Assembly: GCA_026398815.1 (NCBI GenBank)
Contig: JAPLSA010000017.1
Location: forward strand, 496,001 to 560,000
Source of the DNA: Gammaproteobacteria bacterium
GTDB lineage: Bacteria > Pseudomonadota > Gammaproteobacteria > Nevskiales > Nevskiaceae
Direction of reading: 5' to 3'
DNA length: 64,000 bases
This document shows positions 1-64,000 of this stretch, one piece after another (the first letter of the stretch is position 1; every line of letters begins with the position of its first letter). The notes below the pieces were generated by a model that did not search any database, was not told where the DNA came from, and saw nothing but the letters and a program-made list of their open reading frames with translations. The position numbers and the translations under genes were made by a program.

Positions 1-404
1 AGGATGTTGTCGCTGCCGACGATGCAGTCGTGGGCGATGTGGACGTTGGCCATGATCCAGTTGCGGTCGCCGACCTTGGTCAGGCCGTCTGCCGTCTTCA
101 GCGTGCCGCGCTGGATGGTCACGTACTCGCGAATGGTGTTGCCGTCGCCGATCTCCACGCGCGTGGCGTCGTCGACCTTCGCGGTCTTGTCCTGGCTGAT
201 CTCGCCGAGACTGGCGAACTGGAAGATGGTGTTGTCGCGGCCGATCCGCATCGGCCCCTTCAGCACCACGTGCGGGCCGACGGTCGTGCCCTCGCCGATC
301 TCCACACCCGGCCCGATGATCGAGTACGGACCGACCGAAACCGTCGGGTGCAGCCGGGCGGCCGCGTCGACGATCGCCGTTGGATGAATCAGGGCAGTGC
401 TCAT
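1..404 (-). CDS. lpxA: LpxA, UDP-N-acetylglucosamine acyltransferase (3' end outside window)
   Basis: First 134 codons of the enzyme that transfers a 3-hydroxyacyl chain from ACP to UDP-GlcNAc, the first step of lipid A synthesis in the cytosol. The N-terminus [13 protein letters not shown] is followed by left-handed beta-helix hexapeptide repeats ([21 protein letters not shown]) and the family segment with [14 protein letters not shown]. The gene runs off the left edge, so the C-terminal helical domain is not seen. It follows fabZ by 8 bp in the usual lpxD-fabZ-lpxA order and is presumably cotranscribed. Family assignment is secure. Confidence 0.95.
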
Positions 405-412
405 CGCAGCGC

Positions 413-898
413 TCAGGCGGCGGCGCCCGCGTCCGCCGGCGCGCCGCGCGAGGCGTCCTTCAGCACGCACATCAGCGTCGCTTCGCAGGCCAGTTCGCCG
501 TCGACCAGCGCCCGTGCCTTGAACCGCCGCAGGTTGCGCTTGACCTTGTCGAGGCTGACCTCGAAACGCAGCTGGTCGCCCGGTTCGACGATGCGCTTGA
601 AGCGGGCGTCCTCGATGCCGGCGAAGTAGAAGATCATCCCCGAATCCGGCTTGATGCCGGTCTCGATCGCCGTCAGCAGGCCGCAGGCCTGGGCCAGCGC
701 CTCGATGATCAGCACGCCCGGCATGGTCGGCACGGTCGGGAAATGGCCGAGGAAGAATGGCTCGTTGTAGGTGACGTTCTTGATCGCCACCAGCGACTTG
801 CCCGGATCGTGCTCGATGATCTTGTCGACCAGCAGAAAGGGCTGGCGGTGCGGAAGCATCGCCATGATGTCGCGAATATCAAAAATCGCCTTGCTCAC
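413..898 (-). CDS. fabZ: FabZ, 3-hydroxyacyl-ACP dehydratase
   Basis: Dehydrates (3R)-hydroxyacyl-ACP in fatty acid elongation and sits at the branch to lipid A. About 161 residues with the hot-dog fold motifs: [10 protein letters not shown] near the start, catalytic His in FFLGHFP and catalytic Glu in [13 protein letters not shown]. Start choice: an ATG at 907 lies inside the Shine-Dalgarno AAGGAGATGAG, so the GTG at 898 ([12 protein letters not shown]), nine bases after AAGGAG, is the better start. The gene overlaps the 3' end of lpxD by 20 bp. The C-terminus ends in an Ala/Gly-rich tail ([10 protein letters not shown]). Confidence 0.95.
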
Positions 899-1952
899 CG
901 TTCTCATCTCCTTTTGACGGAGTCATTTTCAGCAATTGTTCAATGGCGGCCAGCCGTTCGTCGACCTTCGGAAGACGCCGGATGCGGGCCACCTCGCGTC
1001 GCCAGTCGCGGGCCGGTTGGGCCGGAATGCCGGACCCGTACTGGCCGGACACGGTGATCGACTTGGTGACCATCGCGTAGCCGAAGACCAGCACGTTGTC
1101 GGTGATCTTGATGTGGCCGCCGATCACCGAGGCACCACCAATCATGCAGTTGCGACCAATGGTGGTCGACCCGGCAATGCCAACGCAGGCAGCAATCGCC
1201 GTGCCGGCGCCGATGCGACAGTTGTGGGCGATCTGGATCTGGTTATCGAGCTTGACGCCGTCCTCGATCACCGTGTCGTCGAGCGCGCCGCGATCGATCG
1301 TCGTGTTGGCGCCGACCTCGACGTCATCGCCGATCACCACCCGACCCAGCTGCGGCACCTCGATCCAGCCGGTCCGGGTGCGCGCCAGCCCGAAGCCGCG
1401 GCCACCGATCACCGCGCCGGGCAGCAGCCGCGCGCGGGCGCCGAGCCGACAATCCGGGCCGATGTAGACCTGCGCTTCCAGCCGTGCGTCATTGCCGATG
1501 ACAGCCCCCCGGCGAACGATGCAGTTCGGTCCGATGTAGCTGCCGGCGCCAATCTCGACATCGGCTTCGATCACCGCGCCAGGCCCTACGCCGCAGCCTT
1601 CGCCGAGACGCGCCGAGGCGTCGATCGTCGCGCTGGGGTGGAGGACCGCGGGAAATTCCTCGGCGCGATCGAAATCGCGCGCCACGACGGCGAACGCCAC
1701 TGCCGGGTCGGCCGCGATCAGGCGATTGCCGCCGAAACTGTCGGCATCCCGCGCGGTGACGATCACTGCGCTGGCCTGCGTCGCCGCCAGCTGGTGGCGA
1801 AGCTTGGGATCGGCGCAGAAACCGAGGCGTCCAGGCCGGCCAGGGGCCAGCGCGCAGACGCCGTCGATCAGCGTTGCCGGATCGCCACGGAGTTCAAGCC
1901 CGTGGCGTTCGGCCAGCACGCCCAGCGCAATGGCCGCAGTGGCTGCGGGCAT
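879..1952 (-). CDS. lpxD: LpxD, UDP-3-O-acylglucosamine N-acyltransferase
   Basis: Third step of lipid A synthesis: N-acylation of UDP-3-O-acyl-glucosamine from 3-hydroxyacyl-ACP. 357 residues, near the family's usual length of about 340. Residues 1-100 form the uridine-binding N-domain; about 105-310 are hexapeptide repeats (for example IGAGSYIGPNCIVRRGAVIG). The segment LDNQIQIAHNCRIGAGTAIA carries the catalytic His of the family (H in IAHNC). A C-terminal helix (DERLAAIEQLLK) closes the protein. It starts 20 bp after the skp stop and overlaps fabZ at its 3' end. Confidence 0.95.
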   Translation of the reverse strand: MPAATAAIALGVLAERHGLELRGDPATLIDGVCALAPGRPGRLGFCADPKLRHQLAATQASAVIVTARDADSFGGNRLIAADPAVAFAVVARDFDRAEEFPAVLHPSATIDASARLGEGCGVGPGAVIEADVEIGAGSYIGPNCIVRRGAVIGNDARLEAQVYIGPDCRLGARARLLPGAVIGGRGFGLARTRTGWIEVPQLGRVVIGDDVEVGANTTIDRGALDDTVIEDGVKLDNQIQIAHNCRIGAGTAIAACVGIAGSTTIGRNCMIGGASVIGGHIKITDNVLVFGYAMVTKSITVSGQYGSGIPAQPARDWRREVARIRRLPKVDERLAAIEQLLKMTPSKGDENGEQGDF

Positions 1953-1972
1953 CGGTCTGGCGGCGCGTGGCC

Positions 1973-2494
1973 TTACTTGCCGGCGGTGCCGCCGAGCTTC
2001 TTGACCACGTCGTCGGTGATGTCGAGCACGGTGGTCGAATACACCGGATCGGCGACGACCATGTCGACGCCCTTTTCCTTGGCCACGGCAACCACGGCGT
2101 CACGGACCTTGCCGACGACGTCGTTGGTCAGTTCCCGCTGACGGGTCTGGGCATCTTCCTGGAACTTGCGGCCGGCCTGCGTCAGATCGACCTGGCGGGC
2201 GGCCAGATCCTTTTCGGTCTTGGCCTGGGCGTCCGGGCTGATGGTGACGCGGTCGCGCTTGAACTTCTCGACGTCGGATTCGAACTGCTTCGACTGCGCT
2301 TCCAGATCCGACTTCCGCTTCGAGAACTCGGCGGTCATCTTGGAATCGGCCTGCTTGTACTGCGGCGAAGCGCGCACGGCGTCATCGAAGCGGATGGCAG
2401 CAACCTTCGATTGCGCCTGGGCCACCGTCGGAGCGGCAAACAGCGCCAGCGTGGCGCAGGTGGCGATGGCGGCAAGGATGCGGGACTGAATCAT
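1973..2494 (-). CDS. skp: Skp/OmpH periplasmic chaperone
   Basis: Trimeric periplasmic chaperone that carries unfolded outer-membrane proteins to BamA. 173 residues with a Sec signal peptide (MIQSRILAAIATCATLALFA, cleavage probably after AQA) and a long charged coiled-coil middle (about 50-130, rich in K/E/Q) flanked by beta segments (KVAAIRFDDAV; DMVVADPVYSTTVLDITDDV). The position between bamA and lpxD is conserved in proteobacteria. Shine-Dalgarno GAGAGATC precedes the ATG. It lies 62 bp after bamA, presumably in the same transcript. Confidence 0.93.
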   Translation of the reverse strand: MIQSRILAAIATCATLALFAAPTVAQAQSKVAAIRFDDAVRASPQYKQADSKMTAEFSKRKSDLEAQSKQFESDVEKFKRDRVTISPDAQAKTEKDLAARQVDLTQAGRKFQEDAQTRQRELTNDVVGKVRDAVVAVAKEKGVDMVVADPVYSTTVLDITDDVVKKLGGTAGK

Positions 2495-2556
2495 GTTGAT
2501 CTCTCGTTGGGTTTCACAGGGTGCTGCAAGAAAAGGTCGGCGGCGCGCTGGCGCAC

Positions 2557-4863
2557 TCAGAAGCCGGTGCCGAAGTTGATCTGGAAGGCGTCGGTGAAAT
2601 CGCCGACCTGATCGTTGAGCGGGAAAGCGTAGCTCAGGCTCAGCAGGCCAAGGATCGGCGTGAAGAAGCTGAAGCTCAGGCCATAGGCCTGACGCAGGCT
2701 CGACACCCGGAAGTCACCCGGCTTGGCGTAGACGTTGCCCACGTCGAAGAACACGCTGGCGCGGGTGGTCTTGTTGTCGCTGACCACCGGGATCGGCAGC
2801 ACCAGATCGTTCTGCGCAGTGGCGCGCAGGCGACCGCCGAACGGGTTGTTGTTCGGGAAGTCGCGCGGCCCGAGCGAGCCGTCGCGATAGCCGCGCACGG
2901 TGTTGGCGCCGCCGGCGAAGTACAGCTCGTACGGCGGCACGTCGTTCTTCTTTCCGTAGCCGTCGACGTAGCCGATGGTGGCGCTGTGCCGGGTGAAGAA
3001 CTTGAACGGCAGCTGGATGTACTGCTCGTGCGAGACGCTGGCGTTGTAGAACGTCAGGTCGCTGAGCGGAATGTTGACGTCGAGGTTGAAGCGCGTCAGC
3101 GCGCCGGCCGTGGCGAAGAAGGTGCGGTTGCGGGTATCACGGGCGATACCGGTGCGCAGCTCGAACTCGGTGAACGAGGTGCCGTTGCGGATCACGAAAT
3201 CGAGGATTTCGTTGCTCGATGCGCCGGGGAAAGTCTTCACCGCCGTCTGGCTGACACCACCGCCCAGACGCAGCGAGGTGAATTCCGACAGCGGGATGCC
3301 GTAGGTGAGATCGCCACCGACGACATTGGTGTCGAAACCCGAGGAGAAGCGGATCACCGACTGCGACTTGCGGAAGAACGCCGACACCGTCTGGCTGATG
3401 CCGTCCTGCGTGAAGTACGGATCGGTCAGGCTCACCGACACCGAGCGGTTGAAGCTGCTGGTGTCGGCCGACAGCTGCACGCGGTTGCCGGTGCCGAGGA
3501 AGTTGGTGTTGGTGATGCTGGCGTTGATCAGGAAGCCCTGGGCGCCGGAGAAGCCGACGCCGAACTGGATCGAACCCGGCGCGCGCTCCTTGACCTTGAA
3601 CTCGATGTCGACGAGATCGTCGGAACCGGGGACCGGCTTGGTCTCGACCTCTGCTTCCTCGATGAACGGCAGACGGGCCAGACGCACGCGGGAACGCTCG
3701 ACGGCGGTCTTCGAGAACGGCGCCGCTTCCAGCTGGCGCATCTCGCGGCGCAGCGTCTCGTCGTTGGTGCCGGTATGGCCCTGGAAGTTGATGCGCCGGA
3801 TGTAGGCGCGCTTGCCGGGCTCGATGAAGTAGTTCAGCGCCACTTCGCGCTTGGGCTCGTCGACTTCCGGCAGCGGCGTGACCTTGGCGAACGCGTAGCC
3901 GATGTCCGACAGCGCGCCTTCGATGCGGGTGCCGGATTCGGTGGCTTCCTTGCGCGAGAACGTCGAGCCGTCCTTGGTGGAGGTCAGCGCATCGAGAAAC
4001 TTTTCGTTCAGCACGATCTCGCCGGAAAACCGGTGGTTCGACACCTTGTAGACGGCCCCTTCATCGACCGTCATCGTGATGTAGATGTCCTGCTTGTCCG
4101 GCGACAGCGCCACCTGCACCGACGACACGTTGAACTGCAGGTAGCCGCGATCCTGGTAGAACGAGCTGAGCCCTTCGAGGTCGCCGCCCAGCTGCTGCTT
4201 GGAGTAGCGGTCGGTCTTCTGGAACGGCATCCAGTTGGTCTTTTCCAGCTTCAGCTGGCTGAGCAGCACATCCTTCGGGAAGGCCTTGTTCCCGATGATG
4301 TTGATCTCCTTGATCTTGGTGACCTTGCCTTCGGTGACCTTGATGTTGATGTCGACGCGGTTGTTCGGCAGCTCGGTGACCTTGGCCTCGATGGCCACGT
4401 CGTAGTAGCCGTTGGCGTAGTACTGGCGGCGCAGTTCCTGTTCGACCGAATCGAGCAGCGCCCGCTTGAACAGCTCGCCTTCGGCCAGTCCGGCTTCCTT
4501 CAGCGACTTGTTGAGATCATCGCCGCCGACCTTGTCGTTGCCTTCCAGCTTGAAGGTGGCGATCGCCGGACGTTCCTGCACCTTGATGACCAGGTCATCG
4601 CCATCGCGTGCCAGCTGCACGTCGAGGAACAGGCCGGAACTGTAGAGGCTGCGAATGGCAGTGCGCGATGCCGATTCGGTCATCTCGTCGCCAACCGACA
4701 GCGGGAAGTAGGTCAGCACCGTGCCCAGTTCCAGGCGTTGCAGCCCTTCGGCGCGCACCTGCTTGATGACGAACGGCTCGAAAGCCCACGCAGCCGGCGA
4801 GGCGACGAGGATCGCGATCAGACTCAGCAGCGCTCCGCGTGCCGTGTAGCGTAGACGTTTCAG
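2557..4863 (-). CDS. bamA: BamA, outer-membrane protein assembly factor (probable CTG start)
   Basis: Central subunit of the BAM complex: five periplasmic POTRA domains then a 16-strand Omp85 barrel. About 768 residues if read from CTG 4863. POTRA1 begins FEPFVIKQVRAEGLQRLELG; the barrel carries GGANTVRGYRDGSLGPRDF (the family's VRGF/Y lid motif) and ends with aromatic Phe (FQINFGTGF). The only ATG/GTG/TTG candidate in frame near the start is GTG 4758, which lies inside POTRA1 and would remove the signal peptide. Reading on upstream gives an ideal signal sequence, MKRLRYTARGALL...SPAAWA, beginning at CTG 4863, six bases after AGGGGA; an in-frame TGA lies further upstream. I infer CTG initiation. 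The gene lies 31 bp downstream of rseP. Confidence 0.93.
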   Translation of the reverse strand: MKRLRYTARGALLSLIAILVASPAAWAFEPFVIKQVRAEGLQRLELGTVLTYFPLSVGDEMTESASRTAIRSLYSSGLFLDVQLARDGDDLVIKVQERPAIATFKLEGNDKVGGDDLNKSLKEAGLAEGELFKRALLDSVEQELRRQYYANGYYDVAIEAKVTELPNNRVDINIKVTEGKVTKIKEINIIGNKAFPKDVLLSQLKLEKTNWMPFQKTDRYSKQQLGGDLEGLSSFYQDRGYLQFNVSSVQVALSPDKQDIYITMTVDEGAVYKVSNHRFSGEIVLNEKFLDALTSTKDGSTFSRKEATESGTRIEGALSDIGYAFAKVTPLPEVDEPKREVALNYFIEPGKRAYIRRINFQGHTGTNDETLRREMRQLEAAPFSKTAVERSRVRLARLPFIEEAEVETKPVPGSDDLVDIEFKVKERAPGSIQFGVGFSGAQGFLINASITNTNFLGTGNRVQLSADTSSFNRSVSVSLTDPYFTQDGISQTVSAFFRKSQSVIRFSSGFDTNVVGGDLTYGIPLSEFTSLRLGGGVSQTAVKTFPGASSNEILDFVIRNGTSFTEFELRTGIARDTRNRTFFATAGALTRFNLDVNIPLSDLTFYNASVSHEQYIQLPFKFFTRHSATIGYVDGYGKKNDVPPYELYFAGGANTVRGYRDGSLGPRDFPNNNPFGGRLRATAQNDLVLPIPVVSDNKTTRASVFFDVGNVYAKPGDFRVSSLRQAYGLSFSFFTPILGLLSLSYAFPLNDQVGDFTDAFQINFGTGF

Positions 4864-4894
4864 AACTCTTCCCCTCGTGAACCCAATGTCGTTG

Positions 4895-6265
4895 TCAGCC
4901 GATCACGCTGGCCACATCGTTGTAAAACGCCAGCCCCATCAGCAGCAGCAACAAGGTCATGCCGACCTGCTGTCCCGCCATCTGCACGCGATCCGACAGC
5001 GGCGAACCTTTCACCGCCTCGATCAGGCCGAACAGGATCTGCCCACCGTCAAGCATCGGAATCGGCAACAGGTTGAAGATGCCGATGCTGACACTGACCA
5101 GCGCCACGAACGTCACGAACGCGGCTAGCCCGGCGCTGGCCGAGAAGCCCGCCGCTTGCGCGATCTGGATCGGTCCGCTGACGTTCTTGACCGACACTTC
5201 CCCGACCACCATCCGGTACAGCAAGCGGAGGGTCAGGGCGGAAACCTGCCAGGTCTGGTTCAGTGCTGCCGAGGCCGCAGCAAGTGGATCCAGCCGCACT
5301 TCGGCGCGCAAATCCTGCCACAAATCACCCTGCCCCGCCACGCGCTGCACGGTGAATCCCATGCGTCCGACGACCTTGCTGCCGCTGCCTTCGGAGCCGA
5401 CGATGGCGGTCAGTTCCTGGTGCTGGCCGGCCCGCTCGATGCCGAACCGGATTGCCTGCCCCGGCCGCGCCGTCACCGCCCAGCGCAGCGCCTGGAACGA
5501 CGGCACCGGCTCGTCGTCGAGGCTCAGTACCTTGTCGCCGGGCTGGAAGCCGGCCTGGGCCGCAGCACTGCCGGGCATCACCTCGCCGACCACGGCCGGC
5601 AGCGGCGGATCGAACGGCGCCAGGCCCAGATCCTCGAACAGCAGCGCCGGATCGATGCGCACCGCGCTCAGGTCGACATCGAGGCTGCGCGTCTGGCCGT
5701 CGGTCGCACGCACGGTGAAACGGGTCTTGCCGTGGTTCAGCGCCTGCTCGAGCAATTCGCCGCGCAGCACCGACCAGGTCGCGATCGGATGGTCGTCGAT
5801 TGCGACGATCTGCTCGCCTGCATGCAGGCCGGCACGCGCCGCCACGGTGTTGGCCGGCGGCTCATCGATCGCCGGCTTCATGCCGGGCACGCCGACCATG
5901 TACAGCAGCCAGTAGAAGCTGATCGCCAGCAGGAAATTGAACGCCGGCCCGGCGGCAAACACACCGATCCGCTTCCAGACCGATTGCCGGTTGAAGGCGC
6001 GCGGCAGGTCCTGCGGCGGAATCACGACTTCGCTGTCGCGCTCGTCGAGCAGTTTCACGTAGCCGCCCAGCGGGATCATCGCGACGATGTACTCGACGCC
6101 GTCCTTGCCGCGCCGCGACCACAGCGGCCGACCGAAGCCAATCGAGAATTTCAGCACCTTGATGCCGAACCGTCGGGCGACCCAGAAATGGCCGAACTCG
6201 TGAAATGCCACCAGAACGCCGATGGCAACGATGAAGGAACCGGCGGAATGCAGGGTGTCGAGCAT
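4895..6265 (-). CDS. rseP: RseP, site-2 intramembrane zinc protease
   Basis: Inner-membrane metalloprotease that cleaves anti-sigma factors such as RseA in the envelope stress response. 456 residues. The zinc motif HEFGH is at about residues 22-26 in TM1; two PDZ-like domains follow (about 115-300); the second active-site motif is in NLLPIPMLDGGQ, in the late TM region; the C-terminus is hydrophobic. It stands in the cdsA-rseP-bamA order. The dxr (ispC) gene that often lies between cdsA and rseP is missing here; only 83 bp separate the two. Confidence 0.95.
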   Translation of the reverse strand: MLDTLHSAGSFIVAIGVLVAFHEFGHFWVARRFGIKVLKFSIGFGRPLWSRRGKDGVEYIVAMIPLGGYVKLLDERDSEVVIPPQDLPRAFNRQSVWKRIGVFAAGPAFNFLLAISFYWLLYMVGVPGMKPAIDEPPANTVAARAGLHAGEQIVAIDDHPIATWSVLRGELLEQALNHGKTRFTVRATDGQTRSLDVDLSAVRIDPALLFEDLGLAPFDPPLPAVVGEVMPGSAAAQAGFQPGDKVLSLDDEPVPSFQALRWAVTARPGQAIRFGIERAGQHQELTAIVGSEGSGSKVVGRMGFTVQRVAGQGDLWQDLRAEVRLDPLAAASAALNQTWQVSALTLRLLYRMVVGEVSVKNVSGPIQIAQAAGFSASAGLAAFVTFVALVSVSIGIFNLLPIPMLDGGQILFGLIEAVKGSPLSDRVQMAGQQVGMTLLLLLMGLAFYNDVASVIG

Positions 6266-6348
6266 GGATCAGGGCCGCGAAAGGAACGAACGCGCCGCTT
6301 CGACCACGGCAGCCTCGATTGGGTTCATGCCCCGCCGATCGATCACGT

Positions 6349-7167
6349 TCAAATGCCGGCCAGCAGCAGGCCCAGCGCCAGCACCGGCGCAGCCGCCAGC
6401 ACGCTGTCGACCCGGTCGAGCACGCCGCCGTGACCCGGCAGCAGGGTGCCGCTGTCCTTCACACCGCGATGGCGCTTGAACAGGCTTTCGGTGAGGTCGC
6501 CGATGATCGACACGCCGATCACCAGCGCGCACAGCAGCAGCAGCGGCAGCCAGTCGAACCGGCCGGCGCCGAACACCCACGGCGCCGACAGCGCCGCCAC
6601 CAGCATCGCGGCGACGAAGCCGCCGATCGCGCCTTCGACCGACTTGCCGGGGCTGACCTCGACGGCCAGCTTGCGGCGGCCGAAGCGGCGGCCGGCGAAG
6701 TACGCGCCGATGTCGGCCATCCAGACCAGTTCGAACAGGAAGAAGATGCGCCGGGGGCCGTTCGCCGCACCGTGCAGCAGCGCCAGCCCGAGTAGCGCCG
6801 GCACCAGCATCAAAAGGCCGTAGACCGCCATCGTGGCAACCGCCGGCGGCCGGCTACGGAAGTTGTCCGGATAGCCGCTGATCAGCCTCAGCGCATGGAT
6901 CCACCAGGCTGCGCCGAGCACCAGCACGCCGACGGCCCGATCGAGCGTGGCCGCGTACCAGGCCAGCGCCAGGAAGGCCGCTACCAGCGCGAGATAGCCG
7001 AAACGGGCGGTCGAGGTGCTCAGGCCCATCAGCGCAGTCCACTCCCAGGCGGCGATCAGGCCGGGGCCGGCGAGGAACACGTACAGCCACGGCGTCGGGA
7101 ACCAGATGATCGGCCCGAGGATCAGGGGCAGCAGGATCAAGGCGGTGATGACCCGCTGCTTCAGCAT
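6349..7167 (-). CDS. cdsA: CdsA, phosphatidate cytidylyltransferase
   Basis: Makes CDP-diacylglycerol from phosphatidate and CTP at the inner membrane. 272 residues with about eight hydrophobic segments starting MLKQRVITALILLPLILGP. The family signature is complete near the C-terminus: SLFKRHRGVKDSGTLLPGHG followed by GVLDRVDS. GKSVEGAIGGF is the conserved loop before it. It follows uppS by 10 bp, so uppS-cdsA are very likely cotranscribed. Confidence 0.95.
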   Translation of the reverse strand: MLKQRVITALILLPLILGPIIWFPTPWLYVFLAGPGLIAAWEWTALMGLSTSTARFGYLALVAAFLALAWYAATLDRAVGVLVLGAAWWIHALRLISGYPDNFRSRPPAVATMAVYGLLMLVPALLGLALLHGAANGPRRIFFLFELVWMADIGAYFAGRRFGRRKLAVEVSPGKSVEGAIGGFVAAMLVAALSAPWVFGAGRFDWLPLLLLCALVIGVSIIGDLTESLFKRHRGVKDSGTLLPGHGGVLDRVDSVLAAAPVLALGLLLAGI

Positions 7168-7177
7168 GGCATGTCCC

Positions 7178-7897
7178 TCAGCTGGCTTCCGGCACGCGGC
7201 CGTAGCGACGGTCGCGCGAGGCGTACCAGGAAAGTGCGGCGGCGAATGCGGCCTCGTCGAAATCGGGCCACAGCGTGTCGACCAGATGCAGCTCGGTGTA
7301 CGCGAGCTGCCACAGCAGGAAGTTCGACAGCCGCTTCTCGCCGCCGGTGCGGATCAGCAGGTCGGGATGCGGCAGGTCGGCCACCGCCAGCCGCGATTCG
7401 ATCGCCTGCGGGGTGATCGGCAGGCCGTCCCGGCACAGGCTGCTGGCCGCCTGGGCGACATCCCAGTGACCGCCGTAACCGACCGCGATGACCAGCTGCA
7501 GGCCGCTGTTGTCGCGGGTCAGCGTCTCGGCGTCGTGCATCAATGTCTTGAGCTCGGCCGGGAACTCGGCGTGATCGCCGATGAAGCGCATGCGCACGCC
7601 GCTGCGATGCAGGCTGCTGACCTCGCGCCGCAGCGTGCGCACGAACAGGCTCATCAGCAGCGACACTTCGGTGAGCGGGCGCTGCCAGTTCTCCTGGCTG
7701 AACGCGAACAGGGTCAGCGCCTTGACACCCGCCTGATGCGAGGCCCGCACGATGCGGCGCGCCGAGCGCACGCCCACCTGGTGGCCGTAGGCGCGCGGCC
7801 GCAGGCGTTGTTTCGCCCAGCGGCCGTTGCCGTCCATGATGACGGCGACGTGCGCCGGAATCCGCGCATCCGGCAGATTCGGCAACTCGCAGGTCAT
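7178..7897 (-). CDS. uppS: UppS (IspU), undecaprenyl diphosphate synthase
   Basis: Cis-prenyltransferase that elongates FPP to C55-PP, the carrier for peptidoglycan and O-antigen. 239 residues. The substrate motif VAVIMDGNGRWA is at residues 18-29 (catalytic Asp in MDGNG), FAFSQENWQRP follows at about 70, and the C-terminal RTGGEKRLSNFLLWQLAYTE matches the diphosphate-binding RTxGE...SNFLLWQ motif; Gly where Ser is most frequent is tolerated in the family. Its ATG overlaps the frr stop (ATGA), indicating translational coupling. Confidence 0.95.
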   Translation of the reverse strand: MTCELPNLPDARIPAHVAVIMDGNGRWAKQRLRPRAYGHQVGVRSARRIVRASHQAGVKALTLFAFSQENWQRPLTEVSLLMSLFVRTLRREVSSLHRSGVRMRFIGDHAEFPAELKTLMHDAETLTRDNSGLQLVIAVGYGGHWDVAQAASSLCRDGLPITPQAIESRLAVADLPHPDLLIRTGGEKRLSNFLLWQLAYTELHLVDTLWPDFDEAAFAAALSWYASRDRRYGRVPEAS

Positions 7898-8454
7898 CCG
7901 ACCGCCATCAGCTCTTTTTCTTTCGAGTTCATGGTTTCATCGGCCTTGGCGATGAACTGGTCGGTGAGCTTCTGGATCGCCGCTTCGGCGCCCTTTTCCT
8001 CGTCCGCCGTGATGATCTTTTCCTTGGCCAGTTCCTTGATCGACTGGTTGGCGTCGCGCCGCACGTTGCGGATCGCCACGCGCGCGTTCTCGGTTTCCGA
8101 CTTCACCACCTTGACCAGGTCCTTGCGGCGTTCCTCGGTCAGCGGCGGCATGTTGATGCGGATCGTGGTGCCCGCCGTGTTCGGCGTGATGCCGAGGTCG
8201 GAACCCAGGATCGCCTTTTCGATGGCGCCGATCATGTTGCGGTCCCAGGGCGCGATCGAGATCGTGCGGGCGTCCTCGACGACCACGCTGGCAACCTGCG
8301 ACAGCGGCGACTCCGAGCCGTAGTAGTCGACTCGCACATGGTCGAGGATGGCCGTCGAGGCACGGCCGGTGCGGAGCTTGGAAAACGAGGCCTTCAGGCC
8401 ATCGACGGTCTTCTGCATGCGAGCCGTCGCGTCTTTCTTGATGTCTTCGATCAT
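7894..8454 (-). CDS. frr: Frr, ribosome recycling factor
   Basis: Splits post-termination ribosomes together with EF-G. 186 residues, the normal length (185). Starts MIEDIKKDATARMQKTVDGL; the conserved LRTGRAS segment in helix 1 is present; domain II (YYGSESPLSQVASV to TIRINMPPLTEERR) is complete; the two long C-terminal helices (RKDLVKVVKSETENARVAIR; QKLTDQFIAKADETMNSKEK) are present. It lies between pyrH and uppS as in most gammaproteobacteria, with a 113-bp gap to pyrH. Confidence 0.97.
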   Translation of the reverse strand: MIEDIKKDATARMQKTVDGLKASFSKLRTGRASTAILDHVRVDYYGSESPLSQVASVVVEDARTISIAPWDRNMIGAIEKAILGSDLGITPNTAGTTIRINMPPLTEERRKDLVKVVKSETENARVAIRNVRRDANQSIKELAKEKIITADEEKGAEAAIQKLTDQFIAKADETMNSKEKELMAVG

Positions 8455-8567
8455 CGGTTCGGTTCCGGGGACAACGGTTCAGGTACGGGATACAGGGTGA
8501 CAGGTCGCAGCGCCGGCAGGCACCCGTGACGGGCCGGCGCAGACAGGGCGACCGGGTGCGAAACGGT

Positions 8568-9311
8568 TCAGACCTTGACCAGCGTGCCCAGCGAATTGTC
8601 GCCGGTGACGATGCGCAGCAGGGCTTTCGGCCGGTCCATGTCGTAGACCTTCAGGCGGATCTTGTGGTCGCGGCACAGCACCAGCGCGGTCTGGTCCATG
8701 ACGCCGAGCCGGCGGTCGAGTGCCTCGTCGTAGGTCAGTTCGGCGTAACGGGTGGCGGTGGGGTCCTTCTTCGGATCAGCGGTGTAGACGCCATCGACCT
8801 TGGTCGCCTTCAGCATCAGGTCGGCGGAGATCTCGATCGCGCGCAGCGCCGCTGCCGAATCGGTGGTGAAGAACGGATTGCCGGTGCCTGCTGCGAACAC
8901 CAGCACGCGACCCTTTTCGAGGTGGCGGATGGCCTTGCGGCGGATGAAGTCCTCGCAGACCTCGTTGATCCGGATCGCCGACTGCACGCGGGCTTCGAGG
9001 CCGACCCGCTCGATGGCGTCCTGGATCGCCAGCGCGTTGATCACGGTCGCCAGCATGCCCATCTGGTCGCCGGTGACGCGGTCCATGCCGGCGCGGGCCA
9101 GGCCCTCGCCACGGAAGATGTTGCCGGCGCCGACGACCAGCGCGACCTGGACGCCGAGATCAACGATCTCCTTCAGTTCATCGGCCAGGAAGCTCATCAC
9201 CGACGGCGAGATGCCGAAGCCGAGATCGCCCATCAGCGCTTCGCCGGAAAGCTTCAGCAGGATGCGCTTGTAGGCCGGCCGGGCCGGTTCAGCGGCGGTC
9301 TGTTGATTCAA
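8568..9311 (-). CDS. pyrH: PyrH, UMP kinase (TTG start)
   Basis: Hexameric UMP kinase that makes UDP. 247 residues: [11 protein letters not shown] near the N-terminus, [10 protein letters not shown] at about 62-71, [36 protein letters not shown] and DPKKDPTA are all family landmarks. No ATG lies upstream of the kinase core. TTG 9311 ([16 protein letters not shown]) is preceded at eight bases by GGAG, so I take a TTG start. The gene is separated from tsf by a hairpin terminator and therefore probably has its own promoter in the 9312-9430 gap. Confidence 0.95.
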
Positions 9312-9430
9312 TGACGGGGCTCCGGGTCAGTCAGCTGTGGGGATCGCCGGCCGTCAGACCGAATGCCACTTTGAAATTCAGGCACTTGCTTCAAACAGAC
9401 GACCCGCGGCAGCAGGTGGATTCAGCTACC

Positions 9431-9453
9431 AAAAGGCCCCGTTTCCGGGGCCT
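9431..9453 (-). terminator. Rho-independent terminator after tsf
   Basis: On the minus strand AGGCCCCG-GAAA-CGGGGCCT forms an 8-bp perfect stem with a 4-base loop (9434-9453), followed by TTTT. It lies 44 bp past the tsf stop and should close the rpsB-tsf transcript before pyrH. Confidence 0.85.
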
Positions 9454-9496
9454 CGAACACCAATACTTTACCTGAATTTCAGGTCCCCACGCGGTC

Positions 9497-10537
9497 TCAG
9501 ACCTGGGTCGCAGCGGCCACTTCGGCCGCGAAATCGGTGGTCTTCTTCTCGATGCCCTCGCCGACCGCAAGGCGGACGAAACGCGCGACGCTGGCGTTCT
9601 TGGCCTTGAGCAGCTTCTCGATGGTCTGGTCCGGGTCCTTGACGAACGGCTGGCCGACCAGGGTGATGTCGTTGACGAACTTGGCGATCTTGCCGGTCGC
9701 CATCTTGGCGAGGATCTCGGCCGGCTTCGGCTTGTAGCCGCCGCCGAACTTCTTCTTCACGCCGGCGTATTCGTCGTCCCAGTTCTTCTTGCCTTCGGCG
9801 TCGAGCGAGTCGTAGTGGCCGTTGCTGCGCTCGGCGTCCATTTCCTTCAGGAAGCCGCCGAAACGGTCGGACTCGGCCTGCGCTTCAGCCTGCTCGCGGG
9901 CCATGGTCTCTTCGATGACGCGCTTTTCGGCTTCGACGACGTCAGCCGGAATCTGCGTGGTGTCGAGGAAGCGCGGCGCGCTGGCGGCCACGTGCATGGC
10001 CAGATCGCGGGCCAGTTCCTCGTCGCCGGTGTTCAGCGCCACGACGGCGCCGATCTTCGAGCCGTGCAGGTAGTAGCTGATCGGGCCGGCGGCCTTCTCG
10101 ATGATCTCGAAGCGGCGAACGGTGATGTTCTCGCCGATCTTGGCCACCAGGCTGCGGCGGATTTCCTCGATCGTCTGGCCGTCGGCGGCCTTCAGCGCCA
10201 GCAGGTCGGCCAGCGTCGCCGGACGGGCGGCCAGCGCGGCCTTGGCGGCGGCATCGCCGAGCGCCTTGAAGTCGTCGCCCTTCGACACGAAGTCGGTTTC
10301 GCTGTTGGTCTCGACCAGCACGATGGCATCGGCGCCGACGGCGATCGAGATCACGCCTTCGGCGGCCGTGCGGCTGCCCTTCTTGTCGGCCTTGGCCATG
10401 CCATCGACGCGCAGCTTTTCGGCCGCCGCGTCGACATTGCCACCGGTCGCCTCAAGCGCCTTCTTGCAGTCGCTCATGCCGGCGCCGGTACGGTCGCGCA
10501 GTTCCTTGACGAGGGCAGCAGTGACGGGAGTGCTCAT
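9497..10537 (-). CDS. tsf: Tsf, elongation factor Ts with an insertion
   Basis: Nucleotide exchange factor for EF-Tu. 346 residues, longer than the usual 280-295. N-terminal UBA-like domain (MSTPVTAALVKELRDRTGAG...ALEATGGNVDAA), the core segment IVLVETNSETDFVSK and the C-terminal VGEGIEKKTTDFAAEVAA are all standard. Extra length sits in the C-terminal half: between EKRVIEETMAREQA and AEILAKMATGKIAKFVNDI there are about 45 additional residues, charged and helical at first and then Gly/Lys-rich (GKKNWDDEYAGVKKKFGGGY). The insertion keeps the frame, so it is a lineage feature and not a frameshift. It pairs with rpsB in the usual operon. Confidence 0.95.
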   Translation of the reverse strand: MSTPVTAALVKELRDRTGAGMSDCKKALEATGGNVDAAAEKLRVDGMAKADKKGSRTAAEGVISIAVGADAIVLVETNSETDFVSKGDDFKALGDAAAKAALAARPATLADLLALKAADGQTIEEIRRSLVAKIGENITVRRFEIIEKAAGPISYYLHGSKIGAVVALNTGDEELARDLAMHVAASAPRFLDTTQIPADVVEAEKRVIEETMAREQAEAQAESDRFGGFLKEMDAERSNGHYDSLDAEGKKNWDDEYAGVKKKFGGGYKPKPAEILAKMATGKIAKFVNDITLVGQPFVKDPDQTIEKLLKAKNASVARFVRLAVGEGIEKKTTDFAAEVAAATQV

Positions 10538-10684
10538 GTCGGTTCAACCTTGATTCGAATGTGGGGGAAGTAGCGTCGCGGGCCGACGATACGGTGTTCG
10601 TGTGTCAGCCCCGGAACAGGTCAGGCGGGCTGGTCCCGGAACGCGAAACGGCGCTGTCGCGCCGCCTCGCCTGCTCCGGAATAT

Positions 10685-10711
10685 GGCGCGGCGGAGGTCA
10701 TCCGCCGCGCC
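10685..10711 (-). terminator. Strong hairpin after rpsB (no T tract)
   Basis: GGCGCGGCGGA and TCCGCCGCGCC form an 11-bp perfect stem with a 5-base loop, starting 9 bp past the rpsB stop. No U tract follows on the minus strand, so it may be an attenuator or an mRNA-stabilising stem between rpsB and tsf and not a full terminator. Confidence 0.45.
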
Positions 10712-10719
10712 GTGCAGCA

Positions 10720-11463
10720 TCAGGCGTCGGCGCGCTCGCCGCGGCCACCCGGCTTGCCCGAACGCGGGCGGCGCGGACGGGCCGGCGCAGCGTCGTCGTC
10801 ACCGGCGGTGGCGAATTCCTCGGCACGGACGTTGACGGTGTTGGTGCCACGGCCCTCGATGATCGCGTCGGCGATGCACTGGGTGTAGACCTTGATCGCG
10901 CGGATCGCGTCGTCGTTGCCCGGGATCACGCAGTCGATGCCGTCCGGGTTGTTGTTGGTGTCGACCACGGCAATGATCGGAATGCCGAGCTTCTTGGCTT
11001 CCGACACGGCGATCTTTTCGTAGCCGGTGTCGATGATGAACAGCGCATCTGGCAGCGCCGGCATGTCCTTGATGCCGCCCAGCGAGCGCTGCAGCTTTTC
11101 CAGCTCGCGGGTGAACAGCAGCTGTTCCTTCTTCGACAGGCGGTTGACGGTGCCGTCGGCGACCTGCTTTTCCATATCGTGCAGGCGCTTGATCGAGCCC
11201 TTCACGGTCTTGAAGTTGGTCAGCGTGCCGCCGAGCCAGCGCTGGCTGACATGCGGCATGCCGGCGCGCACGGCTTCGTCGCGGATCGCGTCGCGGGCGG
11301 CGCGCTTGGTGCCGACGAACAGGATGCGGCCACCGTTGGCGGCCAGCTTGCCGGCGAAGTTGCAGGCGTCCTTGAGCAGCGGCAGCGTGTTCTCAAGGTT
11401 GATGATGTGAATCTTGTTGCGGTCGCCGAAGATGTAGGCCTCCATCTTCGGGTTCCAGTAACG
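10720..11463 (-). CDS. rpsB: Ribosomal protein uS2 (RpsB), N-terminus missing
   Basis: 30S subunit protein S2. From [20 protein letters not shown] (from 11463) to the C-terminus the match to S2 is complete, including [36 protein letters not shown] and [13 protein letters not shown]; the tail [20 protein letters not shown] is a lineage extension. Oddity: the conserved start, about 18 residues of the type MxxMLxAGVHFGHQT, is absent. Upstream codons read ...[12 protein letters not shown], unlike S2, with no ATG/GTG/TTG close by; the first internal ATG is within NPKMEAY. Divergent map starts only about 105 bp away. Since S2 is essential, I suspect a sequence or assembly deletion at this junction; a real truncation is the alternative. 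Confidence 0.9.
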
Positions 11464-11569
11464 GATACCATAGGCGGCTGTCGGCTTACCACTCGCACCG
11501 CGGCCCCATCTGCATCGGGCGCAGCCTTCCCTCACGCCCTCCCTCACGCAGCAGGCACGCACGAACATC

Positions 11570-12355
11570 ATGTCGGTCACCATCAAGAACCCGGAAGAGC
11601 GCGACGGAATGCGCGCCGCCGGCAAGGCTGCCGCATCGGTCCTGACCATGATCGCGCCGCACGTCAAGGCCGGCGTGACCACCGAGGAACTCGACCGCAT
11701 CTGCCACGACTACATCGTCGACACGCTGAAGGGCGTGCCAGCGCCGCTGGGCTACGGCGGCGGCGGCGGCCGGATGCCGTTCCCGAAGTCGATCTGCACG
11801 TCGATCAACCACGTCGTCTGCCACGGCATTCCGGCCAACAAGGCGCTGAAGCGCGGCGACGTCATCAACATCGACATCACCGTGATCAAGGACGGCTGGC
11901 ACGGCGACACCAGCCAGATGTTCTACATCGGCGAGCCGTCGATCCTGGCGCGCCGGCTGACCGAGACGACCCGCGAAGCGATGCTGGCCGGCATCCGCAA
12001 GGTGCGTCCCGGCGCCCGCCTGGGCGACATCGGCGCCGCGGTGCAGACGATCGCCGAAGCGCGTGGCTACTCGGTGGTGCGCGACTACTGCGGCCACGGC
12101 ATCGGCCGGGTGTTCCACGAAGACCCGCAGGTCGTCCATTACGGCCGGCCGGGCACCGGCATGGAACTGGTGCCGGGCATGACCTTCACGATCGAGCCGA
12201 TGCTCAATGCCGGCCGCTGCGAGGTGAAGCTGCTGCCGGACGGCTGGACCGTCGTCACCAAGGATCACTCGCTGTCGGCGCAATGGGAGCACACGGTGCT
12301 GGTAACCGAAACGGGCTACGAAATCCTGACGCTGCGCGAAGGCGAGACCGTCTGA
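11570..12355 (+). CDS. map: Map, type I methionine aminopeptidase
   Basis: Removes the initiator Met from nascent proteins. 261 residues. Metal ligands are in their motifs: [17 protein letters not shown] (two Asp), [12 protein letters not shown] (His) and TIEPML (Glu), with the final Glu in QWEHTVLVT. The substrate His is in [11 protein letters not shown]. It is divergent from rpsB, as in many proteobacteria, but the divergent gap is very short and no Shine-Dalgarno is visible, in keeping with sequence loss at that junction. glnD starts 1 bp after its stop. Confidence 0.96.
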
Positions 12356-12356
12356 C

Positions 12357-15044
12357 GTGGGTGCCGAGATCGATATCAGCGAAGACGACAGCGTCGCCGT
12401 CTTCTCAGCGCGCCGCGTGCGCAGCCGGCTGCGCGCCGACGGCGGCAAGCCGGTCGCCGCGTTCCGCGAAACGCTGGCCTGGGGCCGCGAGCGGCTGGTC
12501 GGCCTGTTCCACGAAGGTACGCCGGCCGATTCGCTGGTCCACGCCCGCGCCCATCTGGTCGACGAAGTGCTGCGCGAAGCCTGGACCCTCTTCCTGCCGC
12601 AGACCGACGGCGGTCTGGCGCTGATCGCGGTCGGCGGCTACGGCCGCGGCGAGCTGCTGCCGTATTCCGACATCGATCTGCTGGTGCTCTACGACGAGGC
12701 GGCGCTCGAAGGCGCGAAGTCGCGGCTGGAGAACTTCTTCGCCTTCCTCTGGGATATCGGCCTCGATGTCGGCTCGGCGGTCCGCAGCGTCACCCAGTGC
12801 GCGGAACTGGCGGCCAGCGATGTCAGCGTCATCACCAACCTCACCGAGGCGCGCCCGCTGATCGGCGACCTGTCGCTGTTCACCGCGCTGAACGTGGCGA
12901 TGCGCCCGGAAGCGATGTGGCCGGTCGATGCCTTCTTCCGCGCCAAGGTCGCCGAGCAGCAGGCCCGCCACGCCAAGTACGACGACAGCGCCTACAAGCT
13001 GGAGCCGAACGTCAAGGAAAGCCCCGGCGGCCTGCGCGACATCCACACCGTGGCCTGGGTCGCCAAGCGCCATTTCGGCGCCTCGTCGCTGACCGAGCTG
13101 CGCGAGCGCGGTTTCCTGACAAAGACCGAATGCGACGAGCTGTTCGCCGGCCAGGATTTCCTGTGGCGCGTGCGCTTCGCGCTGCACATGATCACCGGCC
13201 GCCACGAAGACCGGCTGCTGTTCGATCACCAGAACAAGATCGCTACCCTGTTCGGCTACGAAGACCAGGACCGCAACCGCGCGGTCGAGCAGTTCATGCA
13301 GCTCTATTACCGGACCATCAAGTCCCTGAGCTGCCTGAACGACATGCTGCTGCAGCTGTTCGACGAGGCCATCCTCGGCCGCGGCCAGAACCTCGAACCG
13401 AAGCCGCTGAACGCCCGCTTCCAGCTGCGTGGCAACTACATCGAAGCGCGCGCCGACGACGTCTTCCAGAAAGCGCCGTGGGCGCTGCTGGAAGTGTTCG
13501 CGCTGATGCAGCAGCACCCGAAGATCGAAGGCATTTCCACCGCCACCCTGCGCCTGATCCGCCGCGACCGCCGGCTGATCGAGACCACGCGCGGTGACGT
13601 GCATACCCGGGAAATGTTCATCGGCATGTTCCAGCATGGCGACGGCCTGACCCGCGCGCTGCGGCGAATGAACCGCTATGGCGTGCTCGGCCGCTACCTG
13701 CCGGTGTTCGGCCAGATCATCGGCCACATGCAGTACGACCTGTTCCACACGCTGACCGTCGACGAACACACCTTGCGGCTGGTGCGCAACCTGCGCCGCC
13801 TGCGCATGGAACGCTTCCGCCACGAGCTGCCGTTCTTCAGCGACGTCATGCACCGCGTCGCCCGACCGGACCTACTGTTCGTCGCCGGCCTGTTCCACGA
13901 TCTCGGCAAGGGCTCGGGTGGCGACCATTCGGAAGTCGGCGCCAAGGAAGCTGAGAAGTTCTGCCTCGACCACGGCCTGAGCCACGCCGATGCCGATCTG
14001 GTGTCCTGGCTGGTGCGCAACCATCTGCTGATGTCGCTGACCGCGCAGCGGCAGGACATCTCCAACCCGGACATCGTCACCGCCTTCGCGCAAAAGGTCG
14101 GTGACCGCGCGCGGCTCGACTACCTGCTGGCGCTGACCGTCTCCGACATCCGCGCCACCAACCCGGCGCTGTGGAATTCCTGGCGCGAAAGCCTGCTGCG
14201 CGAGCTGTACCACTCCACCAAGCGCGCCTTCGACCGCGGTCTCGACAACCCCTACACCCTGGCCGAGCGGGTCGCCGAACAGCGCCGCGCCGCCTATGCG
14301 CTGCCGGCCGCGCGCCACATCGACGGCGCGCTGACCGACCGCATCTGGGGCCGCTTCGACGCCGACTACTTCCTGCGCCACACGCCGGTGGAACTGGTCT
14401 GGCATCTCGACGCCATCGCCCAGAGCAGCGAGGCCGATCTGCCGCTGGTGCTGGTCAAGACGCTCGACGGCCGCGGCACCACGGTGTTCGTCTACATGCG
14501 CGACCGCGACCACCTGTTCGGTCTGTCGACCGGCGTGCTGGCCAAGCTGGGCCTGAGCATTCTCGACGCCCGCATCAACACCTCGGCCGACGGCTACGCG
14601 CTCGACTCCTTCGTGGTCGTCGAAAGCGATGGCTCGCCGATCGAAAATGCGCACCGCTTCGAGGAGATCGGCGCAGCGCTGCGCAAGGTGCTGGCCGATC
14701 CGTCGATCTCGGTGGTCGACGTCAACCGTCGGCGGCCGACGCGGCTGCGCCACTTCAACACGCCGACCACGGTCAGCATCTCGCAGGACACGCTGCGCAA
14801 CCGCACGATGCTGGAACTGGTCTGCGCCGATCAGCCGGGCCTGCTCAGCCTGGTCGGCCGGGTGTTCCACAAGCGCGGCATCCTGCTCGATGCCGCCAAG
14901 ATCGCGACCATCGGCGAACGCGCCGAAGACGTCTTCTACATCACCGATCGCAGCCACCAGCCGATCACCAGCGACAAGGCCGTCGACGAACTGCGCGAAG
15001 TGCTGACCCGCACGCTGTCGAACGGCGAAAGCACCCCGAAATAA
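12357..15044 (+). CDS. glnD: GlnD, bifunctional PII uridylyltransferase/uridylyl-removing enzyme
   Basis: Senses glutamine and uridylylates or deuridylylates the PII proteins. 895 residues in the standard order: nucleotidyltransferase domain (VGGYGRGELLPYSDIDLLVL, GG...DxD at about 85-105), the GlnD middle domain (YKLEPNVKESPGGLRDIHTV), HD hydrolase domain (TVDEHTL; FVAGLFHDLGKG), and two C-terminal ACT domains (about 700-890; RNRTMLELVCADQPGLLSLV). GTG start with no spacing from map, so the two are cotranscribed. dapD follows after 30 bp, matching the common map-glnD-dapD order. Confidence 0.96.
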   Translation: MGAEIDISEDDSVAVFSARRVRSRLRADGGKPVAAFRETLAWGRERLVGLFHEGTPADSLVHARAHLVDEVLREAWTLFLPQTDGGLALIAVGGYGRGELLPYSDIDLLVLYDEAALEGAKSRLENFFAFLWDIGLDVGSAVRSVTQCAELAASDVSVITNLTEARPLIGDLSLFTALNVAMRPEAMWPVDAFFRAKVAEQQARHAKYDDSAYKLEPNVKESPGGLRDIHTVAWVAKRHFGASSLTELRERGFLTKTECDELFAGQDFLWRVRFALHMITGRHEDRLLFDHQNKIATLFGYEDQDRNRAVEQFMQLYYRTIKSLSCLNDMLLQLFDEAILGRGQNLEPKPLNARFQLRGNYIEARADDVFQKAPWALLEVFALMQQHPKIEGISTATLRLIRRDRRLIETTRGDVHTREMFIGMFQHGDGLTRALRRMNRYGVLGRYLPVFGQIIGHMQYDLFHTLTVDEHTLRLVRNLRRLRMERFRHELPFFSDVMHRVARPDLLFVAGLFHDLGKGSGGDHSEVGAKEAEKFCLDHGLSHADADLVSWLVRNHLLMSLTAQRQDISNPDIVTAFAQKVGDRARLDYLLALTVSDIRATNPALWNSWRESLLRELYHSTKRAFDRGLDNPYTLAERVAEQRRAAYALPAARHIDGALTDRIWGRFDADYFLRHTPVELVWHLDAIAQSSEADLPLVLVKTLDGRGTTVFVYMRDRDHLFGLSTGVLAKLGLSILDARINTSADGYALDSFVVVESDGSPIENAHRFEEIGAALRKVLADPSISVVDVNRRRPTRLRHFNTPTTVSISQDTLRNRTMLELVCADQPGLLSLVGRVFHKRGILLDAAKIATIGERAEDVFYITDRSHQPITSDKAVDELREVLTRTLSNGESTPK

Positions 15045-15074
15045 CCGCACGCAACACCAGCCAGGACTCTCCGC

Positions 15075-15896
<822 letters not shown>

Positions 15897-15927
15897 CGCG
15901 CGGGCAGCACTGACAAGACTGTTGCCA

Positions 15928-15964
15928 CTGCGGCGAGCCGGGGCCCTGCCCCGGCTCGCCGCAG
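15928..15964 (+). terminator. Terminator after dapD
   Basis: Perfect 17-bp stem (CTGCGGCGAGCCGGGGC with its exact complement) and a CCT loop, 32 bp past the dapD stop, followed by TCGTTTCTGTTT. A classic strong intrinsic terminator; the palindrome could also serve the converging gene at 16014. Confidence 0.85.
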
Positions 15965-16013
15965 TCGTTTCTGTTTCCGCCGTCCGCGCCGCCGGCCCGG
16001 CACCGCGCGCGTT

Positions 16014-16508
16014 TCAGGCGCTGTCGCTGCCCGGCTTCGGCGGCGTCGACGACTCCGGCGCATAGACCTCGGACGCGTCGATGCGCAGGAAGCGCGTGGC
16101 CAGGTAGACCTCGCGCAGGAACAGCAGCAGCGCCGCGATCAGCGCCAGCATCGCCAGCACGAACACCACGGCGACGATCGAGCCGAAGCGCTCGCCGGCC
16201 AAGGTGCCGACGAACAGCACGACGATGTCGGCACAGATCAGCACCGCGCAGCAGACGCACAGGCTCAGCGCCCGGTTGGCCAGCCGCGCCCGCTTGGCGA
16301 GATTGCGCAGTGTCGTGCGCAGCGCCTCGGTGCGCGCCGGCGATGCGCTGAGCAGCAGCTTCTCGATGTCCCGCGCCCGGTCGACGATGCGGCCGAGGCG
16401 GTTGGAAATCACGCCGATGAAGGCGGCAACGCCGGTCAGCAGGAATACCGGCGCCACCGCCAGCTGGATGACGTGGGCAATCGACGGGTTCTGCAGGTCG
16501 GCGTCCAT
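16014..16508 (-). CDS. DUF2721-type membrane protein
   Basis: 164 residues. The N-terminal hydrophobic segment (IQLAVAPVFLLTGVAAFIGV) is followed by SNRLGRIVDRARDIEKLL, the RL-R-DR pattern typical of DUF2721 proteins, then two more hydrophobic segments (about 82-102 and 110-132). The C-terminus is hydrophilic (ESSTPPKPGSDSA). Inner-membrane location is inferred from the three TM segments with a cytoplasmic basic loop. No function is known for the family. It converges on dapD and has no operon partner. Confidence 0.75.
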   Translation of the reverse strand: MDADLQNPSIAHVIQLAVAPVFLLTGVAAFIGVISNRLGRIVDRARDIEKLLLSASPARTEALRTTLRNLAKRARLANRALSLCVCCAVLICADIVVLFVGTLAGERFGSIVAVVFVLAMLALIAALLLFLREVYLATRFLRIDASEVYAPESSTPPKPGSDSA

Positions 16509-16565
16509 CAGGAGGCAGTTGGGTAACGGGGCGGGAATCCGGCGACTGCGGTCATCGGCTGCCGC

Positions 16566-16683
16566 CTAGGGAATCTCTGCGCAGGTTCGATTTCGTCATT
16601 CCGGCGAAAGCCGGAATCCAGTGCTTTCAAGGCCCTGGACCCCGGCTTTCGCCGGGGTGACGACCTATGCAGAGTTTCCCTAG
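16566..16683. repeat. 118-bp palindromic MITE-like element
   Basis: Outer terminal inverted repeats of 15 bp (CTAGGGAATCTCTGC and GCAGAGTTTCCCTAG, one mismatch) enclose an inner palindrome: GTCATTCCGGCGAAAGCCGG.. at 16595 and its diverged complement ending GGTGAC at 16663. It codes for nothing and lies between the DUF2721 and DUF4394 genes. The inner core recurs at least three times around 36,440-36,880, so it is a dispersed family in this genome. Confidence 0.75.
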
Positions 16684-16738
16684 ATCCCGGACCGGTCAGC
16701 GGCGACCGGCCGGATCCAGCAGCGGCGGCAGCCCGAAC

Positions 16739-18460
16739 TTACTGCAAACGGATGCTGATGGCATTGACCACGCCGCTGCTGCCGATCGGCCCGATCGCGG
16801 TGGCGGCACCGGTGCCCAGGTTGATGCGGTACAGCGTCGACAGCAGGCTGCCGGTGCCGCGCAGCGACGCGTAGACGAACTGGTCCGAGCCGCCGGCGAT
16901 GTCGAGGCTCTGCTCGGCGGCGCCGGCCTCGCTGGCCGGCAGGCTGACGCCGAGCGGACCGACCGCCACCAGCGCGCCGTCGTTCGGCACCGCCACCCGC
17001 ACCAGCGCGCTGTTCGAGGCGTCGATCGCGAACTGGAAACTGCCGCCGATCGGCGCCGCCCGGTAGGCGGTGGCGACGATCTGCGGAGCCGGCGCGACGG
17101 TACGCGTGGTGCCGTCGACGAAGGCGAAGGCGGCCGCCCTCGGCGCGTCGGCGATCACCCGGCCTTCCTGCAGGTTGACGCGCAGGTTCTGGCCGCTGTC
17201 GCTGACGATCCGCAGCAGGTCGGCGCGCGGATTGAAGTCGACGCCGAACCGGCTGCCCGCCAGCGGCGTACTCAGCGTGCCGATCGGCCGCGCGGTGATG
17301 AACGCGGTGGCGAAGCCGCCTTCGAGGTTCTCGATCGGCAGGCCCACCACCCGGTTGCGGTCGGTCACGCCGTAGCCGCCGTTGCTGGCACCGCCCATTG
17401 GCGTCGTGCGCTCGGAGATGCCGACCAGGTGCTCGCCATCGTCCAGCCCGTTGACCGGCAGGCTGATCGGCTCATCGGTCAGCGCGCCGTTCAGCGCGCT
17501 GAGCCGGAAGCCGACCACCACGTCGCCGGACGGCGTGCGGGTCAGCAGCCCGAAGGCGCGGCCGTCGTCGCGATGCAGGCGATCGTCGTTGACCACGACC
17601 ATGCCGCGGTAATCGGCATCCGGCAGCGTCACCGAGAACGGCGTCGCGGCGCCGGTCAGCGGGTTGATCCGGTAGATCGCCGGGCCGGCGGCCGTGGTCA
17701 GCAGCGCGTAGTGCTCGTTGATCAGACCGGACTGGAAGATGTCGTAGCCGTTGATCGCCGTCGCGTCGACACCGAGGCCGCCGACCCGCGTCAGGCGCCC
17801 GACATTGGCTTCCTGGGTGAACACCGTGTCGGTATCGGCGTCGATCACGAACAGCGTGGTGCCCGCGCCGCTTTCCGGGTTGGTGTAGGCCGCTGCAGTG
17901 ACGCCGCGCAGATAGCCCATCCGGCCGTCGACCACCGCGTTGACCGACGTCGCCGGCGGCGGCGACACCAGCGCGGCCGACGGCACCCGCAGGTTCAGGC
18001 CGTCGTCGCCGATGATCCGCAGCGCGTCGGCCACCGGGTTGAAGTCCAGACCGTAGCGCAGCGCCGTCAGCGCCGTGCCGTCACCGGTGATCGGCTGGAT
18101 CGGCGCGGCGATGGCGGTCGCCGGATCGACGATCAGCACCCGGCTGCTGCTGGTGACGGCGTAGAGCAGGCGGTCCGACGGCCGGAAATCGATGCCGAGC
18201 ACCGTTTCGCCGGCGCCGAGGCCGCTGATGGCGCCAATCCGGGCAACGGTGGCGGGATCTTCGGGCAGGAAGCGGATCAGTTCCGAGCCGCCGCGAATGC
18301 CGTACACCACCGGCACGCCGGGTTCATCGGGCGGCACTAGGTTGTCGGAATCGTCCGCGCAACCGGCCATGGCCAGCACCGCGAACGCCAGCAAGACACC
18401 GGCAGCGCCACGGCCCTTGCGGGCAGCGAAGCTCCCGGCACCCTTCATCAATCCATTCAT
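16739..18460 (-). CDS. Lipoprotein with two DUF4394-type repeats
   Basis: 573 residues. A lipoprotein signal with lipobox LAMAGC (Cys at about 34) follows a basic N-region. The mature part is two tandem DUF4394-like halves, each with the same landmarks: (G)IDFRPSDRLLYAV, YGLDFNPVADALRIIGDDG, NLRV, AAYTN, TTLFVIDADTDTVFTQ and VGGLGVDA in the first half; FGVDFNPRADLLRIVSDSGQ and NLRVNLQEGR in the second. The beta-rich repeats suggest a propeller-like fold. Probably anchored in the outer membrane; function unknown. It stands alone; the next gene diverges about 390 bp away. Confidence 0.82.
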   Translation of the reverse strand: MNGLMKGAGSFAARKGRGAAGVLLAFAVLAMAGCADDSDNLVPPDEPGVPVVYGIRGGSELIRFLPEDPATVARIGAISGLGAGETVLGIDFRPSDRLLYAVTSSSRVLIVDPATAIAAPIQPITGDGTALTALRYGLDFNPVADALRIIGDDGLNLRVPSAALVSPPPATSVNAVVDGRMGYLRGVTAAAYTNPESGAGTTLFVIDADTDTVFTQEANVGRLTRVGGLGVDATAINGYDIFQSGLINEHYALLTTAAGPAIYRINPLTGAATPFSVTLPDADYRGMVVVNDDRLHRDDGRAFGLLTRTPSGDVVVGFRLSALNGALTDEPISLPVNGLDDGEHLVGISERTTPMGGASNGGYGVTDRNRVVGLPIENLEGGFATAFITARPIGTLSTPLAGSRFGVDFNPRADLLRIVSDSGQNLRVNLQEGRVIADAPRAAAFAFVDGTTRTVAPAPQIVATAYRAAPIGGSFQFAIDASNSALVRVAVPNDGALVAVGPLGVSLPASEAGAAEQSLDIAGGSDQFVYASLRGTGSLLSTLYRINLGTGAATAIGPIGSSGVVNAISIRLQ

Positions 18461-18850
18461 TCATCACGTCCTGAGCTGTACCGCATTTGTTGTCGTGCGG
18501 GCTTGAACGCCCGCCGGCTTTGACCGCGCAAGCGGTCTTGTTGTTCATGAACTGGGCGACAGGTTGCAACGGTAGCAACAAATGCGCCCACTGCCCTGAT
18601 CAGCAACGGCTTTCAGGTTGCTTCACAGGGCGAAAGGATGCCGGAAGTGGCGCCGCGCTGTCCGCCGGCCGCGCGCAGCGGCGGCGTTTGAAGCCGCCGG
18701 ATACCTGCTGCAGGCCCGGAAAACCGGGGTTTCGCACGGCGCGCCGGCGCAGCCGGCACGGAAGCTGCTCAGCATCCTCAGCGCACCCGCGCGTGCGCCA
18801 TCTTCGATCAGCGCCCGGCTGCCGCAGCCCACGACAGGAGTGCCGTTGCG
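18461..18850. other. 390-bp intergenic region between lipoprotein and uracil-catabolism genes
   Basis: Divergent control region. It holds a small hairpin GACCGC-GCAA-GCGGTC at 18522-18537 followed by TTGTTGTT. The Shine-Dalgarno CAGGAG for the GTP-cyclohydrolase-like gene is at its right end. No ORF with credible coding character was seen, and no recognisable riboswitch or operator. Confidence 0.5.
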
Positions 18851-20124
<1,274 letters not shown>

Positions 20125-20128
<4 letters not shown>

Positions 20129-21336
20129 ACGCGGCCATCGACGGCCTGCGCGATCCGGCGACCATCCGGGCCCGGGCGCGCACCATCTCGGCCGCCGTCG
20201 CCGATGCCCAGTCGCCGTACTGGCAGTTCGACGAATCGCGCCTCGAATCGGCGGCCCAGACCGTTGCCGAGATCACCCGGACGCGCTACCCGACGCTGGC
20301 GATTCCGTATCACAGCCGCTGGCGGCATTTCGAGGCCGGCGGCGTCGACCGCGCCGCCGAACTGGATGCCGCGCTGGCCGGTCGCGATCCCGACGAGCAG
20401 GCCCGCAGCCGCATCGATCTGGCGATCGTCGCCGTGCTGCTCGATGCCGGCGCCGGGCCGCAGTGGCACTACCGCGATGGCGCGCACCGCTGCAGCCGCT
20501 CGGAAGGCCTGGCAGTAGCCAGCTTCCGCGCCTTCATGGCCGGCGCGTTCTCGTCCGACCCGGCGCAGCCGCTGCGGGTGGATGGCGCAGCGTTGCAGCA
20601 GTTCGATGCCGGCCGGCTGGCCGCGCTGTTCCAGGTGCACGCCGACAATCCGCTGGTCGGCCTCGATGGCCGCGTCGAACTGCTGCGCCGTCTTGGCCAG
20701 GTGCTGCAGGCGCAGCCGCAGGCCTTCGGTGCCGATGCCCGGCCGGGCGGCCTGTTCGATCTGCTCACCGATCACGGCCGGCACCGCGAGATCGACGCCA
20801 GCGCGCTGCTGCGCGCCGTGCTCGACCACAGCAGCGACATCTGGCTGGCCGGCAACCGGCTGGCCGGCGTCGCGCTCGGCGATGTCTGGCCGCATCCGCT
20901 GGCCGGCGGTTGCGGCTACGGCAGCGGCTGGATGCCGTTCCACAAACTCAGCCAGTGGCTGACCTATTCGCTGTTCGAGCCGTTCGAATGGGCCGGCATC
21001 ACCGTCAACGGCCGCGAGGCGCTGACCGGCCTCGCCGAATACCGCAACGGCGGCCTGCTGATCGACAGCGGCGTGCTGAACCTGCGCGATCCGCCGCTGG
21101 CCGAGCAACCGTGGCGGGCCAGCGACACGCTGATCGTCGAATGGCGGGCGCTGACCGTGCACCTGCTCGACGTCATCGCCGACCGGGTGCGCGCCCTGCT
21201 CGGCCGCAGCCGCGAGGAACTGCCGCTGGCCTGCGTGCTGGAAGGCGGCACCTGGGCCGCCGGCCGCGCGCTGGCCGCCGAACGGCGCGGCGGCCTGCCG
21301 CCGCTGAACATCGTCAGCGACGGCACCGTGTTCTGA
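20125..21336 (+). CDS. DUF1688 family protein, URC4-type uracil catabolism
   Basis: 403 residues from GTG 20125, overlapping the previous stop (GTGA). Landmarks of DUF1688: a helical N-terminus ([20 protein letters not shown]), [78 protein letters not shown] and the C-terminal [13 protein letters not shown]...[10 protein letters not shown]. No signal peptide or TM segment, so cytoplasmic. In yeast URC4 is required for uracil breakdown; its chemistry is, to my knowledge, not firmly assigned. Coupling with the URC1-like gene and upp makes the pathway assignment strong. Confidence 0.88.
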
Positions 21337-21364
21337 ACCACCCCTGTTCCGAGGACCGCCGCCG

Positions 21365-22000
21365 ATGACTACCGGCACCGTGCACCTGATCGACCATCCG
21401 CTGGTCCAGCACAAGCTGACCCTGCTGCGGAAGAAGACCGCCAGCGTCAACAGCTTCACGCGCCTGCTCGACGAGGTGTCGGCGCTGATGGCCTACGAGC
21501 TGACCCGCGACATGCCGATGCACGAGGTCGAGATCGAGACCCCGATCTGCGCGATGCGCTCGAAGCTGATCGACGGCAAGAAGATCGTGCTGGTGCCGAT
21601 CCTGCGCGCCGGCCTGGGCTTTCTGACCGGCATGCGCAGCGTGGTGCCCGGCGCCCGCGTCGGCCACATCGGCCTGTATCGCGATCCGAAGACGCTCGGC
21701 GCCATCGAGTACTACTTCAAGATGCCGTCCGGCATGCGCGAGCGCGACGCCATCGTGCTCGACCCGATGCTGGCCACCGGCAATTCGGCGATCGCGGCCG
21801 TCGACCGGCTGAAGGAATGCCGGCCGCGCTCGATCCGCTACGTCTGCCTGCTGACCTGCCCGGAAGGCCTCGGCAACTTCCACCGCCAGCACCCCGACGT
21901 GCCGGTCTACACCGCCGCGATCGACGACGGCCTGAACGAGCACGGCTACATCGTGCCGGGCCTCGGCGACGCCGGCGACCGGCTGTTCGGCACCCGCTGA
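21365..22000 (+). CDS. upp: Uracil phosphoribosyltransferase
   Basis: Converts uracil and PRPP to UMP. 211 residues, standard length (208). PRPP loop [12 protein letters not shown], flexible-loop arginine in [26 protein letters not shown] and the uracil-binding C-terminus [18 protein letters not shown] are complete. It lies 28 bp after the DUF1688 gene, with Shine-Dalgarno GAGGA upstream. In this cluster it probably primes uracil for the URC route, although ordinary salvage would also be served. Confidence 0.95.
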
Positions 22001-22032
22001 GGCGCGTCGCCGCCGGCAGCGACGACGCTCAG
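21997..22032. terminator. Hairpin between convergent upp and GGDEF genes
   Basis: CTGAG..CGTCGC pairs with GCGACG..CTCAG across the 28-bp convergent gap, with a 3x3 internal loop. It overlaps both stop codons and could act in both directions. No clear T tract is present, so the call is tentative. Confidence 0.4.
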
Positions 22033-25000
22033 GCGGCGGGCGGCGACACCGGGTCCGGCTCGCCGCCGGCCATGCAGACCCGGTTCCGGCCGCTGCGCTT
22101 GGCCGTGTACAGCGCAGCGTCGGCCCGCTTCAGCAGGTCAGCACCCTGAAGCGCATCCTGCGGATAGCGCGCGAGCCCGATCGACACGGTGATCGGCGGC
22201 AGCAGGCGGCCTTGGCGCAGGATGCGCATCGCCTCGGCCGCCTTGCGCACGCGCTCGGCGCAGCTGGCGACCTGCTCGCCGCTGCCCGCGACATCGTTGA
22301 CGATCATCACGAACTCCTCGCCACCGAGGCGGAACACGGACTCGTCGTTGCGGACCGTGCGCAGCAGCAGCCCGCCGGTCTCGCGCAGCACCTCGTCGCC
22401 GATGTCGTGCCCGTGCTCGTCGTTGATGCGCTTGAAATGGTCGATGTCGATCATCAGCAGCGCGAAACTGCGGCCGTTGCGCGCCTGGTCGGCGATCCGG
22501 CTGCGCAGCAGTTCGTCGAAGTGGCGACGGTTGTGGAGGCCGGTCAACGGATCGCGGATCGCCTGCCGGCGCAGCTCCTCGCGCAGCTGCACGTTGCCAA
22601 TCGCCAGTCCGACCTGTTCGGCGACATTGCGCACCAGTACCGGGTCCGGCGGCATGTCCACGGCATCGAGCTGCTCGCTCCATTCCAGATGGATCAGGCC
22701 GATCGTCTCGCCCAGCGCAAGCACCGGTGCGCAGGTGTGAGGACGCTGTTCCAGCGGCCGGTGCTGGCCGTGCAGGTGCGGACACATCAGCGGATCGGCC
22801 GGATCCTCGACGCGCAGGATCTGCCCCCGACGCATACCCCAGCAGTCGTCCTGGGACAGACTCGGCGGCGCTGCCGATACCCGCCCCCAGTTGCTGAGCA
22901 AGCGCATCCGTCCGGTGCTGGCGCTGCCCTCGGCCTCGGTCAGCCAGACCGCGCCGCCGCAGCGGGTAAAGACCTGCGGCAGGTAGCGCTCGATGATCCG
23001 GCTCGACTCCGGCAGATCGCGTGCGGCGGTCAGCAGCGCCATCATCTCGCCGACCAGGCGCAATTCCTGGTTGCGCAGCGCCCAGTTGCGCACGGAGGCG
23101 TTGAGCTGGCCGGTGCGCAAGGCCACGCGGCGTTCCAGATCGGTGTTGAGCTTGCGGATTTCTGCCTCGGCGCGGCGCCGCTCGGTGATGTCGACCACCA
23201 CCAGGGTCAGGCGCACCGGGTCGGGCGCGCCCACGCCGCCCTCCAGCCGACGGGCGTAGATCTCCACCCAGACCGGCTTTCCGTCGCCCCGCCGGTAGCG
23301 CTTCTCCAGGGTGTACTCGGGGATCTCGCCGGCGATCAGCTGCGCACGCAGCGCCGCTTCGGCAGCGCGGTCGCGGGCATCGGTGATCTCCTCGCAACTG
23401 TGCTGATGCAGGCTTTCGGCGTCGTGGCCGACGATCTCGCGGAAGCGCCGGTTGACCATCAGCCAATTGCCGTCCGCATCGATGATCACGTTACCGACCG
23501 CCGACTGATCGAAGATGCTTCGGAAACGCGCCTGGCTGTCGCGCAGCGCCGCCAGCGTGAATTGCGCGTCGCTGACATCCTTGACCATCGAAAGGATGGA
23601 CACCACCTCGCCATCGGCATCGCGCAGCACCGAGTTGTGCCACTGGCACCACAAGATGCGCCCGTCCTTGTGCAGGTTCCGGTTGGCAACTTCGGCATAG
23701 GTGCTCCGTTCATCGAGCATCCGCGTCAGATCAGCCACCACTCTCGGCAGGTCGTCGCCGTGGACAAACGGCCAGTCGTTGCCCCTCAGCCCCAGCACCT
23801 CGTGAGCCATCCAGCCGTACAGCTCGGTGGCCCGCTTCGACCAGCGCCGGACACGGAAATCCGGCGACCATTCAATGGTCGCAAGCGGCGTGTTCTCCAG
23901 GTGGAATTCGCGAATCCGCCGATGCTCGGCTGCTTCGGCTTCCGCTGCCCTGGCCGCACTGATGTCCTCGACCACCGACACAAAACGCATGGGCGTGCTA
24001 GCCGTGGCGTCGATTCGGCCGACGTGCAGGCGCGCCCAGATCACTCGGCCGTCGGGTGCCAGAAAGCGCTTCTCCATCGTGTAGCGGTCGATCTCGCCAG
24101 CCGCCACCTGACGCGCCTGGAGCAGATCGATTTCAAGATCGTCCGGGTGGGTCAGGCTCTGGAAATCGCTGCTCAGCAGTTCGGCCTCGTTGCGGCCGAC
24201 GATCTCGCACAGCCGCTGGTTGACCGTCAGCCAGCGGCCGTTGCCGTCAAGCATGGCGATGCCGACGCCGGCCTGCTCGAAGATCGCGCGCAACTCCTTG
24301 CGGCTGGTATCGAGCCGCAGATTGTTGTGCATCAGTTCGGACACATCGAGGCCGGCGGTGAAGAAGAATTCCGGCCGGCCTTCGCTATCTAGCAGGCAGC
24401 GGCTGTACCAGCGGAACCAGGCCAGCTGCCCGTCACGGCGACAGGTCTGGCGCAGGCTTTCCACCGTGGTGCGCCGGCCGGACAGGAACTCGGCCATCAC
24501 CCGTTCGTGATCGTCGGCTTCCTCGCCCACCAGCACGCCGGCCTCGCGAAGGCTGCGCCCGACAACTTCGCTGGCCGTCCAGCCGAGCAACGCTTCCGCC
24601 TGCTGCGACCAGCTGCGCACCCGGAGGTCGCGGTCCCATTCGATCAAGGCCAGCGGCAGGTTCTGGAAATGGAATTCCTGATGGCGCTTGCGCTCGTCGG
24701 CCCGGGCTTCGGCGCGCACGCGGTCGCTGATGTCGATGGCAATCACCACGGCCCGCGCCGGCTGGCCGGGCCCGTCATCGACGCGGCGGATGTGCCGCGA
24801 CAGCCACACCGGATGACCGTCGCGATGCAGCCAGACGGCTTCGTCGCGCAGTTCGGAAACGGCTGCGCCGGGGTTGCCGATGAAAGCCAGCATCGACGCC
24901 TGGCGATGGCTGCGCTCGGCTTCCGGCAGCAGCCGGCACAGCGGCGTGCCGACCAGTTCGGCGCGGGAATAGCCCAGCATCCGGGCCAGCTGCTCGTTGA

Positions 25001-25721
25001 CTTCCAGCCAGCAGGCCTCGGCGTCGACCAGACCGATGCCGGTGGTGCCCTGCTCGAAGATCAGCCGCAGGCGCGCCTCCGAGCGCGAAAGATCCTGTTG
25101 CGCCGCTTCCGCCGCCGTGACCGTCTGCGGGGCGCTCAGGTCGCGCTGCTCGGACATCCAGACCATCAGCAGCGCCAGGAAGATCGCCATCATCAGCCAG
25201 ACGAACAGCAAGGTGCCGACCAGGTAGGGACGCGGCGACGGCTCGGCGAGGAACGGCGCCAGCGTGGCGGTGACGATCAGCGCCTGGACCAGCCAGATGC
25301 CCGTTGCAACACGGATCGCGCGCGGATGCGGCAGCAGCACCACGCACAGCAGTGACAGCACCGGCAGCGTGGCATGCGCCGGCAGGAACACCTGGGTGCG
25401 CGGGTCGTCGTAAGCGCTGCCGAACTTCAGCATCAGCAGGCGTTCGCAGACCAGCAGCGTCATCAGGCCGACAGTCAGGTTGGCCGCAGTTTGCTGGCGT
25501 ACCGCGCCGCTGAGGATCGCCGGCATCAGCACCAGCAGCGTGCCGCCGGTCACCGCGAACAGCGCCGGCTCCCAGACGGCCACTCCCGGCTGCGCGGCCA
25601 GTCCGAACGACCAGCTCACTGCAGCCAGCGCCGCCAGCACCATGACCAGCGCCACCCGCAGCCGCTGGGCGCCGAAAGACGCAGCGGTATGGCCGTATGA
25701 CAGCGGCTTCATCGTGGGCAT
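22029..25721 (-). CDS. Membrane multi-PAS diguanylate cyclase
   Basis: About 1230 residues. The N-terminus has five to six TM segments (residues ~20-200), then a chain of five PAS/PAC units (LRLIFEQGTTGIGLVDAEAC; HFQNLPLALIEWDRDLRV; LRAIFEQAGVGIAMLDGNG; HLENTPLATIEWSPDFRV; FRSIFDQSAVGNVIIDADG), a coiled coil (IRKLNTDLERRVALRTGQLN), a GAF-like domain and a C-terminal GGDEF domain with FRLGGEEFVMIVND. The active-site GGEEF is intact, so c-di-GMP synthesis is expected. The inhibitory-site position reads RNDE where RxxD is usual, so feedback inhibition may be weak. Alternate PAS units are near-duplicates (FEQAG.. and ..LA.IEW types), pointing to internal duplication. ATG 25721 is chosen because GGAGG precedes it; TTG 25757 is an alternative. 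Confidence 0.93.
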   Translation of the reverse strand: MPTMKPLSYGHTAASFGAQRLRVALVMVLAALAAVSWSFGLAAQPGVAVWEPALFAVTGGTLLVLMPAILSGAVRQQTAANLTVGLMTLLVCERLLMLKFGSAYDDPRTQVFLPAHATLPVLSLLCVVLLPHPRAIRVATGIWLVQALIVTATLAPFLAEPSPRPYLVGTLLFVWLMMAIFLALLMVWMSEQRDLSAPQTVTAAEAAQQDLSRSEARLRLIFEQGTTGIGLVDAEACWLEVNEQLARMLGYSRAELVGTPLCRLLPEAERSHRQASMLAFIGNPGAAVSELRDEAVWLHRDGHPVWLSRHIRRVDDGPGQPARAVVIAIDISDRVRAEARADERKRHQEFHFQNLPLALIEWDRDLRVRSWSQQAEALLGWTASEVVGRSLREAGVLVGEEADDHERVMAEFLSGRRTTVESLRQTCRRDGQLAWFRWYSRCLLDSEGRPEFFFTAGLDVSELMHNNLRLDTSRKELRAIFEQAGVGIAMLDGNGRWLTVNQRLCEIVGRNEAELLSSDFQSLTHPDDLEIDLLQARQVAAGEIDRYTMEKRFLAPDGRVIWARLHVGRIDATASTPMRFVSVVEDISAARAAEAEAAEHRRIREFHLENTPLATIEWSPDFRVRRWSKRATELYGWMAHEVLGLRGNDWPFVHGDDLPRVVADLTRMLDERSTYAEVANRNLHKDGRILWCQWHNSVLRDADGEVVSILSMVKDVSDAQFTLAALRDSQARFRSIFDQSAVGNVIIDADGNWLMVNRRFREIVGHDAESLHQHSCEEITDARDRAAEAALRAQLIAGEIPEYTLEKRYRRGDGKPVWVEIYARRLEGGVGAPDPVRLTLVVVDITERRRAEAEIRKLNTDLERRVALRTGQLNASVRNWALRNQELRLVGEMMALLTAARDLPESSRIIERYLPQVFTRCGGAVWLTEAEGSASTGRMRLLSNWGRVSAAPPSLSQDDCWGMRRGQILRVEDPADPLMCPHLHGQHRPLEQRPHTCAPVLALGETIGLIHLEWSEQLDAVDMPPDPVLVRNVAEQVGLAIGNVQLREELRRQAIRDPLTGLHNRRHFDELLRSRIADQARNGRSFALLMIDIDHFKRINDEHGHDIGDEVLRETGGLLLRTVRNDESVFRLGGEEFVMIVNDVAGSGEQVASCAERVRKAAEAMRILRQGRLLPPITVSIGLARYPQDALQGADLLKRADAALYTAKRSGRNRVCMAGGEPDPVSPPAA

Positions 25722-25938
25722 CGGAATTCGGTGACCTCCGGCTGCTGACAATGACAACGGTTCATCGCTCGCAAAAGCCCGGTGCAGTAATCATTCCCCA
25801 ACACGGCCTGCGCCGCCGCATCGGCAGGCGAGCCACCGGGCGGCCCCGCCGTGGCGTACCGCGGCGCCAGGCCGACGGCGGATTGCCCTCATCCGCAATC
25901 GGGTCGGCCAGGAAACGGATCCACGGCGCGGGGCGCAC

Positions 25939-27072
25939 CTAGCGCTCCGGCAGCGGGTCCGGCTCGCCGCCGGGCACCTCGCCGACCGCAGGCTTCTGCG
26001 GCCGCTCGCCGCCGCGCCAGGCGCGCAGCTGGAACACATAGGTCAGCACCTGGGCGACGGCCGCGTAGAGCTGGGCCGGGATTTCCTCGTCCAGATCGCA
26101 GCCGCGATACAGCGCGCGGGCCAGCGGCGGCGCTTCGACCAGCGGAATACGATGCTCGGCGGCGTGCTCACGGATCGCCGCCGCCACCGTGTCGACGCCC
26201 TTGGCCACCACCACCGGCGCCCGGTTCCGGCCAGCCGTGTACTTCAGCGCCACGGCGTAGTGCGTGGGATTGGTGACGATGACATCGGCGCTCGGCACCT
26301 TCTCCATCATCCGCCGCTGCGACAGCTCCGCCTGCAGGCGGCGGATGCGCCCCTTGACCTCCGGGCTGCCTTCGCTCTGCTTGTATTCCTGCTTGATCTC
26401 CTGCCGCGACATCTTCAGCTGCTTGGCGTAGCTCCACAGCTGCCAGGGAACGTCGATGAAAGCGATCAGGCCGAGTGCGGCACACATCCAGACGAACGTC
26501 GACGCCACCAGCCCGATGCCGTGGCCGATCGCCTGGGTCGAAGGCTCCACACCCAGCCCCAGCAGTTCGCCGCGCGAACCCCACCAGCTGATGCCGGCGA
26601 TCAGGCCGACGATCAGGAACTTGGCGATGCTCTTGGCCAACTCGACGAGACTGTTGGTCGAGAACATCCGGCCCAGGCCGGTGATCGGATTGAGCCGGCT
26701 GAAATCCGGCTGCAGCGCCTTCGAACTCAGGTTCCAGCCGCCGATCAGCATCGGCGCCACCAGTGCCGCGAAGAAGGTGGCGAACATGATCGGCGCAACA
26801 ATCAGCAGGCCGACCCGCATCGCTTCGCCGATCGCCGCCGGCAGCCGCGACGGATCGTCGAGCCTGACGGCATCGAAGCGCAGCGCGTTCTGCATGAAGC
26901 CCAGCGCCCGGCTGCCCAGCGTGTTGCCGAAGCTGATCATCAGCGCCGCACCGGCCCCCATCACCACTGCCGTCGACAGCTCGCGCGAGCGCGGCAGCTG
27001 GCCGCGCTCGCGCGCTTCGCGCTTGCGTTTTTCGGTAGCGGGTAAGGTTTTTTCTTCGGCGCTGTCAGACAC
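25939..27072 (-). CDS. flhB: FlhB, flagellar export switch protein (GTG start)
   Basis: Inner-membrane gate and substrate-specificity switch of the flagellar type III export apparatus. 377 residues: charged N-terminus (EEKTLPATEKRKREARERGQ), four TM segments, then the cytoplasmic autocleavage domain with NPTHYAVALKY (cleavage between Asn and Pro at about residue 264). The C-terminal tail RGGERPQKPAVGEVPGGEPD is Pro/Gly rich. It overlaps fliR by 8 bp; GGAG precedes the GTG. It is the last gene of fliQ-fliR-flhB. Confidence 0.96.
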   Translation of the reverse strand: MSDSAEEKTLPATEKRKREARERGQLPRSRELSTAVVMGAGAALMISFGNTLGSRALGFMQNALRFDAVRLDDPSRLPAAIGEAMRVGLLIVAPIMFATFFAALVAPMLIGGWNLSSKALQPDFSRLNPITGLGRMFSTNSLVELAKSIAKFLIVGLIAGISWWGSRGELLGLGVEPSTQAIGHGIGLVASTFVWMCAALGLIAFIDVPWQLWSYAKQLKMSRQEIKQEYKQSEGSPEVKGRIRRLQAELSQRRMMEKVPSADVIVTNPTHYAVALKYTAGRNRAPVVVAKGVDTVAAAIREHAAEHRIPLVEAPPLARALYRGCDLDEEIPAQLYAAVAQVLTYVFQLRAWRGGERPQKPAVGEVPGGEPDPLPER

Positions 27073-27850
27073 TGCCCGGGCTCCGCAGCAGTTCCACGAT
27101 CAGCGCGAAGGCCAGATCGAGCAGATGGTCGAGCACCGCCGCCAGCGTCGGCAGGCTGTAGCTCAGCAACACCAGACCGGCCGCCAGCGCGATCGGGAAG
27201 CCGACCGACAGCGCGCTCAGCGCCGGCGCCGACCGGCTCATCACGCCGAACGCCAGATTGACCAGCAGCAGCGCGATCATCACCGGCAACGCGATCTGCA
27301 CGCCGCCGACGAACAGGTTCGCGCCCCAGCGGGCCAGCATCGAGAAGGCGTCGGCGTCCAGCCCATGACCGCCCACCGGCAGGCTCTGGAAACTGGCTGC
27401 CAGCACCTCGATCAGCCGCAGATGGCCGCCGACCGACAGGAACAGCAGGGTCGCCATCACCATCAGCAGCTGACCCACGACCGGCGTGCCGGCACCTCGG
27501 AGCGGATCGACCAGCTGGGCGAACGACAGGCCCATGCCGTAGGAAATCAGCTCGCCAGCCAGCACCACGGCTTCGAAGACCACCATCAGCACGAAGCCCA
27601 TCGCCACGCCGATCAGCAGCTGCTCGCCCACCTGCAGCCACCACTCGGCCTTGAAGGTTTCAAGCAGTGGCGGCGCCGGCAGCAGGGGCGCCAGCACCAA
27701 GGTCAGCAGCACCATCAGCACCACGCGAATTCGCAACGGCACCACCCGCCCGCCGAGCACCGGCGCCGTGGCCAGCACACCGCCGATCCGCACCATCGGC
27801 CAGAACCAGGTCTGGAGCCAGGCGATCAGCTGAGTGTCGGTGAAGGTCAT
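27065..27850 (-). CDS. fliR: FliR, flagellar export protein
   Basis: Core membrane protein of the FliPQR export channel. 261 residues with about six TM segments; MVRIGGVLATAPVLGGRVVP at the N-terminus, EWWLQVGEQLLIGVAMGFVL in the middle and SYSLPTLAAVLDHLLDLAF at the C-terminus match the family. ATG 27850. It lies 15 bp downstream of fliQ and overlaps flhB, so fliQR-flhB are one translation-coupled block. Confidence 0.95.
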   Translation of the reverse strand: MTFTDTQLIAWLQTWFWPMVRIGGVLATAPVLGGRVVPLRIRVVLMVLLTLVLAPLLPAPPLLETFKAEWWLQVGEQLLIGVAMGFVLMVVFEAVVLAGELISYGMGLSFAQLVDPLRGAGTPVVGQLLMVMATLLFLSVGGHLRLIEVLAASFQSLPVGGHGLDADAFSMLARWGANLFVGGVQIALPVMIALLLVNLAFGVMSRSAPALSALSVGFPIALAAGLVLLSYSLPTLAAVLDHLLDLAFALIVELLRSPGSV

Positions 27851-27865
27851 CTGCGGCTCGCCGCG

Positions 27866-28135
27866 TCAGTGCAGCAGCGACGGAATGCTTTCGAACAGCC
27901 GCTTGGTGTACTCCACCAGCAGGCCCAGCATCCACGGGCCGGCAATGACGATCACCGCCGCACAGGCGGCGAGCTTCGGGATGAAGCTGAGCGTCTGCTC
28001 GTTGACCTGGGTCGCCGCCTGGAACACGCCGATGACCACGCCGACGGCCAGCGCCGTCAACAGCAGCGGCGCGGCCAGCATCAGCACCAGCTGCAAGGCC
28101 TGGCTGCCAATGGTGAGGACGGTTTCGGGGGTCAT
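27866..28135 (-). CDS. fliQ: FliQ, flagellar export protein
   Basis: 89 residues with two TM helices (LVLMLAAPLLLTALAVGVVI and AACAAVIVIAGPWMLGLLVE), joined by FQAATQVNEQTLSFIPKL, the hallmark loop of FliQ/SctS. Normally it follows fliP directly; here 7.5 kb of foreign DNA lies between the two. The coding sequence itself is complete. Confidence 0.95.
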   Translation of the reverse strand: MTPETVLTIGSQALQLVLMLAAPLLLTALAVGVVIGVFQAATQVNEQTLSFIPKLAACAAVIVIAGPWMLGLLVEYTKRLFESIPSLLH

Positions 28136-28430
28136 GGGAGCGAGCCGCAGTTCGGATGCTTGCTCGCTTGCAATCGCCGTGCTCGACGGCAGCAGCGCAA
28201 AGCGTGACGGAAATGTGACGCTGCGGAATAGAGGCGTCAGCCACGCTGATTAATGGTGTTGGCTACGCGTGTTCACGAAAGCCAACTGTGTGAACGTTCG
28301 TATTTTTTCCTACCTTCGCCAGCACTTTCGCGAAAATGATGATCCGAATCACGTTTACCAGTACGCAGTGTGTTGATACTGTCTACAAAGACGGACAAAA
28401 CTTGGTCACGCCAGCAAAAGGATCTTGCAC
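28136..28430. other. 295-bp divergent region fliQ / rhs
   Basis: Left part is G+C rich like the host; from about 28250 it turns A+T richer (ATTTTTTCC, AAAATGATGATC), which marks the left edge of the imported segment. AAGGA at 28413-28417 is the Shine-Dalgarno for the RHS gene. No clear terminal repeat of a mobile element was found. Confidence 0.5.
28169..28184 (-). promoter_or_regulatory. Degenerate sigma-54-like site before fliQ
   Basis: Minus strand reads GAGCAC-GGCGA-TTGCA, against TGGCAC-N5-TTGCA. The -12 half is perfect but the -24 GG is AG. It lies about 35 bp before the fliQ ATG. It might drive the stranded fliQR-flhB block, but the -24 defect makes this weak. Confidence 0.25.
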
Positions 28431-31400
28431 ATGCCATTCCCGATTTCGAGTGTCGCTGTCCTGCCGAGTTTTGCTCGGTGCATCGCGGGATACGGTACTG
28501 CAGCACTGCTGCTCGTGATGAGTGCCAATGCGGTCGCCCAGACGGCGTCGAAGGAGCCGTGGGAAGAACTCGGGAATCGCGTCAAGGAAAGCGAGAACAT
28601 CTCGGCGCTGGGCAATGAGCTGTTTGGCGAGCAGGTAGGGCTTGCACAAGGAGATCTATCGTTCTCGAACACCGATGTCAGCGTGCCTGGAAACAATGCG
28701 CTTCCCGTCGCGATCACGCGAACGTTCAAGCTCGATGATCATCGCGGCTATCGAAACGATCATCCGTTCGCCGATTGGGATATTGATCTACCGAGCGTCA
28801 GCGGTGTCTATGCGACGCAATGGGTTGCGGGTACCAACGGAAGCACGAACCGTTGCACCGCAACGCATCAGAGCAGCGCAAGCCCACCGGCGTCGGGGTT
28901 CTTCCAGCCTTGGGAATTCTGGCAGGGCTTGACGCTGAATATTCCTGGTAAAGGCAGCAGCGAACTCTTGCTTGCCAATTCAACTGTGCCCTTGCCCGCT
29001 ACCGGCGGCCCCTATCGCTGGATCACCTCGGACCTCACGATCGTGGCCTGCCTGCCGACGATCAACAACGGCACTGGCGAAGGATTCATCGCGACAACAC
29101 CAGACGGCACGCGCTACTGGTTCACCTGGATGGCTCAGACCTACGAACCCCAGCTCAAGAAGAAGCCAGAGGGGTCGAGCACGACATATACGTTAGAACG
29201 GCGGCGCAACGCGCTGTATGCGACACGGGTCGAAGACCGTTTTGGTAACTATGTCCTGTATACCTACACCAATGCATCAACCGCGCCGATCCGCGTCACC
29301 CGAATTGCGGCAAGTGATGGACGTCAACTCGATCTGACTTACAACGCGAACGGGCACATAAGCACGGTTACGGATGACCTCAGAACCTGGACCTACGAGT
29401 ATGAGAACGTCACGATCACGGGCGGCACTTACCGCACCTTGACGTCCGTCATTCAGCCAGACTCACGTCGCTGGAACCTCGACCTCGCGCAGTTCTCGCA
29501 GACGTTCATTCCGAGACCTCTCGTCGAAGAAGGAAGCTGGAACTGCTATACGCCTCCCGAATTGCCTGTCATTGCGGACAAGATCGGTACGATCACACAT
29601 CCGTCCGGCGCGCAGGGTCGCTTTCAGGTCGGTGTCGTCCGGCACGGCAGCAGCAATGTGCCAACGACTTGCAGAAACGACATACTCGACGCTGCCGATC
29701 GGGCACGGATCACGTATGTCAACGCCCGCCCGATTGCCTGGGATGCCCTGGCTCTAAAACAGAAACGCATCAGCGGCCCCGGAATCGCGACCGCAGAGTG
29801 GAACTACGGTTACTCGTCGGCTTCCAGCTACGTGAAGCAGACAAATCGTCCCGACAACGTGGCGGTCTGCGACCCGTCCAGCTGTCCGCCGCCATCCTGC
29901 ACGAACGATACCTGCGCTGGATGGAGCACCACGACGATCACCGGCCCAACCCAGAAGATCATCTATCGCCACGGCAATAGCTACGCTTACAACGAGGGCA
30001 AGCTGCTATCGATCACAAATACGGCCGCGAATGCCAGCACGGTCCTGCGCAGCGAAGCAAGAGGCTACGACCTGAGTCTCATCAATCAGGCCTATCCCGC
30101 CCGGTTCGGAACCAGCCCGCGCTACTACGCAGCCGGATTCTCGTCCGAGTACTTGCGCCCCCAGTTCAGCGCAAGCATCACGCAGGAAACGACTGTCTAC
30201 AATCGCACCGTCAACAGCTTTGATGCCCTTGCGCGCGAGATCAGCGTTACCCGGAGCAACACGGCAGGTATCGAGCGTACCGACGTCACTGCATACCAGG
30301 ACAGCGTCGACCGCTGGGTGCTCGGGCAACTTGTCAGCAGCACCAATATCGACACCGGCATTGTCGAATCCCGAACCGATTACGATCCAGTCAGTCTACT
30401 ACCGGGCAGCCTATACAGGAACGGGCTACTGAGTCGGTCAATCGGATACAACGCGAACGGAACAATCAGCACGGTTTCTGACCCTCTGCAGCGAGTGACG
30501 ACGCTGAGCAACTGGAAGCGCGGTGCACCTCAACGCATCGAATTCGCCGATCAGTCGGTCGAAACTGGTGTGGTCGACGATCGTGGCTGGGTCAGTAGCA
30601 CAACCAATGCACGCGGTCATTTAACAAGCTATGGCTATGATCCTGTCGGCCGATTGGCATCGGTTACGCATCCGACCGGGGATACCGTCAACTGGGCCAA
30701 TCCTGGTTACACCTATGTGCTCCTGGCGGCAGCCGAGAACGGACTTACGCCTGGTCATTGGCGTGCGCGCCGGACCTTGAGCAACTCGCAACGCAGTATC
30801 TACTACGATTCACTGTGGCGCCCGGTCCTCACGGAGGAAAAGGACACCATAACCGGCCAGGCGCGTTACGTCCGCAAGACCTACGACACCGAAGGTCGAA
30901 CGATCTTCGAGTCCTATCCGAGCACCACGAATCTCGCAAGCGACGGCATCACCAGCGAATACGACGCGCTGGGACGTCTGATCAAGCGGCGGACTACCAA
31001 CGGCACCCTGCTTGAAACGATCAATTACCTCAGCCAGAGCCGTCGCAAGGTGACGGACGCTGATGGCCGGGAGACGACTATCCGGTATCAAGCGTTCGAT
31101 GCGCCGAGTTATGAACGACCGATCCGCATCGACGCACCCGAGAATCAAACAACGTCAATGCAGCGTGACGTCTTCGGAAAACTGTTGAAGGCGACGCAGT
31201 CTGGTCCTTTCGGCGGCACCACCTTGAGCTACAACCGGATTTACGCTTACGACAGCTATCAACGTTTGTGTGGCCGCAATGATCCCGAGAGTGGCTCAAC
31301 AGGCTGGGGCTACAACGAAGCCAGCGAGCTGATTTGGGAATTGAAAGGTCAGAGCGCTACCAGTTGCGTGACGACGATACCTTCGACTGCGACGCGGTTC

Positions 31401-33326
31401 ACCTACGACCTGCGTGGTAGAAAGGAATTGGACGACTACCCAGGCACGGCGAGCGACGTCTTTTATTCCTATGACGCTACTGGAAACCTGACCTCGGTCG
31501 GCAATCCAGTAGCGACCTGGACCTACACCTGGAACAAGCGCAATTTGCTTGAACGCGAGCAGGCCGTCGTCGATGGCCGGTCCTATGCCATCGACCCGAC
31601 CTATAACTCGCTCGCACAGGTAGCATCGGTCAGCTACCCCAGCCTTGGCTCGGTAGCCTACGATCCCAATGTGTTTGGCGAGCCGACCCGGGTCGGCACC
31701 TATGCGACCGGTATCGAATACCACCCAAACATGCAACTCGCAAGCTACACGCTCGGTAACGGGCTGCAATACACGCAGAGCCTCGATTCGCGCCAACGGC
31801 CTGCTCTGGAGGAGGTCCGCCCCCTTAATGGTCCTTCGGTCCAGAAGCTGTCGTATTCCTACAGCGACGGCGACGACCTGCTAACCATTGGCGATCTCGT
31901 GGACGGCAGCGACAGCGCCACGATGAGCTACGACGGCCTGCATCGCCTGAAGACCGCCAACGGCCTATGGGGCGACTATGGCTACGACTACGATCCGATC
32001 AACAACATCACACGCCGGACCGGCGGCGCCGGCACGCTTACCTATGCTTACGATGCCAGCAAGAACCGGGTAACAAGCATTAGCCGGGGCGCGACAACAC
32101 TGCGCAGCTACAGCTATCACGCCACCGGCCGGACCCTGTCAGACGGGGCACGAAGCTATACCTGGAACGCACTCGACCAGATCACCGCCGTCACCGGCAC
32201 CGCGAGCTACGCCTATGACGGCAATGGACGTCGGATCAAAACCGTGAAAGCTACCGGCGACACCGAATACGCGCTGTACACGCAATCCGGTTCGCTGGTC
32301 TATGTCGACCGGCCCGACGCCGAGAAGGCCACCGTGCACTTCCAACTCGGTGGGCGGCCACTTGTCGACATCACGCTCGACAACGGCTCGCCAAGCAGCA
32401 CATTGTACCTGCACGCTGATTTGCTTGGCTCGCCACGCACAGCCACCGGCAGCGGCGGGCAGAATGTCTACCGCGAGCACTACGCTCCCTACGGCGAAAA
32501 GCTCAACAACGTCGACTTCCGCATCGGCTATACCGGCCACGCCAATGACTACGACACTGGGCTGGTATATGCTCAGGCACGTTATTACGATCCGATGGCT
32601 GGACGCTTTCTGAGCATCGATCCGGTCGGGTTTACCGATGAGCTGTTCACATTCAATCGATACATTTACTCTAATGACAATCCTTACCGATACATAGACC
32701 CAACTGGCGGCGAATCCGTTCCGTTTCAGGCTTATGCTATATACGCCAAGGCACAGCAATCAGCCGCAGGTGCGGGTTATAACGAGGCAATGGCAAATGC
32801 GGAAGTTGGGGTATTTATAGACTCGTACACCCCAAGCTATCAGACACGTCAAGCATGCCTAGCTTGGGCCGGATTAGGAGCTTCTTTTCTTCCACTCTTA
32901 TATCCTCCAGCTGGCTTTCCCGCTTGGGCACTCGGTAATGCATTTTCTGCTATTGCCACATTCGATACCATTATGAGTGGAGGAGAAATGAGCAATCTAG
33001 GCTATGTCTCAATAGCGGCAACAGCATTATCAATGCCATCATCGGGATTCGCCAAGTTAGGCATGAATGGTGGGCAAGCTGAGATCACTTCTGCAATTGC
33101 ATCCCGCGTTTCTTTGGGGACAGCATCGGCAGGAGTAGTCACTGCAAGCACACCCAATAGTCAGGCTCCTGATCCGAAAAAATTATCCCAATCGCCCAAC
33201 AGTAAAACCTCAAATAACAATTCTAATGAAAATTCCAACGAAACTTTTTCCATTAAAAATGGATCAATTACAGGAACGCGTGGAGAATTAACGAGAATAA
33301 AAAAACCAGAATCACCAAAAAAGTGA
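28431..33326 (+). CDS. Exported RHS-repeat protein with unrecognised C-terminal tip
   Basis: 1631 residues from ATG 28431 (AAGGA upstream). A Sec signal peptide ends LLLVMSANAVAQ. The N-terminal part (to ~300) is a DUF6531-like entry domain (GDLSFSNTDVSVPGNNALPV); about 300-1390 is a long run of YD/RHS repeats (YDSLWRPV, YDTEGRTI, YDALGRL, YDPVNN types); the core closes with ARYYDPMAGRFLSIDPVGFT and NRYIYSNDNPYRYIDPTGG. The remaining ~200 residues are the variable tip: hydrophobic first (ACLAWAGLGASFLPLLYPPA), then S/N/K-rich low complexity ending RIKKPESPKK. From about 32,640 the DNA becomes A+T rich. RHS proteins often deliver C-terminal toxins; no toxin domain is recognised here, so activity is open. 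It is inserted antisense in the flagellar operon. Confidence 0.9.
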   Translation: MPFPISSVAVLPSFARCIAGYGTAALLLVMSANAVAQTASKEPWEELGNRVKESENISALGNELFGEQVGLAQGDLSFSNTDVSVPGNNALPVAITRTFKLDDHRGYRNDHPFADWDIDLPSVSGVYATQWVAGTNGSTNRCTATHQSSASPPASGFFQPWEFWQGLTLNIPGKGSSELLLANSTVPLPATGGPYRWITSDLTIVACLPTINNGTGEGFIATTPDGTRYWFTWMAQTYEPQLKKKPEGSSTTYTLERRRNALYATRVEDRFGNYVLYTYTNASTAPIRVTRIAASDGRQLDLTYNANGHISTVTDDLRTWTYEYENVTITGGTYRTLTSVIQPDSRRWNLDLAQFSQTFIPRPLVEEGSWNCYTPPELPVIADKIGTITHPSGAQGRFQVGVVRHGSSNVPTTCRNDILDAADRARITYVNARPIAWDALALKQKRISGPGIATAEWNYGYSSASSYVKQTNRPDNVAVCDPSSCPPPSCTNDTCAGWSTTTITGPTQKIIYRHGNSYAYNEGKLLSITNTAANASTVLRSEARGYDLSLINQAYPARFGTSPRYYAAGFSSEYLRPQFSASITQETTVYNRTVNSFDALAREISVTRSNTAGIERTDVTAYQDSVDRWVLGQLVSSTNIDTGIVESRTDYDPVSLLPGSLYRNGLLSRSIGYNANGTISTVSDPLQRVTTLSNWKRGAPQRIEFADQSVETGVVDDRGWVSSTTNARGHLTSYGYDPVGRLASVTHPTGDTVNWANPGYTYVLLAAAENGLTPGHWRARRTLSNSQRSIYYDSLWRPVLTEEKDTITGQARYVRKTYDTEGRTIFESYPSTTNLASDGITSEYDALGRLIKRRTTNGTLLETINYLSQSRRKVTDADGRETTIRYQAFDAPSYERPIRIDAPENQTTSMQRDVFGKLLKATQSGPFGGTTLSYNRIYAYDSYQRLCGRNDPESGSTGWGYNEASELIWELKGQSATSCVTTIPSTATRFTYDLRGRKELDDYPGTASDVFYSYDATGNLTSVGNPVATWTYTWNKRNLLEREQAVVDGRSYAIDPTYNSLAQVASVSYPSLGSVAYDPNVFGEPTRVGTYATGIEYHPNMQLASYTLGNGLQYTQSLDSRQRPALEEVRPLNGPSVQKLSYSYSDGDDLLTIGDLVDGSDSATMSYDGLHRLKTANGLWGDYGYDYDPINNITRRTGGAGTLTYAYDASKNRVTSISRGATTLRSYSYHATGRTLSDGARSYTWNALDQITAVTGTASYAYDGNGRRIKTVKATGDTEYALYTQSGSLVYVDRPDAEKATVHFQLGGRPLVDITLDNGSPSSTLYLHADLLGSPRTATGSGGQNVYREHYAPYGEKLNNVDFRIGYTGHANDYDTGLVYAQARYYDPMAGRFLSIDPVGFTDELFTFNRYIYSNDNPYRYIDPTGGESVPFQAYAIYAKAQQSAAGAGYNEAMANAEVGVFIDSYTPSYQTRQACLAWAGLGASFLPLLYPPAGFPAWALGNAFSAIATFDTIMSGGEMSNLGYVSIAATALSMPSSGFAKLGMNGGQAEITSAIASRVSLGTASAGVVTASTPNSQAPDPKKLSQSPNSKTSNNNSNENSNETFSIKNGSITGTRGELTRIKKPESPKK

Positions 33327-34520
33327 TCCCGAGCTAAGTAATAGTTTTTGGATAAAGTCACTGACGCCCAGCCACCACGCAAGACATGAATGTTAACAGT
33401 AGATTTACCGGCACGCTCAAGTCTGAGCGCGGAAACAAAACTTTGCGAAAATATAGTTCATTATTTCAAAATTTTTAATAAATTCGAAATGTATGAAAAA
33501 CGACGATTCACAACTGTGGCTTGTGCAAAGACACTGATCCATTTTTCGGAGAAGACATAGGGTTACTTCTAGCCATTTACGCACTGATCAGTGCCTTTTA
33601 AGAGCACTGCTGCGGTAGGCCGTTGGCGTTCTCGTTGGCTCGAGTTGGCAAAGCTATGCAGACCATAGAAATAGACGGTGACACAAACTCTCTTGGTCAG
33701 TCGCTCATGCAGCGCCATCTCCTTACCTTGATTGTTTGTCAGCGTCTGGCGAATCACTAGGTCGGCGATGCCGTACGGCTTGGTGATAAACGCCGACGGT
33801 TTCAAGCTTCTACAGCGGCCAGCACCTTGGCTAGCAGGAGCAGCCGCGTGGTTTGTTTGACCAGTACGGCGATGGCAGACTCGATCTCGCGCACCCGGAC
33901 CAGGTTCCCTCCCCAGCATCCGGCAACTGGCACTCCTCGACTCTGAGGGTAGCCTTGCCGTTTTGATCTCCGTACGCCGAGCGCCGCCTGCGACGCTAGC
34001 GCAGTCAATCGATCAACTCTTTTCTCAACTCGCCCTTGGGTAGCGCGTAGATCGTCACGTAGATTGTCTCGTGACTCATTCACAACTACAGTCAGAGGCA
34101 TGTGCCGACTTCAGCTTGGTCGCGATCTACTGCGGCAGCACTGCCCCCCGAAGCGTTTCAAACACTTACGGCCTCGACTGGCCCGAAGTATCCAGCGCCG
34201 GCAGCAGCCGCGACGCCAGTCGACGCAGCTTCCGTCAGCCGTTTCGTGGCTCCACACCGATAGCCCATGCTACCAATCGTGTTACGTAACGGTTCTCGCT
34301 TGATCGTCGTCCAGCCTCGACGCAAACTTCGGGCTTCGTGGGAATCGTCCATCTTTTCAATTAGTACCTCGCAATCATCACCCGTTCTTGAGACTGCAGA
34401 TGTCGCATCAATTCTCTTCCAGCATACAGTACTTTATCTTTAGTAAATTGTTGTATTTTGGAATTAATCGTGCCGAATTAAGATTTCCGCCCGGATGTGG
34501 AAAATGAATAATAAAATATT
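33327..34520. other. Gene-poor A+T-rich stretch with transposase debris
   Basis: No intact gene. 33327-33560 is A+T rich non-coding DNA following the RHS tip; 33560-34190 is the IS30-type remnant listed separately; 34190-34520 has no coding character. No cognate immunity gene is seen directly after the RHS stop. Confidence 0.6.
33569..34130 (-). mobile_element. IS30-family transposase remnant
   Basis: Broken reading frames on the minus strand, in order, match the C-terminal two thirds of an IS30-family transposase: IATKLKSAHASD (about 34,128-34,093), MSHETIYVTIYALPKGELRK (from 34,079, then a stop and frameshift), GGNLVRVREIESAIAVLVKQ TTRLLLLAKV (about 33,930-33,820), and TLTNNQGKEMALHERLTKR..VTVYFYG..LLKGTDQ (about 33,750-33,590). 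The catalytic DDE Asp region (EGD becomes GGN) and the QRGTNEN block are destroyed. Not active. Ends and target duplications are not visible. Confidence 0.8.
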
Positions 34521-34904
34521 ATGAAAACCGACAAAGAAACCTCAAAAGAAGTATTCTCAGCCTCTGATTTTCAGTATCTCTGGCTGTACCCTGTTATTAT
34601 GCAAATGAATTTTACATTGCTGTTTAACGGAGTTGTTGCTCTCATTATCATGGTAGCAATTCATGCGCGCATGGCATATTTCATCCGACAAAAGAAGCTT
34701 GCGCCAATGTCGAATTTTTTGAAGTACTCAATCGTTGCAATAACTGTATTCGGATACATACTTTGTGTAGCCGGGATCATTGTTCACCCCATGAGTGGAG
34801 GAGTTTGGTATTTTGAAGCGTACCTTCCGTTACTGATTTTTTCTTCCGCTGCCAATTACTCATACAGAAGAATCGTCGGTTGGTCGCGATCCATTGACGG
34901 CTAA
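34521..34904 (+). CDS. Small four-TM membrane protein, unrecognised
   Basis: 127 residues, no family recognised. A polar N-terminus (MKTDKETSKEVFSASDFQYL) is followed by four hydrophobic stretches: LLFNGVVALIIMVAIHARMA, YSIVAITVFGYILCVAGIIV, a short one around VWYFEAYLPLLIFSSA, and a weaker first one near WLYPVIMQMNF. Base composition is A+T rich, as in the RHS tip and unlike all host genes nearby, so it came with the island. Its place after the RHS gene makes it a candidate immunity protein, especially if the hydrophobic tip acts on membranes, but 1.2 kb with a transposase remnant lies between. No strong Shine-Dalgarno. Confidence 0.6.
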   Translation: MKTDKETSKEVFSASDFQYLWLYPVIMQMNFTLLFNGVVALIIMVAIHARMAYFIRQKKLAPMSNFLKYSIVAITVFGYILCVAGIIVHPMSGGVWYFEAYLPLLIFSSAANYSYRRIVGWSRSIDG

Positions 34905-34934
34905 CGCGCAGGGCGAGTTGAAACGAAGCGAAAC

Positions 34935-35680
34935 TCCGCGACGCACTACACCTTCAACCTGCGCAGCAGGAATGCACTGCACGACTATCTCAGCACGGCT
35001 GGCATCGCGTCGTGCTCCTACGATGCTGCGGGGAACCTGACCACCGTTGGCAATCCGGTGGGGATCTGTACCTACGCTTGGAGAAGACGCAACCTGCTCA
35101 ACAGTAGCAGGCTGTCCTTGATGCCGAGCCCACGCGCTCGATCAGACCAACAATCCGCTGACCCAGGTCGCGTCGGTCTGCTATCCCGTCCTCGGCCCCG
35201 GTGGTCCACGACTCCAACGTGTTAGGAATACCGACCCGGGTCGCATCTTCGCCACCAGTATCAAATATCACCCGAGCAGGCAACACCCGAACTGCAGACT
35301 AGGCAACAGGACCGGTGCACTCAAAGCGTCGAGTCGCGCCAGCGGCCTGTCCTGGAGCAGGTCCGTCCGTTCGGCGGGATTGTGTCCAAAAAGCTGTCGT
35401 ATTCCGACGGCGACCGAGCGATCTGCCAACGATCGGCGATCTCGTCGACGGCACCGATAGCGCCGCGATGAGCTTACGAAGGCCTGCATCGGCTAAAAGC
35501 CATCAGCGGCCTCTGGGGCAACTACGACCCGATCAGAAGCATTAGCCGTCGGACCGCACCCGGGCATTCTCACGTACGCCCACGACGCCAGCGTAAGCCG
35601 GGGACGAGCATCACCTGCAGCCCGGCGGAGCTACGCAGCCGCGGCAATCGTACCCTCAGCCGGACCTTCTTAGATGTCCA
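34935..35680 (+). pseudogene. Decayed RHS core fragment
   Basis: A degraded copy of the RHS core, colinear with 31,390-32,140 of the intact gene. Matching stretches include CTGACCACCGTTGGCAATCC (against CTGACCTCGGTCGGCAATCC), the GTCGTATTCC..GACGGCGACC block and GCATTAGCC..GG..GACC. Many indels and stops prevent translation. It ends about 10 bp short of the fliP stop codon. It shows that a second RHS gene, or a longer ancestor, once lay here. Confidence 0.85.
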
Positions 35681-35692
35681 CTGGCCGCCCCA

Positions 35693-36442
35693 TTAGGGCG
35701 TCGCGAAGCTCGACGCCAGCGTGCCCATCACCAGCGCCCAGCCATCGACCAGCACGAACAGCATCAGCTTGAACGGCAGCGAGATGATCACCGGGCTCAG
35801 CATCATCATGCCGAGGCTCATCAGCACGCTGGCCACCACCAGGTCGATGACCACGAACGGGATGAACAGCAGGAAGCCGATCTGGAATGCGGTGGTCAGT
35901 TCGCTGGTCAGGAACGAGGCCGCCAGCACCGCGAACGGCACTGCATCGGCATCGGCGTACGGGCCGTCGTTGCCGGCGATCTTCGCGAAGGTCATCAGGT
36001 CGGCCTCGCGGGTCTGGGCCATCATGAAGCCGCGAATCGGCTTGGCCGCCGCCGCCAGCGCCGGCTCGAACTGCATCTGGCCATCCAGATAAGGCTTGGC
36101 GGCATCGGTGTAGACCCGCTCGAACACCGGCTGCATCACGAACAGGGTCAGAAACAGCGCCAAGCCCACGAGGATCTGGTTCGATGGCGTACCGCCGGTG
36201 CCGAGTGCCTGCCGCAGCAGACCAAGCACGACGACGATGCGGGTGAACGCCGTCATCGCCAGCAGCGCTGCCGGCAGCAAGGTGAGCGCCGTCATCATCA
36301 ACAGCACTTGCAGACTCAAGGAGTAGCTCTGCCCGCCGCCCGGCGCCGGACTGACATTCAGGGCCGGCAGGCCACTACCCTGCGCGAAGGCATCGGCGAC
36401 CGGCAAAACCGTGAGCAGGATCGCCGCCAGCCCACCGGTCAT
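35693..36442 (-). CDS. fliP: FliP, flagellar export channel protein
   Basis: 249 residues from ATG 36442, close to the usual 245. A cleaved signal sequence (LAAILLTVLPVADAFAQ) is followed by SLSLQVLLMMTALTLLPAAL, MTAFTRIVVVLGLLRQALGT and PSNQILVGLALFLTLFVMQP, the hallmark FliP helices, and the C-terminal FIPFVVIDLVVASVLMSLGM MMLSP. The frame stays open 477 bp upstream, but that part is repeat DNA (HPGAGRNPV-type peptides) and I exclude it. The likely start lies within a degenerate copy of the repeat (36439-36465), and no good Shine-Dalgarno is seen. The gene is intact although both flanks are invaded. Confidence 0.93.
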   Translation of the reverse strand: MTGGLAAILLTVLPVADAFAQGSGLPALNVSPAPGGGQSYSLSLQVLLMMTALTLLPAALLAMTAFTRIVVVLGLLRQALGTGGTPSNQILVGLALFLTLFVMQPVFERVYTDAAKPYLDGQMQFEPALAAAAKPIRGFMMAQTREADLMTFAKIAGNDGPYADADAVPFAVLAASFLTSELTTAFQIGFLLFIPFVVIDLVVASVLMSLGMMMLSPVIISLPFKLMLFVLVDGWALVMGTLASSFATP

Positions 36443-36890
36443 GCCGGCGACGGCTGGCATCCAGCGCTGACGGGAGCGCTGCGGCACTGGATTCCGGCTT
36501 TCGCCGGAATGACGGTTGTTGGGTGTCATCGCCGATTCGAAGCCACCGTGAAAGTCAGCAATTGCAGCGGAAGCAGTGGCGGTAGCAGAAGCAGTGCTGC
36601 AACCCGCCAGCTCGTCATTCCGGCGAAAGCCGGAATCCAGCCCCTCACGGCTGCGCGACAGCATGACCACTGGATTCCGGCCTGCGCCAGGATGACGGTT
36701 GTCGGGGGTCATCGGCGATTCGAGGCCACCGTGAAAGTCAGCAGTTGCAGCGGAAGCAGTGGCGGTAGCAGAAGCAGTGCTGCAACCCTCCAGCTCGTCA
36801 TTCCGGCGAAAGCCGGAATCCAGCCCCTGACGGCTGTGCAACGGCATGACCACTGGATTCCGGCCTGCGCCAGGATGACGGTTGTCGAGG
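36439..36890. repeat. 183-bp tandem repeat built on dispersed palindromes, between fliO and fliP
   Basis: Two full units (36486-36668 and 36669-36851) and the start of a third (36852-36890), period exactly 183 bp. Each unit carries half-palindromes GTCATTCCGGCGAAAGCCGG and ACTGGATTCCGG..GGATGAC plus a constant spacer with GGAAGCAGTGGCGGTAGCAG. Paired palindromes lie at 36439-36515, 36614-36696 and 36797-36879 and match the inner core of the 16,566 element. As 183 is a multiple of three, the frame remains open on the minus strand in front of fliP. Confidence 0.9.
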
Positions 36891-36915
36891 GTCATCGAGG
36901 GATCCAGCCCAGCGC

Positions 36916-37299
36916 TCATGACTTCTGCCCCAGCGATTTCTTCAGCGCATCGCGGAAGGCCACTGCGAACGGCGGCAGTTCCGGCGCGCCGTCACCGCTG
37001 GCCGGCATCACCGGCGGCTCGGCGTAGACGTGCAGCGTGCTGACGCCGCCGGCCGATACGCCGATCAGCAGATGCTGGCCGCCCGCTTCGATCAGCAGCA
37101 CTTTTTCCTTGGCACCCACCTGCAGGCCGCCGTGGATGCGCAGGGACACGCCGCCGCCGACTCTCAATCCCTGCAGGCGCCGCAGGCCCCAGGCCAGCAG
37201 GAAGATCAGGCCCAGCACCACCAGCAGCGACAACGCCATCTGGCCGAAGCCGGGCAAGGTTGAAGCGGCGCTGGCGGCAGCGGCAGCAGGTGTGTTCAT
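36916..37299 (-). CDS. fliO: FliO, flagellar export assembly protein
   Basis: 127 residues: one TM segment near the N-terminus (GQMALSLLVVLGLIFLLAWG), a basic LRRLQG stop-transfer, then a small cytoplasmic beta domain (GGLQVGAKEKVLLIEAGGQH LLIGVS), the standard FliO pattern. FliO assists FliP assembly. ATG 37299, 35 bp after fliN. Normally fliO runs directly into fliP; here 473 bp of repeat DNA separate them. Confidence 0.92.
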   Translation of the reverse strand: MNTPAAAAASAASTLPGFGQMALSLLVVLGLIFLLAWGLRRLQGLRVGGGVSLRIHGGLQVGAKEKVLLIEAGGQHLLIGVSAGGVSTLHVYAEPPVMPASGDGAPELPPFAVAFRDALKKSLGQKS

Positions 37300-37334
37300 C
37301 GTCAGGCAGGCCGTCGATCGCGCAGGTTCGGGGC

Positions 37335-37700
37335 TTACTTGAGCTTGCGGATGCGTTCGGCCGGGCTGATCACATCGGTCAGGCGCACGCCGAATTTTTC
37401 GTTGACCACCACCACCTCGCCGTGGGCGATCAGGGTGCCGTTGACGTAGATGTCGAGCGGCTCGCCGGCAGCACGTTCAAGCTCGACGACCGAACCCTGG
37501 TTGAGCTGCAGCAGGTTGCGGATCGGAATCCGGGCGCGGCCGACTTCCATCGACAGGGTCACGGCGACATCGAGAATCACGTCGAGATTGAAGTCGCCGG
37601 TCGCCACGGCGGCCGCGCCTTCCAGGTTGTCGAAGCTGGCGCGGGCATAGTCCTTGGTGGCACTGGACGGGTTACCGGGGGTGTTGGTGGCGGCGGTCAT
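37335..37700 (-). CDS. fliN: FliN, flagellar motor switch protein
   Basis: C-ring protein. 121 residues from ATG 37700 (MTAATNTPG), preferred over a TTG at 37745 because AGGA lies upstream of it. The C-terminal SpoA/SURF1-like domain is complete: FNLDVILDVAVTLSMEVGRA, IRNLLQLNQGSVVELERAAG, PLDIYVNGTLIAHGEVVVVN and GVRLTDVISPAERIRKL. It lies 45 bp after fliM. Confidence 0.95.
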   Translation of the reverse strand: MTAATNTPGNPSSATKDYARASFDNLEGAAAVATGDFNLDVILDVAVTLSMEVGRARIPIRNLLQLNQGSVVELERAAGEPLDIYVNGTLIAHGEVVVVNEKFGVRLTDVISPAERIRKLK

Positions 37701-37745
37701 CGGCGGGTCCTGGGCGGTGGAGTCTGGAAGTGGAGAACGGGGCAA

Positions 37746-38735
37746 TCAGTGGACAGCGGCGCTGCGCGGGCCGCGACGGATCACTTCGCTGATCTTCACG
37801 GCGTTGCGGCCATTGGAGACGCCGAAGCTGCCGCGGAATACCGGCATCTCCTCGACGCACAGGTCGATGGTCTTCGGCAGGTTCATCGGCAGCACATCGC
37901 CGGGTTTCAGCTGCAGCAGCTGGCGCAGGCTCAAGGACATGCTGCCGAGCTGGCTGCCGATCTCGACTTCGGCTTCCTGCAGCTGCTCGCGCAGCGCCAA
38001 GCTCCAGCGCTCGTCCTTCTCGACGCGATCGGACTGCAGGCCGGTGTCGAGCTGATCGCGGATCGGCTCGATCATCGAATACGGAAACGTGATGTGCAGG
38101 TCGCCGCCGCCACCTTCAAGCTCGATCTTGAAGCGCGACACGACGACGATTTCCGATGGGCTGACGATGTTCGCGAAGTGCGGATTGACTTCGGAGTTCA
38201 TGTACTCGAACTCCATGTCCATCACCGGCGACCAGGCTTCGCTGAGGTCGGCGAAGGCCTGCTTGAGCAGCAGCTGGACGACGCGCATTTCGGTCGGCGT
38301 GAACTCGCGGCCTTCGATGCGGGTGTGGATCTTGCCGTCGCCGCCGAAGAAGTTCTCGACCACCGAATAGACCAGACGCGGCTCGAAGATGAACAGCGCC
38401 GTGCCCCGGAGCGGCTTGACCCGCACCAGGTTCAGGCTGGTCGGCACGAACAGCGAATGAGTGTATTCGCTGAATTTGGCCATCTCGATGCCGACCACCG
38501 ACAGCTCCGGCGAACGGCGCAGCATGTTGAACAGGCCGATCCGGAACAGGCGCGCGAAGCGCTCGTTGATCATTTCCAAGGTCGGCAGGCGGCCGCGGAC
38601 GATGCGGTCCTGGGTCGCGAAGTTGTAGTTGCGCGCTTCGCCGGGCACCGGCGGCGGCGCTTCGGTAGCCACCGAGCCGCTGTCGACCCCGTTGAGCAGC
38701 GCGTCGATCTCGTCCTGGGAAAGCAGATCCTGCAT
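37746..38735 (-). CDS. fliM: FliM, flagellar motor switch protein
   Basis: C-ring protein that binds CheY-P. 329 residues. The N-terminal CheY-binding peptide LLSQDEIDALLNG is at residues 3-15; the middle domain contains RLFRIGLFNMLRRSPELSVV and GTALFIFEPRLVYSVVENFF; the motif GGDGK is present; the C-terminal SpoA domain is PAS-free and ends SEVIRRGPRSAAVH. It lies 26 bp after fliL. Confidence 0.96.
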   Translation of the reverse strand: MQDLLSQDEIDALLNGVDSGSVATEAPPPVPGEARNYNFATQDRIVRGRLPTLEMINERFARLFRIGLFNMLRRSPELSVVGIEMAKFSEYTHSLFVPTSLNLVRVKPLRGTALFIFEPRLVYSVVENFFGGDGKIHTRIEGREFTPTEMRVVQLLLKQAFADLSEAWSPVMDMEFEYMNSEVNPHFANIVSPSEIVVVSRFKIELEGGGGDLHITFPYSMIEPIRDQLDTGLQSDRVEKDERWSLALREQLQEAEVEIGSQLGSMSLSLRQLLQLKPGDVLPMNLPKTIDLCVEEMPVFRGSFGVSNGRNAVKISEVIRRGPRSAAVH

Positions 38736-38761
38736 GGCGGGCTCCGGGCGCGGTGGCGGGC

Positions 38762-39358
38762 TTACTGCATGACGAAGCTGGTGAAGTACACGGCGTCGAC
38801 GCCGCTCTTGCCGGTTTCCGCCTTCAGGATTCGCTGGATCTCGGCGAGCACCTTCTTCTGCAGCGCTTCCTTGCCTTCGCGGGAATTGACCTCGGCCACG
38901 GTCTGCGTGCCCAGCAGCATCAGCAGCGCATTGCGGATCTGCGGGTCGTGCAGCTTCAGCGCGTCGGTGACGGCGGCATTCTTGGCCCGCACCTGCATTT
39001 CGATCTGCAGGAAGTGGGAGGCGTCGCTGTCGCCGATGTTGACGACGAACGACGGCGTCATCGGGTAGTAGATCGCCGAGGCGGCCTTCTTGCCGTCATG
39101 ACCGCCCTCGCCTTCGGCTGCCGCCTCCTCGCCGCTGCCGTCGTCCCCGGCTGCCGCAGCGGCTTCATCGGCCGCGCCGTGCTCGGCAGCGGCGACATCG
39201 CCATCGGCCTTGGCGTGGCGGGCCGGCTTCGCCGACGGCATCAGGAAGTACATCGCGCCGCCGGTGATCGCCGCCGTCGCCACCACCGCGCCGATGATCG
39301 GGATCAGCAGGGCTTTCTTGCTGCTGGGCGCTTTCGGGGCTTCGGCTGCTGCGGACAT
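38762..39358 (-). CDS. fliL: FliL, flagellar basal-body-associated protein
   Basis: 198 residues from ATG 39358, with AGGAG ten bases upstream. One N-terminal TM segment (KALLIPIIGAVVATAAITGG), an unusually long acidic/Ala-rich linker (about 50-95, GDDGSGEEAAAEGEGGHDG), and the periplasmic FliL domain (YYPMTPSFVVNIGDSDASHF LQIEMQVRA ... VYFTSFVMQ). Stabilises stators around the motor. A start further upstream (39418) is ruled out because it lies in the promoter. First gene of fliLMNOP. Confidence 0.95.
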   Translation of the reverse strand: MSAAAEAPKAPSSKKALLIPIIGAVVATAAITGGAMYFLMPSAKPARHAKADGDVAAAEHGAADEAAAAAGDDGSGEEAAAEGEGGHDGKKAASAIYYPMTPSFVVNIGDSDASHFLQIEMQVRAKNAAVTDALKLHDPQIRNALLMLLGTQTVAEVNSREGKEALQKKVLAEIQRILKAETGKSGVDAVYFTSFVMQ

Positions 39359-39401
39359 GGACGGCTCCTGGGGAATCGGGTCTTGCGGTTGCAAGCCCGG
39401 G

Positions 39402-39417
39402 AGCAAGCCATGTGCCA
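39402..39417 (-). promoter_or_regulatory. Sigma-54 promoter of fliLMNOP
   Basis: Minus strand TGGCACATGGCTTGCT is a perfect TGGCAC-N5-TTGCT -24/-12 element (GG-N10-GC), 44 bp before the fliL ATG. It implies RpoN control with a flagellar enhancer-binding protein (FleQ/FlrC type), as in class II/III flagellar operons of pseudomonads and vibrios. Confidence 0.85.
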
Positions 39418-39565
39418 CGCCGTCAGCGCGGCGGAATGTCGTTCGTCGTCAGCGGCTTGCAGCGAATATCCCAGCCGCGCCGGGAATCTGTCGCCACCCG
39501 GTCGCGAAAGCGCCCGGACGGGGCGACGGAAATGCGGCGCGGTGCAGGCGCAGCCGCCGGCCGCG

Positions 39566-40156
39566 CTACGGGGTGCTGGCGGTCGGTTCGCGGACGAAGC
39601 CGAACTCGCCGGCGATGTCGGCCTCGTCGATGCGCTCGAGCGGCACGCTGCGGTCTTCCAGCTGCAATTGCAGACGGGTCGCGGTGCCGGAGCGCTGCGC
39701 CAAAGCCGCCGCCAGCGCCGCCTCGACGGATTTGCCGTCGATCGTCGACAGCCGGTCCAGTGCCCAGTCGAGGTCGCGATCGGCCAGCCAGCCGGGGCCG
39801 CGCGCGGTGACCAGCCACAGCCCGCCGCCTTCGTCGAGCGCCGCACGCGACACCGCGCCGGCCGGCTTGCCGAGATGGGTGTCGAGCGCATCCCCGGCTG
39901 CCGGTGCGCTCAGGATCAGCGGCGCCGCGTCCAACGCCAGATAGCCACGCTGCGGCCCGTTCTGGAAGTACCAGCAGCCGCGCGCATCGACCGCGTAGTT
40001 GGCCGCGATGGTGTCGATGATCTGCGGCCGGGTGATCAGCTCGCCGCGAATCAGCCAGCGGCCACGGCGATCCAGCCGCAGCCAGCCGTACAGGTGCGGC
40101 ACGTTCGGCCAGCGCTGCATCGCCCGCCGCGCCCAGTCCTCGATATCCGGATTCAT
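39566..40156 (-). CDS. Conserved small protein with WPNVP...FQNGPQR motif, in the bchID operon
   Basis: 196 residues, cytoplasmic by composition. The first 85 residues hold the conserved pattern RWPNVPHLYGWLRLDRRGRW ... FQNGPQRGYLALDAAPLIL, known from an uncharacterised proteobacterial family whose DUF number I do not assert. The rest (GGGLWLVTARGPGWLADRDL) is less familiar. Its ATG overlaps the bchD stop by 4 bp, so it is translated with the chelatase subunits. Whether it serves pigment synthesis is inference from position only. Confidence 0.7.
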   Translation of the reverse strand: MNPDIEDWARRAMQRWPNVPHLYGWLRLDRRGRWLIRGELITRPQIIDTIAANYAVDARGCWYFQNGPQRGYLALDAAPLILSAPAAGDALDTHLGKPAGAVSRAALDEGGGLWLVTARGPGWLADRDLDWALDRLSTIDGKSVEAALAAALAQRSGTATRLQLQLEDRSVPLERIDEADIAGEFGFVREPTASTP

Positions 40157-42021
40157 CCTCGTTCCCTGCCCGTTGCGTGGACCGCCTTCACCGCCGCCGA
40201 CAGCGACCGCGCATCGGCGAACGGCAGCGGCAGGTACAGCGCCCGCAGCTCGGCGGCCAGCTTCGCCGCCGCCGGCTGCGCACGCGGCGACGTATCGACG
40301 AACAGCGTCGCATGTCCGGCGGCCGCCAGCCGCCGGGCGGCGGCGCTGGCGTCGGCCTCAGCCTGAGCCCGGCCCGGCTTGCCGTCGCGGCCGATGTTGG
40401 CGCGGCCATCGGTCAGCAGCACGATGCCCGGCGTCTCGCCACGCCGGCGGATCGCATCGGCCAGCTCGGTCGCCGCATCCAGCGCCGTTGCCAGCGGCGT
40501 GCCACCGCCGCCGGGCAAGCCGGCCAGGCTGCGCTTGGCGCGCACCAGGGAGCGGGTCGGCGGCAGCAGCAGTTCGGCGCTGGCGCCACGAAAGCCGATC
40601 ACCGCCACGCGGTCGCGGCGCACGTAGCAATCGGCCAGCAGCAGTTCCACTGCACCCTTGGCTTCGGCGAGCCGGTTCAGCGCCGACGAGCCGGAAGCAT
40701 CGACGACGAAGAGGGTCGTCGTCTCGCGCCGCTGTTCGAGCCGGGTGATGTGGAAATCCTCGCGGCGAACCAGCACGCGCGGCACGCTTGCCGACGGCAA
40801 GCTCCTCTCCCCCTGTGAAAGCGTTTGGGGTGAGGGCGCACCGCCACGGGCATCAAGCTCCGCCTGCCGCAGGCGCTGCCATGGTGCGGCCGCCCGCAGG
40901 GTGTCGATCAGCGCCAGCCGCTGGCCGGCGCGCGGCTCGCCGCGCCGCGAACCGGCCGGCCGGCCGCGTGCGGCCGCCTTCTGCAGTGCGCCGGACTTGC
41001 CCGCCGCCCTCGCCTTGCCGGCCTGCGCACCGGCCTTGAGCTGGGCCAGCAACCCCGGCGGGATGGCAGCGGTGGCCGCCGCCAGCAGCAGGTCCTGCAG
41101 CGGCTGGTCGGGATCGAGCGGCGGGGCGTCGTCCTCGTTGCTGGCGTCGCGCTCCGGCGGTGGCGGTGGTGGCGCATCCGCCGACGCCGTCTCGTCCGGT
41201 GGTGGCGCTTGATCCGAATCGGGCGGCGGCTCGGCGGCCGGCAGCCGCGTCGCGCGCGGGGCCAGCACCAGCCGGGCGGCGATCGCGCCGTCGGCGTCGG
41301 TGACGACCTCGCGGCCGTCGAGCGCTGCAGCAGCCCGGGCGGCGCGGGTGGCCAGCCAGATCGCCCGCAATGACGCGATGCCGAGCTGTTCGGCAGTGGC
41401 GGCAAGTGCGGCGATCACCGCTTGCGGCAGCTCGACTTGCGCAAGCCTTGCTCGCGCCGTGGCCAGGCTTTCAACCTCGATGCCGAGCGCCGCCAGATCG
41501 AGCCGGCGCAGGCCGTCGAGATCAAGCCGGAACGCGAGGCGATCAAGCAGCGGCGCGGCCAGCCCCTCGTCTGCCTCGATGCCTTCGTCGAGCGCGATCA
41601 CCGCGACCCGCGCCGGCACCGTGGCGGCAATGCCGTCGCGGGCCAGCCGCAGCTCGCCGTCGTCGAGCACCGCCGCCAGCCGGGCGATGGTGCCGGCGCT
41701 CAGGCGCTCGGCCATCGCCAGCAGCAGCACGCCGCCATGGCTTTCCGCAAGCAGGCCGCGCTCGGCGATCGGCCGACCGGCCGACAAGGTCGCGGACAGG
41801 TCCAGCCCGCCGAGCAGGCGACCGTCGGCGATGTTCAGCGGCACCCGCCGCCACGGCTGCCCGGGCGGCAGCCAGCCGCGCAGCAGCGCCAGCCACTGAT
41901 CGCGGACCGGTCCGGCCAGCGCCCGGATTGCGACGCCGCCAAGCGCCTGCGGATCGACCGCGAACAGCGCCGCCGCCGACAGCGCGTCGCGCCCGCGCGC
42001 CGGGTCCGCGTCGGCGGTCAT
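40153..42021 (-). CDS. bchD: BchD, magnesium chelatase subunit D
   Basis: AAA+ and integrin-I-domain subunit of the Mg-chelatase. 622 residues: an inactive AAA+ N-half (LLAMAERLSAGTIARLAAVL), an acidic/Pro-rich linker (PPPDSDQAPPPDETASADAP), a basic region, and a VWA domain at about 420-610 with the MIDAS DASGSS, TPLATALDAA and LLTDGRANIGRD. Length is normal. It lies 13 bp after bchI. The bchO hydrolase often found next is not here; a different alpha/beta hydrolase lies upstream on the other strand. Confidence 0.95.
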   Translation of the reverse strand: MTADADPARGRDALSAAALFAVDPQALGGVAIRALAGPVRDQWLALLRGWLPPGQPWRRVPLNIADGRLLGGLDLSATLSAGRPIAERGLLAESHGGVLLLAMAERLSAGTIARLAAVLDDGELRLARDGIAATVPARVAVIALDEGIEADEGLAAPLLDRLAFRLDLDGLRRLDLAALGIEVESLATARARLAQVELPQAVIAALAATAEQLGIASLRAIWLATRAARAAAALDGREVVTDADGAIAARLVLAPRATRLPAAEPPPDSDQAPPPDETASADAPPPPPPERDASNEDDAPPLDPDQPLQDLLLAAATAAIPPGLLAQLKAGAQAGKARAAGKSGALQKAAARGRPAGSRRGEPRAGQRLALIDTLRAAAPWQRLRQAELDARGGAPSPQTLSQGERSLPSASVPRVLVRREDFHITRLEQRRETTTLFVVDASGSSALNRLAEAKGAVELLLADCYVRRDRVAVIGFRGASAELLLPPTRSLVRAKRSLAGLPGGGGTPLATALDAATELADAIRRRGETPGIVLLTDGRANIGRDGKPGRAQAEADASAAARRLAAAGHATLFVDTSPRAQPAAAKLAAELRALYLPLPFADARSLSAAVKAVHATGRERG

Positions 42022-42034
42022 CGAGGCTTGCGGA

Positions 42035-43060
42035 TCACGCGCCGAACAGCTGGCCGACCGCGCGTTCGACGCGGCTGGTCGAGCCGGCGTCGTCGAGCGG
42101 ATTGCGGCGCAGGCGGTGGCGCAGGCTGGGCGCGGCGATGCGCTTCAGATGGGCATCGCCGACCACCGCGTCGCCATCCAGCGCGGCCAGCGCGCGGGCG
42201 GCGCGCATCAGGGTCAGCTCGCCGCGCAAGCCATCGGTGCCGAGCGCCAGACACAGCTCCGCCGCGCGTTCAAGCACGGCATCCGGCACCTGCACGTCCG
42301 GCAGCCGCTTGCGGGCAGCGACGATGCGGCGCCGCACCTTGTCGTCCTCCGCCTTCCATTCGGCGATGAACGCGGCGCGGTCGCGCTCGAAGGCATCGCG
42401 ACGGCGCACGACGCTGATCCGCGCCTGCAGGTCGGCCGGCGTCGACACTTCCACCGACAGGCCGAAGCGGTCGAGCAGCTGCGGGCGCAGCTCGCCTTCT
42501 TCCGGGTTGCCGCTGCCGACCAGCACGAAGCGCGCCGGATGACGGATGCTCAGGCCTTCCCGCTCGACCACGTTCTCGCCGCTGGCGGCGACGTCGATCA
42601 GCAGGTCGACCAGATGGTCTTCGAGCAGGTTGAGCTCGTCGACGTACAGGAAGCCGCGATTGGCGCGCGCCAGCAGGCCCGGCTCGAAGGCCTTGATGCC
42701 CTGGGCCAGCGCCTTTTCCAGATCGAGCGCGCCGACCACGCGATCCTCGGTCGCGCCGAGCGGCAGGTCGACCACCGGCACCGGCACCTTGTGGGTCTTC
42801 TTCTTCGCGCTGCCGAGCCGGTCGAGGCTGGCCTTGCAGGCGTCGGAGCCATCGTCCGGCGCGCAGTGGTAAGGGCAGCCGATCACCGCTTCCATCGGCG
42901 GCAGCAGCGCCGCCAGCGCGCGCACCGCGGTCGACTTTCCGGTGCCGCGATCGCCGAACACCATGACGCCGCCGATCGCCGGTTCGACCGCCGCGATCAG
43001 CAGCGCCAGCTTCATTTCTTCCTGGCCGACGATGGCCGAAAACGGGAACGGCAGGGGCAT
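42035..43060 (-). CDS. bchI: BchI, magnesium chelatase ATPase subunit I
   Basis: AAA+ motor of the Mg-chelatase. About 341 residues from ATG 43060 ([20 protein letters not shown]), which has AGGA nine bases upstream; ATG 43105 would add 15 residues across the putative PpsR operator and is less likely. Walker [10 protein letters not shown], Walker [11 protein letters not shown], sensor-1 [20 protein letters not shown] and the insertion typical of BchI (YHCAPDDG) are intact. Confidence 0.95.
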
Positions 43061-43083
43061 GCGCGGCGATCCTGGAAGCGAAG

Positions 43084-43101
43084 TGTCAGAAAAATCGGAC
43101 G
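43084..43101. promoter_or_regulatory. Candidate PpsR operator before bchI
   Basis: TGTCAGAAAAATCGGACG fits TGT-N12-AC(A/G), 24 bp before the preferred bchI start and 79 bp before the divergent hydrolase gene. It shares TGTCAGA....ACG with the operator at 52,807. Single site, one half imperfect. Confidence 0.55.
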
Positions 43102-43179
43102 TCATTCGGACTTTACCAAACGCGGCTCGCTGCGCTGGCTTTTGTTGCGACCGCCGTCGGCGCTCGGCGACACTGCCGG

Positions 43180-44721
43180 ATGATTTCCATGTCCCGTTTC
43201 GATCGGCGTGGCGGGCGCGCCGTCGTCGCCATGCTGGCGCTGCTGATGATCGCGTTTGCAGTGCACCGGCTGGCGGATGCCACGCGCGGCCTGCGCATCA
43301 GCCATCTGCAGGTCGGCGACATGCCGGTCACGGTCTATGCGCCGGACCGCGACGAACCGGCGCCAACCGTGGTCATCGCCCACGGCTTCGCCGGCTCGCA
43401 GCAGCTGATGCAGCCGCTGGCGACCACACTGGCACGCGCCGGCTTCCTGGCGATCACCTTCGATTTCCCCGGCCACGGCCGCCACCCGCAACCGCTGGCC
43501 AGCGGCCTCGCCGACCAGCAGGCGATGTCGACGGCGCTGGTCGAGGCCTTGCGAGCGGTGGTGGCGATGGCGCGCAAGCGTCCCGAAAGTGACGGCCGGC
43601 TGGCGCTGCTCGGACATTCGATGGCCTCCGATGTCGTGGTGCGGCTCGGCATCGAGGACCCGTCGATCGCCGCGACCATCGCCGTGTCGATGTTCTTCCC
43701 GCGCGCCACCGACCGGCTGCCGCACAACCTGCTGATCATCGACGGCGCCTTCGAAGCCGGCGAGCTGATCCGCCAGGGGCTGGCCAGCATCCGCACGGCA
43801 GCCGGCGGCCAGCCGGAGGCCGGGCCGATCTACGGCCAGTTCGACAACGGCAGCGCCCGCCGGCTGGTTTTGGCGCGCGGTGCCGAGCACATCGGCGTGC
43901 TGTACGCGCGCGACACGCTGGACGCCGCGGTCGACTGGCTGTCCGGCGGCTTCCTGCAACCGGTCACCGGTCACTGGCGCGATCTTCGCGGCGGGCCGCT
44001 GGCGCTGCTGTTCGGCGGGCTGATGCTGCTGGCCTGGTCGCTGGCCGCACGGCTGCCGGTGCTGCGCGTTCCGCCGGACGGCCTGGCGCTGCCGCACCGG
44101 GCGCTGCTGCTCGATGCCGGCCTGCCGGCGATCGTCACGCCGCTGCTGCTGTGGCCGCTGCCGCACGACTGGCTGCCGCTGCTGCTCGGCGGCTATCTGG
44201 CGATGCACTTCGCGCTGTACGGCCTGCTGGTGGCGCTGATGCTGCGCCGTCGCGGCCTGCCGCTGCCCCGCCTCCGGCACTTCGACCGGCGCACGCTGGC
44301 GGTGCTGCTGACGGTGACCATCGCCTGCGCCGCCGCCTTCGGCTACGCGCTCGACCACTGGGTGGCCTCGGTGGCGCCGCATGCGCTGCGCTGGCCGCTG
44401 ATCGCGGTGATGACCGCCGGCCTGCTGCCGTACTTCGTGATCGACGAATGGATCACCCGCGGGCCGCAGCCGGCGCGGGGCGGCTACCTGCTGACCAAGC
44501 TGCTGCTGCTCGTCTCGCTGCTGCTGGCGGTGGCGCTGAACCCGTACGAGCTGTTTTTCCTGGTGATCATCGTGCCGGTGGTGCTGCTGCTGTTCCTGGT
44601 GTTCGGCAGCTTCAGCCGCTGGATCGGCCGCCGCACCGGCCAGCCGCTGATCGCGGCGGTCGCCAACGCCGTGCTGTTCGGCTGGCTGATCGCCGTCAGC
44701 TTTCCGGTGGTCGGCCGCTGA
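43180..44721 (+). CDS. Alpha/beta hydrolase with C-terminal multi-TM domain
   Basis: 513 residues. TM1 at about 13-30. An alpha/beta hydrolase domain spans ~45-270: oxyanion VVIAHGFAGSQQ, FPGHGRHPQ, nucleophile elbow GHSMAS (Ser), a late ID/His region ending ARGAEHIGVLY. From about 285 to 513 there are seven or so hydrophobic segments ending IAAVANAVLFGWLIAVSFPV. No characterised protein with this layout is recognised. Not BchO, which is a soluble hydrolase without this membrane part. It is divergent from bchI and its stop overlaps the heme oxygenase ATG (TGATG), so the two are coupled. Lipid or carotenoid-ester hydrolysis is possible but unproven. Confidence 0.8.
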   Translation: MISMSRFDRRGGRAVVAMLALLMIAFAVHRLADATRGLRISHLQVGDMPVTVYAPDRDEPAPTVVIAHGFAGSQQLMQPLATTLARAGFLAITFDFPGHGRHPQPLASGLADQQAMSTALVEALRAVVAMARKRPESDGRLALLGHSMASDVVVRLGIEDPSIAATIAVSMFFPRATDRLPHNLLIIDGAFEAGELIRQGLASIRTAAGGQPEAGPIYGQFDNGSARRLVLARGAEHIGVLYARDTLDAAVDWLSGGFLQPVTGHWRDLRGGPLALLFGGLMLLAWSLAARLPVLRVPPDGLALPHRALLLDAGLPAIVTPLLLWPLPHDWLPLLLGGYLAMHFALYGLLVALMLRRRGLPLPRLRHFDRRTLAVLLTVTIACAAAFGYALDHWVASVAPHALRWPLIAVMTAGLLPYFVIDEWITRGPQPARGGYLLTKLLLLVSLLLAVALNPYELFFLVIIVPVVLLLFLVFGSFSRWIGRRTGQPLIAAVANAVLFGWLIAVSFPVVGR

Positions 44722-45332
44722 TGCTGGCGCTGCGCCTGCGGCAGGCCACTGCCGCACGGCACCGCGAGGTCGAGGACAGCGCGCTGATCCGCCGGCTGCT
44801 GCGCGGCCAGCTCGACCGCCACGACTACTGCCGGCTGCTGCGCAACCTGCATCCGATCTACGCGACGCTGGAAGCGCGCCTGCCGGAAACGGCCTTGCCG
44901 CAGGCGATCCGCGATCCCCGGCTGGCCCGGTGCGCGGCGCTCGAAGCCGATCTCGAAAGCCTGCATGGCCGCGACTGGCAGCGCCTGCCGCTGACCGTGG
45001 CCGCCCACGCCTACCAGGCCCATCTGCAGACGCTGGATGCCGTGCGGCTGGGCGCGCACGCCTATGTGCGTTATCTCGGCGACCTGGCCGGCGGCCAGCC
45101 GCTGGGCCGGATCGTCGGCGACTGCTACGGCGTCGGGGTTGCCTTCCACCGCTTCCCGGAACCGGGCGCCGGGCCGCTGGCGGCCGCGTTCCGGGCGGCG
45201 CTCGACACGCTGCCGCTCGCCGAGGCCGAGGCGCAGGCGATGGTCGATGAAGCGGTGTCCGCTTTCGCTCGTCATGCCGCGCTGTTCGCGGCGCTTCAGC
45301 CCTTGCGATCGAGCCTGCGCAGCCGCCGGTAG
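44721..45332 (+). CDS. bphO: Biliverdin-producing heme oxygenase
   Basis: 203 residues, the size of bacterial heme oxygenases. The proximal-His helix LRLRQATAARHREVEDS (His about residue 14) and the distal helix with YVRYLGDLAGGQPLGRIVGD match the family (YxxxLxxLxGGQxLG). It should cleave heme to biliverdin IX-alpha, the chromophore of the bacteriophytochrome encoded convergently next door; the two 3' ends overlap by 37 bp. Translationally coupled to the upstream hydrolase. Confidence 0.93.
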   Translation: MLALRLRQATAARHREVEDSALIRRLLRGQLDRHDYCRLLRNLHPIYATLEARLPETALPQAIRDPRLARCAALEADLESLHGRDWQRLPLTVAAHAYQAHLQTLDAVRLGAHAYVRYLGDLAGGQPLGRIVGDCYGVGVAFHRFPEPGAGPLAAAFRAALDTLPLAEAEAQAMVDEAVSAFARHAALFAALQPLRSSLRSRR

Positions 45333-47479
45333 AGCGCGGCGGCCCGCTGCGTGGAAGCTTCCAGCTCTTCCAGCAGCGGCGCGATCTGGTCGCCGCCGGC
45401 GGCATCGGCGATCTCCATCGCCGCGACATTGGCGTTGGCGAGGATCGCGCCCACCACGTCGTCGGACTGCCGCAGCGGCGTGCCGCCCGCCCCCCGGGCG
45501 AGATCGCGTTCGGCCTGCAGCAGCGTGGTCTCGAAATGCCGGCGTGCCGACTCGGTCTGCTTGCGGGTGGTGAGGTCGCTGAGAATGACGATGAAGCCGA
45601 GGATCGAATCGCCGGCGCCCGGCACCACGTCGGCACGGACGCCGAGCGGCAGGGCCTCGCGGCCGGCAGTGACCAGTGCAGCTTCGCCGCGCCACGGCAG
45701 GCGCTCGCGCAGCAGGCGCCGCAGGTGGTCGCGCACGTCCTCGGGTTCGATGAACAGTCCGCCGAGATCGTCCAGCGTTTCCAGCTGCGCGCCGGGACTG
45801 CCGGGCAGGCGCTGGAAGGTTTCGTTCGAGTAGAGGATGCGGCCTTCGGGATCGGCGATCACCACCGGGTCCTTGGAGTTGCCGACCTGCGAGCGCACCA
45901 GGTTCAGCTGGTGCTGGGCGATCAGCAGCCGTACCGCCTGGATCTGCAGGATGATGTCGATCAAGGTCTGGCCGACCGCCTTGGCCAGCACCGTTTCGGC
46001 CCGGGTCCACGGCGCCGCCGTGCCGCGCACGATTTCCGACCAGGCGGCGAACGAGCGGCGCGGCGACAGCGTCAGCGGATCGTCGTTGATCACCGGCTTG
46101 GCCGGATCGCCGGCCCAGGTGTATTCGCAGGGCTGTTCCTTGCGGAACCACATCAGCCAGTCCGGCCGCGACGGCGACAACGGCACCGCCATCACGCCGC
46201 TGGCAGTGGCCGCCAGTGCGGCAAAGCCCGGATTGCGCCGCACCACCGACGAGCAGGTGTAGACGCCGCCCTCCATCGGCTGCACCGATACCCAGGCCAG
46301 CAGCGCGCGCAGGTCCGGCGTCGACGGCACGTCGCCAGCGGTCATCACTTCGCCGTCGTGAAACAGCGCGGCGCCGGTGGCATCGACCGGCGACAGCAGG
46401 GTGCGGGAATTGCGGAACAGCGCCATCCGCCAGTCGCCGTCGGTGGAGGTGGCCTCGATCATCCGCAGCTCGAGCCGCTTGACCAGCACCTCGACCTGGG
46501 ACTGCACGTAGTTCTCGATCGCGGCGATGCGCGTCGAGATCACCTCGGCCAACAGCTCCAGCAGCGCGCGCACCGGATACGGCACGTAGCGCGGCGCGTA
46601 GTGATGGCAGGCGATCAGCCCCCACAGCCGGCCCTCGCGGACCAGCGACACCACCAGCGTGCCGGTGACGCCCATGTTCTTCAGGTACTGCAGATGCAGC
46701 GGCGACATGCTGCGCAAATGGCACAGCGACATGTCCAGCTCGCTGCCGTCCGGCAGCCGGCGCGGCTCGATCGGCACCGGCTGGTAATGGACATCGACCA
46801 GCACCCGCACGCGGTTGCGGATGTACAGCTCGCGGGCGCGCTGCGGGATGTCGGTGGCCGGATAGTGGTGGCCGAGCAGCGAGTCGAGATCGCTGCGTCG
46901 CGCCTCGGCAATGATTTCGCCGTGCCCGTCGGGATCGAATTTGTAGACCATCACCCGGTCGTAGCCGGTGCGCTCGCGCACGCAGGCCACCACCGCTTCG
47001 GACAGGCTGGCGATGGTCGGGGCGCTGCTGAAGCGCTTGACCGCCATCGCCACGCCGGCGTGATCGACGGTGCCGGTCGATTCGTAGCCGGCGGCGCCAT
47101 CGCGGCGCTCCAGTTCGACGATCAGCACGCCGCCGGCATGGCGGTGCACGGTGCCGTCGAGCGCCACGTCGGCGCCGCCCCGGCTCACCGTGCAGTTCAG
47201 CGGCTGTGGTTCGGCCAGATCGCCGGCCGGATCGAGCGCCTTCAGCTGCGCGCCGAGCGTGCCGCCGATGCTGGCGATGTCGCGGCCGATCAGTGCGGCG
47301 GCCGCGATGCCGACGAAATCGCCGGCATTGGCGCTGGCCTGGACGATCGCGAAGCTGCGCTCGTCGACGCACAGCAGCACGCCGTGCGGCTGGATCGACC
47401 CGGCCAGGTGGATCAGCTCGCGTTCGCAGTTGCTGAGAGTCGCCTCGCCAAACGGCGGACTGGCGAGCACTTCGTTCAT
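45296..47479 (-). CDS. bphP: Bacteriophytochrome BphP without kinase ATPase domain
   Basis: 727 residues from ATG 47479 (GGAG upstream). PAS-GAF-PHY photosensor: biliverdin Cys18 in SNCERELIHLAGSIQPHG, the PATDIPQRAR motif (Asp about 210, usual PASDIP), GAF/PHY to about 500 with the PHY tongue region SRPDWLMWFRKEQPCEYTWA. Then a PAS domain (about 510-635; GNSKDPVVIADPEGRILYSN) and a helical end (ANANVAAMEIADAAGG...LLEELEASTQRAAALYRRL). No HATPase motifs and no clear phospho-acceptor His-Glu, so it is not a standard histidine kinase. The layout resembles Rhodopseudomonas palustris BphP1, which acts by binding PpsR2. It lies 55 bp after a PpsR-like gene. Confidence 0.93.
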   Translation of the reverse strand: MNEVLASPPFGEATLSNCERELIHLAGSIQPHGVLLCVDERSFAIVQASANAGDFVGIAAAALIGRDIASIGGTLGAQLKALDPAGDLAEPQPLNCTVSRGGADVALDGTVHRHAGGVLIVELERRDGAAGYESTGTVDHAGVAMAVKRFSSAPTIASLSEAVVACVRERTGYDRVMVYKFDPDGHGEIIAEARRSDLDSLLGHHYPATDIPQRARELYIRNRVRVLVDVHYQPVPIEPRRLPDGSELDMSLCHLRSMSPLHLQYLKNMGVTGTLVVSLVREGRLWGLIACHHYAPRYVPYPVRALLELLAEVISTRIAAIENYVQSQVEVLVKRLELRMIEATSTDGDWRMALFRNSRTLLSPVDATGAALFHDGEVMTAGDVPSTPDLRALLAWVSVQPMEGGVYTCSSVVRRNPGFAALAATASGVMAVPLSPSRPDWLMWFRKEQPCEYTWAGDPAKPVINDDPLTLSPRRSFAAWSEIVRGTAAPWTRAETVLAKAVGQTLIDIILQIQAVRLLIAQHQLNLVRSQVGNSKDPVVIADPEGRILYSNETFQRLPGSPGAQLETLDDLGGLFIEPEDVRDHLRRLLRERLPWRGEAALVTAGREALPLGVRADVVPGAGDSILGFIVILSDLTTRKQTESARRHFETTLLQAERDLARGAGGTPLRQSDDVVGAILANANVAAMEIADAAGGDQIAPLLEELEASTQRAAALYRRLRRLDRKG

Positions 47480-47534
47480 CGCTTCCCGGTCTCCGTCACG
47501 CAAGGGCTTGCCGATCGGACCACACGCGCCGCGT

Positions 47535-48746
47535 TCAGTGGATCGACGGGTCCGTCCGATCGTCGCCGGCCAGCGAACCGGCGTTGCCGGCGTACACCGG
47601 CCGGACGATGAAGCCGAACGCCTCGTCCTCGTTTTCCGCCAGGCAGACGGCGGCCACCTCGACGCGGGTCAGCCGGCCCGCCGCGCCGCGGATCGTGCTG
47701 CTGACGCGCTGGCTGTACAAGGCTTCGCGCATGCTGTTCATCAGCCGGTCGAGTTCGCCGGCCGTCGCTCCCAGCCAGTTCGACAGCGGGCTGCCGACGA
47801 CGACCGTGCGGATGTCGATCTGCGCCAGCTCGATGAACGCCGGATTGACCATCTGCACGCGTCCCTCGCCGTCGGTGACGACGATGGCATCCGGGCTCAG
47901 CGCCATCAGCGCCACCAGCCGCTGGTTCGCTTCCGGCACCTGCCATTGCGGATCGACCGTCTTCAGGCGCATCAGCAGCGCGGTGCTGGACTCGGTCCGC
48001 AGCGGCGTCACCGAAATCCGGACCCGGCGCTGCGGGCCGTCGATCAGCGCCTCGCAGTCGACCGCCCGGCCGCTGGCCTTGGCGGTGGCGAACAGTTCCA
48101 GCAGCGCCGGGCGCGAACTGTCGTGCAGCGGCAGGGTCGCGCGCTTGCCGATCAGCTGGTCGAGCGGCTGGCCGAACAGGCGGGCGGCTGCGCGGTTGGC
48201 GTCGATCACGTTCAGCGAACTGGCGTCGACGACCAGCACCGGATCGGTGGCGATCTGGAACAGCAGCTGGTAACGGGTTTCGCTCTGCCGACGCTGCCAG
48301 TACTCGCGCTCCATCTCGGCCTGGGCATGCACCAGGCGCTGCTGCATCGCCGACACCACGGTCATGTCGCGGCCGACCACCAGCAGCGGCCCGCCCGGCC
48401 CGAGGCGGACGGCCGAATAGGCGACCGGCACATCGAGTCCCAGCGGCGACGGATGGTTGACCTGCCGCGACCGCGACAGCCCGGTCGCCGACACGTCGGC
48501 GAGCAGCTGCTCGACCTTCTTGCGGGTTTCGATGGTGACGATGTCGGCGAAGCGGCGGCCGAGCCAGTCGTCGGCCATGGTCTTCACCGGTTCGCCGCCA
48601 CCGAGCGCGATGCGCTGGATCACGCCCTGGTCATCGACCACCAGCGCGATGTCGCTGGCGATCGACACCAGCATGTCGGCCAGCTCCGGCGCGAGGTTCG
48701 ACAACGCACCGAGCTTGCCGGCCTCGCTGGCGGCGGGCTCGTTCAC
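47535..48746 (-). CDS. PpsR paralogue with three PAS domains but no HTH
   Basis: 403 residues. Colinear with the full PpsR at 52,996: N-PAS (ASDIALVVDDQGVIQRIALG), the Q-linker helix (QQRLVHAQAEMEREYWQRRQ against QQRLVDAQQSMERDYWRLRH), PAS1 (ETRYQLLFQIATDPVLVVDA) and PAS2 (MALSPDAIVVTDGEGRVQMV). It stops just after PAS2 (FGFIVRPVYAGNAGS...SIH). The FIS-type HTH of PpsR is absent, and only 55 bp lie before the bphP start, so no remnant of it exists. It therefore should not bind DNA. It is upstream of bphP in one operon. I infer a partner that links the photoreceptor to PpsR, for instance by forming mixed oligomers. Confidence 0.9.
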   Translation of the reverse strand: MNEPAASEAGKLGALSNLAPELADMLVSIASDIALVVDDQGVIQRIALGGGEPVKTMADDWLGRRFADIVTIETRKKVEQLLADVSATGLSRSRQVNHPSPLGLDVPVAYSAVRLGPGGPLLVVGRDMTVVSAMQQRLVHAQAEMEREYWQRRQSETRYQLLFQIATDPVLVVDASSLNVIDANRAAARLFGQPLDQLIGKRATLPLHDSSRPALLELFATAKASGRAVDCEALIDGPQRRVRISVTPLRTESSTALLMRLKTVDPQWQVPEANQRLVALMALSPDAIVVTDGEGRVQMVNPAFIELAQIDIRTVVVGSPLSNWLGATAGELDRLMNSMREALYSQRVSSTIRGAAGRLTRVEVAAVCLAENEDEAFGFIVRPVYAGNAGSLAGDDRTDPSIH

Positions 48747-49011
48747 GACGCCGCCCTCCCGCGAAGGCAGACCGGCTCAGCTGCAAAAGGAAAAACCACG
48801 CAAGGCCTCAATGTCGTTGGTGCAGAGCACACGGTTAAGCCGGAAGCGCGATATTCAATCCTCGAAGACGAATCGAACAGCCCGGTCTGTCGTACGGCCG
48901 GGTCCCGCTGCCGAAAGGCGGCGGCGTGCAGCGCGGCAGGGTACAGCAAGTGCTTGTCCACGCATAGCATTTGCCGCCCCGGGCAGCCGCTTCCCGGGGC
49001 TCCGGAAAGCC
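48747..49011. other. 265-bp region upstream of the HTH-less PpsR/bphP operon
   Basis: Should hold the promoter of the operon. It is locally less G+C rich (GGAAAAACCACG; GATATTCAATCC). The best PpsR-like spacing found, TGT...ACA at 48812, is N14 and does not fit. Nothing else recognised. Confidence 0.4.
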
Positions 49012-49275
49012 TCAGTTCCAGCGTCGCCGGAGGTCGATCAGGTGGGCCGCCAGCGACCCGGTCAGGGCCAGCGCCAGCCATGGCCAGGCGGCTCCGGCGA
49101 TGACCGCGCGCAGGCCCAGCAGCAGGCAGAAACCGGAGCCGAGATTGGCCAGCCAGCGGTCCGGCGCCGGCGCCCGGCCGGCATACCGGTGCAGGCCGGC
49201 CAGCAGCAGGGCTTCGGCCAGCATCAGCGCCAGCACCAGATCGACGGCCCGGCCGCTGGCGAAGAAGGCATTCAC
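49012..49275 (-). CDS. Small membrane protein after bchP
   Basis: 87 residues from GTG 49275 (MNAFFASGRAVDLVLALMLA). Three hydrophobic segments: VDLVLALMLAEALLLAGL, LGSGFCLLLGLRAVIA and WPWLALALTGSLAAHLIDL, ending in a basic RRRWN. It lies 26 bp after bchP, so it is the last gene of the bchG operon. No family name is recognised. The GTG is the only start near bchP in this frame. The clear TM pattern supports it as a real gene. Confidence 0.65.
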   Translation of the reverse strand: MNAFFASGRAVDLVLALMLAEALLLAGLHRYAGRAPAPDRWLANLGSGFCLLLGLRAVIAGAAWPWLALALTGSLAAHLIDLRRRWN

Positions 49276-49301
49276 GGTGCGCGGCGCCTGACGTACCGTC
49301 C

Positions 49302-50501
49302 TCAGGCCCGTGCCAGGCCGAACAGGTGTGCCAGGTCCTTGAAGAAGATGCGCACGTGGGCCATCGGTTTCTTCCGTTCCAGTTTCTTGTTCATGTAGGC
49401 GTCGAAGGTCAGCTTCTGCACGTCGCGGTCCTCGCAGATCTTCACGAAGCTCTCCCGACGCTTCTCGGTGCCGTACCAGAACCGCTGCAGGATGCCGAGC
49501 ACCCAGAACACCTTGCCGTGCTCGCCCATGAAGCGCTTGCGGGCCAGCTTCAGCGAACTGGCGTCGCCGGTGACCAGCAGCGCCTCGACCGCCTGCGCCG
49601 CCAGATCGCCGCCCAGCATCGCGTAGTAGATGCCCTCGCCCGAGGCCGGGGCGACCACGCCGGCGGCATCGCCGGCCAGCACCACGTCGCGGCCGTTGTC
49701 CCAGCGCTTCAGCGGCTTCATCGGGATCGGCGCGCCTTCGCGACGCAGGGTTTCGCAGGCTGCGAGGCCGGTGCTGGCACGCAGGCTGCTGACCGAACCG
49801 CGCATCGAGAAGCCCTTGTGGGCGCTGCCGGTGCCGACGCTGACGGTATCGCCGTGCGGGAAGATCCAGGAGTAGAAATCCGGCGACAGCGCGCCCCGGT
49901 AGATCACGTCGCAGCGACGGGCGTCGTAGTCGATCCCGGTGGCGGCGGCAGCGGCTTGCGGCGCGCGGATGATCTCGTGGTAGGCGAACACGAACTTCAT
50001 CCGCTCCGCCCCCTTGACCTGCTGGCGGGCCAGCTGCGAGCGGGCGCCGTCGGCGCCGATCACGGCGGTGGCGCGCACCGATTCGAGCGTGCCGTCCGGC
50101 CGCCGGTAATGGATGCGGGCGACGCCGTCGGCATCGCGGCTCATCGATTCGAAGTGACCGGTCCGGCGCACCGCGCCATGCGTTTCGGCGCGCGCCCGCA
50201 GCCATTCGTCGAAGGCCGCGCGATCGACCATGCCGACGTAGCCGTTGTCGATCGGGATGTCGACGTGCCGGTCGGACGGCGCCACCATCCGCGCCGAGCC
50301 GATCCGCGCCACCAGCAGGTGGTCGGGAATCTGGTAGTCGCGGATGGCGCGCGGCGGAATCGCGCCGCCGCAGGGCTTGATACGCCCCGCCCGGTCGAGC
50401 AGCAGCACGCGGCGGCCGGTGCGTGCCAGCCGGTCGGCGGCCGTGGCGCCTGAAGGTCCGCCGCCGACCACCACCACTTCAAAGCGTTCGATATCGGTCA
50501 T
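49302..50501 (-). CDS. bchP: BchP, geranylgeranyl diphosphate/bacteriochlorophyll reductase
   Basis: Flavoprotein that reduces the geranylgeranyl tail to phytyl. 399 residues. FAD fingerprint VVVVGGGPSGATAADRLA at the N-terminus, KPCGGAIPPRAI (family CGGxxP), AVIGADGARSQLARQ, SWIFPHGDTVSVGTGS and the second FAD motif VLAGDAAGVVAPASGEGIYY are all present. Length is normal (390-400). The operon is bchG-pucC-like-bchP, with a 3-bp gap to the transporter. Confidence 0.95.
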   Translation of the reverse strand: MTDIERFEVVVVGGGPSGATAADRLARTGRRVLLLDRAGRIKPCGGAIPPRAIRDYQIPDHLLVARIGSARMVAPSDRHVDIPIDNGYVGMVDRAAFDEWLRARAETHGAVRRTGHFESMSRDADGVARIHYRRPDGTLESVRATAVIGADGARSQLARQQVKGAERMKFVFAYHEIIRAPQAAAAATGIDYDARRCDVIYRGALSPDFYSWIFPHGDTVSVGTGSAHKGFSMRGSVSSLRASTGLAACETLRREGAPIPMKPLKRWDNGRDVVLAGDAAGVVAPASGEGIYYAMLGGDLAAQAVEALLVTGDASSLKLARKRFMGEHGKVFWVLGILQRFWYGTEKRRESFVKICEDRDVQKLTFDAYMNKKLERKKPMAHVRIFFKDLAHLFGLARA

Positions 50502-50504
50502 GGT

Positions 50505-51857
50505 TCATGCCTGGCTGGCCAGCGGTGCGCCGGCGGTCGATGCCGTGCTGGGATGACGCACGGCCGGCGCGGCCGTCAGCCGTGTCGCGAGCCGGGCTGC
50601 GGCAAGGAACATCAGGGCCTCGGCCGCGAACACCAGCGCATAGGCCGGTCCGTCGGTCCCGATGGCGGCTCGCGCAAGATCGCTGGCCGCAGCGCCGGCA
50701 AAGCCGCCGGCGCCGAAGGCGATGGCCTGGGCCGCACCCCAGAGACCCATCCGCACGCCTTCGCGGCCGCTGCGGCCCTCGCTGGCGTGGCTCATCATCG
50801 AACCGATCGCGGATACGGCGAACGCGCCGTTGGCGACGCCGAGCGCGAATACGTTGTCACGCAATGGCCAGGACGCGCCGACGAGGCCACCACAGGCAAG
50901 CGCCGCCAGCGCCAGGCAGGAGGCGACGCAACCGCCGACCGTCCACTGCTGCAGCGAGCCGATGCGCCGCCCGCGCCAGCCGGTGCCGGCCAGCGCCACG
51001 AGGATCATGCCGACCAGCACGCCGCCATGCTGCACGCCAGCCAGCTGCGTCGAGGCCCCCGGCGTGTAGCCGAACACGCTGCCGGCGAACGGTTCGAGAA
51101 TCAGGTCCTGCGCGCTGTAGGCCAGCATCGACACGAACACGAAGATCGTGAAACGCCGCGCCCGCGATTCGGCCCAGACCTCGCGCAGCGCCGTCGCGAA
51201 CGGCGTGCGGCCAGCAGGCGGCTCGGCGCCGGTCAGCTGCGTTGGTTCGAGCTTGGCGGGTTCAAGGCCCAGCGTGGCGATCAGGCTGATCGCCAGCGCC
51301 GCCGCCGCGACGGCGGCGGTGATCGCCAGCAGCCGCTGCGGCGTGTAAGGGTCCAGTAGCTTGCCGACCACCACCGTGGTGGCGACGAAGCCGACGATCA
51401 TCATCATCCAGACGATGGTGGCGGCCGCCGCGCGGCGGCCGGGGTCGACCTGCTTGGCGAGCAGCACCAGCAAGGAGGTGCCAGCCGCGCCGACTCCGAT
51501 GCCGATCAGCACGAAGGCCAGTACCGCCAGCGCGATTCCGGCCGCCGGCTGGCCGGCCATCAGGCCGATGCCGGCGGCGGCCAGCACGCCGCCCAGCCCC
51601 AGCACGGCGATGCCGCCGACGATCCACGGCGTGCGCCGTCCTCCTTCGTCGGAGCCGAAACCGAGACGCGGCCGCAGGATCTGCACCGCGTAGTGCAGCG
51701 CCACCAGCGCGCCCGGCAGCATTGCCGGCAACGCCAGCTCGACGACCATCACCCGGTTCATCGTCGAGGTCGCGATCACCACGATTGCGCCCAGCGCGGC
51801 CTGCACGAAACCGAGCCGGACGATGCCGAACCAGCCAAGCATTGCCGGCGGGGTCAC
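50505..51857 (-). CDS. PucC/LhaA-family membrane protein (bchG-bchP linked)
   Basis: 450 residues, about twelve TM segments of the major facilitator fold. STMNRVMVVELALPAMLPGA LVALHYAVQILRPRLG is the BCH2/PucC family block, with RRTPWIVGG after it. Family members help assemble light-harvesting complexes or move pigment, and a copy between bchG and bchP is usual in proteobacterial photosynthesis clusters. GTG start overlapping the bchG stop (GTGA). The precise substrate is unknown. Confidence 0.9.
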   Translation of the reverse strand: MTPPAMLGWFGIVRLGFVQAALGAIVVIATSTMNRVMVVELALPAMLPGALVALHYAVQILRPRLGFGSDEGGRRTPWIVGGIAVLGLGGVLAAAGIGLMAGQPAAGIALAVLAFVLIGIGVGAAGTSLLVLLAKQVDPGRRAAAATIVWMMMIVGFVATTVVVGKLLDPYTPQRLLAITAAVAAAALAISLIATLGLEPAKLEPTQLTGAEPPAGRTPFATALREVWAESRARRFTIFVFVSMLAYSAQDLILEPFAGSVFGYTPGASTQLAGVQHGGVLVGMILVALAGTGWRGRRIGSLQQWTVGGCVASCLALAALACGGLVGASWPLRDNVFALGVANGAFAVSAIGSMMSHASEGRSGREGVRMGLWGAAQAIAFGAGGFAGAAASDLARAAIGTDGPAYALVFAAEALMFLAAARLATRLTAAPAVRHPSTASTAGAPLASQA

Positions 51858-52744
51858 GACAGGGCTCCGGTGCCGGATACCCGCAGCGCGAACGCGCTGA
51901 CCATCATCCCGGCGACGTAGAGCGGAATGCCGAAGCCGGAGTACCAGACCGCCAGCCGCGCCGGCGTGGCCAGGAAGCGCCGCATCATCAGCAGCTGCAG
52001 GGCCAGCAGCGTCGCCACGCCGAAGGCATGGGCCGGCATCTGCCAGTACCCGAGCAGCGCCACGACGCCGACCTGCGGCACGGCCATCGCGGCGCAGGCG
52101 GTCAGCGCCGCGCCGTTGACGCCGAGCAGCACCGGCAGCGAATCAATGCCGCTACGCCGATCACCTTCGATCGACTTGAAGTCGTTGAGGGTCATGATCC
52201 CGTGCGCTCCGGCGCTGTACAGCGCGGCCAGCAGCAGCGAGCGCGCATCCGGCGTGGCGCCGCCGCTCATCACGGCGGCGCCGGTCACCCAGGCCAGACC
52301 CTCGTATGAAACCGCGCAAGCGGTGTTGCCCCACCAGCCGTTGCGCTTCAGGCGGATCGGCGGCGCGCTGTAGGCCCAGGCCAGCGCCAGCCCCAGCAGC
52401 GTCGCGGCGAAACCCCAGGGGCCCAGCAGGGTGGCGACGACGATCGACAGGGCCGTCCAGCCGATGGCGATGTAAAGACCCCAGTGGCCGGGCATGCGGC
52501 CGGAAGGAATAGGCCGCTGCGGTTCGTTGATGGCATCGACCTCGCGGTCGTACCAGTCGTTGACCGCCTGGCTGGTCGCGCAGACCAGCGGCCCGGCGAT
52601 CAAGATGCCAACCACGATCAGCGGCCAGTTGCCGGCCAGCGCCACGCCCGACGCGACGACGCCACAGCCGAATGCCCACATCGGCGGAAACCAGGTGATC
52701 GGCTTCAGCAGTTCGGCGACGGCGGCGAGCGCGGGACGATCCAT
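51854..52744 (-). CDS. bchG: BchG, bacteriochlorophyll synthase
   Basis: UbiA-type prenyltransferase that esterifies bacteriochlorophyllide a. 296 residues with about eight TM segments. First Asp-rich motif NDWYDREVDAINEPQRPIPS (the chlorophyll-synthase-specific form) and second motif DFKSIEGDRRSGIDSLPV are intact. KPITWFPPMWAFGCG opens the protein. It leads bchG-pucC-bchP, and two PpsR-type operators lie directly upstream. Confidence 0.96.
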   Translation of the reverse strand: MDRPALAAVAELLKPITWFPPMWAFGCGVVASGVALAGNWPLIVVGILIAGPLVCATSQAVNDWYDREVDAINEPQRPIPSGRMPGHWGLYIAIGWTALSIVVATLLGPWGFAATLLGLALAWAYSAPPIRLKRNGWWGNTACAVSYEGLAWVTGAAVMSGGATPDARSLLLAALYSAGAHGIMTLNDFKSIEGDRRSGIDSLPVLLGVNGAALTACAAMAVPQVGVVALLGYWQMPAHAFGVATLLALQLLMMRRFLATPARLAVWYSGFGIPLYVAGMMVSAFALRVSGTGALS

Positions 52745-52774
52745 GGCAATCCGGGGGCAGGCCTGCAGCTGAAA

Positions 52775-52824
52775 TGTCAGCTGAGGCTTACACGGATGCC
52801 CGAAATCGTCAATTTAATCTGACA
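52775..52824 (-). promoter_or_regulatory. Tandem PpsR operators before bchG
   Basis: TGTCAGCTGAGGCTTACA at 52775-52792 is a perfect TGT-N12-ACA. CGTCAATTTAATCTGACA at 52807-52824 is the same with one imperfect half; read on the minus strand it is TGTCAGATTAAATTGACG and contains the likely -35 TTGACG. Centres are 32 bp apart, about three helical turns, which suits cooperative PpsR binding. The -10 is weak (TAAGCC after 16 bp). Confidence 0.75.
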
Positions 52825-52853
52825 GTCGGCGACTGTCCGTTCCGGTGGACTCT

Positions 52854-52985
52854 TCAGCGCTCGGCGTCGTCGGACGATTTGTCGGATGCCGACGGCTTGC
52901 GGATCGTCAGCCAGGCCTCGACGCCGAGTCCGAGCGCCAGCGCCAGGCCGGCCCACTCGAACAGCGGCACGCCGAGGAAGCTCAT
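52854..52985 (-). CDS. 43-residue membrane peptide after ppsR
   Basis: MSFLGVPLFEWAGLALALGL G.. then a hydrophilic tail KPSASDKSSDDAER. One TM helix. It starts 10 bp past the ppsR stop, so it is likely translated from the ppsR mRNA. A slightly longer start at 53036 would overlap ppsR. No homologue recognised; the short length makes it tentative. Confidence 0.45.
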   Translation of the reverse strand: MSFLGVPLFEWAGLALALGLGVEAWLTIRKPSASDKSSDDAER

Positions 52986-52995
52986 CACGGCAAGG

Positions 52996-54420
52996 TCACG
53001 CCGCCGGCTCCGGTTCGTCCGGACCGAGATCGCCAAGACCGTAGCGGCGCAGCTTGACGTACAGGCTCTGGCGACTCAGCCCCAGCATCTCGGCCGCCGA
53101 CGCCCGGTTGTCGCGCGTCAGTTCAAGCGCCGCCTCGATGCACAGCTTCTCGATCAGGTCGGTCGACTCCCGGACCAGTTCTTTCAGCGACACGCGCCCC
53201 ACCAGTTCGGTCAGCTGGTTCGCCGAGCGCGGCAGTTCCTGGCTCACCCGCGCCGTCACTGACGAGGAGGTGCGGCGGCCGACATCGCGAATGGTGAAGC
53301 CGAGGCACGGCAGATCGCCGTGCGGCACCGACACCGCCGACACCTCGACGTCGCTGCTCGCGCCGTGCTCGCCGCGCAGCACGGTCGAGAACAGGCGTAC
53401 CGAGCCGTGCTGGCGGATGCTGCCGATCAGCACGCTGAAATCGACGCCCGAGCGGCCCAGCCAGCGTTCCAGCGATTCACCGCGCAGCTGCGCTTCGGTG
53501 ACCGCCTGGGTCATGTCGATGAACGCGCGGTTGGCGCTGATCACCTGGCCTTCGGGATCGGTGACGACGAAGCCGTCCGGCATGCTTTCCATGACCTTGA
53601 CGATCGACCTCGGCACGGCGGAATCCGGGGCATCGCCACGGGTCGGCGACAGCCGGACAAGGAAGAACGAGCCGTTGTCCTGGCTGAACATCGACGCGGC
53701 GATCAGGAATTCGCGGGCGTCGGTCAGCAGCCGCACGCGGATGTCGTCACCGCGCCCGACCGCGCGCGCGCGCGCCAGCAGCAGGCCGATCGCCGCCATG
53801 CTGTCGCTGTCGAAACCTTCCGGGAACGCGCGGCCGACGACCTTGCGGGCGTTCTCGCCAAGCAGGTCGCCAGCGGCCGGATTGGCTTCGACGATCTTCT
53901 GGGTGGCGGCGTCGACGATCAGCACCGCTTCCAGCGACGACAGGAACAGCAGCCGGTAGCGGGTTTCGACGTGGCGCAGACGCCAGTAGTCCCGCTCCAT
54001 CGACTGCTGGGCATCGACCAGCCGCTGCTGCAGTTGGGCATTGGGCCGCAGGTCGCGCCCGAATGCCACCACCTGCCCTTCGGCGCCGACCTGCACGGCG
54101 GAATACAGCACCGGCACGTCCGTGCCGCGCGCCGAGTGATGGTTGACCTGGCGCCAGCGGCGCTCGGTCTTCGATGCGGCGTCACGCAGCAGGCTTTCGA
54201 CCTTGGCACGGCTTTCGACCGTCACCGTTTCCGCCCAGGTCTGGCCAATCCACTTGCGGCAGCCTTCGAGCAGCATGTCCTCGCTGCCGAGGGCGACATC
54301 GCGGATCACGCCGTTGCCGTCGAGCACCAGGGCGACATCGGCCGCCGCCGCGATCAGGTTGCTGGCCGCATCGGCGTCGAGGGCGCCGAGCACGCCGCCA
54401 CCGGTGATCTCGCGATTCAT
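52996..54420 (-). CDS. ppsR: PpsR/CrtJ, photosynthesis gene repressor
   Basis: 474 residues from ATG 54420, near the usual 464. N-PAS (AAADVALVLDGNGVIRDVAL), Q-linker, PAS1 (TRYRLLFLSSLEAVLIVDAA), PAS2 (MESMPDGFVVTDPEGQVISA) and a FIS-type HTH at the end (CIEAALELTRDNRASAAEML GLSRQSLYVKLRRYGL). The Cys at the start of the HTH (EKLCIEA) matches the redox-active Cys of known PpsR. Represses bch, crt and puc genes under oxygen. It lies 94 bp downstream of ppaA in the same direction. Confidence 0.96.
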   Translation of the reverse strand: MNREITGGGVLGALDADAASNLIAAAADVALVLDGNGVIRDVALGSEDMLLEGCRKWIGQTWAETVTVESRAKVESLLRDAASKTERRWRQVNHHSARGTDVPVLYSAVQVGAEGQVVAFGRDLRPNAQLQQRLVDAQQSMERDYWRLRHVETRYRLLFLSSLEAVLIVDAATQKIVEANPAAGDLLGENARKVVGRAFPEGFDSDSMAAIGLLLARARAVGRGDDIRVRLLTDAREFLIAASMFSQDNGSFFLVRLSPTRGDAPDSAVPRSIVKVMESMPDGFVVTDPEGQVISANRAFIDMTQAVTEAQLRGESLERWLGRSGVDFSVLIGSIRQHGSVRLFSTVLRGEHGASSDVEVSAVSVPHGDLPCLGFTIRDVGRRTSSSVTARVSQELPRSANQLTELVGRVSLKELVRESTDLIEKLCIEAALELTRDNRASAAEMLGLSRQSLYVKLRRYGLGDLGPDEPEPAA

Positions 54421-54514
54421 GGCTCGGCCTCCCGGGCCACCGTCGTGCGCGCCTGCCTTGCGGATATCGTCCAAGCCTGCCTCGTGATGATTGCGGAACA
54501 ACCCGCCACCGAAT

Positions 54515-55411
54515 TCATTGGGGATTCGCCCGACGGGGCGCCAGTATCTCAGCCTCGAGCACCGCCGTGCGCGCATCGCTGGCGGTGGCGTCGGCGCCGA
54601 GCAATCCGGCCAGCTGCGGATTGGCCGTCAGCTCCGGACCACCGAGCATGATCCGTACCGACGGGTTGTGGGACACGCGGCGCAGCGCCGCCAGCCACGA
54701 GGCCAGGCCGTTGAGCCGGCATTCCGAGCCGACCGAGATGCCGATCACGTCGAACCACTGGCTCGCCACCTGCACGGCCACTTCCTCGGTCGACGTGCTG
54801 GGCCCGCCGACCACTTCCCAACCCGACCGCAGGAAGAACTCGCGGAGCATCATCAAGCCCATCGCGTGCTGCTCGCCCGGGGCCGGCGCCAGCAGGATCC
54901 GCCGCGCCTCGACCGGCGCGCTGTCGCGGGTTTCGCGGAATGCCGGGCTGAACTCGCGGATCACGTGCTGGATGCGGCCCAGCGCCATCGTCACTTCGAC
55001 GAAATCGCAGAGGTCCTGGCTCCACAGTTCGCCGATGTGACGCGCCGCCGGCGCCAGCAGGTGCAGATACAGGGTTTCAAGCAGAAAGCCCTGATCGACC
55101 ATCGCCTCGATGTAACGCGACGCCGCCGTGGCGTCCTGCACCAGAACCAGGCCGGCGAACTCGGCGATGTGCTCGCGGGTCGGCAGTTCAACGAGCACGC
55201 CGGCCTCTGCCACCAGGCTGGCTGCACCTTTATGGGCCAGCAGCAGGCGCGGAATGATTTCCGACTCGATCGTGCGGATCAGCGGTGCGATTTCCGCTTC
55301 GCCGACCGCCACCAGCACGCCGGGCGCACCGGCGCCGGGTTCCGCCACGGATTCGCCACTGCGATCTCGTGCTGACGGCACCGACCTATCACCCTGATTG
55401 AAGCCAAGCAT
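54515..55411 (-). CDS. ppaA: PpaA/AerR, B12-domain antirepressor of PpsR
   Basis: 298 residues. A helical cap (IESEIIPRLLLAHKGAASLV; EAMVDQGFLLETLYLHLLAP AARHIGELW) and a cobalamin-binding Rossmann-like domain (RRILLAPAPGEQHAMGLMML; WFDVIGISVGSECRLNGLAS; VRIMLGGPELTANPQLAGLL GAD). The DxHxxG motif of methylcobalamin enzymes is absent, as is normal for AerR/PpaA; APGEQHAMG carries the His used as ligand in the family. It modulates PpsR in response to light through the cobalamin. Upstream neighbour of ppsR. ATG with GAGAGGG nine bases before it. Confidence 0.92.
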   Translation of the reverse strand: MLGFNQGDRSVPSARDRSGESVAEPGAGAPGVLVAVGEAEIAPLIRTIESEIIPRLLLAHKGAASLVAEAGVLVELPTREHIAEFAGLVLVQDATAASRYIEAMVDQGFLLETLYLHLLAPAARHIGELWSQDLCDFVEVTMALGRIQHVIREFSPAFRETRDSAPVEARRILLAPAPGEQHAMGLMMLREFFLRSGWEVVGGPSTSTEEVAVQVASQWFDVIGISVGSECRLNGLASWLAALRRVSHNPSVRIMLGGPELTANPQLAGLLGADATASDARTAVLEAEILAPRRANPQ

Positions 55412-55631
55412 TTGATTTCCCTCTCAATCAACGCTTTTTGTAATGACCCGCAGCATCGGCGTGAACCGGGCACCCGGCGCATGCCGGTGCGACCAGGTCC
55501 TTGCCGCGAATGTCGAGCGTCGACGCGGAGGGGATTTGGCTCTGACGAACCATAGGTCGAGCGCAAGGATTGTTGCACTCGACCTGTGGGGGGTCAAAAC
55601 GCCCGGCAGGGCTTGCTACCGCTATCGTCTA

Positions 55632-55659
55632 TGTCACGAATCAATTACGTCAATCTAAA

Positions 55660-55665
<6 letters not shown>
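55632..55665 (+). promoter_or_regulatory. Two abutting PpsR operators at the bchF promoter
   Basis: TGTCACGAATCAATTACG (55632-55649) and CGTCAATCTAAATTGACA (55648-55665), each TGT-N12-ACA with one imperfect half. The second overlaps the -35. Its sequence with the next five bases (GTCGG) almost repeats the operator at 52,807. Confidence 0.7.
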
Positions 55666-57551
<1,886 letters not shown>

Positions 57552-57560
57552 GCAACTGCC

Positions 57561-59160
57561 ATGCAACTGACGGTCTGGACTTACGAAGGCCCGCCGCACG
57601 TCGGCGCGATGCGCATCGCCACGGCGATGACCGACGTCCACTACGTGCTGCACGCGCCTCAGGGCGACACCTACGCCGATCTGCTGTTCACGATGATCGA
57701 GCGGCGCGGCAAGCGCCCGCCGGTCACCTACACCACCTTCCAGGCGCGCGACCTCGGCGGCGATACCGCCCAGCTGTTCCAGGACGCCGTGCGGGAATCG
57801 TTCGAACGCTTCAAGCCGGCGGCGATGCTGGTCGGCGCTTCCTGCACCGCCGAGCTGATCCAGGACGACCCCGGCGGCCTCGCGGCGGCGCTGGAACTGC
57901 CGATACCGGTCGTGGCGCTGGAACTGCCGTCGTACCAGAAGAAGGAAAACTGGGGCGCGGCGGAAACCTTCTACCAGCTGGTCCGTGCGATCTGCAGCCC
58001 GCTGATGCCGCCGCCGGGCAGCCGTCGCGACGACCGCGCGCCGAACCGCCCGGCGCGCTGCAACCTGCTCGGCCCGACCGCGCTGGGCTTCCGTCATCGC
58101 GACGACGTCCGCGAGATTCGCGGGCTGCTCGAAAAGCTCGGCGTGATCGTCAACGTGGTCGCGCCGCTCGATGCCTCGGTAGCCGATCTGCGGCGGATTC
58201 CGGAAGCCGATTTCAATGTCGTGCTGTATCCGGAAATCGCCAACCCGGCCGCCAGCTGGCTGCTGCGCAGCTTTGCCCAGCCGATGGTCAGGACGGTGCC
58301 GATCGGCATCGGTGCAACCTGCGAATTCATCCGCGAAGTCGCCGCGCTGGCCGGCGTCGATCCGACCGCCGCGCTGGACGAAGCCACGTCGCGCGCGCCG
58401 TGGTACGCGAAATCGGTGGACTCCACCTATCTGACGGCCAAGCGCGTGTTCGTGTTCGGCGACGGCAGTCATGCGCTGGCCGCCGCCCGCATCGCCAGCC
58501 GCGAGCTCGGCTTCCAGGTCGTTGGTCTGGGCACCTACAGCCGGGAGATGGCGCGCGAGATCCGCGAAGCCGCCAAGGGCTACGGTGTCGAGGCGGTGAT
58601 CAGCGACGACTACCTGGAAGTCGAAGCGAAGATCGCCGAGTTGCAGCCGGAACTGGTGCTCGGCACCCAGATGGAACGCCACATCGCCAAGCGGCTCGGC
58701 CTGCCCTGTGCGGTGATCTCGGCGCCGGTGCACGTGCAGGACTATCCGGCGCGCTACAGCCCGCAGATGGGCTTCGAAGGCGCCAACGTGATCTTCGACA
58801 CCTGGGTCCATCCGCTGATGATGGGCCTCGAGGAACACCTGCTCGGCATGTTCCGGGACGATTTCGAATTCCATGCCGAAGCCACGCCCTCGCATCTGGG
58901 CGGACCGGCCACGGAACGGCGCAACGACGCGCCAGCCGACGCCAACGCCGCCGTCAGCGCTGCACGCGACAACGACGTCGCCCTGATCGACACCCGACCT
59001 GCGGCCGACGCGGCCTGGGACGGCATTCCGGTGTGGTCGACCGACGGCGAGAAGGAACTCGGAAAGATTCCGTTCTTCGTGCGCGGCAAGGCACGGCGCA
59101 ATACCGAGAGCTGGGCCCGCGAGCGCGGCGTCCGGGTGATCACCGTCGAGGCGCTCTACG

Positions 59161-59186
<26 letters not shown>
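57561..59186 (+). CDS. bchB: BchB, dark protochlorophyllide reductase subunit B
   Basis: 541 residues. [20 protein letters not shown] starts the family; Asp ligand in [13 protein letters not shown] (about residue 36); [35 protein letters not shown]; the C-terminal [20 protein letters not shown] helix-turn domain. A linker between the main and C-terminal domains (about 440-490: [20 protein letters not shown]) is Ala/Asp-rich. Partner of BchN. Confidence 0.96.
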
Positions 59187-63856
<4,670 letters not shown>

Positions 63857-63857
<1 letters not shown>

Positions 63858-64000
63858 TGAGCGCCGCCCCCAAGCCGAGCTACGACAACCGGCGCGGCCA
63901 GCTGGAAACCTATTTCGACCGCACGGCGGCCGATACCTGGGCGCGGCTGACCTCGACCGCCAAGGTCAGCCGCATCCGCGAAACCGTGCGCGCCGGCCGC
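63857..64000 (+). CDS. bchM: BchM, Mg-protoporphyrin IX methyltransferase (3' end outside window)
   Basis: First 48 codons: MSAAPKPSYDNRRGQLETYF DRTAADTWARLTS, the conserved BchM opening (YDxRRGxxETYFDRTAxxxW). SAM-dependent methylation of the C13 propionate. The ATG overlaps the bchL stop by one base (TGATG). The rest lies beyond the right edge. Confidence 0.93.

Follow-up and report, generated by a model that had tools for sequence, protein, structure and literature searches.

A PpsR relative without a DNA-binding domain, encoded beside a bacteriophytochrome gene in Nevskia-type genomes

The HTH-less gene and its neighbourhood

The window (the whole 64,000-nucleotide stretch of DNA that was analysed) carries an HTH-less ppsR-type gene, a bacteriophytochrome gene and a full-length ppsR among the following genes and sites:

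47535..48746, minus strand: HTH-less gene with a GTG start, 403 aa, PpsR2 orthologue (hereafter PpsR-delta)
45296..47503, minus strand: bphP, RpBphP1-like, start TTG at 47503 or ATG at 47479
44700..45332, plus strand: bphO, heme oxygenase (biliverdin supply; PF01126, E 7.9e-36), convergent with bphP, start approximate
52996..54420, minus strand: full-length PpsR (PpsR1 type) with a Fis-type HTH and Cys427
54515..55411, minus strand: gene that we take to be aerR/ppaA-like, upstream of ppsR and adjoining it in related loci too
48810..48838 (within 48802-48842), minus strand: putative promoter-like block TTAACC-N17-GACATT upstream of PpsR-delta
52775..52824: PpsR-box-like pair upstream of bchG (TGTN12ACA at 52775-52792 and CGTN12ACA at 52807-52824, the latter found by eye)

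PpsR-delta and bphP are both read from the minus strand, and translations of the plus strand give other proteins. With domain limits taken from the alignment, PpsR-delta consists of N-PAS, Q-linker, PAS1 and PAS2, a variable linker and a conserved tail, DPSIH. Against Pfam, at E up to 1, it matched PAS families and gave no match to an HTH family. It covered positions 1-361 of the 442 of TIGR02040, the PpsR equivalog model, with 274.5 bits, just below the curated cut-off of 275.4, which four of the seven Nevskia copies pass and three fail. PpsR-delta thus has the N-PAS, Q-linker, PAS1 and PAS2 of that family in order and groups among PpsR proteins in the tree (see below), and it lacks the C-terminal Fis-type HTH (PF02954) and the redox cysteine within it. 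The full-length PpsR of the window, to which PpsR-delta is 36% identical across 348 aa, was covered by TIGR02040 from 1 to 442 with 538.6 bits and has HTH_8 at residues 423-460 (E 4.4e-11). No remnant rose above background when the six reading frames of 45001-49500 were searched with a PpsR HTH profile, which gave 168 bits in the control region. The alignment to PDB 4hh2, a PpsR without the HTH, spans PpsR-delta residues 13-382. These results bear out the earlier note, which had described a natural loss of the HTH in a protein that keeps the four N-terminal elements and then ends. A sequencing error or frameshift that hides an HTH, named there as a possible refutation, is excluded, since six more genomes share the tail motif and no HTH was found in the six frames.

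The operon-like position upstream of bphP that had been claimed for the gene was likewise confirmed: the two genes share a strand, and the PpsR-delta stop is separated by 31 nt from the first possible bphP start (TTG 47503). The BphP protein matched PAS, GAF, PHY and PAS9 families, with no histidine kinase match, and ends in a C-terminal tail of about 85 residues in the place of HOS, which we judged from the position and length of the tail. Its best PDB match was 4gw9 (E 6.4e-185 over 12-649), which is described as RpBphP1 without HOS (PMC6899989).

The promoter-like block upstream of PpsR-delta recurs as TTRACC-N17-GAYNTY in five of the six Nevskia loci with bphP and as TAAACC-N16 in the sixth (L039), and is missing from G014 in the upstream alignment of Nevskia loci; its promoter role is putative. 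The PpsR box TGTN12ACA occurs 12 times in the window compared to 4.8 expected, a number reached by none of 100 shuffles, and among these 12 sites only that at 52775 was assigned to the start of a gene. We considered a PpsR box at the PpsR-delta promoter and dropped it, the nearest TGTN12ACA (48650-48667) lying within the coding sequence.

Further genes of the window include an alpha/beta hydrolase-fold gene between bchI and bphO (43180-44721, plus strand), also present in six of the seven same-genus loci L034-L040, and a small conserved ORF after bchP (49012-49290, minus strand), found in six of the same seven loci and in L105 and L107. The window also contains a multi-PAS diguanylate cyclase (22029-25757, minus strand), an ORF of 1633 residues with an RHS-repeat match (28425-33326, plus strand) and the flagellar genes fliP, fliM and fliL (35693-39418, minus strand), which adjoin the photosynthesis cluster.

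Origin in the bphP-linked PpsR2 clade and repeated HTH loss

A tree was built from the PAS columns of 76 PpsR proteins, leaving out the duplicate loci L046, L048, L050 and L051 and short fragments. The seven Nevskia HTH-less proteins (100/100) were sister to 32 PpsR2 proteins, 30 of which came from a Burkholderiaceae survey and two from named records; together they made up a clade of 39 rows (100/100). Among these 32, 26 directly precede a close BphP relative and 31 retain the HTH. Judged from this placement, PpsR-delta is the orthologue of a bphP-linked PpsR2 that mostly bears an HTH in Burkholderiaceae. The tree puts PpsR-delta in the second paralogue clade, which led us to reject the idea that it is a cut-down copy of the PpsR next to it; the earlier note was right in seeing a PpsR relative without the HTH, and its reading is refined here to a descent from bphP-linked PpsR2 and not from that neighbour.

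The HTH of PpsR2 differs from that of PpsR1 even where it is present. HTH scores were 11.7-58.4 bits in 31 PpsR2 rows compared to 148-170 bits for 18 PpsR1 rows, mostly ones used to train the profile; alphaproteobacterial PpsRs gave 88-122 bits in 15 rows outside the profile training. Identity in the recognition helix was 38.5% in 26 PpsR2 (of the 31 HTH-bearing rows, the five without an adjacent close bphP being left out) versus 93.3% in seven Burkholderiales PpsR1, and the order was reversed in the N-PAS, with 61.0% in PpsR2 versus 49.9% in Burkholderiales PpsR1. The HTH cysteine is missing in all 26 Burkholderiaceae PpsR2 and present in 17 of the 18 PpsR1 compared. However, the dN/dS of the Burkholderiaceae PpsR2 HTH was 0.04-0.28 (seven of nine pairs with a defined value), compared to 0-0.04 in Nevskia PpsR1. 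We accordingly do not claim that all Burkholderiaceae PpsR2 are dead for DNA binding; PpsR2 in general may bind other DNA, because selection on the divergent HTH remains purifying, which counts against the reading favoured below. Three Bradyrhizobium-type PpsR2 encoded beside BphP, which have a recognisable HTH (62-85 bits), also count against that reading.

Loss of the HTH extends beyond Nevskia. A search for further HTH-less PpsR relatives and their neighbours, which had been proposed earlier, found them in Nevskia, in G1033 and in g755, mostly beside BphP. In g755, a different Burkholderiales genus, a Bradyrhizobium-type PpsR2 lies beside a BphP with 44-48% identity to that of the window and is HTH-less in three of four genomes; the fourth, G1547, has a weak HTH (26.5 bits), and a fifth g755 genome (G1588) gave neither a PpsR2 nor a BphP match. 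In a second tree of 33 rows, picked from a larger alignment, G1547 formed a group with one of the HTH-less copies (100/99) and the remaining two stood apart (100/100); two losses in g755 are therefore likelier than one loss followed by a regain (L052 and G1756 were treated as one genome because of their equal ORFs). In G1628 and G1665 the matches read through one TGA, the PpsR2 stop, and no HTH was seen after it. The dN/dS of this HTH-less pair was 0.06 in the Q-linker, 0.10 in N-PAS and 0.42 in PAS2, the same gradient as in Nevskia (see below). The HTH-less PpsR2 of G1033 sits on a long branch and has no linked bphP. Taken together, the trees point to four or more losses of the HTH, each within a PpsR2 lineage (Nevskia, G1033 and two in g755), with four as the likeliest count.

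No HTH-less PpsR1 was seen among the best 4 to 6 candidates scored per genome in our surveys. The other short rows were ended by contig ends (G928, G1153), keep the HTH (G1283) or are split in a single frame, their HTH being present (G1582, G1695, G1724). In the order Rhizobiales, surveyed with the best four candidates per genome, 69 of 347 genomes contributed a total of 83 rows, none of them HTH-less, and a plasmid search gave PpsR relatives only at 26-32% identity, in 5 of 72,556 records. Two loci showed other arrangements. An alphaproteobacterial PpsR (L101, 4307-5461) has the opposite architecture, with a shortened PAS region and a retained HTH (93.5 bits), and its gene is divergent from a BphP gene with an 875-residue product. 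G1505 carries three PpsR copies (L086, L087, L088), two of which lie beside BphP genes that are about 45% identical, over nearly their full length, to that of the window.

Conservation, selection and co-occurrence with BphP

The same-genus set comprised 18 genomes, several of them metagenome-assembled, of a genus that we infer to be Nevskia. PpsR was found at E up to 1e-40 in eight of them, seven of which have both the HTH-less form and a full PpsR1; G012 has PpsR1 alone, without the HTH-less gene. The six other Nevskia HTH-less proteins are 62-87% identical to PpsR-delta and share its tail motif. The gene lies within the photosynthesis cluster together with PpsR1 in 7/7 Nevskia genomes and directly before bphP in 6/7, and all six genomes with a linked bphP have it. 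That a natural PpsR relative with no DNA-binding part is kept beside a bacteriophytochrome gene, an arrangement that apparently arose more than once, suggests that it acts via protein partners and not via DNA.

PpsR-delta is under purifying selection, which is strongest in the Q-linker. Mean pairwise identity among the seven Nevskia proteins was 93% in the Q-linker, 83% in N-PAS, 76% in PAS1 and 60% in PAS2. In nine pairs, dN/dS was 0-0.08 in the Q-linker, 0.07-0.26 in N-PAS, 0.07-0.48 in PAS1 and 0.11-0.40 overall; in PAS2 it was 0.26-0.56 in eight pairs and 0.13 in the ninth, making this the least constrained PAS domain in eight of the nine. These values led us to reject a pseudogene in Nevskia. 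They also make it highly improbable that PpsR-delta is a decaying relic of PpsR2 on its way to loss: it does evolve faster than PpsR1, and the long-branched, bphP-unlinked copy of G1033 would fit decay, but the frame is open in 7/7 Nevskia genomes and the tail is conserved despite synonymous change. For G1033 itself, decay may well be the right reading.

The tail, D-[PS]-S-[IV]-H (DPSIH, DSSIH or DPSVH; 47538-47552 on the minus strand of the window and in L034-L039), is found in 7/7 Nevskia proteins after a fast-changing linker, its DNA differing synonymously and its protein sequence being conserved. Of 26 HTH-bearing PpsR2 from Burkholderiaceae, 10 have a comparable C-terminus, [LSA][IL]N. 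Both ends hint at an extra partner and, together with the drift of the PpsR2 HTH away from that of PpsR1, could be explained if BphP and PpsR2 formed a light module that acts on something other than PpsR1 (e.g. AerR or another partner), the resemblance to PpsR reflecting ancestry only. We consider this explanation rather unlikely, as nothing links PpsR-delta to such an output and its gene accompanies PpsR1 in the photosynthesis cluster of all seven Nevskia genomes.

Residue numbers of 4hh2 were transferred via the alignment. The residues matching Q134 and E138 of the Q-linker were unchanged in every group checked. In PAS2, the residues named for tetramer contact were changed in six (R339) and seven (L340) of the seven Nevskia proteins, and some PpsR contacts are therefore lost, which counts against the favoured reading. 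The 4hh2 protein, Rhodobacter sphaeroides PpsR without the HTH, is described as a dimer that can tetramerise, with a coiled-coil Q-linker that is also the AppA site (PMC3949515). PpsR-delta has an equal domain span and differs from this crystallisation construct in being the product of a natural gene; at the two PAS2 positions, most or all of the Nevskia proteins differ from it.

The HTH-less proteins of Nevskia share an invariant cysteine close to the PAS2 end (7/7), and three PAS domains are kept. An alternative explanation is thus a PAS-based sensor adaptor for redox or a ligand, with light as a side input and with constraint arising from ligand binding and dimerisation. We regard this as quite improbable, because the HTH cysteine of PpsR redox control was lost with the HTH and is also missing from the 26 Burkholderiaceae PpsR2, and because PAS2 is the PAS domain under the least constraint in eight of nine pairs.

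BphP and PpsR2 co-occur in one direction. In Burkholderiaceae, among the best four candidates per genome, 64 genomes had a PpsR, and a close BphP relative (E below 1e-200, 52-60% identity) was present in 27 of these, all among the 30 with PpsR2, compared to none of the 34 without PpsR2 (Fisher p 5e-15, uncorrected for kinship). All 30 PpsR2 were placed by tree, single-copy Burkholderiaceae PpsRs were taken as PpsR1 by score and mostly without a tree, and weak second copies may be missed when the best 4 to 6 candidates are scored per genome. The PpsR2 count does not include the G1153 rows, which together make up a single PpsR on two contigs. Three genomes have PpsR2 but no close BphP relative, namely G864 (80% complete) and G1033 and G999 (both given as 100% complete). 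In G1083, G1010 and G1204, the close BphP lies on a different contig from the PpsR2 found, which counts against the favoured reading.

In Nevskia, G014 retains the HTH-less gene, but bphP and bphO have been lost from its locus, within a single contig; no BphP match was found elsewhere in this genome, which is 95% complete. The dN/dS on its HTH-less branch was 0.25 compared to 0.22 and 0.23 on the two sister branches, although the loss of bphP may be too recent for relaxation to show. Given G014 and the one-way co-occurrence, BphP seems to need PpsR2 and not the reverse, as far as gene content indicates. This bears on a further explanation, offered in the earlier note, that PpsR-delta is a shield or decoy that only occupies BphP and keeps it off PpsR1, with no action of its own on PpsR1. 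Its position directly before bphP in six of seven Nevskia genomes would fit a shield, as would the tight constraint on the Q-linker; this linker belongs to Q-PAS1, which has been described as the smallest part of R. palustris PpsR2 that binds BphP1 (PMC7555876). Nevertheless, the similar constraint on the G014 gene, with no BphP match in the genome, and the retention of PpsR2 in G1033 and G999 disfavour a pure shield, which we consider unlikely.

Candidate mechanism and known systems

Overall, a dominant-negative or relay subunit would fit best among the roles offered so far, and we give about an even chance to the reading in which PpsR-delta is a non-DNA-binding PpsR subunit that relays a BphP signal to PpsR1 by hetero-oligomerisation. 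This reading is favoured because of the HTH loss, the conservation, the purifying selection, the gene order with bphP, the repeated losses and the one-way co-occurrence. By homology, PpsR-delta would fold like the solved HTH-less PpsR and dimerise via N-PAS, Q-linker and PAS1. With full-length PpsR1 it could form hetero-oligomers that bind paired palindromes poorly, which would lower repression of photosynthesis genes. BphP in one of its light states would bind PpsR-delta, probably through the Q-linker and PAS1, as with Q-PAS1, and such binding would link far-red light to the amount of active PpsR1; either sign fits the data. In other words, a DNA-free PpsR that dimerises via its conserved N-terminal half could poison PpsR1, gated by BphP. 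A broader proposal, which we hold tentatively and rate somewhat below an even chance, is that bphP-linked PpsR2 lineages are turning from a repressor into a DNA-free photoreceptor adaptor. The HTH would have drifted in Burkholderiaceae and been deleted about four times, and the Nevskia BphP would control PpsR1 only via a PpsR subunit that does not bind DNA and acts as a natural, light-gated dominant-negative without HTH-HOS docking.

Among the closest known systems is the R. palustris PpsR2/RpBphP1 pair, which forms a light-dependent complex (PMC6899989, PMC10569730). Similar to Rhodopseudomonas palustris and Bradyrhizobium, the Nevskia locus has a PpsR paralogue beside BphP, a photosynthesis cluster and a second PpsR; the difference is the HTH, which is present in the known PpsR2, described as a repressor, and absent from the Nevskia form. 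BphP1 serves in near-infrared optogenetics paired with PpsR2 or Q-PAS1, and the docking of the partners has been pictured differently, as an HTH-HOS bundle or through Q-PAS1. The R. palustris complex has been modelled from SAXS with the BphP HOS helices docked on the PpsR2 HTH (PMC6899989). If the Nevskia pair binds, this docking cannot apply to it because the Nevskia PpsR2 has no HTH, and by analogy a contact of the Q-PAS1 type can hold. The parallel that had been drawn earlier with engineered Q-PAS1, the optogenetic partner of BphP1, is borne out (PMC7555876) in that both are HTH-free and have the Q-linker and PAS1, but PpsR-delta, unlike the man-made minimal unit, also retains N-PAS, PAS2 and a conserved tail. 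Natural HTH-less BphP partners are in effect evolution's deletion experiment: if BphP is bound, the HTH cannot be essential. They offer compact natural partners for BphP, and the route of far-red light to PpsR becomes directly testable.

Natural antagonists without a DNA-binding domain have been described among LuxR-type regulators gated by acyl-homoserine lactone, namely TrlR, a frameshift allele that antagonises TraR in Agrobacterium (PMC6341043), and CerN, which antagonises CerM in Cereibacter sphaeroides (PMC11655674). Like these, PpsR-delta shares the cell with a full-length paralogue whose DNA-binding domain it lacks. In contrast to these proteins, it is a PAS protein, is kept across the genus and is encoded beside a photoreceptor gene, and it appears as a transcription-factor paralogue that has shed DNA binding with its gene still in that position. 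The accessible part of the open-licence literature yielded no natural HTH-less PpsR. It does describe ORF350 of Roseateles depolymerans, a crtJ homologue and second PpsR-like gene in the photosynthesis cluster (PMC10037100), and this gene may encode an HTH-less PpsR2 that was noticed earlier.
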